Below are positions 1 to 36,845 of a stretch of DNA of 36,845 bases, piece after piece. The notes beneath the pieces are model-generated. The model made no database searches. It was given only the letters and a program-made list of their open reading frames with translations, and had not been told where the DNA came from. Origin of the DNA: Eubacteriales bacterium (lineage in GTDB: Bacteria > Bacillota > Clostridia > Lachnospirales > Lachnospiraceae); the NCBI GenBank assembly GCA_030527715.1, contig JAUNAF010000015.1:1-36845 (forward strand), written 5' to 3'. The first letter of the stretch is position 1. The number at the start of each line of letters is the position of its first letter. The translations under genes were made by a program, and so were the position numbers.

Positions 1-37
1 AAACGTGAAAGAGAAAAAAGAAAGAGAGGATCGTAAA

Positions 38-1666
38 ATGAAAGAGAAGAGTAACCAAGTCGCCTCCCTTGCGGCGATGGCAGTGGTGATCATATTTCTG
101 ATTGCGGCGAAGTTTATGACAACTCCGGAAACAGTACAGCAGAGCTTCTGGGCACTGGTTCCGCCAATCGTTGCTATTGCTCTGGCATTGATCACAAAAG
201 AGGTTTACAGCTCCCTGTTCTTTGGAATCGTGACAGGTGCCCTGCTGTATTCCGGCTACAATTTTGAGGGAACCATCAACCATGTATTTGCAGACGGTGT
301 GATTTCCGTTCTTTCCGACAGATGGAATGTGGGAATTCTCTGTTTCCTTGTAATTCTGGGAACCATGGTACAGCTTATGAACCGCGCCGGAGGTTCTGCA
401 GCATTCGGAAGCTGGGCAGGAAAACATATCAAGACCCGTGTCGGAGCTCAGTTATCCACCATTCTTCTGGGCTGTCTGATCTTTATCGATGACTATTTCA
501 ACTGTCTGACGGTTGGATCCGTTATGCGTCCGGTAACTGATCAGCACAAGATCAGCCGTGCAAAGCTGGCTTACCTGATCGATGCGACTGCAGCACCGAT
601 CTGTATTATTGCACCGATCTCCTCCTGGGCAGCGGCTGTTTCCGGTTTTGTTGAGGGAGAGAACGGCATGCATCTGTTCTTGCAGACGATTCCTTTCAAC
701 TACTATGCGATCTTTACCATTATCATGATGGTAGTTCTGGTCGTCATGGGCATCGACTACGGCTCCATGGCAGTGCATGAGAAAAATGCGATCGAGAAAA
801 ATGACCTGTTCACCACAGCTGACCGTGCCGGTGATGAGACTATGGAGCAGGCTCTGAACAAGAAGCCGGCGAAGGTGATCGACATGCTGATTCCGATCAT
901 CTCTCTGGTGCTCTGCTGCGTAGTCGGTATGATCTATACCGGTGGTTTCTTCGGTGGAGAGAGTTTCATCAATGCATTCGCTAATTCAGACGCTTCCATG
1001 GGTCTGGTGCTCGGTTCCGTGGTTGCCCTGGTAATTACACTGGCATTCTACCTGATCAGAAACGTGCTTTCCTTCAATCAGTGTATGGATTGCCTGCCGG
1101 AAGGATTCAAGCAGATGGTTCCGGCGATCCTGATCCTGACCTTTGCATGGTCTCTGAAGGCTATGACAGACAGCCTTGGCGCTAAGGAATATGTGGCAGC
1201 AGTTGTAAAGAGCTCCGCAACCGGTGTCCTCAGCCTGCTTCCGGTGATTATTTTCATCATTGCAGTCGCTCTGGCATTTGCAACCGGTACGTCCTGGGGA
1301 ACCTTTGGTATCCTGATTCCGATCGTAGTAGCTGTATTCCAGAATACAGACCATACCATGATGATCATGTCCATGTCCGCATGTATGGCTGGTGCAGTCT
1401 GCGGTGACCACTGCTCGCCGATCTCAGACACGACCATCATGTCGAGTGCCGGAGCACAATGTGTGCATATCAACCATGTATCCACACAGATTCCTTACGC
1501 ACTTACCGCAGCAGCAGTAACTGCTGTCACCTACCTGATTTCCGGAGTACTGGCAGTTAAAGGCATCACAAAGAACCCGATCGTTCCGATGGTGATCGGA
1601 GCAGTCATCCTGGTCGCAGTGCTTTTTGTAATTCGTCAGAGAACAGCAGAAAAGCAGGCAGATTAG
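38..1666 (+). CDS. nhaC: NhaC-family Na+/H+ antiporter
   Basis: Polytopic inner-membrane protein of about 542 residues resembling the NhaC/ArsB-like ion transporter superfamily, expected to exchange Na+ for H+ (some relatives exchange organic acids or amino acids). The sequence shows about a dozen hydrophobic segments, a conserved intramembrane stretch around IFIDDYFNCLTVGSVMRP, and a second one around GTSWGTFGILIP and GDHCSPISDTTIMSS, both typical of NhaC. A GTG at position 5 is in frame, but the ATG at 38 follows an AAAGAGAGGA ribosome site with a 7-base spacer and gives a normal N-terminus, so I prefer it. The reading frame is open to the window edge, so upstream context is unknown. It ends in a strong terminator and is convergent with the LysR gene. 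The family call is solid; the exact substrate is inferred. Confidence 0.88.
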   Translation: MKEKSNQVASLAAMAVVIIFLIAAKFMTTPETVQQSFWALVPPIVAIALALITKEVYSSLFFGIVTGALLYSGYNFEGTINHVFADGVISVLSDRWNVGILCFLVILGTMVQLMNRAGGSAAFGSWAGKHIKTRVGAQLSTILLGCLIFIDDYFNCLTVGSVMRPVTDQHKISRAKLAYLIDATAAPICIIAPISSWAAAVSGFVEGENGMHLFLQTIPFNYYAIFTIIMMVVLVVMGIDYGSMAVHEKNAIEKNDLFTTADRAGDETMEQALNKKPAKVIDMLIPIISLVLCCVVGMIYTGGFFGGESFINAFANSDASMGLVLGSVVALVITLAFYLIRNVLSFNQCMDCLPEGFKQMVPAILILTFAWSLKAMTDSLGAKEYVAAVVKSSATGVLSLLPVIIFIIAVALAFATGTSWGTFGILIPIVVAVFQNTDHTMMIMSMSACMAGAVCGDHCSPISDTTIMSSAGAQCVHINHVSTQIPYALTAAAVTAVTYLISGVLAVKGITKNPIVPMVIGAVILVAVLFVIRQRTAEKQAD

Positions 1667-1701
1667 TGTTGGATCAACAGATTTAGAGAAGAGATAAGAG
1701 T

Positions 1702-1738
1702 AAAAACCGCAGCCCCATGAGAGAGCTGCGGTTTTTTT
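1702..1738 (+). terminator. Rho-independent terminator after nhaC
   Basis: Stem CCGCAGC (1707-1713) pairs with GCTGCGG (1725-1731), extended by flanking A and T runs, and is followed by seven T. It lies 35 bases after the nhaC stop. Confidence 0.9.
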
Positions 1739-1797
1739 ACTCTGAATGCACAAAAACAAGAGAAGTCACACCTGTTTTGGTGTAAATTTTCAGTGAA

Positions 1798-2041
1798 TCA
1801 GAAGCTCTTTGCACGAAAATAAGAAAAATATAAAATAAATCATGCACATTTATCCAACAATCAGAAGCTCTTGCACTAAAATAAGAAAAATATAAAAATA
1901 ATCATGCACATTTATCCAACAAACAGCTGTTTTCTGCACTAAAATAAAAATAAAAATAAAAATGGAATTTTCATGCACTCCGTCTGAAAAGCAGCTGTTT
2001 TCTGCACGAAAACAAAAAGAAAAAGGTGAATTTCGTGCAGA
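1798..2041. repeat. Tandem AT-rich repeats with TGCAC ends in convergent gap
   Basis: The 443-base gap between nhaC and the LysR gene holds no convincing gene. It contains two near-identical direct repeats of 62-63 bases (1798-1860 and 1861-1922), then two related units sharing CAGCTGTTTTCTGCAC (1924-1939 and 1992-2007, period 68). Every unit starts with TGCAC followed by A-rich DNA and ends near ATGCAC or GTGCA. The last unit has a perfect 11-base inverted repeat, TCTGCACGAAA (2001-2011) with TTTCGTGCAGA (2031-2041). A further TGCACAAAAA motif sits at 1747. The last hairpin lies downstream of the LysR stop and could end that transcript. Function is unknown. Confidence 0.8.
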
Positions 2042-2109
2042 CCCTCTCCTGCCATGAAAATAAGGCTGCGTCCATGAGCAAGCAGCGAAGCGGACTGCGA
2101 ATATTCGCC

Positions 2110-2988
2110 TTACCGGCTCATTGGATTGTTGAGGATATATTCGATAAACAGTTTGCTGCAGGATGGAAGATAAGAAGTCTTATCATAGACCAGTTCAATG
2201 TTGGAGGTCAGGTCGAGATCCCGGATCGGTCGGCTGATCATTTCCGATGTACACAGAGTGCTGGATGCGGACTGCGGGACGATTCCGATGCCGAGGCCTT
2301 TTTCGCAGAGGGCGGCAGTGGTCCGGGCATCATCGCAGACACAGCGGTAACGGTGTTCGCCGACTGCATGATCGAAGGCCTCGTCGATCAGCTTCTGCCA
2401 TCGGCGGTAGATGATCAGAGGATGGCTGCTGAGATCCGAGAGAGTCGGGACGGGATCAAGATCAGAGAACTGTTCCCTGCGGCCGATGGCAAACAAGGGT
2501 TCCGATGCAAGCACATGTGCCGCAAATGCCGTCTCCGGATAAGGAGAGCGCAGAAAGGCAAGATGTATCAGGTTTTCCTCCAATTTAGAGAGCAGACTGT
2601 AAGTGTTTGCCTCGTAAATCTCAAATTCAATATCAGGATAGCATTTCGAAAAATCACAGATCCAGCTTGCTCCATAGGCTGAGGCCACGGAAGAGACCAT
2701 ACCGATACGGATGGTACCGCGGTTGGAGTCGGAGTAGGCAAGCAATTCTTCTTTGGTGATCTTCGCCATATCCAGAATATTTTTACTGCGGTTATAAAGC
2801 AGACGTCCCTCATCGGTCAGCTGGACATTGCGGGAGCCGCGTTCAAACAGCGTGCAGTGCAGCTCCTGTTCCAGTAATTTCATCTGATAGCTTAAAGGCG
2901 GCTGTGTCAGGAACAGCTTCTTGGCAGCTCCTGAGATCGTGCCCTCCTCAGCGATCGTGACAAAATACAGTAATTGTTTCAGATCCAT
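2110..2988 (-). CDS. LysR-family transcriptional regulator
   Basis: A 292-residue DNA-binding regulator. An N-terminal winged helix-turn-helix occupies about residues 1-60 (the LYFVTIAEEGTISGAAKKL and PPLSYQMKLLEQELHCTLFER regions), followed by a linker helix and a LysR substrate-binding domain from about 90 to 290. Length is normal for the family. The ATG at 2988 has a GAGGAGG site 8 bases upstream; the TTG two codons earlier is too close to that site. It is divergent from the ABC exporter genes with about 160 bases between starts, so it probably controls them and itself in response to a small-molecule effector that cannot be read from sequence. A long ORF on the opposite strand here is a shadow. 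Confidence 0.92.
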   Translation of the reverse strand: MDLKQLLYFVTIAEEGTISGAAKKLFLTQPPLSYQMKLLEQELHCTLFERGSRNVQLTDEGRLLYNRSKNILDMAKITKEELLAYSDSNRGTIRIGMVSSVASAYGASWICDFSKCYPDIEFEIYEANTYSLLSKLEENLIHLAFLRSPYPETAFAAHVLASEPLFAIGRREQFSDLDPVPTLSDLSSHPLIIYRRWQKLIDEAFDHAVGEHRYRCVCDDARTTAALCEKGLGIGIVPQSASSTLCTSEMISRPIRDLDLTSNIELVYDKTSYLPSCSKLFIEYILNNPMSR

Positions 2989-3018
2989 GATCAAGTCCTC
3001 CTCGCATTATCGTAAATT

Positions 3019-3051
3019 CCGTATAGAGATACCGTATAGTGATACCTATAC
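3019..3051. promoter_or_regulatory. Candidate LysR operator in divergent region
   Basis: Two 13-base direct repeats (CCGTATAGAGATA at 3019-3031 and CCGTATAGTGATA at 3032-3044) run into CCTATACC. They create an inverted repeat GTATAG-N6-CTATAC at 3034-3051. The position between divergent LysR and ABC genes suits autoregulation plus target control. The link to this LysR protein is inferred. Confidence 0.5.
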
Positions 3052-3151
3052 CACAATCCATATAAAAAATATATAGATAATAACTAAAAATAATAATTTT
3101 AATATGAAAATGAATGCGTTAGAATAGGCGATGGGAAAGGAGAAGAAAGAT

Positions 3152-4894
3152 ATGAAACATTTACTCGTTTATATGAAAGGATATCGCAGGGAAGCAGTGC
3201 TGGCTCCGTTATTTAAGTTGCTGGAGGCTACCCTGGAGCTGCTGGTTCCGCTGGTGATCTCAAGCCTGATCGATCAGGGAATCGGAAACCGGGATACCGG
3301 ATATGTGCTCCGTATGTGCGGCACGCTGATCGCACTCGGAATCGTCGGACTGCTGTTCTCGGTGACAGCACAGTACTATTCGGCAAAGGCGGCGACAAAC
3401 TTTATAAAGAAAGTGAAATATGCGCTGTTTGAGCATATTCAGAAACTGTCCTACTCAGAGATCGATCAGCATGGTGCATCGACGATGATCACACGCATGA
3501 CAAGTGATATGAACCAGGTACAGACAGGGGTAAACCTTACCCTGAGACTGCTGCTGCGTTCCCCGTTTGTCGTATTCGGAGCGATGATCATGGCATTTAC
3601 GATCGACAAAAAAATGGCACTGATCTTTGCAGTGATGATCCCGGTGCTCTGCGTGATCGTGTTTGCGATCATGCTGGCAGGCATTCCGATGTATCGAAAG
3701 GTGCAGAAAAAGCTGGATGATCTGCTGTTTATCACAAAGGAAAATCTGGAAGGCGTGCGAGTGATCCGCGCATTCTGCAAAGAAGACGGTGAGAGAAAAC
3801 GATTCCGCAGTCAGAATCATTCCCTGACCGAGAGTCAGCTGTATGCCGGCAGAATTTCCGCACTGATGAACCCGTTGACCTATATCGTGGTAAATGCAGC
3901 AGTCATTGTACTTCTCTACACCGGAGCGCTTCGCATCCAGGGAGGTCTGCTGACACAGGGAGCCGTGGTGGCGCTGTACAATTATCTGTCACAGATCCTG
4001 GTAGAGCTGCTGAAGATGGCAAGTCTGGTCATCACGATCACCAAATCAATCGCATCCGGCAACCGTATCTATGAGATGCTGTCTGACGGCGGAAATGAGG
4101 AAAATCAGCAGAACATGGCAGAGAAGGTGGAGAAGAGTTCCGGAGAGGACGATGACTTTATCCGTTTAGACCATGTATCCATGAGCTATGCCGGTGCAGG
4201 AGACGAGTCTCTTACCGACATTTCCTTCTCCGTAAAGAAGGGTGAGACGGTCGGAATCATCGGAGGTACCGGTTCCGGAAAGTCCACACTGGTCAATCTG
4301 CTTCCGTGCTTTTACAAGGCAGACCGCGGCTCCGTGACGATAGACGGTGTCGACGTTCAGGATTACAGGGTGGAAGAACTGCGTGAGCGGTTCGGCGTCG
4401 TTCCGCAGAGAGCGGTCTTATTCAAAGGAACGATCCGTTCCAATCTTGCCTGGGGAAAAGCGGATGCTACCGATGAGGAAATGATGGAAGCTCTTGAGCT
4501 TGCACAGATCAGTGACTATGTCAGCCAGGAGGATATCGGTCTGAATCACAGAGTTGAGCAGGAGGGCAAAAACTTCTCCGGAGGACAGAGACAGAGACTT
4601 ACGATCGCGAGAGCCTTTATTCGACGTCCGGAGATCCTGATTCTGGACGACAGTGCTTCTGCACTGGACTTTGCAACAGATGCCAGGCTGCGCAAGGCCA
4701 TTCGTGAGATGGACTATCATCCGACGACCTTTATCGTTTCACAGCGTACCTCATCGATCCAGTTTGCGGACAAGATCATCGTGCTGGATGACGGAAGAGC
4801 AGTCGGCATCGGAACTCATGAGGAACTGCTGAAGACCTGTGAGATCTATCGCGAGATATATGCTTCACAGTTTAAGGAGGAGAAGGCGTCATGA
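3152..4894 (+). CDS. ABC exporter half-transporter, degenerate ATP site
   Basis: A type IV (multidrug/lipid-type) ABC half-transporter of 580 residues: six membrane segments over about residues 10-300 and a nucleotide-binding domain over about 340-575. Walker A is GGTGSGKST (about 371-379) and the signature is FSGGQ. The residue after Walker B, normally the catalytic Glu, is Asp (D500, in LDDSASALD), and the H-loop His is replaced by Gln (Q531, in VSQRTSS). That pattern marks the degenerate-site partner of a heterodimeric exporter such as BmrCD, LmrCD or TM287/288. The ATG at 3152 has AAGGAG upstream; the in-frame ATG at 3131 has no ribosome site. It overlaps the partner gene by four bases (ATGA). 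The substrate is unknown. Confidence 0.9.
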   Translation: MKHLLVYMKGYRREAVLAPLFKLLEATLELLVPLVISSLIDQGIGNRDTGYVLRMCGTLIALGIVGLLFSVTAQYYSAKAATNFIKKVKYALFEHIQKLSYSEIDQHGASTMITRMTSDMNQVQTGVNLTLRLLLRSPFVVFGAMIMAFTIDKKMALIFAVMIPVLCVIVFAIMLAGIPMYRKVQKKLDDLLFITKENLEGVRVIRAFCKEDGERKRFRSQNHSLTESQLYAGRISALMNPLTYIVVNAAVIVLLYTGALRIQGGLLTQGAVVALYNYLSQILVELLKMASLVITITKSIASGNRIYEMLSDGGNEENQQNMAEKVEKSSGEDDDFIRLDHVSMSYAGAGDESLTDISFSVKKGETVGIIGGTGSGKSTLVNLLPCFYKADRGSVTIDGVDVQDYRVEELRERFGVVPQRAVLFKGTIRSNLAWGKADATDEEMMEALELAQISDYVSQEDIGLNHRVEQEGKNFSGGQRQRLTIARAFIRRPEILILDDSASALDFATDARLRKAIREMDYHPTTFIVSQRTSSIQFADKIIVLDDGRAVGIGTHEELLKTCEIYREIYASQFKEEKAS

Positions 4895-6627
4895 GCAATA
4901 AAGAAACCGTAAAAAAATTATTGAACTATATCGGCAGATACCGTCTGATCATGGGACTGGCGATGCTCTTCTCACTGATCTCCGTCGGACTGACCCTGTA
5001 TGTGCCGATCCTGGTCGGACGCACGATCGATCAGATGGCATCCGACCGCGGCATTCAGATGGCCAATATTTATCCGTATCTGATGCGCATCGGCATTGCG
5101 GTGCTGATCACGGCAGCCCTGCAGTGGATCATGAATATGATCTATAACCGGATCACCTACTCTGTGACCAGAGATATTCGAAATGACGCGATGGAAAAAA
5201 TCCAGATACTGCCGTTCGGCTACCTGGATGCACACCTTCACGGAAAGATCGTAAACACAGTGATAGCAGACGTCGATCAGCTGGCAGACGGACTTCTGAT
5301 GGGAGTCACACAGCTGTTTGCAGGTGTGGCAACGATTCTGGGAACCATCCTGTTTATGTTTTCCCTGCATCCGACGATCGCCCTGATCGTGATCGTGCTG
5401 ACTCCGCTGTCCCTGTTTGTATCCAAGTTTATCGCAGGCCGGACATATCGTCTGTTCCTGCAGCAGTCCAAGACCAGGGGAGAGCAGACGGCGCTGATCC
5501 AGGAGGCACTGAACAATCAGAAAGTGGTGAAGGCTTTCTCCTACGAGGATCAGATGCTGGAAAAATTCGAGGAAGTGAATGAGCGCCTGACAGAGTGTTC
5601 TTTAAAAGCAACCTTTTTCTCTTCTCTGACGAATCCGTGTACCAGATTTGTAAACAGTGTCGTCTACGCCTTTGTCGGTCTGGCAGGAGCCTTCTTTGCG
5701 ATCCGCGGCGGTATCACTGTCGGAGGTCTTACGAGTTTCCTGAGCTATGCGAACCAGTACACAAAGCCGTTCAATGATATCTCCAGTGTTATCACAGAGA
5801 TCCAGAATGCGATCGCCTGCGCAAGCAGAGTATTCTCCCTGATCGAGGAGGAGCCGCAGGTTCCGGATGCCGAGCAGCCGGAGGAGCTGAAAAATGTTGC
5901 GGGAAATGTGGATATTTCTTCAGTATATTTCTCCTACACTGAGGAGAAAAAGCTGATCGAGAATTTCAATCTGCATGTGGAACCGGGACAGAAGGTAGCG
6001 ATCGTCGGACCGACAGGCTGCGGCAAAACGACGATGATCAATCTGCTGATGAGATTCTACGATCCGAAGCAGGGAACGATCAGACTGGACGGTCATGACA
6101 TCTCAGAAATTCGCAGAAGAGACCTGCGGCAGAATGTCGGAATGGTTCTTCAGGAAACATGGTTAAAAAAAGGTACGATTCGTGATAATATAGCTATGGG
6201 AAAACCGGAGGCGACGGATGAGGAGATCATTCAGGCAGCGAAGGAGGCACATGCACACAGCTTTATCCGAAGACTGCCGAAGGGTTATGACACGATGATC
6301 GGAGAGGACGGAGGCAGCCTTTCCCAGGGACAGAAGCAGCTGATCTGTATCGCAAGACTGATGCTTCGCAAGCCGCCGATCCTGATCCTGGATGAGGCGA
6401 CCTCGTCGATCGATACCCGTACAGAGCTGAAGATCCAGTCAGCCTTTGACCGGTTAATGAAAGGAAAAACAAGTTTTATCGTTGCACACCGACTGTCCAC
6501 CATCAAGAGTGCCGACGTGATTCTCGTTATGAGAGACGGACACATCGTGGAGCAGGGAAATCATGAGACTCTGCTCGCAGAGAACGGTTTCTACGCAAAC
6601 CTCTACAACAGTCAGTTCGCCATGTAA
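4891..6627 (+). CDS. ABC exporter half-transporter, canonical ATP site
   Basis: Partner half-transporter of 578 residues with an N-terminal six-helix membrane domain (about 15-310) and a C-terminal ATPase domain. The ATPase motifs are intact: Walker A GPTGCGKTT (from about 373), signature LSQGQ, Walker B ILILDEATSSID with catalytic E502, and H-loop H533 in VAHRLS. This subunit therefore supplies the residues that the upstream subunit lacks, and the pair should form one hydrolytically competent and one degenerate composite site. The start ATG overlaps the upstream stop as ATGA and follows a GGAGGAG site, indicating translational coupling. Export of drugs, lipids or peptides is possible; nothing in the sequence decides which. 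Confidence 0.91.
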   Translation: MSNKETVKKLLNYIGRYRLIMGLAMLFSLISVGLTLYVPILVGRTIDQMASDRGIQMANIYPYLMRIGIAVLITAALQWIMNMIYNRITYSVTRDIRNDAMEKIQILPFGYLDAHLHGKIVNTVIADVDQLADGLLMGVTQLFAGVATILGTILFMFSLHPTIALIVIVLTPLSLFVSKFIAGRTYRLFLQQSKTRGEQTALIQEALNNQKVVKAFSYEDQMLEKFEEVNERLTECSLKATFFSSLTNPCTRFVNSVVYAFVGLAGAFFAIRGGITVGGLTSFLSYANQYTKPFNDISSVITEIQNAIACASRVFSLIEEEPQVPDAEQPEELKNVAGNVDISSVYFSYTEEKKLIENFNLHVEPGQKVAIVGPTGCGKTTMINLLMRFYDPKQGTIRLDGHDISEIRRRDLRQNVGMVLQETWLKKGTIRDNIAMGKPEATDEEIIQAAKEAHAHSFIRRLPKGYDTMIGEDGGSLSQGQKQLICIARLMLRKPPILILDEATSSIDTRTELKIQSAFDRLMKGKTSFIVAHRLSTIKSADVILVMRDGHIVEQGNHETLLAENGFYANLYNSQFAM

Positions 6628-6662
6628 TAGACAGTAACAGGAAGGTGCAGGAAGGGGAAAAA

Positions 6663-8351
6663 ATGAAGTTTACAACATTTTCAGAGTATCACTATGAACG
6701 TCCGGACATGGAGGCATTTTGTCAGCTCCTCCGTGAGTCTGAGGAGGCATTTCGAACTGCCGAGACAGAGGAGGCAGCACTTTCCGTTTTTGAAAAGGTC
6801 TATGATGCCAGAAAGCATCTGGACACGCTGAGAAATATCTGCGAGATCCGCAATACACTGGATACTGCGGATGCATACTATGAGGAAGAGATGAATTATC
6901 TCTACGAGACGATCCCGAATGCGGAGCTGGTCTATCAGAGTTTTTCAAAGGCAGTGCTCGCATCCGAGTTTCTTCCGGCACTGAAGAAGGTGTACGGAGA
7001 GCTGTACTTTGAGCGTATGGAAAAGCTGATGCGCCTGGTCAATGAGGCAAATGTGGAAAATGCAGTCGAAGAGAAGAAGCTGGTACAGAGATACCATAAG
7101 ACTGCGGCACAGCCGACCACGGAGTTTCAGGGAGAGACGCTGAATTTCTACGGTCTGTTAAAGAAGATGGAGGATCCGGACAGAGAGATCAGAAAGGCGG
7201 CATTGAAGGCCTGGTCCGATTTATATGAGTCCATCTCCGGAGAGCTGAATGAGATCTATTCCAGACTGATCGAAAACCGTATCCGTCAGGCAGAGGTCTG
7301 CGGCTTTGAGGACTACACTGAGATGATGTATCTGGCAATGGAGCGCTTTTCCTACGACCGCACAGATGTGGCGAAGTACCGTGAAAAGATCCGTCTCCAT
7401 ATCGTTCCGCTGGTGGAGCAGATCTACCGTGAGCAGCAGGAGCATCTGAAGCTGGATGATTTTTATTACTATGATGAGAATGTCACCGGCCCGGACGGAA
7501 ATCCGGCACCGCACGGAACCACAGAAGAGCTGCTGGCACTGGCACAGAAGATGTATCACGAGCTGTCTGAGGAGACCGGAGTTTTCTTCGATTACTGCCT
7601 GGAGCATGAGCTCTTTGATCTGGAGACGAGACCGAGAAAGCAGCAGGGCGGTTACTGCACCATGCTGGCAGATATGCAGGCTCCGTTCATCTTTTCCAAT
7701 TTTAACGGAACAGCGGCGGACATCGATGTGCTGACTCATGAGGCAGGACATGCATTTGAGGTATTTACCGCTCTCCGCAACGGTGTTTCCTATGAGATGG
7801 CATTTTCAACATCCGAGGTTGCCGAGATCCATTCCACATCCATGGAATATCTGACCTACCCGTGGATGGAGCTGTTTTTCGGAGAGAAGGCAGAGCAGTA
7901 TCGCAGAAATCATCTGCAGGAGGGACTGAGAGTCATTCCGTATATGGCCTGCGTGGATGAATTCCAGCATGTAGTCTATGAAAAGAAGATGACAGATGCA
8001 GAGGAGCGCTATGCATTATGGCATTCTCTGGAAGAGAAATATCTGCCGTGGCGCAGCTATGGTGAGAACGAGTTCTTAAATAAGGGCGGTTTCTGGATGC
8101 AGAAACAGCATATCTTTATGTGCCCGTTCTATTATATCGATTATTCACTGGCATCCGTCGGAGCCTTCGAATATTTCCTGAAGGCAGAGAAAGACCGCAA
8201 AACGGCATGGCAGGAGTATCTGGGACTCTGCCGCGCAGGCGGAAGTGAGGGATACAAGGATCTGCTGAAGCTTGGTCACCTCTCCGATCCGTTTGAGGAG
8301 TCGACGGTGAAGGACATCTGTGAGGCCTTGAAACCGTACGTGCTGGGATAG
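6663..8351 (+). CDS. pepF: M3-family oligoendopeptidase (PepF-like)
   Basis: Cytoplasmic zinc metallopeptidase of 562 residues in the M3 (thimet/oligoendopeptidase F) family, cleaving short peptides. The zinc site is HEAGH (H359, E360, H363), with the third ligand expected in the following SEVAEIHSTSMEYL segment. The helical N-terminal region that closes the substrate channel covers about residues 1-200. No signal peptide. The ATG at 6663 follows GGAAGGGG; an in-frame GTG at 6645 lacks a site. The gene starts 35 bases after the ABC pair with no terminator seen between, so it may be read from the same promoter. It is followed by a promoter and a terminator-like hairpin. Confidence 0.92.
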   Translation: MKFTTFSEYHYERPDMEAFCQLLRESEEAFRTAETEEAALSVFEKVYDARKHLDTLRNICEIRNTLDTADAYYEEEMNYLYETIPNAELVYQSFSKAVLASEFLPALKKVYGELYFERMEKLMRLVNEANVENAVEEKKLVQRYHKTAAQPTTEFQGETLNFYGLLKKMEDPDREIRKAALKAWSDLYESISGELNEIYSRLIENRIRQAEVCGFEDYTEMMYLAMERFSYDRTDVAKYREKIRLHIVPLVEQIYREQQEHLKLDDFYYYDENVTGPDGNPAPHGTTEELLALAQKMYHELSEETGVFFDYCLEHELFDLETRPRKQQGGYCTMLADMQAPFIFSNFNGTAADIDVLTHEAGHAFEVFTALRNGVSYEMAFSTSEVAEIHSTSMEYLTYPWMELFFGEKAEQYRRNHLQEGLRVIPYMACVDEFQHVVYEKKMTDAEERYALWHSLEEKYLPWRSYGENEFLNKGGFWMQKQHIFMCPFYYIDYSLASVGAFEYFLKAEKDRKTAWQEYLGLCRAGGSEGYKDLLKLGHLSDPFEESTVKDICEALKPYVLG

Positions 8352-8370
8352 ATCTGACTGGAATTTGCAT

Positions 8371-8399
8371 TTGAAAATTTAAAATTTCTGATCTATAAT
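8371..8399 (+). promoter_or_regulatory. Sigma-A type promoter upstream of MATE gene
   Basis: TTGAAA (8371-8376), a 17-base spacer, then perfect TATAAT (8394-8399). Transcription would begin near 8406, only a few bases before the terminator hairpin. Confidence 0.65.
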
Positions 8400-8409
8400 A
8401 TAGACACAA

Positions 8410-8458
8410 TGAGTAGCTGAAACGGCGTAAAACCGATTGTTCAGCTGCTCATTTTTTT
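8410..8458 (+). terminator. Terminator-like hairpin ahead of MATE gene
   Basis: Stem TGAGTAGCTGAA (8410-8421) pairs with TTCAGCTGCTCA (8440-8451; one G-T pair), followed by seven T. It can end pepF transcripts. Because a promoter lies just upstream, it may also act as an attenuator of the MATE transcript. Confidence 0.85.
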
Positions 8459-8470
8459 ATTGCACAGGCA

Positions 8471-8495
8471 TTCGCGGAGCGTGCATTCTATTGTT
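8471..8495. repeat. 25-base repeat, copy 1 (partial hairpin element)
   Basis: Identical over 25 bases to 17280-17304; it includes TTCGCGGAGCGTGCATTC. This copy lacks the left arm that makes the second copy a hairpin. It lies in the leader region of the MATE gene. Confidence 0.8.
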
Positions 8496-8522
8496 TTGCT
8501 TATGAGAAGGAGGATAAGAAAA

Positions 8523-9950
8523 ATGGAACCAGCACATGCAAACTCTTTTCTGGAGACAGAGAAGATAGGGAAACTCATGAAAAAATATGCCGTACCCTGT
8601 ATTATCTCACTGATCGTGGGGGCACTCTATAACATTGTGGATCAGATTTTTATTGCCAATGCAGATTATCTGGGATCCTACGGAAATGCAGCCAATACCG
8701 TTGTATTTCCGATGACAGTGCTGGCATTGGGCATCGCAGTGATGATCGGGGACGGATGCTGTGCCTTCGTCAGTATCAGCCTGGGGCAGAAGGATTCGGA
8801 AAAAGCACATAAAAGTGTTGGAAATGCGATTCTGCTCTGCGTGATCAGCAGTCTGATACTGGCGGCAGTCTACCTGATCTTTTCCGACCAGATTCTGACG
8901 GCATTCGGAGGAAGAGTCAATCCGGAGACCTTTTCCTTCGCCGGAGAGTATTTCTTTATCATCTCGCTCGGCATCCCGTTTTATATGTTCGGCCAGGCGA
9001 TGAATCCGGTGATCCGGTCAGACGGGAATCCGGGATTTGCGATGCTGGCCACGGTGGCAGGAGCTCTGGCAAATATCATCATCGATCCGATCATGATCTA
9101 TGGTCTTCTTGGTTGTCCAAAACTCGGCATGGCAGGTGCAGCGCTGGCAACCGTTATCGGTCAGATTTTGACAGCAGGACTGTCTGTCTGGTATCTTTGT
9201 CATATGAAGACGATCAGACTGGGCAGAAAGAGTTTCGGTCTCTGGGGAGGGCTGATGAAGCAGTTTCTGTCACTTGGACTGACCAGCCTGCTGGCACAGA
9301 TATCACTGGTCATTTCCATGGCGGCTGTTCAGAATATGTGTACCAGATACGGCGCCATGGATGCCGTTTTCGGGCAGCCGGAATATGCGCAGATTCCTCT
9401 GGCGGTGCTCGGAATCGTTATGAAATTTTTCCAGATCGCGATTTCTGTCGCTATTGGTATGGCGGCGGGCTGCATTCCTGTGGTAGGATATAATATGGGT
9501 GCCGGACGATATGATCGCGCAAAGCAGCTGTTCAGTTATCTGATCGCAGGAGAACTGGCCGTCGGATTTGCAGCACTGCTGATCGTGGAACTGTTTCCGC
9601 AGCAGCTGATCAATATTTTCGGTGCCGCAAATGAGAGCGCATATTATACGGAATTCGCTGTTCGCAGTTTCCGTATTTATCTGTGTATGCTTCCGATCGC
9701 GACTTTAAATAAAGGAACCTTTATCTATCTGCAGGGAATGGGGAAAGCACTGGCATCCACGGTCATTACAATGACCCGAGAGATCGTCCTCGGCGTGGCA
9801 CTGCCGATCCTTCTGCCGATCATTTTCGGATTGAATGGTATTCTGTATTCATTTCCGGCAGCGGATATTCTGACTTTTTTCGTGGCAGTGATCGTAATTA
9901 CAGGAACTTATCGTGAATTAGATCAAAAAATGCAAAGGAGAAGCAAATGA
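8523..9950 (+). CDS. MATE-family multidrug/Na+ efflux protein
   Basis: Integral membrane protein of 475 residues with two homologous halves of about six helices each, matching the MATE (MOP superfamily) fold and length. Conserved stretches include ALYNIVDQIFIANADYLGSY near the N-terminus and the family-typical GYNMGAGRYDRAKQLF in the second half. It is expected to export cationic compounds or metabolites in exchange for Na+ or H+. The chosen ATG follows AAGGAGG with a 9-base spacer; the longer reading frame begins in the repeat element and lacks a site. The stop overlaps the next start (ATGA), so the kinase-like protein is translationally coupled to it. The substrate is unknown. Confidence 0.92.
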   Translation: MEPAHANSFLETEKIGKLMKKYAVPCIISLIVGALYNIVDQIFIANADYLGSYGNAANTVVFPMTVLALGIAVMIGDGCCAFVSISLGQKDSEKAHKSVGNAILLCVISSLILAAVYLIFSDQILTAFGGRVNPETFSFAGEYFFIISLGIPFYMFGQAMNPVIRSDGNPGFAMLATVAGALANIIIDPIMIYGLLGCPKLGMAGAALATVIGQILTAGLSVWYLCHMKTIRLGRKSFGLWGGLMKQFLSLGLTSLLAQISLVISMAAVQNMCTRYGAMDAVFGQPEYAQIPLAVLGIVMKFFQIAISVAIGMAAGCIPVVGYNMGAGRYDRAKQLFSYLIAGELAVGFAALLIVELFPQQLINIFGAANESAYYTEFAVRSFRIYLCMLPIATLNKGTFIYLQGMGKALASTVITMTREIVLGVALPILLPIIFGLNGILYSFPAADILTFFVAVIVITGTYRELDQKMQRRSK

Positions 9951-10549
9951 AACATCAGATCATAACTATCAGCCGTGAATTCGGCAGCGGCGGTCGTACC
10001 ATTGGAAAGCAGCTGGCACAAAAGCTGGGGATTCCATGCTACGATGAAGAGATCATCAATCAGATCGCAGAGGAGAGCGGTCTTACAAAAGAATTTATCA
10101 GGGAATCCGGAGAATATGCACCATCCGGAAGCTGGCTTGGAAATGCGCTGACAGGACGTGATTTATACGGACGTTCGATCAATGATGCTGTCTGGAATCT
10201 CCAGAAATCGGTAATACAGCAGCTGGCAGAGCAGGGAGACTGCGTGATCGTCGGACGTTGTGCGGATTATATTCTGCGGGAAACGGCGGACTGTCTGACG
10301 GTGTTTATCCATGCATCCCTTGAGAAGCGTGCAGAGCGGATCGTCAAGGTCTACGGTGAGCGGGAAGAATCTCCGAAAAAACGTCTTCAGGACAAGGACA
10401 GGCGGCGTAAGGCCTATTATCAGTTTTATACAGATGTGAAGTGGGGAGATGTCCGCAATTATCAGATCACCCTGGACAGCGGTGTGATCGGTATCGAAAA
10501 ATGTGTGGAGATCCTTGCAGATCTATATCAGACAAAACGTGAAAAGTAG
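9947..10549 (+). CDS. Cytidylate kinase-like family protein
   Basis: Cytoplasmic P-loop protein of 200 residues in the cytidylate-kinase-like family, distinct from housekeeping Cmk. It starts with ITISREFGSGGRTIGKQLA, which carries the P-loop-like GSGGRTIG, and continues with YDEEIINQIAEESG and VIVGRCADYIL, the usual family blocks. A lid-like basic segment (RLQDKDRRRKAYYQFYTDVKWGD) follows at about 145-167. Members are presumed nucleotide or small-molecule kinases but substrates are mostly unproved. The ATGA overlap with the MATE gene implies co-expression, but the shared role is unknown. The macro-domain gene starts 21 bases downstream. Confidence 0.85.
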   Translation: MKHQIITISREFGSGGRTIGKQLAQKLGIPCYDEEIINQIAEESGLTKEFIRESGEYAPSGSWLGNALTGRDLYGRSINDAVWNLQKSVIQQLAEQGDCVIVGRCADYILRETADCLTVFIHASLEKRAERIVKVYGEREESPKKRLQDKDRRRKAYYQFYTDVKWGDVRNYQITLDSGVIGIEKCVEILADLYQTKREK

Positions 10550-10570
10550 GGTGATCCGGAGGAAAAATAA

Positions 10571-11683
10571 ATGCCTTTTAAGATCGTGAGAAATGACATC
10601 ACCAGAATGCAGGTGGATGCCGTTGTAAATACCGCCAATGAATCTGTGGGATACGGCAGCGGACTGGACACAGCTGTTTACCGCACGGCGGGAGAGCGTG
10701 AGCTTTTGAATGCGAGAGCCAAGATCGGCAGAATGCAGCAGGGAGATGCGGCGGTGACGCCGGGATTTCGGCTGCCGGCAAAATATATTATTCATGCAGT
10801 GAGTCCGTTCTACATCGACGGAAACTCCGGTGAGGAGAAACTGCTGAGATCCTGCTATCGGAAAAGCCTGATGCTTGCAAGAGAGAAGCACTGCCGCAGC
10901 ATTGCGTTTCCGCTGATCTCCACGGGTGGCTACGGCTATCCAAAAGAAGAGGGCATGCGGGTCGCAGTGGATGAGATCAATGCCTTTCTGATGAAGTATG
11001 AGATGCTGGTCTATCTGGTGGTATTTGACGCGGAGGCGACCACGCTCGGAACAAAGCTTTATCCGGATCTGGAATCCTACATTGACAGTCACTATGTCAT
11101 GACGCATGAGAGGGCAGAGTACGGACCGGAGAAGTTTGAAGAGGCGCGGGTTGAAAATCTTGACCTGTCGGATGATTTTGATCTGGGGGATGAGGGATTT
11201 CAAAACGAGAGTTCGGAGCGGAGATCCAGGAGAACACTGGATATCAGCAGAACGCTTGCAGGAAAACCTGAGCTGCAGGAGCAGTCCTATGAGGACTTTA
11301 TCACGGAAAAAGAGTCTGCACTGCAGAAGAGGATGCGGCATATGTCGGATACCTTTCAGCAGTATCTGCTGTATCTGATCGAGCAGAAACATCTGACGAA
11401 TGCTGAGGTCTATAAGAGAGCCATCATCACAAAGCAGCTGTTCTCCAAGATCAAGCTGAATGAGACATATCATCCGGATAAGGCGACCGCGATGCGGCTG
11501 TGCATCGGTGCAAAACTGAATCTGGATGAGACCAGGGATCTGCTGGCGCGGGCAGGATATGCGCTGTCACCGTGTGACCGGCGGGATATTATTTTTTCCT
11601 ACTTTATTGAAAAACAGATCTATGACATGATAGAGATCGATATTACTCTGGAAGAGCATGGTCTTCCGTGTTTTATCGAGTAG
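10571..11683 (+). CDS. Macro-domain protein with C-terminal HTH-like domain
   Basis: A 370-residue two-domain protein. Residues about 1-175 form a macro domain (ADP-ribose or related nucleotide binding or hydrolase): VDAVVNTANESVGYGSGLD gives the N-terminal binding strand and loop, and PLISTGGYGYPKEEG the second phosphate-binding loop. An acidic, low-complexity linker (about 190-250) leads to a helical domain (about 255-370) whose TNAEVYKRAIITKQLFSKI and TAMRLCIGAKLNLDETRDLLARAGY segments resemble a lambda-repressor-like HTH found in many Firmicutes proteins. The start has GGAGG upstream. It may be in one transcript with the MATE and kinase genes, and a terminator follows. Binding of an ADP-ribose-type ligand is inferred from the family. 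Confidence 0.85.
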   Translation: MPFKIVRNDITRMQVDAVVNTANESVGYGSGLDTAVYRTAGERELLNARAKIGRMQQGDAAVTPGFRLPAKYIIHAVSPFYIDGNSGEEKLLRSCYRKSLMLAREKHCRSIAFPLISTGGYGYPKEEGMRVAVDEINAFLMKYEMLVYLVVFDAEATTLGTKLYPDLESYIDSHYVMTHERAEYGPEKFEEARVENLDLSDDFDLGDEGFQNESSERRSRRTLDISRTLAGKPELQEQSYEDFITEKESALQKRMRHMSDTFQQYLLYLIEQKHLTNAEVYKRAIITKQLFSKIKLNETYHPDKATAMRLCIGAKLNLDETRDLLARAGYALSPCDRRDIIFSYFIEKQIYDMIEIDITLEEHGLPCFIE

Positions 11684-11695
11684 TCGAAGTACGAT

Positions 11696-11727
11696 GGAAG
11701 GTCGCTCGCAGGGCGACCTTCCTTTTT
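11696..11727 (+). terminator. Terminator after macro-domain gene
   Basis: Perfect 10-base stem GGAAGGTCGC (11696-11705) with GCGACCTTCC (11713-11722), then five T, starting 13 bases after the stop codon. Confidence 0.92.
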
Positions 11728-11800
11728 ATAGTTTATGCTAAAGTTACCTCAGACAGAGAACAAAACAGATACACCGGTTTGGAAAGAGAGGTAACGGACA

Positions 11801-12490
11801 ATGAAAAAGAATTTGACAGAGGTAGTATTTATTCTGGACAGAAGCGGTTCCATGAGCGGGCTGGAGGCGGACACGATCGGAGGGTTCAATTCCATGCTGG
11901 AGAGACAGCGAAAGGGCGAGGGTGAGGTCTATATTTCGACAGTGCTGTTTGATGATAAGGTGGAGGTGCTCCATGACCGCGTGGATATCTCAAAGGTGGA
12001 GCCGATGAATGACAGCCAGTACTATGTCAGAGGCTGCACGGCTCTGCTGGATGCGTTGGGAGGAGCGATCCATCATATCGGAAATGTTCACAAGTATGCG
12101 AGGGAGGAGGACCGTCCGGAGAAGACGCTGTTTATCATTACCACCGACGGAATGGAGAATGCCAGCAGACACTACACCTATGATGAGGTGAAGCGGATGA
12201 CAGAGCGGCAGCAGGAGCGTTACGGATGGGAATTTCTGTTCCTCGGAGCGAATATCGATGCGATCTCGGAGGCTGCAAGATTCGGCATCCGATCTGACCG
12301 CGCAGTGAATTATGAGTGTGACAGCACAGGAACAAAGCTGAATTACAAGGTGCTCAGTGATGCGGTCAGTGCGATGAGATGCGCCAGCTCCAGAGCGGAA
12401 GCAGACATGTCTTTAAGTGCTCCGGAGCTCCTGGATCCGATCCGAAAAGATCATCAGAAAAGAAGTAGAAAAACGTTTTACAAAAGATAG
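11801..12490 (+). CDS. VWA-domain protein
   Basis: A 229-residue cytoplasmic protein that is essentially one von Willebrand factor A domain. The metal-ion-dependent adhesion site is visible as DRSGS (D13, S15, S17), a Thr in VRGCTALLDAL, and the Asp of IITTDGMEN. TerY-like and stand-alone bacterial VWA proteins share this layout; they act as metal-dependent protein-binding modules in stress systems and complexes. No signal peptide or membrane segment. AGAGAGG lies upstream of the ATG. It follows the macro-domain gene across a terminator, so it probably has its own promoter, although none is clear in the 73-base gap. The partner protein is unknown. Confidence 0.86.
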   Translation: MKKNLTEVVFILDRSGSMSGLEADTIGGFNSMLERQRKGEGEVYISTVLFDDKVEVLHDRVDISKVEPMNDSQYYVRGCTALLDALGGAIHHIGNVHKYAREEDRPEKTLFIITTDGMENASRHYTYDEVKRMTERQQERYGWEFLFLGANIDAISEAARFGIRSDRAVNYECDSTGTKLNYKVLSDAVSAMRCASSRAEADMSLSAPELLDPIRKDHQKRSRKTFYKR

Positions 12491-12572
12491 TCACCTGTGG
12501 TAGTATAGAGGCACACATAACTGAACGGTCAATCTTTGACTGGAAAAGCAAAACAAACAGGAGGATTTCAAC

Positions 12573-13751
12573 ATGGAGAATTTCAGCTTTTATGCACCTA
12601 CTTATTTTGCGTTCGGTGAGGGTGCTGAATTACAGGCAGGGGAACTGGTAAAAAGATTTGGCGGAAGCAGAGTTCTGATCCACTACGGCGGGGGCAGTGT
12701 TGTGAGATCAGGCCTGCTGGACCGTGTAAAGGGATCTCTGGAGGCAGCAGGTCTTTCCTGGATCGAGCTGGGCGGCGTAAAGCCGAATCCGAGAAGCGGA
12801 CTGGTATATGAAGGTATCGAGCTCTGCCGCAGAGAGAAGGTAGATTTCATTCTTGCAGTAGGCGGCGGAAGCACGATCGATTCCTCAAAGGCGATCGCAG
12901 CAGGTACCGTCTATGACGGAGATTTCTGGGATTTCTATGAGGGAAAACTGGTGACAGAGGCACTGCCGGTCGGAACGATCCTGACCATTGCGGCAGCAGG
13001 CTCCGAGGGTTCCCCGGATTCCGTGATCACCAAGGAAGAAGGCATGATCAAGCGCGGTGCGACCGGAGAGGCGTACAGACCGAAATTCTCGATCCTGAAC
13101 CCGGCACTGACAAAGACGCTGTCTGCATATCAGACCGCCTGCGGTGTGACAGATATCATTGCACATCTGTATGAGCGCTATCTCACCAACACGAAGAATG
13201 TGGAGACGACCGACTGCATGATCGAAGGCCTGATGCAGGCTATGATCCATGAGGGTAAGAAGGTCATGGCAGATCTGGAAGATTATGATGCAAGAGCCAA
13301 CATCATGTGGGCAGGCATGGTCGGTCATAACAACTGCTGCGGCGTAGGCAGAACTCAGGACTGGACCAGCCATAATATCGAGCATGAATTATCAGCTTTA
13401 TATGACTGTGCACACGGTGCAGGACTTGCAGTGACCATGCCGGCAGTGTTCAGCTACACAATGAAGCAGGATGTTGCACGTTTTGCCAGAGTGGCTGTGA
13501 AAGTCTGGGGATGTCAGATGGACGAGGAGCATCCGGAGAAGACTGCGAAAGAAGGAATCGAAGCACTGCGCAGCTTCCTGATCTCCATCGGTATGCCGAA
13601 GAATTTTGCAGAGCTCGGTGCTAAGGAGGAAGATATTCCGAAGCTGGCAGATGTCTGCTGCAACGGAAGCGCAGCCTCTGACGGAAAGCTGCACGGCTTT
13701 ACGACTCTGGAGAAGAGTGATGTGGAGGCAATCTACAGAATGATGCTGTAG
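12573..13751 (+). CDS. Iron-containing alcohol dehydrogenase (butanol dehydrogenase-like)
   Basis: A 392-residue group III metal-dependent alcohol dehydrogenase, expected to reduce aldehydes to alcohols with NAD(P)H in the cytoplasm. The N-terminal dinucleotide-binding half shows VGGGSTIDSSKAIAAG, the family signature. Metal ligands are D194, H198, H267 and H281, with the last two 14 residues apart as in FucO. Length and motifs best match the butanol-dehydrogenase (YqhD/BdhA) branch, which often prefers NADPH. The start has CAGGAGG upstream. It stands alone after the VWA gene. The exact aldehyde is not decidable from sequence. Confidence 0.9.
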   Translation: MENFSFYAPTYFAFGEGAELQAGELVKRFGGSRVLIHYGGGSVVRSGLLDRVKGSLEAAGLSWIELGGVKPNPRSGLVYEGIELCRREKVDFILAVGGGSTIDSSKAIAAGTVYDGDFWDFYEGKLVTEALPVGTILTIAAAGSEGSPDSVITKEEGMIKRGATGEAYRPKFSILNPALTKTLSAYQTACGVTDIIAHLYERYLTNTKNVETTDCMIEGLMQAMIHEGKKVMADLEDYDARANIMWAGMVGHNNCCGVGRTQDWTSHNIEHELSALYDCAHGAGLAVTMPAVFSYTMKQDVARFARVAVKVWGCQMDEEHPEKTAKEGIEALRSFLISIGMPKNFAELGAKEEDIPKLADVCCNGSAASDGKLHGFTTLEKSDVEAIYRMML

Positions 13752-13804
13752 GCTTTATAGCCAGGTCAAAGAAATTCGTATATCCTGAAGTTTGAAGTTT
13801 TCTC

Positions 13805-13833
13805 TTGGATGTCGGAGAGCGATTCTGTATAAT
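13805..13833 (+). promoter_or_regulatory. Sigma-A promoter for LysE-type gene
   Basis: TTGGAT (13805-13810), a 17-base spacer and perfect TATAAT (13828-13833), 61 bases before the chosen ATG. It lies inside the upstream extension of the reading frame, which argues for the later start. Confidence 0.75.
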
Positions 13834-13893
13834 AGGAAAGCAATTCGACGCATTCCGTCGAGGACAGAAAATATCAGGAGGACGATTTACATT

Positions 13894-14502
13894 ATGCCGC
13901 TTGCTCTGATTCCATCATTCATATTTTACAGTATTATTTCAGGAATTACGCCGGGACCGGCGAATCTCTGCTCCTTTTCAGCAGCGATCCGATACGGAAA
14001 AAAAGCAGCCCTCAGACAGTGGAGAGGGCTGTTTACCGGCTATGCCGTCGTTGCATTTGCATCTGCGTTTATCACCTATTTTGTCGGCGCAGCCTTCGAT
14101 AAATTTCTATGGCTCTTTTCTGCCGTCGGTTTTGTCTATATCATGTGGCTTGCATTTCATATGCTGACCATGAAAATAGAGGAGGGAGAGACCAGATCGG
14201 AATGCTCCTTTAAGGACGGCTTTATCGTTCAGATCACGAATGTGAAAATCATGATCTTCTGCCTGAGCGCGCTCGGGATCTATGTGCTGCCGTATGACAG
14301 CTCCCTGAAAGCCCTGCTGTTGACAGCGGTGATCCTGCCGTTCACAGGGCCGATCGCAAACCTTGCGTGGCTGTTTGCGGGGAGTCTGCTCAAAAGCACC
14401 TACGAGAAACATCAGAAGGCCTGGAATATTGCCATGGCAGTCTCTCTGATGCTGTGTGCGGTCAGTATTTTAAAGGCAGGATACAGTAGTTTTCCTCTGT
14501 AA
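13894..14502 (+). CDS. LysE/RhtB-family exporter
   Basis: A 202-residue membrane protein with about six hydrophobic helices. The N-terminal GITPGPANLCSFSAAIRYGKKAAL is the conserved LysE/RhtB signature (GxxPGP), and VQITNVKIMIFCLSALG matches the family's NPK-like central motif in altered form. It probably exports amino acids or related metabolites. The ATG at 13894 follows AGGAGGA; a longer frame begins at 13792 but includes the promoter. A small inverted repeat CGACG/CGTCG lies in the leader. Its substrate is unknown, and it shows no operon partner. Confidence 0.86.
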   Translation: MPLALIPSFIFYSIISGITPGPANLCSFSAAIRYGKKAALRQWRGLFTGYAVVAFASAFITYFVGAAFDKFLWLFSAVGFVYIMWLAFHMLTMKIEEGETRSECSFKDGFIVQITNVKIMIFCLSALGIYVLPYDSSLKALLLTAVILPFTGPIANLAWLFAGSLLKSTYEKHQKAWNIAMAVSLMLCAVSILKAGYSSFPL

Positions 14503-14573
14503 CCGGAGTGTCGTAGGAGTACGGGATGCTGCATCTCGGTCGGAAAATGAAATTTAAGATAGTGTTTATAACT

Positions 14574-14597
14574 GCCATCTGCCCTTCGGCAGATGGC
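14574..14597 (+). terminator. Hairpin after LysE-type gene
   Basis: Perfect 10-base stem GCCATCTGCC/GGCAGATGGC with a CTTC loop. The following sequence TTCTTACTG is only weakly T-rich, so termination strength is uncertain. The rest of the 243-base gap (14503-14745) holds a short palindrome, CTGCTAGCAG, and the next promoter. Confidence 0.65.
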
Positions 14598-14675
14598 TTC
14601 TTACTGCTGCTAGCAGACATTGTATCATGGTAGATAAGTGAAAAAAAGCTTAGTGAGGGAGGACAAAATTTACGT

Positions 14676-14705
14676 TTGACTAACAATTACTTTGAATGTT
14701 AAGAT
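14676..14705 (+). promoter_or_regulatory. Candidate promoter for small protein/P-type ATPase operon
   Basis: TTGACT (14676-14681), an 18-base spacer and TAAGAT (14700-14705). It is 40 bases upstream of the small-protein start. Confidence 0.45.
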
Positions 14706-14745
14706 ATTGACATTAAAAAGACTGACGACACAGGAGGAACATACT

Positions 14746-15045
14746 ATGACTATTGATTGGAAGAAGATCGGACTTTTTGCAGGCGGTACATTATTTGGAA
14801 CAGCAGGCATCAAGATTTTAGCAAGCGATGATGCTAAGAAATTTTATACACAGTGTACAGCAGCCGTACTCAGAGGAAAATCCTGTGTGATGAAGACTGT
14901 AAACACTGTTCAGGAAAACGCAGAGGATATCTATGAGGACGCAAAGCAGATCAATGAGGAGCGCGCTGCAAAGGCTGAGGCTGCAGAATTTGAAGATGCA
15001 AAAGAAGCCGCAGAGGAAGCTGTAGAAGAGACTGCTGCAGAATAA
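14746..15045 (+). CDS. Small membrane-anchored protein (DUF6110-like), P-type ATPase partner
   Basis: A 99-residue protein. Its N-terminal segment KIGLFAGGTLFGTAGIKIL looks like a single glycine-rich membrane helix or re-entrant anchor. It is followed by a charged helical tail very rich in Ala and Glu (about residues 50-99) that probably forms a coiled coil. It resembles the small DUF6110-type proteins found next to metal P-type ATPases in Clostridia; the family name is from memory, not a search. The ATG follows AGGAGGA; the longer reading frame starts inside the promoter. The ATPase begins 82 bases downstream across a hairpin, which suggests joint expression. A role as an ATPase accessory protein is inferred from position only. 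Confidence 0.75.
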   Translation: MTIDWKKIGLFAGGTLFGTAGIKILASDDAKKFYTQCTAAVLRGKSCVMKTVNTVQENAEDIYEDAKQINEERAAKAEAAEFEDAKEAAEEAVEETAAE

Positions 15046-15046
15046 G

Positions 15047-15109
15047 CATAAGAGATGATCTGAAGGGAGCCCGGTGTACAGTCAAAAGACTGCTCCGGCT
15101 CCTCTTATG
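15047..15109 (+). other. Large intercistronic RNA hairpin
   Basis: Nested inverted repeats: outer CATAAGA (15047-15053) with TCTTATG (15103-15109), then GGAGCCCGG (15066-15074) with CCGGCTCC (15095-15102; one bulged C), then CAGTC/GACTG around AAAA. There is no T run, so processing, mRNA stability or partial read-through control is more likely than simple termination. Confidence 0.6.
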
Positions 15110-15127
15110 TTATAGAGAGGATACCTG

Positions 15128-17203
15128 ATGAAATTTAAGATATTACATGAAAATACCGGTCGTATCAGAGTGCACCTGATGCAGAGCCGCATGAGCTTTG
15201 CGCAGGCAGATGCACTGCTGTACTATCTGCAGTCTCAGGAGTTCATCACCTTTGCAAAGGTAAATGAGAGAACCTGCGATGCGACGGTAAAGTTTTACGG
15301 ATGCAGGGATGAGGTCATCCGTGTTCTGCGCGAATTCGGTTATGACCGTATTCAGGTCCCGGCGGAGGTCGTTGAGAATTCCAGCCGTGCACTGAACAGT
15401 GAATATCAGGAGAAGGTAGTAGAGCACATCGTATATCATTATGCGCGCAAATGGTTCCTGCCGTATCCGATCCGTCTGGCCTACACAGCTTACAAGACCG
15501 TCGGCTTTGTATGGAAGGGACTGAAGTGTCTGGCTGCCCGCAAGATCGAGGTGCCGGTGCTGGATGCTACCGCGATCACTGTTTCGATGCTGCGCGGCGA
15601 TATAGATACGGCCGGTTCGGTGATGTTTATGCTCGGTATCGGTGAACTGCTGGAAGACTGGACCCACAAGAAGTCTGTGGCGGATCTCGCAGGTACGATG
15701 GCGCTGAATGTCAGCAATGTCTGGGTAAAGACCGAGCAGGGCGATGTGCTTCTTCCGGTGAATAAGGTACAGCAGGGCGACACGATCGTTGTACATATGG
15801 GTACGGTGATCCCGTTCGACGGCATAGTGGTCGAGGGAGAGGCTATGGTAAATCAGGCATCTCTCACAGGAGAATCCGTGGCTGTCCGCAAGGTGGAGGA
15901 GAGTGCCGTTTATGCAGGTACGACTCTGGAGGAAGGCGAGCTGACGATCCGCGTCAAGAGCGCCGGCGGCGGAAGTCGTTATGAGAAGATCGTGACGATG
16001 ATCGAGGAGACGGAAAAACTGAAATCCGGACTCGAGAGTCAGGCAGAGCATCTGGCAGACCGTCTGGTACCGTACTGTCTCGGAGGAACCGTGCTGACCT
16101 ATCTGCTGACAAGAAATGTGACCAAGGCACTGTCCGTGCTGATGGTAGACTATTCCTGTGCGCTGAAGCTGGCGATGCCGGTATCCGTACTTTCTGCGAT
16201 CAGAGAGGCAAATCTCCATCATCTGACCGTAAAGGGCGGTAAGTTCCTGGAGGCTGCCGCTGAGGCAGATACGATCGTATTTGACAAGACCGGTACTCTG
16301 ACCAAGGCACAGCCGACGGTTGCAAAGGTAGTTCCGTTCAATGAGCAGAGCGCAGATGAGCTGCTGCGTATCGCTGCCTGCCTGGAGGAGCATTTCCCGC
16401 ATTCGATCGCAAGAGCAGTCGTACAGGCTGCAAAGGCAAAAGATCTTGTGCATGATGAGATGCACAGTAAGGTAGAATATATCGTTGCCCACGGTATTGC
16501 CACGACGATCGGTGAGAGCAGAGCGATCATCGGAAGTGCGCACTTTGTATTTGAGGATGAAAAGGCTCTGATTCCGGAAGGAAAGCAGGAGCTGTATGAT
16601 ACGCTTCCTGAGGAATATTCTCATCTGTATCTGGCAGTGGACGGCAAACTGGCTGCTGTGATCTGTATTGAGGATCCGCTCAGAGAAGAGGCGGAGGGCG
16701 TAGTCGGTACTCTGAAGAAGATGGGATTGAAGGTCGTGATGATGACCGGCGACAGCGACCGCACTGCGAGAAGCATCGCAGCCCGCGTCGGTGTAGATGA
16801 GTATTATTCAGAAGTTCTGCCGGAGGATAAGGCTGAGTTTGTGGAAAAAGAAAAGGCACTCGGCCGCAAGGTGATCATGATCGGAGACGGCATCAATGAT
16901 TCACCGGCACTGTCTGCAGCAGATGTCGGCATTGCGATCAGTGACGGTGCGGAGCTCGCCAGAGAGATCGCAGATATCACTGTCGGAAAGGATGATCTTT
17001 ACCAGCTGGTGATCCTCAGACATCTGAGTGAATGCCTGATGCGCAGGATCAGAAAGAACTACAGATCGATCGTCGGCTTCAACTCGCTGCTGATCGTGCT
17101 CGGTGTCATGGGCATCATCCAGCCGACGACCTCAGCACTACTGCACAATACCTCCACACTGCTGATCGGCATGAGTGGAATGACAAATCTGTTAGAGGGA
17201 TAA
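15128..17203 (+). CDS. Metal-type P1B-like ATPase lacking the CPC motif
   Basis: A 691-residue P-type ATPase. Residues 1-70 form an HMA-like fold without a CxxC metal-binding pair. The actuator domain has TGES, the phosphorylation site is DKTGTLT (D386), and the hinge GDGINDSPAL is intact, so it should be catalytically active. In the transport helix the usual CPCAL motif reads YSCAL (Y342, S343, C344, then K347), so the first Cys and the Pro are missing. Sequence grouping is with heavy-metal exporters, but the ion cannot be assigned as Cu, Zn or Cd from this site. It is paired with the small anchored protein just upstream and followed by a strong terminator. Confidence 0.9.
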   Translation: MKFKILHENTGRIRVHLMQSRMSFAQADALLYYLQSQEFITFAKVNERTCDATVKFYGCRDEVIRVLREFGYDRIQVPAEVVENSSRALNSEYQEKVVEHIVYHYARKWFLPYPIRLAYTAYKTVGFVWKGLKCLAARKIEVPVLDATAITVSMLRGDIDTAGSVMFMLGIGELLEDWTHKKSVADLAGTMALNVSNVWVKTEQGDVLLPVNKVQQGDTIVVHMGTVIPFDGIVVEGEAMVNQASLTGESVAVRKVEESAVYAGTTLEEGELTIRVKSAGGGSRYEKIVTMIEETEKLKSGLESQAEHLADRLVPYCLGGTVLTYLLTRNVTKALSVLMVDYSCALKLAMPVSVLSAIREANLHHLTVKGGKFLEAAAEADTIVFDKTGTLTKAQPTVAKVVPFNEQSADELLRIAACLEEHFPHSIARAVVQAAKAKDLVHDEMHSKVEYIVAHGIATTIGESRAIIGSAHFVFEDEKALIPEGKQELYDTLPEEYSHLYLAVDGKLAAVICIEDPLREEAEGVVGTLKKMGLKVVMMTGDSDRTARSIAARVGVDEYYSEVLPEDKAEFVEKEKALGRKVIMIGDGINDSPALSAADVGIAISDGAELAREIADITVGKDDLYQLVILRHLSECLMRRIRKNYRSIVGFNSLLIVLGVMGIIQPTTSALLHNTSTLLIGMSGMTNLLEG

Positions 17204-17217
17204 ATAAGGAAAAGCAG

Positions 17218-17264
17218 AAAGCCTGCACAGAATCTATCTTGGATAGAGCTGTGCAGGCTTTTTT
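17218..17264 (+). terminator. Terminator after P-type ATPase gene
   Basis: Perfect 13-base stem AAAGCCTGCACAG (17218-17230) with CTGTGCAGGCTTT (17249-17261), then further T, starting 15 bases after the stop. Confidence 0.93.
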
Positions 17265-17268
17265 CATG

Positions 17269-17304
17269 ACAATAGAATGTTCGCGGAGCGTGCATTCTAT
17301 TGTT
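17269..17304. repeat. Repeat element, copy 2 (complete hairpin)
   Basis: Arms ACAATAGAATG (17269-17279) and CATTCTATTGT (17293-17303) are perfect inverted repeats, with an inner CGC-GGA-GCG mini-hairpin. The right 25 bases (17280-17304) are identical to 8471-8495. It looks like a small dispersed intergenic palindrome. Confidence 0.8.
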
Positions 17305-17322
17305 GCGTGGCTTGAATATCGG

Positions 17323-17364
17323 TTTACGGAAAAATGAAGAAATTTCTGAACGTTATTCCGTAAA
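17323..17364 (-). terminator. Inverted repeat at the 3' end of the aldo/keto reductase gene
   Basis: TTTACGGAA (17323-17331) and TTCCGTAAA (17356-17364) are perfect 9-base arms around a 24-base loop, just past the minus-strand stop. It lacks a clear T run, so it is a weak terminator or 3' stabilising structure. Confidence 0.35.
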
Positions 17365-17381
17365 AACAGGCAGATATATGC

Positions 17382-18503
17382 TTATTTCAGCGCCTCATGA
17401 ACCTTTACCAGGGTATCACGGATCTGGATGTGCTGCGGGCAGACTTCTTCGCACTTGCCGCACTTTATGCATTCACCGGCTCTTAAGAAACCACGGTCAT
17501 CGACGCGGTATTTTTCCTGATACTTTGCCTTGGCAAGGTCGTCGAAGAGCAGCAGGTTGTTCATTGCAGTGAAAGAACCTGAGATACCGATATTCTTCGG
17601 ACAGACTTTTGCACAGTAGTTGCAGGAAGTACAGGGGATCATCGGAATTTTTGCAAGTGTATCGCGCACCACAGTGAGAACTTTGCGCTCCTCGTCATTG
17701 AGGTGTGTGAAATCCTTCATGTAGGAAAGATTGTCCTTCATCTGCTCGACATTGCTCATGCCGGAGAGCACTGTGAGAACACCGTCAAGATCTGCTGCGA
17801 ATTTGACTGCCCAGCTTGCATAGGAAGCATCAGGATCAGCAGCTTTCAGAAGATCCTTTACGGACTGAGGAGGATCTGCGAGCAGACCGCCCTTTACCGG
17901 CTCCATGATGATGACCGGCTTGCCATGCTTTCTTGCCACTTCATAGACGCCCTTGGACTGAATCGCGGAGCTGGTCCAGTCAGCATAGTTGATCTGCAGC
18001 TGTACAAATTCCATCTGCGGATGAGCAGTGAGGATGTCTTCAAGTTCCTCCGGAGTGGAATGGAAGGAGAAGCCGAGATGTTTGATCAGACCTTCCTTCT
18101 TCTTCTCAAGGAAATAATCCCAGAGACCGAAATCATCGAAGAAATGAGTACGTCCCTGACCGAGATTGTGCAGCAGATAGAAATCAAAATAACCTGCACC
18201 GGTCTGCTTCAGAGAAGTTTCGAACTGCGCGATCGCATCCTCTTTTGTTTTACAGTTGATCCAGGCCGCATTTTTGGTAGCCAGGGTGAAGGACTCGCGC
18301 GGATAACGCTCTACGAGTGCCTGACGGATCGCATCCTCACTTCCGGAGTATGCCCAGGCGGTGTCAAAATAGGTAAATCCTGCTTCCATAAAGAGATCTA
18401 CCATCTGTTTGGTCTGCTCGATATCGATCGTTGAATCCTCCAGTTTTGGGAGGCGCATCAAGCCGAAGCCGAGCTTTTTCGGGTTGTTGTCAAGTTCTGC
18501 CAT
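17382..18503 (-). CDS. Aldo/keto reductase with C-terminal [4Fe-4S] domain
   Basis: A 373-residue cytoplasmic oxidoreductase. Residues about 1-280 form the aldo/keto reductase barrel (FGLMRLPK, the catalytic-Tyr region FDTAWAYSGSEDAI, and YFDFYLLHNL). The C-terminus holds two Cys clusters, CTSCNYCAKVCP and CIKCGKCEEVCP, as in bacterial ferredoxin-like domains that bind two [4Fe-4S] clusters. Such fused proteins are common in anaerobes; physiological substrates are generally unknown and electrons may pass from ferredoxin rather than only NADPH. The ATG at 18503 has AGGAGG upstream on the minus strand. It is divergent from the serine hydrolase gene. Confidence 0.93.
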   Translation of the reverse strand: MAELDNNPKKLGFGLMRLPKLEDSTIDIEQTKQMVDLFMEAGFTYFDTAWAYSGSEDAIRQALVERYPRESFTLATKNAAWINCKTKEDAIAQFETSLKQTGAGYFDFYLLHNLGQGRTHFFDDFGLWDYFLEKKKEGLIKHLGFSFHSTPEELEDILTAHPQMEFVQLQINYADWTSSAIQSKGVYEVARKHGKPVIIMEPVKGGLLADPPQSVKDLLKAADPDASYASWAVKFAADLDGVLTVLSGMSNVEQMKDNLSYMKDFTHLNDEERKVLTVVRDTLAKIPMIPCTSCNYCAKVCPKNIGISGSFTAMNNLLLFDDLAKAKYQEKYRVDDRGFLRAGECIKCGKCEEVCPQHIQIRDTLVKVHEALK

Positions 18504-18535
18504 AAAAACCTCCTGATGATAAAGTTTGTCTGATT

Positions 18536-18565
18536 ATTATATCATTTCTACCCCGCAGTTGTCAT
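18536..18565 (-). promoter_or_regulatory. Sigma-A promoter for aldo/keto reductase gene
   Basis: Read on the minus strand: ATGACA (18565-18560), an 18-base spacer, then perfect TATAAT (18541-18536), 33 bases before the start codon. Confidence 0.65.
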
Positions 18566-18590
18566 TATCTGAGGCTGTTTTCTTTGCCTA

Positions 18591-18619
18591 TTGTGCTTAC
18601 GAATATTAAGCGGTAAAAT
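18591..18619 (+). promoter_or_regulatory. Sigma-A promoter for serine hydrolase gene
   Basis: TTGTGC (18591-18596), a 17-base spacer and TAAAAT (18614-18619), 61 bases before the chosen ATG. Confidence 0.6.
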
Positions 18620-18679
18620 ATCAGTCAGGAGCCTGTGTGGAACAGGAAAATGATCAGAAACAGGGGAGGAACAGGGAAG

Positions 18680-19720
18680 ATGAGACAGAGATATCAGAAA
18701 ATATCAGCGCTGCTGCTTTTGTCAGCTGCACTCTGCATGGGAATGAGTGTCGGTACCGCTGCAGAGGAAAACGTGGAAGCGGCTGAGTATGAGACGACAG
18801 CAGTACAGGAAACAGAAGCGGGTGCAGAGGCGGAAGAAAATGTCGAGGCTGCAGAATACGAGGCTGCAGGAAGTGAAAGCGCGGAGGCAGATACCGAGGA
18901 GACTGTCGAGAGCGAGCGTGCAGGGAAAGAGGATACCATGGTGACGCCGATCACGGAACTTGTGGATTCTTATCTTGCAGGGCGTGCGGAGCTTGGAGAA
19001 AACTGGGCAGTCAGCATCGAAGATCTGACGACCGGTGAGGTCTACAACTACAATGCGGCAGTGCAGCAGCAGTCTGCGAGTGTGATCAAGGTATTTATTA
19101 TGGGAGCAGTGTATGAGCGCCTGCTCTATCCGACCTCTGACGAGATGGCCATCCCTTACAGCGGTGACAGCAGTACTCTTCGCAGTCTGGTGGAATCTAT
19201 GATCACGGTCAGTGACAATGAGTGCGCCAACAGACTTGTGGAGCTGCTCGGACAGGAAGATTTTGAGAAAGGTGCGGAGGTCGTAAATCAGTTCTGTGCG
19301 GACCATGGATTTGACGAGGTTCATCTCGGACGCAGATTCCTCGCAGTCGATCCGGCAGATGATAATTATATCAGTGCAGGAGACTGCCGTGCGATCCTGT
19401 CAGATATCTATCACAGAAGACTGGTAAATGAAATGGCCAGTGAGATGATGCAGGAGTATCTGAACAGACAGGAGAGGACATGGAAGATACCGGCAGGACT
19501 TCCGGCAGACTATACTTCCGGAAATAAGACCGGAGAGGTGTATGGGGACAATGGTCTCGGATACATCGAGAATGACATGGCGCTGGTCTACAGCCCTTAC
19601 GGTGACTACGTACTTGCGATCGCTTCCTCCAATCTGGACGGCCGCAATGATGAGGCAGACCAGGTGATCCAGAAGATCTCAGCAGATGTGGCACAGTGGT
19701 TTGCGGAGAAGCATGCATAA
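18680..19720 (+). CDS. Secreted class-A beta-lactamase-fold serine hydrolase
   Basis: A 346-residue exported protein. A signal peptide covers about residues 1-28 (basic start, then ALLLLSAALCMGMSVGTAA), followed by a strongly acidic linker to about residue 85 in which an AEENVEAAEYE block occurs twice. The hydrolase domain shows SxxK (S134, K137 in SVIK), SDN in MITVSDNECANRL, and KTG in SGNKTGEVY. The Glu-containing omega-loop motif of true class A beta-lactamases is not evident, so a cell-wall or peptide hydrolase role is at least as likely as drug resistance. The ATG at 18680 follows GGAGG and gives the cleanest signal peptide; in-frame GTG 18635 and ATG 18650 are weaker. A terminator follows. 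Confidence 0.85.
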   Translation: MRQRYQKISALLLLSAALCMGMSVGTAAEENVEAAEYETTAVQETEAGAEAEENVEAAEYEAAGSESAEADTEETVESERAGKEDTMVTPITELVDSYLAGRAELGENWAVSIEDLTTGEVYNYNAAVQQQSASVIKVFIMGAVYERLLYPTSDEMAIPYSGDSSTLRSLVESMITVSDNECANRLVELLGQEDFEKGAEVVNQFCADHGFDEVHLGRRFLAVDPADDNYISAGDCRAILSDIYHRRLVNEMASEMMQEYLNRQERTWKIPAGLPADYTSGNKTGEVYGDNGLGYIENDMALVYSPYGDYVLAIASSNLDGRNDEADQVIQKISADVAQWFAEKHA

Positions 19721-19757
19721 GACGAACTTGCTGAAAACAGAATACGAAACGACACAG

Positions 19758-19812
19758 GAGCTGCCGTTCTTATCACTGATCATCAGTGTGATAGGAGCGG
19801 CTGCTCTTTTTT
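19758..19812 (+). terminator. Terminator after serine hydrolase gene
   Basis: Long imperfect stem: GAGC and GCCG pair with CGGC and GCTC around a T-T mismatch, then TTATCAC pairs with GTGATAG (one wobble), followed by six T (19807-19812). Confidence 0.8.
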
Positions 19813-19899
19813 CTATCTGCGGTATGCACAAAAGACTTCCGGAAAGGAAGTAAAAGATAGGGTGATTGACTAAAAATTATCAATCTATGGAAACAGGGG

Positions 19900-19917
19900 T
19901 TGTTAAAAGCTTAACAG
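19900..19917. promoter_or_regulatory. Rex operator upstream of fumarate-reduction operon
   Basis: TTGTTAAAAGCTTAACAG matches the clostridial Rex consensus TTGTTAA-N4-TTAACAA at all but the last base. Rex represses fermentation and NADH-oxidising genes when NADH/NAD+ is low and releases DNA when NADH rises. The site lies 103 bases before the malate dehydrogenase start. A promoter TTAACA (19911-19916), 18-base spacer, GTTAAT (19935-19940) would overlap it, but that promoter call is tentative. A 12-base palindrome ATTAACGTTAAT (19929-19940) and an inverted repeat GATTGA-N10-TCAATC (19864-19885) lie in the same region. Confidence 0.75.
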
Positions 19918-19954
19918 CATGTTATTGTATTAACGTTAATTATATAACGATCGT

Positions 19955-19984
19955 GAATGCCGGCAGAGGTATCTGCCGGCATTC
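19955..19984 (+). other. Perfect hairpin in the operon leader
   Basis: GAATGCCGGCAGA (19955-19967) and TCTGCCGGCATTC (19972-19984) form a 13-base perfect stem with a four-base loop, 36 bases before the start codon. It is followed by A-rich rather than T-rich sequence, so it is not a plus-strand terminator; a 5' stabilising or regulatory element is more likely. Confidence 0.75.
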
Positions 19985-20020
19985 AGAAAAAAATGACCGG
20001 AACACCGGAAAGGAGTGGCT

Positions 20021-20968
20021 ATGAGCAGCAAAATTACTATTATCGGAGCAGGAAGCGTAGGAGCAACGATTGCCTATACCTTATCAAGCAGTGATCTTGC
20101 ATCTGAGATCGTACTGATCGATATCAATAAAGACAAAGCAGAGGGAGAGGTGCTGGATATTATCCAGGGAACAAGCTTCCGCAGCCCGATTTCGATGATT
20201 TCCGGAGATTATGAGGATGCGAAGGATTCGGACATCGTCATCATCACCTCAGGCATCGCCCGCAAGCCGGGGCAGACCCGTATCGAGCTTGCTCAGACCA
20301 ATGTAAATATCCTGAAGGATATTACACCGCGTATCGTGAAAGAAGCACCGAACGCAAAATACATCATTGTCAGCAATCCGGTGGATGTGATGACCTATGT
20401 ATTTACAAAGATCTCCGGAATTCCGGAGAATCAGATCATCGGTTCCGGAACCATGCTGGATACCGCAAGACTTCGCTGCGGACTGTCCCAGCATTTCGGA
20501 GTGGCACAGAATAACATTCATGCATATGTATTCGGAGAGCACGGCGATACCGCATTTATTCCGTGGACCGGAGCCTACATCTCAGGAGTCAGCCTTGAGG
20601 AGTACGCAGAGATCGCAAAATCACAGGGCAGAGAGCTGGAGCCGCTGGACAAGGATGCGATGGTAGAGTATGTACACAAATCCGGCGGAAAGATCATTGC
20701 GAAAAAGGGAGCAACCTTCTATGCAGTATCCGTGACCGTCTGCAGACTGGTGGAGCTGCTTGTGGCAGCATCAGATACCGTAGTTACTGTCTCCTCCATG
20801 ATGCACGGAGAGTACGGCATCGAGGATGTGTGCTTAAGTACCCTGACACTGGTCGGACCGAACGGTATCCAGGGAAAGATCCCGATGCGAATGAGCAAGA
20901 CCGAGATCGCACAGTTAAAGAAGAGTGCAGATGCGCTTAAAGCAGTGATCGCTGAAATCGAATTATAA
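20021..20968 (+). CDS. mdh: Malate dehydrogenase (LDH-like family)
   Basis: A 315-residue NAD-dependent 2-hydroxyacid dehydrogenase with Rossmann motif GAGSVGATIA, NADH-selecting D34 in VLIDI, and catalytic H174 in GEHGDT. The substrate-specificity position in the mobile loop is Arg (R81 in GIARKPGQTR), as in malate dehydrogenases, where lactate dehydrogenases have Gln. Close relatives are often labelled lactate dehydrogenase, but both this residue and the linked fumarase and fumarate reductase genes favour oxaloacetate reduction to malate. It is the first gene of the operon, 34 bases from hdrB with no terminator between. ATG 20021 follows AAAGGAG; an in-frame GTG is two codons upstream. Confidence 0.82.
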   Translation: MSSKITIIGAGSVGATIAYTLSSSDLASEIVLIDINKDKAEGEVLDIIQGTSFRSPISMISGDYEDAKDSDIVIITSGIARKPGQTRIELAQTNVNILKDITPRIVKEAPNAKYIIVSNPVDVMTYVFTKISGIPENQIIGSGTMLDTARLRCGLSQHFGVAQNNIHAYVFGEHGDTAFIPWTGAYISGVSLEEYAEIAKSQGRELEPLDKDAMVEYVHKSGGKIIAKKGATFYAVSVTVCRLVELLVAASDTVVTVSSMMHGEYGIEDVCLSTLTLVGPNGIQGKIPMRMSKTEIAQLKKSADALKAVIAEIEL

Positions 20969-21002
20969 CCTGATGAAATAAAAAGAGAGGATAATAAAAG
21001 GG

Positions 21003-21800
21003 ATGAAATACAGTTATTATCCAGGGTGTACCCTGAAAAACAAGGCAAAGGACCTGGACGCATATGCCCGCCGTTCTGCCGAGGCACTCGGCTTTGAGCT
21101 TGAGGAGATCGAAAACTGGCAGTGCTGCGGCGGTGTCTACCCGCAGGGACAGGATGAGATCGCCACAAAGCTGTCCTCTGTCCGTGCACTGAATGACGCA
21201 AAGGAAAAGGAGCAGGATCTGGTGACTGTCTGTTCTGCCTGTCATCATGTGCTGAAGAGAGTCAACGATGATATGCAGCAGGGCGGAGACATCTGCACCC
21301 GCGCAAACAACTATCTGAAGCTTGAGGAAGCATATACCGGTGAGACAAAGGTGCTGCATTTCCTCGAAGTACTCAGAGACCGTGTCGGCTTTGATGAGAT
21401 CAGAAAGCAGGTAAAGAAGCCGCTGACCGGAAAGAAGATCGCAGCATACTACGGCTGTCTGCTCCTTCGCCCGGGAAAGGTGATGCAGTTTGATGATCCT
21501 GAGAATCCGCGCATCATGGAGGATCTGATCCGCGCACTCGGTGCAGAGCCGGTGATCTATCCGTACCGCAATGAGTGCTGCGGAGGATACATTTCCCTGA
21601 AGGAAAAGGAAATGGCGGCAGGAATGTGTGAAAATATCGCGGGAAGTGCAGCAGGCTTCGGTGCTGATCTGATGATCACCGCCTGTCCGCTCTGCATGTA
21701 CAACCTGAAAAAGAACGGAAAGCAGGATCTGCCGGTGGTGTACTTCACAGAGATCCTTGCAGAGGCACTCGGAGTGAAAGAGGAGGGAGCTGAAGAATGA
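21003..21800 (+). CDS. hdrB: HdrB-like subunit (two CCG domains)
   Basis: A 265-residue soluble protein with two complete CCG modules: C9-X31-C41-C42-X34-C77-XX-C80 and C152-X39-C192-C193-X34-C228-XX-C231. In methanogen HdrB these bind two non-cubane [4Fe-4S] clusters that split the heterodisulfide. Because both modules are intact, the subunit could handle a disulfide or act as an electron relay. Here the organism has no reason to use coenzyme M/coenzyme B, and the linked fumarate reductase suggests transfer towards FrdAB, as the HdrB-like C-terminal part of methanogen TfrB does. The start codon lies 7 bases after an AGAGAGGATAATAAAAGGG stretch. It overlaps hdrC as ATGA. Confidence 0.9.
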   Translation: MKYSYYPGCTLKNKAKDLDAYARRSAEALGFELEEIENWQCCGGVYPQGQDEIATKLSSVRALNDAKEKEQDLVTVCSACHHVLKRVNDDMQQGGDICTRANNYLKLEEAYTGETKVLHFLEVLRDRVGFDEIRKQVKKPLTGKKIAAYYGCLLLRPGKVMQFDDPENPRIMEDLIRALGAEPVIYPYRNECCGGYISLKEKEMAAGMCENIAGSAAGFGADLMITACPLCMYNLKKNGKQDLPVVYFTEILAEALGVKEEGAEE

Positions 21801-22186
21801 CGAATTCCAGAAGACAGGCCGAAAAGATCCGGGAAATCAGCGGCACCAATCCTTTGAAATGTATGAAGTGCGGAAAGTGTTCTGCAGTCTGTCCGGCGTT
21901 TGATGAGATGGACATCAAGCCGCATCAGTTTGTATCCTATGTGCAGAGAGAAGAGATCGAGGCACTGGCAGAGTCAAAATCTCTGTGGAAATGTCTCTCC
22001 TGTTTTGCCTGTGTGGAGCGCTGTCCGAGAGACGTAAAGCCCGGTGTTATCATCGATGCTGCGAGACAGCTGGTGATCCGTCAGAGAGGCGCAGCATATC
22101 TGAAGGCAGATGAGGTACCGGAGCTGCTGGATGAGGAGACCCCGCAGCAGCTGCTCGTCAGTGCATTCAGAAGATACAGGAGGTGA
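21797..22186 (+). CDS. hdrC: HdrC-like ferredoxin subunit
   Basis: A 129-residue cytoplasmic protein with two [4Fe-4S] motifs, CMKCGKCSAVCPAFDEM and CLSCFACVERCPRDVKPG, the standard HdrC arrangement. It should carry electrons between HdrA and HdrB. There are no membrane helices, so this is the soluble HdrABC type rather than the HdrDE type. It overlaps hdrB by four bases and its stop lies within the ribosome site of hdrA, a sign of tight translational coupling. Confidence 0.92.
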   Translation: MTNSRRQAEKIREISGTNPLKCMKCGKCSAVCPAFDEMDIKPHQFVSYVQREEIEALAESKSLWKCLSCFACVERCPRDVKPGVIIDAARQLVIRQRGAAYLKADEVPELLDEETPQQLLVSAFRRYRR

Positions 22187-22191
22187 GACAG

Positions 22192-24180
22192 GTGCAGAAG
22201 ATTGGAGTATTTGTTTGTCACTGCGGAACCAACATTGCAGGTACCGTAGATGTAAAAAAAGTAGTGGAAATGGCAGCGAAGGAGCCGGGAGTAGTCCATG
22301 CAGAGGATTACCAGTACATGTGCTCCGAGGCAGGTCAGTCAAAGATCATCGCAGCGATTCAGGAAAAAGGCCTGACCGGCGTGGTCGTCTGTTCCTGTTC
22401 CCCGCGTATGCATGAGGCGACCTTCCGCAAGGCAGCGGAGAAGGCGGGTCTGAACCCGTACATGGTCGAGATCGCAAATATCCGTGAGCACTGCTCCTGG
22501 ATCCACAAGGATATGCAGGAGGCAACCGAGAAGGCAGTGATCCTTGCGAGAGCAGCGATCGCGAAAGTAAATTTAAATGCCCCGCTGAAGGCAGGTGAGA
22601 GCCGTGTGACCAAGCGTGCCCTGGTCATCGGCGGAGGTATTGCCGGCATCCAGTCCGCGCTGGATATCGCAGATGCCGGATATGAGGTCGATATCGTAGA
22701 GAAGACCCCGAGTATCGGAGGAAGAATGTCCCAGCTGGACAAGACCTTCCCGACCCTGGACTGTTCCGCATGTATCCTGACACCGAAGATGGTGGAGGCT
22801 GCAGCACATGAGAAGATCCACATTTACACCTTCAGTGAGGTGGAAAAAGTGTCCGGCTTCGTCGGAGATTTCACGGTGGATATCCGCAAAAAAGCGCGCA
22901 GCGTGGATATGGACAAGTGTACCGGATGCGGTGTCTGCTCCGAAAAATGTCCGTCAAAGAAAAATCCGAGTGAGTTTAACCGTGGTCTCGGAAACCGCAG
23001 CGCGATCTACATTCCGTTTGCACAGGCGATCCCGAACGTTCCGGTCATTGACCGTGAACAGTGTATTAAATTTAAGACCGGAAAGTGCGGAGCATGTTCG
23101 AAGGTATGTCAGGCAGGCGCGATCGATTACGAGCAGCAGGATGAGATCGTAACACAGAAGTACGGTGCGATCGTTGTGGCAACCGGCTTTGACATGATCA
23201 AGCTGGATAAGTATGACGAGTATGCCTACAGCCAGAGCAAGGATGTCATCACCTCCCTTGAGCTGGAGCGACTGATGAATGCCGCAGGACCGACCGGCGG
23301 ACATCTGGAGAGACTTTCCGACGGAAGAGCTCCGAAGAACATCGTATTCGTACAGTGTGTCGGCAGCCGATGCGCAGATGAGCGCGGAAAGAGCTACTGC
23401 TCAAAGATCTGCTGCATGTACACCGCAAAGCATGCAATGCTGATCCGTGACAAGTATCCGGACACGAATGTGACCGTATTTTATATAGATGTACGTACTC
23501 CGGGAAAGAACTTTGACGAGTTCTACCGCAGAGCTGTGGAGGATTACGGAGTAAATTATGTCAAAGGTCAGGTCGGAAAGGTACTTCCGCAGCCGGATGG
23601 ATCCCTGCTGGTACAGGCATCGGATCTTCTGGACAACCGACAGATCAAAATGGAGGCAGATCTGGTCGTGCTCGCAGCAGCGATCGAGCCGAATCCGGAT
23701 GTGCGCCGCATCGCAACGATGCTGACCGCAAGTATTGATACCAACAATTTCCTGACTGAGGCACACGCAAAGCTGCGTCCGGTAGAGTCTCCGACTGCAG
23801 GAATTTTCCTCTCCGGTGTCTGCCAGGGACCGAAGGATATCCCGGAGACTGTAGCACAGGCAGGAGCAGCAGCAGTAAAGGCAATCGGCCTGCTGGCAAA
23901 GGACAAGCTGCTGACGAATCCGTGTACGGCACAGTCTGATGAACTCCTCTGCAACGGATGTTCACAGTGCGCAAATGTCTGCCCGTACGGAGCGATCTCC
24001 TATGAGGAAAAACTTGTAAATGACCACGGTATCCGCGAGACACGAAGAGTGGCAGTGGTAAACAATGCACTCTGTCAGGGCTGCGGAGCCTGCACAGTCA
24101 CCTGTCCGTCCGGTGCCATGGACTTACAGGGATTCTCCAACAGACAGATTATCTCGGAGGTAGATGCGATATGTCGATAG
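22192..24180 (+). CDS. hdrA: HdrA-like electron-bifurcating flavoprotein
   Basis: A 662-residue soluble iron-sulfur flavoprotein. It has an N-terminal Cys region (FVCHCGTNIAG, VVCSCSPRMHE), an FAD-binding Rossmann motif ALVIGGGIAGIQSALDIADA, the following LDCSACILTPKM Cys motif, an inserted ferredoxin region (CTGCGVCSEKCP, CGACSKVCQAGAIDY) and a C-terminal two-cluster domain (CNGCSQCANVCPYGAISY, CQGCGACTVTCPSGAMDL). This is the full HdrA layout. In methanogens its FAD is the site of electron bifurcation. The GTG at 22192 is 8 bases after AGGAGG; the GTG at 22183 overlaps that site. It overlaps the next gene by 10 bases. Bifurcation here is inferred from family and partners, not proved. Confidence 0.92.
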   Translation: MQKIGVFVCHCGTNIAGTVDVKKVVEMAAKEPGVVHAEDYQYMCSEAGQSKIIAAIQEKGLTGVVVCSCSPRMHEATFRKAAEKAGLNPYMVEIANIREHCSWIHKDMQEATEKAVILARAAIAKVNLNAPLKAGESRVTKRALVIGGGIAGIQSALDIADAGYEVDIVEKTPSIGGRMSQLDKTFPTLDCSACILTPKMVEAAAHEKIHIYTFSEVEKVSGFVGDFTVDIRKKARSVDMDKCTGCGVCSEKCPSKKNPSEFNRGLGNRSAIYIPFAQAIPNVPVIDREQCIKFKTGKCGACSKVCQAGAIDYEQQDEIVTQKYGAIVVATGFDMIKLDKYDEYAYSQSKDVITSLELERLMNAAGPTGGHLERLSDGRAPKNIVFVQCVGSRCADERGKSYCSKICCMYTAKHAMLIRDKYPDTNVTVFYIDVRTPGKNFDEFYRRAVEDYGVNYVKGQVGKVLPQPDGSLLVQASDLLDNRQIKMEADLVVLAAAIEPNPDVRRIATMLTASIDTNNFLTEAHAKLRPVESPTAGIFLSGVCQGPKDIPETVAQAGAAAVKAIGLLAKDKLLTNPCTAQSDELLCNGCSQCANVCPYGAISYEEKLVNDHGIRETRRVAVVNNALCQGCGACTVTCPSGAMDLQGFSNRQIISEVDAICR

Positions 24181-24614
24181 AAGCAAATGAAGAATTCAAG
24201 CCAAAGATCGTAGCCTTCTGCTGCAACTGGTGCAGCTATGCAGGCGCAGACCTTGCCGGAAGCAGCAGACTGACGTATCCGGCGGACGTAAAGATCATCC
24301 GTGTTCCCTGCTCCTGCAGAGTCAACCCGATGTTTATCCTGAGAGCTTTTGAGAAAGGTGCGGACGGTGTGATCCTCTGCGGATGCCATCCGGGAGACTG
24401 CCATTACACCTCAGGAAATTATTATGCAAGAAGAAGAATGACACTGCTGTTCTCCATGCTGGATTTCATCGGCGTGGAGCATGGACGTACCCGTGTAGAG
24501 TGGGTGTCCGCCGCAGAGGGTGTAAAGTTCTCTAAGACCATGAATGAATTTGTCGAGAAGATCTATTCCCTGGGCAAAAATGTCAGATTGGAGGATTTGA
24601 GATGCAAGAGCTGA
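24171..24614 (+). CDS. flxD: MvhD/FlxD-like [2Fe-2S] electron-transfer subunit
   Basis: A 147-residue protein of the MvhD family (annotated in methanogens as the F420-non-reducing hydrogenase iron-sulfur subunit). Cys-rich segments FCCNWCSYAGADLAG, VPCSCRVNP and LCGCHPGDCHY provide the ligands for a [2Fe-2S] cluster. In Mvh-Hdr complexes this subunit docks on HdrA and feeds it electrons; in bacteria with FlxABCD-HdrABC the equivalent FlxD links the NADH-oxidising module. There is no hydrogenase gene here, which fits the Flx role. It overlaps hdrA by 10 bases and flxC by 13. Confidence 0.88.
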   Translation: MSIEANEEFKPKIVAFCCNWCSYAGADLAGSSRLTYPADVKIIRVPCSCRVNPMFILRAFEKGADGVILCGCHPGDCHYTSGNYYARRRMTLLFSMLDFIGVEHGRTRVEWVSAAEGVKFSKTMNEFVEKIYSLGKNVRLEDLRCKS

Positions 24615-25576
24615 GAGACCGAGTAAAGGAACTTCTGGCGGACGGCACGGTAGACCGTGTCCTGGGCTGGAAGGCAGGAGACCTGCCGTACAATCCGGAA
24701 GCAGCCTATTTTGAGACAGTGGAAAGCCTGGATGAGTTTGTATACAACGGATTCTGCGGTGCAAACCTGAGCAAGATGATGATCGAGGCATCAAAGCTTG
24801 AGGGAAAGACCCTCGTCTGTCTGAAGCCGTGCGATACCTACAGCTTCAACCAGCTGATCACAGAGCACCGTGTGGACCGTGAAAAAGCGTACATCCTCGG
24901 TGTCGGCTGCAAGGGCAAGCTGGATATGGAAAAGGTACGCGCACTTGGCATCAAGGGCGTGGAGCAGGTACAGGGTGCGGAAGCCGACGGCGATGCAGAG
25001 CACCTGACCTTCCAGACGATCTACGGAGAGAAGAACTGCTCCTACAGTGCGGCAATGCTGGAGCGCTGCCATGTCTGCAAGGGAAAAGAGCACAGAATCT
25101 ATGACGAGCTGATCGGAGAGTCTAAGGAGACCAAAGACGCAGAGCGTTTTACCGAAGTGGAAAAGATCGAGGCGATGAGCCCGGAGGAAAAATTTGCCTA
25201 CTTCCAGAAGGAACTGAGCAAATGTATCCGCTGCAATGCCTGCCGCAATGCCTGTCCGGCCTGCAGCTGCCGCAAATGTGTGTTTGACAGCACGAAATTC
25301 GACAGTGCCCAGAAGGCAAATGTGGATTCCTTCGAGGAGAGAATGTTCCACATCATCCGTGCCTTCCATGTTGCCGGAAGATGTACGGACTGCGGTGAGT
25401 GCAGCAGAGTCTGCCCGCAGGGCATTCCGCTTCACCTGTTCAACCGCAAATTTATCAAGGATATCGATACCTTCTACGGTGAGTACCAGGCCGGAAGCGA
25501 GGCAGATATGAGAGGTCCGCTGGTCAGCTACACCTTTGACGATATTGAGCCGGGTCAGACGGCAGAAAGGGGATAA
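24602..25576 (+). CDS. flxC: FlxC-like iron-sulfur subunit
   Basis: A 324-residue cytoplasmic protein. The N-terminal part (about 1-190) resembles the FrhB-type domain of F420-linked oxidoreductases, with conserved LVCLKPCDTYSFNQLI and YILGVGCKGKL. The C-terminal part carries two [4Fe-4S] motifs, CIRCNACRNACPACSCRKC and CTDCGECSRVCPQGI. Gene order and domain content match the third subunit of the bacterial FlxABCD module, although the name is assigned by synteny and general resemblance. The start overlaps flxD by 13 bases and the next gene follows after three bases, so stoichiometric synthesis is likely. Confidence 0.8.
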   Translation: MQELRDRVKELLADGTVDRVLGWKAGDLPYNPEAAYFETVESLDEFVYNGFCGANLSKMMIEASKLEGKTLVCLKPCDTYSFNQLITEHRVDREKAYILGVGCKGKLDMEKVRALGIKGVEQVQGAEADGDAEHLTFQTIYGEKNCSYSAAMLERCHVCKGKEHRIYDELIGESKETKDAERFTEVEKIEAMSPEEKFAYFQKELSKCIRCNACRNACPACSCRKCVFDSTKFDSAQKANVDSFEERMFHIIRAFHVAGRCTDCGECSRVCPQGIPLHLFNRKFIKDIDTFYGEYQAGSEADMRGPLVSYTFDDIEPGQTAERG

Positions 25577-25579
25577 TGT

Positions 25580-26617
25580 ATGTATAAGATCGAAAAAGCA
25601 AACCTGAATGCATTATTCCGGAAGATCTCCGAGACCCAGGATCTGATCGCACCGATCCGTACCGCAGGACAGACAAATTTCCGTCTGTGGACCGAGGACG
25701 AGACGGTGGATCTGGATACTTTAAAGACTGTAAAATCCGGAAAAGATGCATTTTTCCCGCAGAGTGAGAATCTTTACACCTGCGTAAGAGAGGGAAAGAA
25801 GCTCTCAGTCCTTCCGGAAAGTCTGAAAGAAAAACCGTTTACGGTATTCGGCATGAAAGCCTGTGATGTGAAGGGCGTCGAAGTGCTGGACAAGGTGTTC
25901 TTATCAGAGCCGGTGGACAGCTTTTATGCGGCAAGACGTGACCACGGAACCATCGTTGCCCTGGCCTGCAATGAGCCGGAGGAGTCCTGCTTCTGTCAGG
26001 TCTTCGGAACCGACTGTGCGAGCCCGGCAGGAGATGTCTCTGTATGGATCCGTGAGGAGGAACTGTTCTGGCAGGCAAACACAGAGAAGGGCGAGGCCCT
26101 GACCGAGGCAGTGCGCGAGCTGTTGACCGAGACTGCTGAGAATGAGGAACAGTCACTGGAAGAGCAGAAGCAGAGCATTCGACAGATCGTGCAGAAACTT
26201 CCGTACACCGGTCTTTCCCTGGAGGGATGGGGAACGGACGGAGGACAGGAAAGATTCGATTCTCCGCTTTGGGAGACACTCTACAAACCGTGTCTGGCCT
26301 GCGGCACCTGCACCTTCGTATGTCCGACCTGTCAGTGCTATGATATCAAGGATTACGATACCGGCCATGGAGTACAGCGCTATCGCTGCTGGGATTCCTG
26401 CATGTATTCTGACTTTACCATGATGGCACACGGAAACAACCGTACCAGCCAGATGCAGAGATTCCGTCAGAGATTCATGCACAAGCTGGTGTACTTCCCG
26501 GTGAACAATGACGGCATGTACTCTTGCGTAGGCTGCGGCCGCTGTGTGGAGAAGTGCCCGGAAGCATTGAATATCGTGAAAGTGATCAAGACCTTTGCAA
26601 AACAGGGGGACAAATAA
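25580..26617 (+). CDS. flxB: FlxB-like (sulfhydrogenase beta-type) iron-sulfur subunit
   Basis: A 345-residue protein of the sulfhydrogenase-beta/anaerobic sulfite reductase A type. The N-terminal region contains FGMKACDVKGVEVLDKVF, typical of this family, then a Cys-containing FCQVFGTDC region. Two ferredoxin motifs follow near the C-terminus, CLACGTCTFVCPTCQC and CVGCGRCVEKCPEALNI. In sulfhydrogenases and FlxABCD it passes electrons between the flavin NADH subunit and the other Fe-S proteins. It is three bases after flxC and two bases before flxA. Confidence 0.85.
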   Translation: MYKIEKANLNALFRKISETQDLIAPIRTAGQTNFRLWTEDETVDLDTLKTVKSGKDAFFPQSENLYTCVREGKKLSVLPESLKEKPFTVFGMKACDVKGVEVLDKVFLSEPVDSFYAARRDHGTIVALACNEPEESCFCQVFGTDCASPAGDVSVWIREEELFWQANTEKGEALTEAVRELLTETAENEEQSLEEQKQSIRQIVQKLPYTGLSLEGWGTDGGQERFDSPLWETLYKPCLACGTCTFVCPTCQCYDIKDYDTGHGVQRYRCWDSCMYSDFTMMAHGNNRTSQMQRFRQRFMHKLVYFPVNNDGMYSCVGCGRCVEKCPEALNIVKVIKTFAKQGDK

Positions 26618-26619
26618 GA

Positions 26620-27474
26620 ATGAGTGAATGTACCTGTCATAAAAATTATACACTGGACACTCTGATCCCGAAGGTCGGAGTGATCACGGATATCCGGGAG
26701 GAGACCCCGGATGTAAAGACCTTCCGTGTGAATGCACCGGAAGGCGGAAAGCTGTTTGAACATATGCCCGGACAGTGCGCAATGCTGTGTGCGCCGGGTG
26801 TCAGTGAGGGAATGTTTTCCATCACCTCTTCTCCGACAAACCATGAGTTTCAGGAGTTCAGTATCAAGAAATGCGGTGAGCTCACCTCTTATCTGCACAG
26901 CCTGCAGGTGGGTGATGAGATCACCGTGCGCGGACCGTACGGAAATCATTTCCCGGTGGAAAATGAGCTGAAGGGCAAAAATCTTCTGTTCATCGCCGGA
27001 GGTATCGGTCTTGCGCCGCTGCGTTCTGTGATCAACTATGTGCTGGACAACCGTGAGGACTACGGTACCGTGGATATTCTCTACGGTTCCCGTTCCGCAG
27101 ATGATCTGGTGCAGCTGAAGGAGATCCAGGAAGTCTGGATGAAGACCGAGGGCGTCAATGTGTACCTGACCATCGACAGAGAGCAGGAGGGCTGGGACGG
27201 TCATGTCGGCTTCGTTCCGTCCTATCTGAAGGAGATCGGATTCACCACGGATAAGGTAGCACTTGTCTGCGGACCGCCGATCATGATCAAGTTTGTACTG
27301 CAGGGTCTGGAGGAGCTCGGATTTTCCAGAGAGCAGGTCTACACGACCCTGGAGCTGCGCATGAAGTGCGGCGTCGGAAAGTGCGGAAGATGCAATATCG
27401 GCTCAAAATATGTATGCAAGGATGGACCGGTGTTCCGGATGGATGAGGTAGATCAGCTGCCGGACGAGTATTAG
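26620..27474 (+). CDS. flxA: FlxA-like NAD(P)H:acceptor flavoprotein (sulfhydrogenase gamma-type)
   Basis: A 284-residue soluble FAD/NAD(P)-binding protein of the ferredoxin-NADP reductase superfamily. An FAD-binding barrel (about 15-110, with FSITSSPTN) is followed by an NAD(P)-binding fold (LLFIAGGIGLAPLRSVI, and VALVCGPPIMIKFV) and a C-terminal [2Fe-2S] Cys cluster MKCGVGKCGRCNIGSKYVC. The nearest functional types are sulfhydrogenase gamma, PyrK-like and FlxA. It is the expected entry point for NADH electrons into the HdrA complex. ATG 26620 follows a CAGGGGGA site; the longer reading frame overlaps flxB and is not needed. Confidence 0.9.
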   Translation: MSECTCHKNYTLDTLIPKVGVITDIREETPDVKTFRVNAPEGGKLFEHMPGQCAMLCAPGVSEGMFSITSSPTNHEFQEFSIKKCGELTSYLHSLQVGDEITVRGPYGNHFPVENELKGKNLLFIAGGIGLAPLRSVINYVLDNREDYGTVDILYGSRSADDLVQLKEIQEVWMKTEGVNVYLTIDREQEGWDGHVGFVPSYLKEIGFTTDKVALVCGPPIMIKFVLQGLEELGFSREQVYTTLELRMKCGVGKCGRCNIGSKYVCKDGPVFRMDEVDQLPDEY

Positions 27475-27495
27475 AAGATGGAGGAACCCAAAAAG

Positions 27496-28170
27496 ATGGA
27501 GAAGATGGTAAACGTATATTTTTTCGGTAAAAAGTACAGCGTTCCGGCTGATCTTACGATAATGACCGCGATGGAGTATGCCGGCTATACCCTGACCAGA
27601 GGCTGCGGCTGCCGTCACGGCTTCTGCGGTGCCTGTGCGACCATGTACCGTATCAAGGGAAAAAATGAGCTGAAGACCTGCCTGGCCTGTCAGACTCAGG
27701 TAGAGGAAGGCATGTATGTGGCAAGCATTCCGTTCTTCCCGACAGATAAGAGAACCTATGAGATCAATGAGATCCGCCCGGAGCAGCGCATCATGATGGA
27801 GCTCTATCCGGAGATCTACAGCTGCATCGGCTGCAATGCCTGTACCAAGGCATGTACACAGGATCTGAACGTTATGCAGTATATCGCATATGCACAGCGC
27901 GGTGAGTTTGAGAAGTGTGCAGAGGAATCCTTCGACTGTGTATCCTGCGGCTGCTGTTCTGTTCGCTGCCCTGCTGAAATTTCTCATCCGATGGTGGGAC
28001 TGCTCGCAAGACGTCTTACCGGAAAATACATCGCACCGAAGAGCGAGCATCTCGAGAAGCGCGTGGAGGAGATCCATGCAGGTGCTCATGATGAGCTGAT
28101 CGAGCAGATCATGGGCAAGTCCATCACAGAGATGGAAGAACTGTACAATCACAGAGATATTGAGAAATAG
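27496..28170 (+). CDS. frdB: Fumarate reductase iron-sulfur subunit
   Basis: A soluble FrdB/SdhB-family protein of about 224 residues. The N-terminal plant-type [2Fe-2S] domain has CRHGFCGAC and a later CLAC; the C-terminal domain has CIGCNACTKACTQD and CVSCGCCSVRCPA. No membrane anchor subunits (FrdC/FrdD or SdhC/SdhD) are encoded nearby, so it should be cytoplasmic. It resembles the N-terminal half of methanogen TfrB, whose HdrB-like half is here a separate gene. Three ATGs compete: 27478 has no ribosome site, 27496 has GGAGG 11 bases upstream, 27505 has a close GGAG. I chose 27496. Confidence 0.85.
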   Translation: MEKMVNVYFFGKKYSVPADLTIMTAMEYAGYTLTRGCGCRHGFCGACATMYRIKGKNELKTCLACQTQVEEGMYVASIPFFPTDKRTYEINEIRPEQRIMMELYPEIYSCIGCNACTKACTQDLNVMQYIAYAQRGEFEKCAEESFDCVSCGCCSVRCPAEISHPMVGLLARRLTGKYIAPKSEHLEKRVEEIHAGAHDELIEQIMGKSITEMEELYNHRDIEK

Positions 28171-28182
28171 GGAGGGAGAACC

Positions 28183-29784
28183 ATGTTTACACCGGAAATG
28201 ATGGAGTCCGTAAAAAAGGTGGAAGCCACCAGAGACGCGCGTATGGGCATGGAGCCCAGACGTATGACCGCTCAGGAAAAGGATGAGCTGCTCAGAGCTT
28301 TCCATCCGGATTACAGAGCGGAGGCATTTGAGGAGATCAAGATCGGACCGAACAAGGGAGAGAAGGCACCGGCGGAGCTGGCACATCTGCTGCACTCCAA
28401 CAGCCGTCTGCTGGATACCGAGATCGATTTAAATAAAATTGACTATGATGTGGACGTGCTGGTCATCGGCGGCGGCGGAGCAGGTGCTTCCGCAGCGATC
28501 GAGGCACATGAGGCCGGCGCTGACGTTATGATGGTTACCAAGCTGCGTATCGGTGATGCAAACACCATGATGGCAGAGGGCGGTATCCAGGCGGCAGACA
28601 AGGAGAATGATTCCCCGGCACAGCATTATCTGGATGCATTCGGCGGCGGACACTTTGCTGCAAGACCGGAGCTGCTGAAGAAACTGGTTATGGAGGCTCC
28701 GGATGCGATCGCATGGCTGAATGCACTCGGAGTAATGTTCGATAAGGACGAGGACGGCAGAATGGTGACCACCCACGGCGGCGGTACTTCCAGAAAGAGA
28801 ATGCATGCCTGCAAGGATTATTCCGGAGCAGAGATCATGCGTACACTGCGCGATGAGGTACTCAACCGCAAGATCCCGGTAGTGGAGTTTACTTCTGCGG
28901 TAGAGCTGATCCAGGATGACAAGGGACAGGCTGCCGGAGCGGTTCTGTTAAATATGGAGACCGGCGATTACCTGGTTGCCAGAGCAAAGACGGTGATCAT
29001 CGCGACCGGCGGTGCAGGACGCATGCATTATCAGGGATTTGCAACTTCCAACCATTACGGAGCAACCGCAGACGGTCTGGTTCTGGGCTATCGCGCAGGA
29101 GCACCGCTGCTGTATCAGGATACCATTCAGTATCATCCGACAGGTGTGGCATTCCCGTCTCAGATCTACGGTGCACTGGTAACAGAGAAGGTTCGTTCTC
29201 TCGGTGCAATGCTGGTCAATGTGGACGGTGAGGCCTTCATGCATCCGCTGGAGACCCGTGACGTATCCGCAGCCTCTATCATCCGTGAGTGTACAGAGAG
29301 AGGCAAGGGTGTGACTACTCCGCTCGGTACCGGCGTTTGGCTGGATACCCCGATGATCGAGCGCATCGGCGGTGAGGGCACGATCGAGAAGAGAATTCCG
29401 GCAATGCTCCGTATGTACATGAATTATGGAATCGATATGAGAAAGCTTCCGATCCTGATCTACCCGACCCTGCACTATCAGAATGGCGGTCTGGAGATCG
29501 GCGGAGACGGATTCACCAAGACGATTTCCAACCTTCTGGTGGCAGGAGAGGCAGTCGGAGGAATCCACGGCCGCAACCGTCTGATGGGAAATTCCCTTCT
29601 GGATATCATCGTATTCGGAAGAGATGCAGGTAAGGCAGCAGCTGCCCGTGCAAAGGAAGTTACCCTCGGAACCATGAACCTGGATCATATCAGGGACTAT
29701 GCAGAGGCACTGAAAGATGCTAACATAGAGAGTAACGACGTTTCTCCGATGCTTCTTCCGAAGTATGCGAGACACGAGAGATAA
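28183..29784 (+). CDS. frdA: Fumarate reductase flavoprotein subunit
   Basis: A 533-residue FAD protein of the fumarate reductase/succinate dehydrogenase/aspartate oxidase family. The FAD motif is VLVIGGGGAGASAA from about residue 93. Substrate and catalytic positions are kept: H318 in QYHPTG, R338 in TEKVRSLGA, H431 in LHYQNGG and R466 in RNRLMGNSLLD. The His that binds FAD covalently in membrane FrdA/SdhA is replaced by N127 (in GDANTMMAEGG), so FAD should be non-covalent. About 85 residues precede the FAD fold, an unusual extension that may dock on Hdr or FrdB. It is 12 bases after frdB. Fumarate reduction is supported by the adjacent fumarase, although related flavoproteins use other enoates. 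Confidence 0.88.
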   Translation: MFTPEMMESVKKVEATRDARMGMEPRRMTAQEKDELLRAFHPDYRAEAFEEIKIGPNKGEKAPAELAHLLHSNSRLLDTEIDLNKIDYDVDVLVIGGGGAGASAAIEAHEAGADVMMVTKLRIGDANTMMAEGGIQAADKENDSPAQHYLDAFGGGHFAARPELLKKLVMEAPDAIAWLNALGVMFDKDEDGRMVTTHGGGTSRKRMHACKDYSGAEIMRTLRDEVLNRKIPVVEFTSAVELIQDDKGQAAGAVLLNMETGDYLVARAKTVIIATGGAGRMHYQGFATSNHYGATADGLVLGYRAGAPLLYQDTIQYHPTGVAFPSQIYGALVTEKVRSLGAMLVNVDGEAFMHPLETRDVSAASIIRECTERGKGVTTPLGTGVWLDTPMIERIGGEGTIEKRIPAMLRMYMNYGIDMRKLPILIYPTLHYQNGGLEIGGDGFTKTISNLLVAGEAVGGIHGRNRLMGNSLLDIIVFGRDAGKAAAARAKEVTLGTMNLDHIRDYAEALKDANIESNDVSPMLLPKYARHER

Positions 29785-29828
29785 GAACTCTTGACAAAAT
29801 CTTTCACAGGATAAGGAGTGTGTACGCG

Positions 29829-30671
29829 ATGCGAGAGATCAAAGCTTCACAGATTACAGAAGTCGTAGAGCGGCTTTGTATTGAGGCAAATCAGCATTTG
29901 CCGAAGGATGTACAGGGAGCGATCCGTCAGTGCCGCGCCTGCGAAGACGGTGCGATTGCCTGCGGCGTTCTGGATGACATTATTGAAAATTTTGAGATTG
30001 CAGACAGAGAGAATGTGCCGATCTGTCAGGACACCGGTATGGCCTGTGTCTTCCTGGAGATCGGTCAGGATGTGCATATCACAGACGGTGACCTCCGTGA
30101 GGCAGTGGATGAGGGTGTGCGCAGAGGATATACAGAAGGTTATCTGCGCAAATCCGTGGTAAAGGATCCGGTGCGCCGCGGCAATACCGGAGACAATACT
30201 CCGGCAATGCTCTACACAGAGATCGTTCCGGGAGAGCAGATCCGGATCACGGTCGGTCCGAAGGGCTTCGGCAGCGAAAATATGAGTATGATCCGTATGT
30301 TCAAGCCGTCCGCAGGTCTGCAGGGAATCAAGGATTTCATCCTTGAGGTCGTAGAGACAGCAGGTCCGAATCCGTGCCCGCCGATGGTAGTCGGCGTCGG
30401 TATCGGCGGTACGTTTGATAAATGTGCACTGCTTGCGAAAAAGGCACTGATGAGACCGATCGATTCCGAGAATCCGGATCCGTTCTATGCAGATCTGGAG
30501 AAGGAGATGCTGGAAAAGATCAACCGGCTGGGCATCGGACCGCAGGGCTTTGGCGGAAAGACAACGGCGATCGGACTGAATATCGAGACGATGCCGACGC
30601 ACATTGCCGGAATGCCGTGTGCCGTGAATATCAACTGTCATGTGACACGCCATAAGACGGAGGTGATCTGA
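29829..30671 (+). CDS. fumA: Class I fumarate hydratase, alpha subunit
   Basis: A 280-residue N-terminal-type subunit of two-part [4Fe-4S] fumarase (also called TtdA-like), dehydrating malate to fumarate. Visible family blocks are VPICQDTGMACVFLEIG, RRGNTGDNTPAMLYTEIVPG, KGFGSENMSM and GPNPCPPMVVGVGIGGTFD; the Cys residues in these are the expected cluster ligands. Tartrate dehydratase has the same fold, but the mdh and frd context favours fumarase. The ATG at 29829 follows AGGAG by 10 bases; an in-frame GTG at 29820 is too close to it. The beta subunit begins two bases after the stop. The cluster is oxygen sensitive, consistent with an anaerobe. Confidence 0.9.
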   Translation: MREIKASQITEVVERLCIEANQHLPKDVQGAIRQCRACEDGAIACGVLDDIIENFEIADRENVPICQDTGMACVFLEIGQDVHITDGDLREAVDEGVRRGYTEGYLRKSVVKDPVRRGNTGDNTPAMLYTEIVPGEQIRITVGPKGFGSENMSMIRMFKPSAGLQGIKDFILEVVETAGPNPCPPMVVGVGIGGTFDKCALLAKKALMRPIDSENPDPFYADLEKEMLEKINRLGIGPQGFGGKTTAIGLNIETMPTHIAGMPCAVNINCHVTRHKTEVI

Positions 30672-30673
30672 TC

Positions 30674-31237
30674 ATGGAGAGAAGAAAGATAACTCTGCCG
30701 CTGACAGAGGAGCTGGCAAAGACACTTCACGCAGGAGATCAGGTGCTGGTGACCGGCACGATCTATACCTCCCGCGATGCAGGTCATAAGAGAATGTGTG
30801 AGGCACTCGCAAGAGGAGAAAAGATCCCGTTTGATCCGACGGATGCAACGATCTACTATGTCGGACCGACACCGGCAAAGCCGGGCAAGGTGATCGGATC
30901 CGCAGGACCGACCACAAGCGGACGTATGGATGCCTATGCACCGACCATGATGTCTGTCGGCGCGAGAGGCATGATCGGAAAAGGTGCGCGTCTGCCGGAA
31001 GTCGTGGAGGCTATGAAAAAATACAGCGGAGTTTACTTTGGTGCGATCGGCGGTGCGGGTGCACTGCTGGCAAAGTGCATCAAAGAGGCAGAGCTGATCG
31101 CATATGAGGATCTCGGTGCAGAGGCACTGCGCAGACTCTATGTGGAGGATATGCCGCTGGTCGTTATTATCGACAGTGAAGGAAACAACCTGTATGAGAT
31201 GGGCCGCAAGGCATATCTGGAACAGAGAAGGTCCTGA
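30674..31237 (+). CDS. fumB: Class I fumarate hydratase, beta subunit
   Basis: A 187-residue C-terminal-type subunit of class I fumarase. Conserved segments include VTGTIYTSRDAGHKRM, YYVGPTPA, the diagnostic SAGPTTSGRMDAYAP and MIGKGARLPEVVEAMKKY, followed by YFGAIGGAGAL. It completes the active enzyme with the alpha subunit directly upstream (two-base gap). The pair supplies fumarate to the reductase encoded in the same operon. Confidence 0.92.
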   Translation: MERRKITLPLTEELAKTLHAGDQVLVTGTIYTSRDAGHKRMCEALARGEKIPFDPTDATIYYVGPTPAKPGKVIGSAGPTTSGRMDAYAPTMMSVGARGMIGKGARLPEVVEAMKKYSGVYFGAIGGAGALLAKCIKEAELIAYEDLGAEALRRLYVEDMPLVVIIDSEGNNLYEMGRKAYLEQRRS

Positions 31238-31280
31238 GAATGGCCTTCGAGAGGATAAAATCGTTATTGGAGGGAAGAAC

Positions 31281-31970
31281 TTGACAAACTATCATGATGA
31301 TCTGCAGATGTCGGAAGCATTTATCAATACAGCATTTCTGGCGCTCTCCGGCGGACTTCAGGATGCCTATACGTACAATGTACGAGATCAGGTTTTTTCC
31401 AACGCACAGACAGGAAACGTGGTGCTGATGAGTCAGTTTCTGATGAGCGGACAGTGGGGACATATTTTGAGGTATCTGTTCCCGCTGATCTCCTTTGCAC
31501 TCGGGGTCTGGGTGACGGAGTCCATCCAGGGACACTTCCGTGATGCGAAAAAAATGCACTGGAGACAGGGGATCCTTCTCGCAGAGATCGTGATCTTATT
31601 TATCGTAGGATTTATTCCGGGTTCTTTAAATATGGTGGCTACGGCGCTGGTATCCTTCACCTGTGCAATGCAGGTGCAGGCCTTCCGCAAGGTCAACGGC
31701 TATGCCTATGCCAGCACGATGTGCATCGGCAATCTCCGCGGAGGTACGGCAGCGCTGTCATCCTTTTTCAGACGTCACAGAAAAGAGGATCTCAAGAAAG
31801 CAGGATATTATTTCGGAGTCATTTTTTTCTTTGCGGTCGGAGCGGGCCTTGGAGGAAATCTGTCTCTTCGCTATGGATACCATGTGATCTGGTTATCCTG
31901 TGCGCTGTTGTTTATCAGCTTCGTGCTGATGTACTTTGAGCGTTTCCGGTTTCACGATCATTTACTGTAG
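31281..31970 (+). CDS. YoaK-family (DUF1275) membrane protein
   Basis: A 229-residue membrane protein with about six helices. The early ALSGGLQDAYTY, SNAQTGNVVLMSQFL and later TMCIGNLRGGTAAL are typical of the DUF1275/YoaK family, whose function is not established. The TTG at 31281 has GGAGGG six bases upstream and gives the family's usual length; the longer frame overlaps fumB. It is 43 bases after fumB with no terminator between, so it appears to be the last gene of the fumarate operon. A transport role for a dicarboxylate is possible but has no support beyond position. Confidence 0.8.
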   Translation: MTNYHDDLQMSEAFINTAFLALSGGLQDAYTYNVRDQVFSNAQTGNVVLMSQFLMSGQWGHILRYLFPLISFALGVWVTESIQGHFRDAKKMHWRQGILLAEIVILFIVGFIPGSLNMVATALVSFTCAMQVQAFRKVNGYAYASTMCIGNLRGGTAALSSFFRRHRKEDLKKAGYYFGVIFFFAVGAGLGGNLSLRYGYHVIWLSCALLFISFVLMYFERFRFHDHLL

Positions 31971-31985
31971 AAAATTTCAAAGAGG

Positions 31986-32039
31986 GCTGCTGCCGAGCGG
32001 ATGATTTGATTGCATCTGCGGAGCAGCAGCTTCTTTTTA
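31986..32039 (+). terminator. Terminator ending the fumarate-reduction operon
   Basis: GCTGCTGC (31986-31993) pairs with GCAGCAGC (32023-32030), with further partial pairing of GATG and CATC inside, followed by TTCTTTTTA. Confidence 0.85.
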
Positions 32040-32049
32040 TACAATAAAG

Positions 32050-32066
32050 CCTATGAAATCAATAGG
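32050..32066. promoter_or_regulatory. Operator 1, CCTAT-N7-ATAGG
   Basis: CCTATGAAATCAATAGG is an inverted repeat identical in arms and spacing to operator 2, upstream of the -35 element. The regulator is unknown; an Rrf2-type sulfur regulator such as CymR is a reasonable guess. Confidence 0.6.
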
Positions 32067-32084
32067 ATATTAGTAAATTAACTA

Positions 32085-32113
32085 TTGACAACTGGAAAAG
32101 AGGCTGTTATAAT
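32085..32113 (+). promoter_or_regulatory. Perfect consensus sigma-A promoter of metY-cysK operon
   Basis: TTGACA (32085-32090), an exact 17-base spacer and TATAAT (32108-32113). Expected start near 32120, within operator 2. Such a strong promoter implies tight negative control. Confidence 0.92.
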
Positions 32114-32117
32114 AATG

Positions 32118-32134
32118 CCTATCAAGCAGATAGG
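32118..32134. promoter_or_regulatory. Operator 2, CCTAT-N7-ATAGG
   Basis: CCTATCAAGCAGATAGG covers the expected transcription start, and its right arm is shared with the leader ORF's AGGAG ribosome site. Spacing to operator 1 is 68 bases, roughly 6.5 helical turns. Confidence 0.65.
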
Positions 32135-32143
32135 AGTAGTAAC

Positions 32144-32221
32144 ATGAATAGACATTGGGAATTACTTCTTAGAGAAAACTGGAGAAACGGACGAATGTGT
32201 CGATGTTGCAGCAGGGTGTAA
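32144..32221 (+). CDS. Cysteine-codon-rich leader peptide
   Basis: A 25-codon ORF that begins with ATG 10 bases after an AGGAG site and about 25 bases from the predicted transcript start. The peptide begins MNRHWELLLREN and ends MCRCCSRV, with Cys at codons 19, 21 and 22 just before the stop. It lies between a strong promoter and the MetY/CysK genes, 56 bases before metY. Stalling at Cys codons when Cys-tRNA is scarce could alter folding or read-through downstream, as in amino-acid attenuation. I do not see an obvious terminator in the 56-base spacer, so translational coupling or RNA access is as likely as transcription attenuation. It is too short for statistical support from coding bias. 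Confidence 0.6.
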   Translation: MNRHWELLLRENWRNGRMCRCCSRV

Positions 32222-32277
32222 ACAGGCTGTTGAGCAGACTGAGACAGAAGGATACAGACACGAAAGGATAACAGATT

Positions 32278-33564
32278 ATGTCAAACAATTATAGATTTGA
32301 AACCTTACAGTTACACGTTGGACAGGAGAACGCAGATCCGGCTACCGATGCAAGAGCAGTTCCGATCTATGCAACGACCTCCTATGTATTTAAAGATTCC
32401 GATCAGGCAGCAGGACGCTTCGCACTGACCGAGGGCGGCAACATTTATACCCGCCTGATGAACCCGACTTCCGATGTATTCGAGAAGAGAATCGCAGCAC
32501 TGGAGGGTGGTGTAGGGGCTCTGGCAACGGCCAGCGGAAGTGCAGCGATCACCTACGCGATCCAGAATATCGCAGTGGCAGGTGATCACATCGTATCATC
32601 CACCAACCTTTACGGCGGAACCCACAATCTGTTCGCCAATACTCTGGTAGAGCAGGGACTGACAACTACCTTTGTAGATCCGTCCGATCCGGCCAACTTC
32701 GAGGCAGCGATCCAGGAGAACACAAAGCTGTTATATGCAGAGACCCTTGGAAATCCGAATTCAGATGTCATTGACCTGAAGGCTATCGCAGATATCGCAC
32801 ACAAGCACGGCATCCCGTTCATCGTGGACAGCACCTTTGCAACCCCGTATCTGCTTCGTCCGATCGAGTACGGTGTAGACGTTGTGGTACATTCCGCAAC
32901 AAAGTTTATCGGCGGTCACGGAACCGTTATGGGCGGTGTGATCGTAGATGCCGGAAAGTTTGACTGGGCACAGAATGACAAGTTCCCGGGACTGTCCAAG
33001 CCGAATCCGTCCTATCACGGAGTGGTATTTACCGAGGCTTGCGGAAACCTGGCTTACATCCTGAAGATCCGCACAACACTGATGAGAGATCAGGGAGGCT
33101 GCATTTCCCCGTTCAACTCCTTCCTGCTTCTGCAGGGACTTGAGACACTCTCACTTCGTGTAGAGCGTCACGTGGAGAATGCTTTAAAGGTAGTGGACTT
33201 CCTGAAGAATCATCCGCAGGTAGAGAGAGTAAATCATCCGTCTCTTGCAACCGGCAGAGCAAAAGAGCTGTATGATGAGTACTTTGAGAAGGGTGCAGGT
33301 TCTATCTTCACCTTCGAGATCAAAGGCGATGCAGCCACAGCGAAGAAGTTTACAGAGAGCCTGAAGCTGTTCTCACTGCTGGCAAACGTGGCAGACGTAA
33401 AGTCCCTGGTGATCCATCCGGCATCCACCACACATTCACAGCTGGATGAGGAGGCGCTTCTGGAGTGCGGTATCCGTCCGAATACGATCCGTCTCTCCAT
33501 CGGTACAGAGCATATCGACGATATTATCGATGATCTGAAGCAGGGCTTTGAGGCAGTAAAATAA
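32278..33564 (+). CDS. metY: O-acetylhomoserine sulfhydrylase (MetY-type)
   Basis: A 428-residue PLP enzyme of the Cys/Met metabolism family, making homocysteine (or cysteine) from the O-acetyl ester and sulfide in the cytoplasm. The PLP lysine is K209 in [18 protein letters not shown]. The N-terminal [29 protein letters not shown] and the length of about 430 are typical of MetY rather than the shorter MetB/MetC. The start follows GAAAGGA by 9 bases. It is followed by cysK after 78 bases without a terminator, so the two probably form a sulfide-assimilation operon. Confidence 0.94.
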
Positions 33565-33642
33565 GCATAGGCAAAACACAGTGAACAATGTCAACGGACA
33601 TATAAAAATAATAAGATGAAGAATACAGAGGAGGATATGAAA

Positions 33643-34581
33643 ATGGCTGAGAGAATTTACACAACTGCAGATGAACTGATTGGCGGAACACCGCTCCTTG
33701 AGCTTTCCCATATTGAAAAGGAACTGGGACTGAAGGCAAGAGTATTGGCAAAGCTTGAGTACTTCAATCCGGCCGGCTCTGTAAAAGACAGAATCGCAAA
33801 GGCAATGATCGACGATGCTGAGGAGAAGGGTCTTGTAAAGGAAGGTTCTGTAATCATCGAGCCGACTTCAGGTAATACCGGTATCGGTCTGGCATCTGTT
33901 GCAGCAGCAAGAGGTTACCGTATCATCATCGTTATGCCGGAGACCATGAGCGTTGAGCGCCGTCAGCTGATGAAGGCCTATGGCGCAGAGCTGGTACTCA
34001 CCGAAGGCGCAAAGGGCATGAAGGGTGCGATCGCAAAGGCTGAGGAGCTTGCAGCAGAGATCCCGAACAGCTTCATCCCGGGACAGTTCGTAAACCCGGC
34101 AAACCCGAAGGTACACAGAGAGACCACCGGTCCGGAGATCTTCAGAGATACAGACGGAAATGTAGATATTTTTGTAGCAGGTGTAGGTACCGGCGGAACC
34201 GTAACCGGTGTCGGTGAGTATCTGAAGTCTGTAAAACCGGAAGTAAAGGTAGTTGCTGTAGAGCCGAAGGATTCCGCAGTACTTTCCACCGGTGTTGCAG
34301 GACCGCATAAGATCCAGGGTATCGGTGCAGGATTTGTTCCGGATGTATTAAACACCAGCGTTTATGACGAGATCGTTCCGGTTGCAAATGAGGATGCTTT
34401 CAAGACCGGCAAGCAGGTAGGCAAAAAAGAAGGCGTGCTGGTAGGTATCTCCTCCGGTGCAGCTGTATGGGCAGCGATCGAGCTTGCAAAGAGACCGGAA
34501 AATGAGGGCAAGACCATCGTAGCACTGCTTCCGGATACCGGAGACCGCTATCTGTCCACCGCACTCTTCGCAGAGGACTAA
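33643..34581 (+). CDS. cysK: Cysteine synthase A
   Basis: A 312-residue PLP-dependent O-acetylserine sulfhydrylase. The PLP lysine is K48 in [11 protein letters not shown]; the substrate loop [10 protein letters not shown] and the PLP phosphate loop [15 protein letters not shown] are intact, as is the SSGAAVWAA segment. It makes cysteine from O-acetylserine and sulfide. The ATG at 33643 is 8 bases from GAGGAGG; the ATG at 33637 is too close, and 33616 lacks a site. It ends with a strong terminator. Control by cysteine supply is suggested by the upstream operators and leader ORF. Confidence 0.95.
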
Positions 34582-34615
34582 ACAGAATCCAGATCTGAAA
34601 TGAATGATATGATTG

Positions 34616-34651
34616 AAAAGCCGTGGGATCAAAGTCCTGCGGCTTTTTTTT
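34616..34651 (+). terminator. Terminator after cysK
   Basis: AAAAGCCG pairs with CGGCTTTT, with partial inner pairing GGGA/TCCT, followed by a T run to 34651. It lies inside an upstream extension of the next reading frame, which rules out that longer start. Confidence 0.9.
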
Positions 34652-34770
34652 GCGTCTGTTGTTTGCCTGTCAGGTGCTGCCTCTGGAAAAATACTGTATT
34701 ATGTGCTAAGATGACGGAAAATGCGTCAGGTCATGAAGACCTGATCGATACACAAGGAAGGAGCGATAGA

Positions 34771-35559
34771 GTGAGTGACTATCAGCTGCAGCAGCTATGC
34801 TATCTGATTTTACTGTTTTTTGTATTTTCGGTACTGGGGTGGTGCATGGAGGTATTTCTGAAATACCGTCAGTATCATCGTTTTATTAACCGCGGTTTCA
34901 TGATCGGTCCGTACTGTCCGATCTATGGATCGGGAATCGTGTTCATCACGGTGATGGTAAATGTACTTTCCGGTGTGGAGACCTCCGTCGGTACAACATT
35001 TATGATCTCATTTCTGGGGTGCGGAGCCCTGGAGTATGCGGTGAGCTATTACATGGAAAAACGCTACCATGCCAGATGGTGGGATTACAGTACAAAGCCG
35101 ATGAATCTGAACGGCCGTATCTGGATCGGCAATCTGATCCTGTTCGGCATCGGTGGTACACTGGTGATCGAGGTGATCAATCCGATCGTATACAGCCTGT
35201 TTTACCGGATCCCGGAGAGAGTGCTCTACGTACTGTCGGTACTGGTTGTGCTCGTGATGCTCAGTGACAATATCACCTCACAGTTCGTCATGAAATTTGT
35301 GAAGAGCAGTGTTGAGAACAGTGAGGCGGACAATACCGAGAGCATCAGCAAAGAGATCCGCATGCTGATGAAGGACAAATCCATTCTCTACCGAAGATTT
35401 GCCGATGCTTATCCGGATGTGATCTATCGTACTGACCGCATCAAGCGGAAGATGCAGGAAGTGAAGACGGAGATGGAGCGCATCCAGCAGGAGGCGGCAG
35501 GAAATCTGGAACGTAGGCTGGTATGGAGCGCATTTCCGAGGGAACAAAGGCCGGTGTAG
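34771..35559 (+). CDS. CmpB-type putative ABC permease (PF06541-like)
   Basis: A 262-residue membrane protein with about five helices over residues 8-155 and a cytoplasmic helical tail. The stretch FSVLGWCMEVFLKY, NRGFMIGPYCPIYG and the later WWDYSTKPMNLNGRI are hallmarks of the family annotated as putative ABC-transporter type IV; true function is unproved. The GTG at 34771 follows AAGGAAGGAG by seven bases. The last residues (RLVWSAFPREQRPV) are an out-of-frame reading of a 33-base tandem repeat that continues in frame in the next ORF, so the native C-terminus may be longer and this copy frameshifted. Confidence 0.8.
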   Translation: MSDYQLQQLCYLILLFFVFSVLGWCMEVFLKYRQYHRFINRGFMIGPYCPIYGSGIVFITVMVNVLSGVETSVGTTFMISFLGCGALEYAVSYYMEKRYHARWWDYSTKPMNLNGRIWIGNLILFGIGGTLVIEVINPIVYSLFYRIPERVLYVLSVLVVLVMLSDNITSQFVMKFVKSSVENSEADNTESISKEIRMLMKDKSILYRRFADAYPDVIYRTDRIKRKMQEVKTEMERIQQEAAGNLERRLVWSAFPREQRPV

Positions 35560-35606
35560 GACGTATTTCCGAAGGAACGAAAGCCGGTGTGGATCATCTC
35601 CTGCAG
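35508..35606 (+). repeat. Three tandem 33-base coding repeats
   Basis: Units at 35508-35540, 35541-35573 and 35574-35606. The first two code (in the downstream ORF's frame) for variants of GTKAG-V/M-x-RISE; the third begins GTKAGVDH and then diverges. The first unit has TAG where the others have a Lys codon. Confidence 0.85.
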
Positions 35607-35870
35607 GAGACCAGATCCGGACTGGAGCGTTTTCAGCAGGGAGCGGAGTATGGTATCGAGCTTATGAAGGTGCCGTCCTCTGAGCTTCGTGATGAGATCA
35701 TTGCAGCGCAGGATCAGCTGATCGTTCTTCTTGGAGAGGAACAGGCAGATCCGGAGCAGATCACAGAACTGAGAACAGAGATCATGGAGAAAAAGAAGAA
35801 GCTTATGGATCGACAGAGACGGCTCCCGGGAACAAGAAATCCGGATCCGGAGACACCGAAACAGGCTTAA
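35523..35870 (+). CDS. Coiled-coil ORF, possible detached tail of the CmpB-type protein
   Basis: A 115-residue hydrophilic, helix-rich ORF without membrane segments. It begins inside the previous gene, overlapping it by 37 bases in a different frame, and opens with two copies of RISEGTKAGV followed by an amphipathic stretch (about 24-95). There is no good ribosome site before the ATG at 35523. A one-base shift back near 35515-35517 would join the upstream protein's EMERIQQEAAGNLER tail to this segment and bypass the TAG at 35514. It is therefore either a coupled small gene or the broken-off C-terminus of the membrane protein. It ends 13 bases before nudC. Confidence 0.55.
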   Translation: MERISEGTKAGVGRISEGTKAGVDHLLQETRSGLERFQQGAEYGIELMKVPSSELRDEIIAAQDQLIVLLGEEQADPEQITELRTEIMEKKKKLMDRQRRLPGTRNPDPETPKQA

Positions 35871-35883
35871 AGGAGAGATTACG

Positions 35884-36747
35884 ATGATACAGGAAATTGC
35901 ACCGCACATTTATCATAATGAATATCGACCGACGGCACCGTCCGCGGAGGACTATGTGATGATCTGCCGAAAGGGGGAACTGTTTCTGCGGGAGAAGGAA
36001 GGGCAGATCAGCTATCTTACCGTGCAGGAGACAGAGGCGGCCTGCCCGGGAAGTACAGAGCAGCTGATCTATCTTTTTCAGGTGGATGAAAGGCATTTCT
36101 TCCTATTAAAAAATGCAGATCAGAAACTTACATCCCTGTTTACAGAGTTTGCGTTTTGCGGTCTCAGAATGCTGCGTCAGGCGAGACCAAAGCATCTGGC
36201 GTTTGCCGGCGTGACAGCATACCAGCTTTTCAGATGGTATGAGAACCACAAGTTCTGCGGACACTGCGGCAGACCGATGAAGCAGGATGCGAAGGAGCGC
36301 ATGATGTTCTGTGAGAGCTGCGGCCTGCAGGAGTTCCCGAAGATCTGTCCGGCGGTGATCGTTGGCATTCGAAACGGAGACAAGATCCTGATGTCCAAAT
36401 ATGAGGGACGGGAACATAAGCACTATGCACTGATCGCAGGATTTGCGGAGATCGGTGAGACGATCGAGGAGACCGTACACCGCGAGGTGATGGAGGAGGT
36501 CGGACTGAAGGTGAAGAATCTGACCTTCTATCGAAGTCAGCCGTGGTCTTTTTCAGATACGCTGCTGATGGGCTTTTACTGTGATCTGGATGGAGATGAC
36601 CGTATCACACTTGACCGCACAGAACTGGCTGTTGCCGAGTGGAAGAGCAGAGAGGAGATCGAAGGGGTCGATGAGGATCTGAGTCTTACCGGAGAAATGA
36701 TGCTGCGTTTTAAACGCGGACTGGATCGGGAACCTTATCTCAAGTGA
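35884..36747 (+). CDS. nudC: NADH pyrophosphatase (Nudix, NudC-like)
   Basis: A 287-residue cytoplasmic hydrolase cleaving NADH/NAD+ to NMN(H) and AMP, and possibly removing NAD caps from RNA. It has a zinc ribbon (C125, C128, C143, C146), the Nudix box GFAEIGETIEETVHREVMEEVG (about 186-207) with all catalytic Glu residues, and SQPWSFS from residue 218, the motif that defines NADH pyrophosphatases. The N-terminal domain is poorly conserved, as is usual. The start has AAAGGAG upstream. The last 98 bases of the window after it contain an AACTTC/GAAGTT inverted repeat but no gene. Confidence 0.94.
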   Translation: MIQEIAPHIYHNEYRPTAPSAEDYVMICRKGELFLREKEGQISYLTVQETEAACPGSTEQLIYLFQVDERHFFLLKNADQKLTSLFTEFAFCGLRMLRQARPKHLAFAGVTAYQLFRWYENHKFCGHCGRPMKQDAKERMMFCESCGLQEFPKICPAVIVGIRNGDKILMSKYEGREHKHYALIAGFAEIGETIEETVHREVMEEVGLKVKNLTFYRSQPWSFSDTLLMGFYCDLDGDDRITLDRTELAVAEWKSREEIEGVDEDLSLTGEMMLRFKRGLDREPYLK

Positions 36748-36845
36748 GATAAATAGCTTGAAAATAGGAAACGAGAAGCGTATATTAAAACTTCGCCGAT
36801 TGTAAAATGAAGTTGCACACTTGATAAAAAAACGATCCATAGGAT

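Follow-up and report, generated by a model that had tools for sequence, protein, structure and literature searches.

A clostridial twelve-gene operon predicted to encode a soluble, possibly electron-bifurcating NADH:fumarate reductase with its own malate dehydrogenase and fumarase

A similar 'succinate operon' is described for Pseudoclostridium thermosuccinogenes in a paper of 2020 (PMC7282089), which cites a 2019 preprint (10.20944/preprints201912.0288.v1); coupling to ferredoxin is assumed there, and the accessible text of PMC7282089 contains no biochemistry for the operon. By its description, that operon resembles the present one in combining Flx-Hdr genes with a fumarate hydratase and a fumarate reductase encoded by two genes, and is followed by a possible succinate exporter; it differs in having one fumarase gene and no mdh. 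Clusters of tfrAB-korABCD-flxABCD-hdrABC, for which direct electron transfer is proposed, are described for tubeworm symbionts and Thioflavicoccus (accessible parts of PMC6315080 and PMC11636981). They likewise have fumarate reductase genes interspersed with flx-hdr according to these descriptions, but function in an autotrophic reductive TCA setting, and their tfrAB genes are named after methanogen Tfr. FlxABCD-HdrABC of Desulfovibrio vulgaris, as far as the available descriptions go, consists of the same subunit set, an NADH module plus HdrABC, but its partner is DsrC, flxC and flxD are fused, and no fumarate reductase is included. The methanogen thiol:fumarate reductase TfrAB is soluble and has an FrdA-like subunit, and its TfrB subunit joins an FrdB-like and an HdrB-like part. 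MvhADG-HdrABC (5odc) and MetFV-HdrABC-MvhD (PMC5861303, in part) contain the same HdrA/MvhD-based device with an exchangeable electron partner, but deliver electrons to heterodisulfide or methylene-tetrahydrofolate instead of fumarate. The proposal discussed here is therefore not new, being in print since 2019-2020 for a relative and also for tubeworm symbionts in the sources available. The initial annotation knew of no biochemical report of such an assembly, and a search of partially accessible literature likewise found none, so that in-vitro demonstration of NADH:fumarate/ferredoxin coupling seems to be lacking so far.

The window, which is the whole stretch of 36,845 nucleotides that was analysed, contains the following features.

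19900..19917, + strand: Rex-type operator-like palindrome TTGTTAAAAGCTTAACAG, 1 mismatch to TTGTTAANNNNTTAACAA, approximately 100 bases upstream of mdh
20021..20968, + strand: mdh, LDH-like malate dehydrogenase with Arg83, starting at ATG 20021
21003..21800, + strand: hdrB, two CCG domains with ten Cys for two non-cubane clusters
21797..22186, + strand: hdrC, small protein with two [4Fe-4S] motifs
22183..24180, + strand: hdrA, subunit with FAD and ferredoxin domains, candidate site of bifurcation (HdrA2 model, 5odc_A match)
24171..24614, + strand: flxD, MvhD-like (PF02662), continuing the HdrA2 model (positions 641-773)
24602..25576, + strand: flxC, Fe-S protein (domains only)
25580..26617, + strand: flxB, AsrA/ShyB-like Fe-S subunit (domain matches)
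26620..27474, + strand: flxA, FAD/NAD(P)-binding reductase subunit, predicted NADH entry, DHODB-type [2Fe-2S] site
27478..28170, + strand: frdB, [2Fe-2S] and two four-Cys [4Fe-4S] motifs, without HdrB-like part
28183..29784, + strand: frdA, fumarate reductase flavoprotein from a distinct family (profile, alignment, tree)
29829..30671, + strand: fumA, class I fumarase alpha subunit (416.9 bits, cut-off 276)
30674..31237, + strand: fumB, class I fumarase beta subunit (292.8 bits, cut-off 238)

The arrangement of twelve co-directional genes, mdh-hdrB-hdrC-hdrA-flxD-flxC-flxB-flxA-frdB-frdA-fumA-fumB (20021-31237, + strand), is confirmed in the order first noted, as is the statement that most of them overlap or lie fewer than 45 bases apart. 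The spacings are 34 (mdh-hdrB), -4 (hdrB-hdrC), -4 (hdrC-hdrA), -10 (hdrA-flxD), -13 (flxD-flxC), 3 (flxC-flxB), 2 (flxB-flxA), 3 (flxA-frdB), 12 (frdB-frdA), 44 (frdA-fumA) and 2 (fumA-fumB) bases, the gap of 44 bases being the largest inside the operon. The start of flxA is ATG 26620, not the start of the longest ORF. Promoter and Rfam scans gave no match for the operon. The gene identities first given are upheld by NCBIfam and Pfam profile matches. HdrA, HdrB, HdrC, FrdA and FrdB give clear family matches below the NCBIfam equivalog cut-offs, and are therefore homologues, not curated equivalogs.

FrdA has an N-terminal extension of approximately 88 residues and lacks the C-terminal helical domain. 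His318, Glu335, Arg338, Arg359, His431 and Arg466 sit at the catalytic places of SdhA/FrdA flavoproteins and are invariant in all 34 aligned members (34 of 58). Asn127, which is also invariant in this alignment, occupies the place of the FAD-linking His. In FrdB, a third four-Cys motif replaces the [3Fe-4S] motif, and no membrane gene is present between mdh and fumB. A quinol:fumarate reductase (FrdABCD) is rejected on Asn127, the four Cys at the third cluster and the lack of a membrane anchor, and the initial proposal that the fumarate reductase is soluble, with neither membrane nor quinone-site parts, is supported. The enzyme differs from methanogen TfrAB in that FrdB and HdrB are separate chains, that FrdA scores only 331.3 of the 718 bits required by the TfrA model (PRK06263) and FrdB 34 of 385 bits by the TfrB model (PRK06259), and that the likely donor is NADH rather than thiols. 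The models of 8-methylmenaquinol:fumarate reductase (SdhABE) also stay below their cut-offs (SdhE, 149.2 of 500 bits; SdhA, 220.1 of 1100 bits).

The first gene passes the cut-offs of both L-lactate dehydrogenase (TIGR01771, 327.7 versus 303.55) and the malate dehydrogenase subfamily (PRK06223, 286.2 versus 283). Position 83, at which lactate dehydrogenases presumably have Gln by the specificity rule, is Arg in this protein and in all 53 cluster homologues that cover the site (one of the 54 does not). Malate is therefore the better call, and lactate dehydrogenase is rejected on Arg83, although the family scores are ambiguous. L(+)-tartrate dehydratase is rejected for fumAB (185 of 365 bits, versus 417 of 276 for fumarase). 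The cluster is accompanied by a fumarase that belongs either to class I or to the unrelated class II. The claim that the operon carries its own malate and fumarate supply is supported, with mdh and both fumarase subunits present.

HdrA matches the first 640 of 777 positions of the HdrA2 model (799.5 bits). It also matches 5odc_A (696 bits), with the Cys of the four ferredoxin-type motifs all aligned, and three further Cys of 5odc_A are not Cys in it. HdrA has the FAD domain and the complete ferredoxin-type cluster motifs of HdrA-type bifurcating complexes, and homologues of all seven FlxABCD-HdrABC subunits, as judged by domain composition, are present in one cluster. For such homologues, similarity to HdrA suggests but does not prove bifurcation, according to the available text of PMC5861303. 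The FAD- and NAD-binding domains of FlxA are consistent with this subunit being the entry site of NADH, as initially suggested. The best NCBIfam models for HdrB are MFR SdhE (149 bits) and CoB-CoM HdrB (142 bits), and its cluster Cys are invariant in 23 of 23 aligned rows (23 of the 48 HdrB rows). The single-chain TfrB model matches FrdB (18-87), HdrC (120-218) and HdrB (263-487) in succession.

A Rex-type site with at most two mismatches to the consensus TTGTTAANNNNTTAACAA, as printed in PMC9600882 and PMC5367854 (both in part), is located upstream of the operon in 37 of 69 loci, versus 0.7% in shuffles, and the best of 104 permuted palindromes reaches 5 of 69. The scan covered the 69 of 100 loci that contain hdrB and have 300 bases or more of sequence ahead of their first gene; some are near-copies or represent one organism twice (L028 and L173, on equally long contigs). 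In 19 of these upstream regions there is no site within three mismatches. Random windows of the same loci contain the pattern (at most two mismatches) in 1.45% of cases, and in 8.0% of 163 AT-rich ones, true sites possibly included. The window by itself is not significant (two matches at up to three mismatches, a mean of 0.74 expected, two reached in 18 of 100 shuffles), and the significance of the site comes from the enrichment in relatives. A Rex N-domain gene is present in the same genome (C59:14290-14433). Transcription of the operon is probably repressed by the NADH sensor Rex and released at rising NADH.

We consider it reasonably probable that the operon encodes a soluble bifurcating NADH:fumarate reductase complex fed by its own malate dehydrogenase and fumarase; the initial interpretation as a whole is partly supported. 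A cytoplasmic FlxABCD-HdrABC-FrdAB complex would reduce fumarate to succinate with NADH, the fumarate being formed from oxaloacetate by the operon's own malate dehydrogenase and fumarase. The hydride of NADH would be transferred to the flavin of FlxA, and the electrons would then reach the FAD of HdrA by way of FlxB, FlxC and FlxD. HdrA would split them into a high-potential branch, through HdrC, HdrB and FrdB to the FAD of FrdA and fumarate, and a low-potential branch, which would exit through the ferredoxin domains of HdrA to ferredoxin, usable by Rnf or a hydrogenase. The net reaction would be fumarate + 2 NADH + Fd(ox) -> succinate + 2 NAD+ + Fd(red, 2 e-). The physical complex, the direct transfer from HdrB to FrdB and the reaction direction are probably as proposed, and ferredoxin may be reduced by HdrA bifurcation. 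The fumarate potential is +33 mV. By arithmetic, the net reaction yields approximately -49 kJ/mol (standard conditions, Fd -420 mV) or -33 kJ/mol at Fd -500 mV, and plain electron transfer from NADH to fumarate -68 kJ/mol; the NADH and Fd potentials are from the accessible text of PMC5861303. If the ferredoxin coupling holds, fumarate would join heterodisulfide and the other acceptors of HdrA-type complexes, and many Clostridia would make succinate, a central gut metabolite, by an energy-conserving cytoplasmic route, not by a membrane respiratory chain.

Of the best 80 matches listed, which as best matches represent close relatives only, 51 are named loci that include 7.5 kb or more of upstream sequence, and all 51 keep the order hdrB-C-A-flxD-C-B-A-frdB-A. 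The other 29, on shorter contigs, do not contradict it, 20 showing at least flxA upstream and nine only frdB or nothing. Across 200 family genomes, a close HdrA is present in 19/19 FrdA carriers and 3/181 others (Fisher p 8.6e-24). In one of these three, the contig breaks off within an frdB of 93% identity; in the other two, the Hdr-Flx clusters are distant ones that adjoin a DMSO-reductase-type enzyme or menaquinone genes. Chance linkage of frd with hdr-flx is ruled out by the conserved order and these statistics, and the outcome named beforehand as damaging, that frd genes rarely lie beside hdr-flx, did not occur among close relatives. Cultured carriers among the matches listed include Blautia glucerasea, Blautia schinkii and [Clostridium] asparagiforme; together with the conserved operon and the Rex-type sites, they make the proposal directly testable. 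The same genome encodes an Rnf homologue, an [FeFe]-hydrogenase and PEPCK; a POR_N match in a 578-residue frame is no proof of pyruvate:ferredoxin oxidoreductase. Rnf, expected in the same genomes, does have a match in 17 of the 19 FrdA carriers (absent in two), but is not enriched (162/181 others; 179/200 overall) and lends no support. ATP-type PEPCK (E <= 1e-30, counted by hand) is present in 18/19 carriers versus 104/181 others (p 9.5e-4), which is weak support, because the genomes are not independent of one another, one of the 18 hits is a fragment at the end of a contig, and a different type of PEPCK may serve the other genomes.

The expected gene order is not general in the phylum-wide sample, in which hdr genes adjoin 21 of 40 FrdBA loci and a complete hdrABC-flxABCD set only 6, suggesting that FrdBA also works with other donors. 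Beyond close relatives, the neighbours of FrdBA can also be HdrBC alone or cytochromes, or an evident donor is absent, and FrdBA is thus a swappable module. HdrA is not adjacent in 22 of the 40 loci (neighbours are missing in one more), and a close HdrA is entirely absent from 4 of 27 genomes tested (from a total of 38 other genomes of the family in the phylum sample, the remaining 11 already having two adjacent HdrA in their loci), indicating that FrdBA does not depend on HdrA in principle.

This independence of HdrA elsewhere favours a plain soluble NADH:fumarate oxidoreductase, in which electrons run from FlxA to FrdA, the Hdr proteins act as a wire and ferredoxin reduction is not obligatory. 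The strongly downhill reaction and a Rex-type control that would suit mere NADH disposal point the same way. However, the ferredoxin-type motifs of bifurcating HdrA are all conserved, and every close relative whose sequence extends far enough has kept HdrA. A simple wire would make no such demand, and we regard this explanation as rather unlikely. It is improbable that Flx-Hdr instead makes a dithiol from NADH, from which FrdAB draws electrons at HdrB by way of a small thiol or a DsrC-like coupler. Both non-cubane cluster Cys sets are kept in HdrB, four loci have hdrCB-frdBA without hdrA or flx alongside, and DsrC is an interaction partner of Flx-Hdr in D. vulgaris (as cited by PMC10504309 and PMC10920352, seen in part), but neither a DsrC-family protein nor CCG domains outside the operon are found in the 91.5% complete genome, and a single HdrB, instead of two, would have to serve both donor and acceptor.

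That FrdA is another superfamily member, such as L-aspartate oxidase or an enoate reductase, is very doubtful. It is below all equivalog cut-offs, its family forms its own branch in the tree, and NCBIfam NadB models give 252-257 bits, but the L-aspartate oxidase score (252.3) falls short of 452.75 bits, and Glu121 of NadB, which we take to be the characteristic residue of that enzyme, is replaced by Gly or Ala in 11 aligned members (Gly199 in FrdA). Moreover, TfrA is the top-scoring model, and the cluster is accompanied by fumarases of two unrelated classes.

Within the bifurcating NADH:fumarate reductase favoured above, HdrB would be the subunit that meets FrdB, and the HdrB proteins group according to their partner, apart from a single exception. 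In the HdrB tree, 43 rows, from FrdAB-linked or FrdAB-carrying genomes, fall on one side of a branch (100/100) and the 5 others on its other side; the exception is locus L101, an frd locus that includes an additional HdrB from the other clade. A role of HdrB as adapter is also backed by the four hdrCB-frdBA loci without hdrA or flx and by the succession of FrdB, HdrC and HdrB along the TfrB model. The HdrA tree, which contains an artefact row (L085), does not resolve the partner split. HdrB tracking its partner, while FrdBA joins several donors, shows how such complexes assemble in evolution. We give an even chance to the wider proposal that common gut Clostridia (Blautia, Dorea, Mediterraneibacter and relatives) have a Rex-controlled bifurcating NADH:fumarate reductase, in which HdrB would be a wire into FrdB, not a disulfide-reducing site, succinate formation would yield reduced ferredoxin and, via Rnf, ion-motive force without quinones, and Hdr-Flx would be a general plug-in with the acceptor chosen by HdrB. 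Identities were compared for 40 loci with an HdrA of 550-760 residues and HdrB, L025 (split) and L132 (HdrA with in-frame TGA) being left out. Among pairs with 50-55% identity in HdrA, the mean identity of HdrB is 45.5% within the FrdAB group (264 pairs, including five loci, L124-L128, with frdBA elsewhere in the genome) versus 32.1% across groups (71 pairs, the other side being the three loci L122, L123 and L131).

The source genome (2.35 Mb in 139 contigs, 91.5% complete) contributes the entire contig C50 (36,845 bases) as the window. The twelve-gene co-directional operon that the initial annotation proposed is confirmed: all twelve genes are present in order, and neighbouring genes either overlap by 4–13 bases or are spaced by 2–44 bases. 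The operon and other features of the window are listed below.

10571–11683 (+): macrodomain protein whose long C-terminal region has no Pfam match
17382–18503 (−): aldo/keto reductase with a two-cluster ferredoxin domain at the C-terminus
18635–19720 (+): Beta-lactamase2-domain protein (PF13354), directly 5' of the operon
19793: weak terminator-like site between the Beta-lactamase2-domain gene and the operon
19900–19917: Rex-type site, TTGTTAAAAGCTTAACAG
20021 (ATG) to 31237 (+): mdh, hdrB, hdrC, hdrA, flxD, flxC, flxB, flxA, frdB, frdA, fumA and fumB, consecutive (NCBIfam and Pfam)
about 31257–31970 (+): DUF1275 membrane protein, directly 3' of fumB; only a few relatives retain this gene
32085–32113 (+): perfect sigma-70 consensus promoter (TTGACA-17-TATAAT, extended −10), preceding an O-acetylhomoserine sulfhydrylase/cysK pair

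The nearest named organisms among the FrdA matches listed are Lachnospiraceae (e.g. Blautia glucerasea and Lachnospiraceae assemblies, 87–88% identity), so a gut member of the Lachnospiraceae is the most likely source. The top NCBIfam model for FrdA is that of the methanogen thiol:fumarate reductase subunit TfrA, at 331 bits against a cut-off of 718, and the best PDB alignments are with succinate dehydrogenase chains. When FrdA is aligned with E. coli K-12 FrdA, SdhA and NadB, the catalytic set is retained (His318, Glu335, Arg338, Arg359, His431 and Arg466). Asn127 takes the place of the FAD-linking His45 of FrdA/SdhA, and Gly199 that of NadB Glu121. The catalytic residues and Asn127 are invariant in all 34 aligned members (34 of the 58 collected). 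FrdA is extended by 88 residues at the N-terminus and lacks the helical C-terminal portion of FrdA/SdhA. A 32-row tree separates the family from E. coli FrdA/SdhA, from NadB and from further clostridial homologues by a branch 1.76 long (SH-aLRT 100), with the outside rows flagged as long-branch. The motifs of FrdB, one [2Fe-2S] and two of four Cys each, are unchanged in all 32 rows; the third motif has four Cys, whereas quinol-linked FrdB has a three-Cys [3Fe-4S] motif at this place.

All ten Cys of the two CCG domains are present in HdrB. Compared with HdrA of the bifurcating MvhADG-HdrABC structure (5odc), HdrA keeps the Cys of the four ferredoxin-type motifs and does not keep three other Cys. 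The HdrA2 model spans two chains, positions 1–640 matching HdrA and 641–773 FlxD, and the TfrB model covers FrdB, then HdrC, then HdrB. These fusions are evidence that HdrA meets FlxD, and that FrdB, HdrC and HdrB meet. Four HdrA frames of other genomes (G450:C63, G474:C29, G232:C65 and G279:C153) each contain one in-frame TGA, possibly encoding selenocysteine. HdrA of locus L025 (G098:C44) is split into two pieces in adjacent frames by a frameshift or assembly error.

The redox potential of fumarate is +33 mV. Those of NADH and ferredoxin are given as −320 and −420 mV in the accessible text of PMC5861303. The calculated energies are −68 kJ/mol for electron transfer from NADH to fumarate and +19 kJ/mol from NADH to ferredoxin at −420 mV, which sum to −49 kJ/mol, or −33 kJ/mol with ferredoxin at −500 mV. 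The calculated energy of the coupled reaction is in the range of known bifurcations, given in the same text as −52 to −60 kJ/mol. The source genome encodes Rnf (C31), an [FeFe]-hydrogenase (C132) and PEPCK (C57); DsrC is not found in this 91.5% complete genome. The products of this gene set very probably carry out NADH:fumarate reduction, and obligatory coupling of this reaction to ferredoxin is somewhat favoured.

The idea of such a system is not new, because it is already in print: the accessible text of PMC7282089 describes a similar 'succinate operon' in Pseudoclostridium thermosuccinogenes, with ferredoxin coupling assumed, and those of PMC6315080 and PMC11636981 make a like proposal for tubeworm symbionts. 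The initial annotation knew of no biochemical report, and no biochemical demonstration is found either in the literature searched, which covers few subscription journals. The new support added here is a partner-specific HdrB and Rex-type control.

The site at 19900–19917 is one base off the clostridial Rex consensus (PMC9600882, PMC5367854). A Rex-type site is detected in 37 of 69 upstream regions at up to two mismatches and in 50 at up to three; shuffled versions of these regions give 0.7% and 7.2% respectively, and among 104 permuted palindromes the highest count is 5 of the 69. The source genome encodes a Rex-type N domain. Because Rex is an NADH sensor, predicted Rex control ties the operon to NADH surplus. 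No report of Rex-type sites before such operons is found in the literature searched.

Among 200 genomes of the family, FrdA homologues (E ≤ 1e-60) are present in 19 and close HdrA in 22, including all 19 FrdA carriers (Fisher p 8.6e-24). The HdrA-only genomes are G163, whose contig terminates within frdB (93% identity), and G021 and G050, whose Hdr-Flx clusters are distant (HdrB 31–32% identity). In the latter two, hdrCB-hdrA-flxDCBA lies beside a DMSO/TorA-type molybdoenzyme and polyprenyl diphosphate synthase (L122, G021:C3), or a DmsB-like protein and the menaquinone genes MenA and MenG (L123, G050:C24); these neighbours are a possible other Hdr-Flx partner, perhaps linked to menaquinone. 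In G057 and G044 the FrdA contig is cut, and hdrBCA-flxDCB(A) lies on a second contig ending in flxA or frdB.

The named loci are the best 80 FrdA matches, hence close relatives. Gene order is hdrB-C-A-flxD-C-B-A-frdB-A in all 51 that have at least 7.5 kb upstream, so that the order proposed for checking is conserved in close relatives; the other 29 do not contradict it, nine having no hdr or flx gene because the contig ends. Thus hdrBC-Flx is the donor used without exception in the close relatives. Class II fumarase (FumC) replaces FumAB at some loci. An AspT/YidE-type antiporter homologue is encoded on the same strand at 47 of the 80 loci and is absent from the window; this family includes a succinate exporter.

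The proposed linkage of frd to hdr-flx therefore holds in close relatives (51/51) but not throughout the phylum sample of 398 genomes, where the FrdA family comprises 40 loci in 39 genomes, window included. Members other than the window are 51–65% identical to it, and the next matches drop to E 1e-78. Complete hdrABC-flxABCD adjoins frdBA at six loci (the window, four ordered frdBA-hdrBCA-flxDCBA, and L102). Eleven loci, some contig-cut, combine hdr genes with another large HdrA-like protein and a flxC-like protein of a different kind, four have hdrCB without hdrA or flx, one is cut at frdA, and 18 have no hdr adjoining frdBA. Near these 18, in overlapping counts, are fumarase or malic enzyme (nine), pyruvate carboxylase (three), a cytochrome b561/ferredoxin protein (three), and c-type cytochrome or FMN-binding proteins (two). 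When HdrA is searched for anywhere in 27 of the 38 other genomes, leaving out 11 with two adjacent HdrA, it is present in 23, in a separate hdr-flx cluster in those inspected, and absent from four. The varied surroundings of frdBA, with HdrA absent or separate, indicate that FrdBA is a module pluggable into several donors.

An HdrB tree of 48 rows has one branch (100/100) parting 43 rows from five. Of the 43, 38 are FrdBA-linked or lie on broken FrdBA contigs, and in the genomes of the remaining five FrdBA is at another place; the four loci that lack HdrA fall on this side. The five on the other side are the two molybdoenzyme/menaquinone-linked HdrB, those of L131 and L132 (from genomes in which FrdBA adjoins cytochromes), and the second HdrB within the frd locus L101, a flagged long branch and an exception to the partner split. 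At HdrA identity of 50–55%, mean HdrB identity is 45.5% within the 43-row side (33.8–52.7) and 32.1% across sides (26.1–38.1). The HdrA tree has no resolved split matching that of HdrB. With a small outside set, these results fit HdrB being the subunit that would face FrdB.

FrdBA of the same family adjoins a cytochrome b561/ferredoxin protein at L106–L108, and a multihaem c-type cytochrome and FMN-binding proteins at L080 and L105; this is donor swapping. At L073–L079, L082, L083, L085 and L095, FrdBA accompanies HdrA, an additional HdrA-like protein (about 1,070 residues) and an FrhB_C/Fer4 protein, and genes for 2-oxoacid:ferredoxin oxidoreductase and succinyl-CoA ligase follow downstream; these loci resemble a reductive branch of the TCA cycle leading to 2-oxoglutarate.
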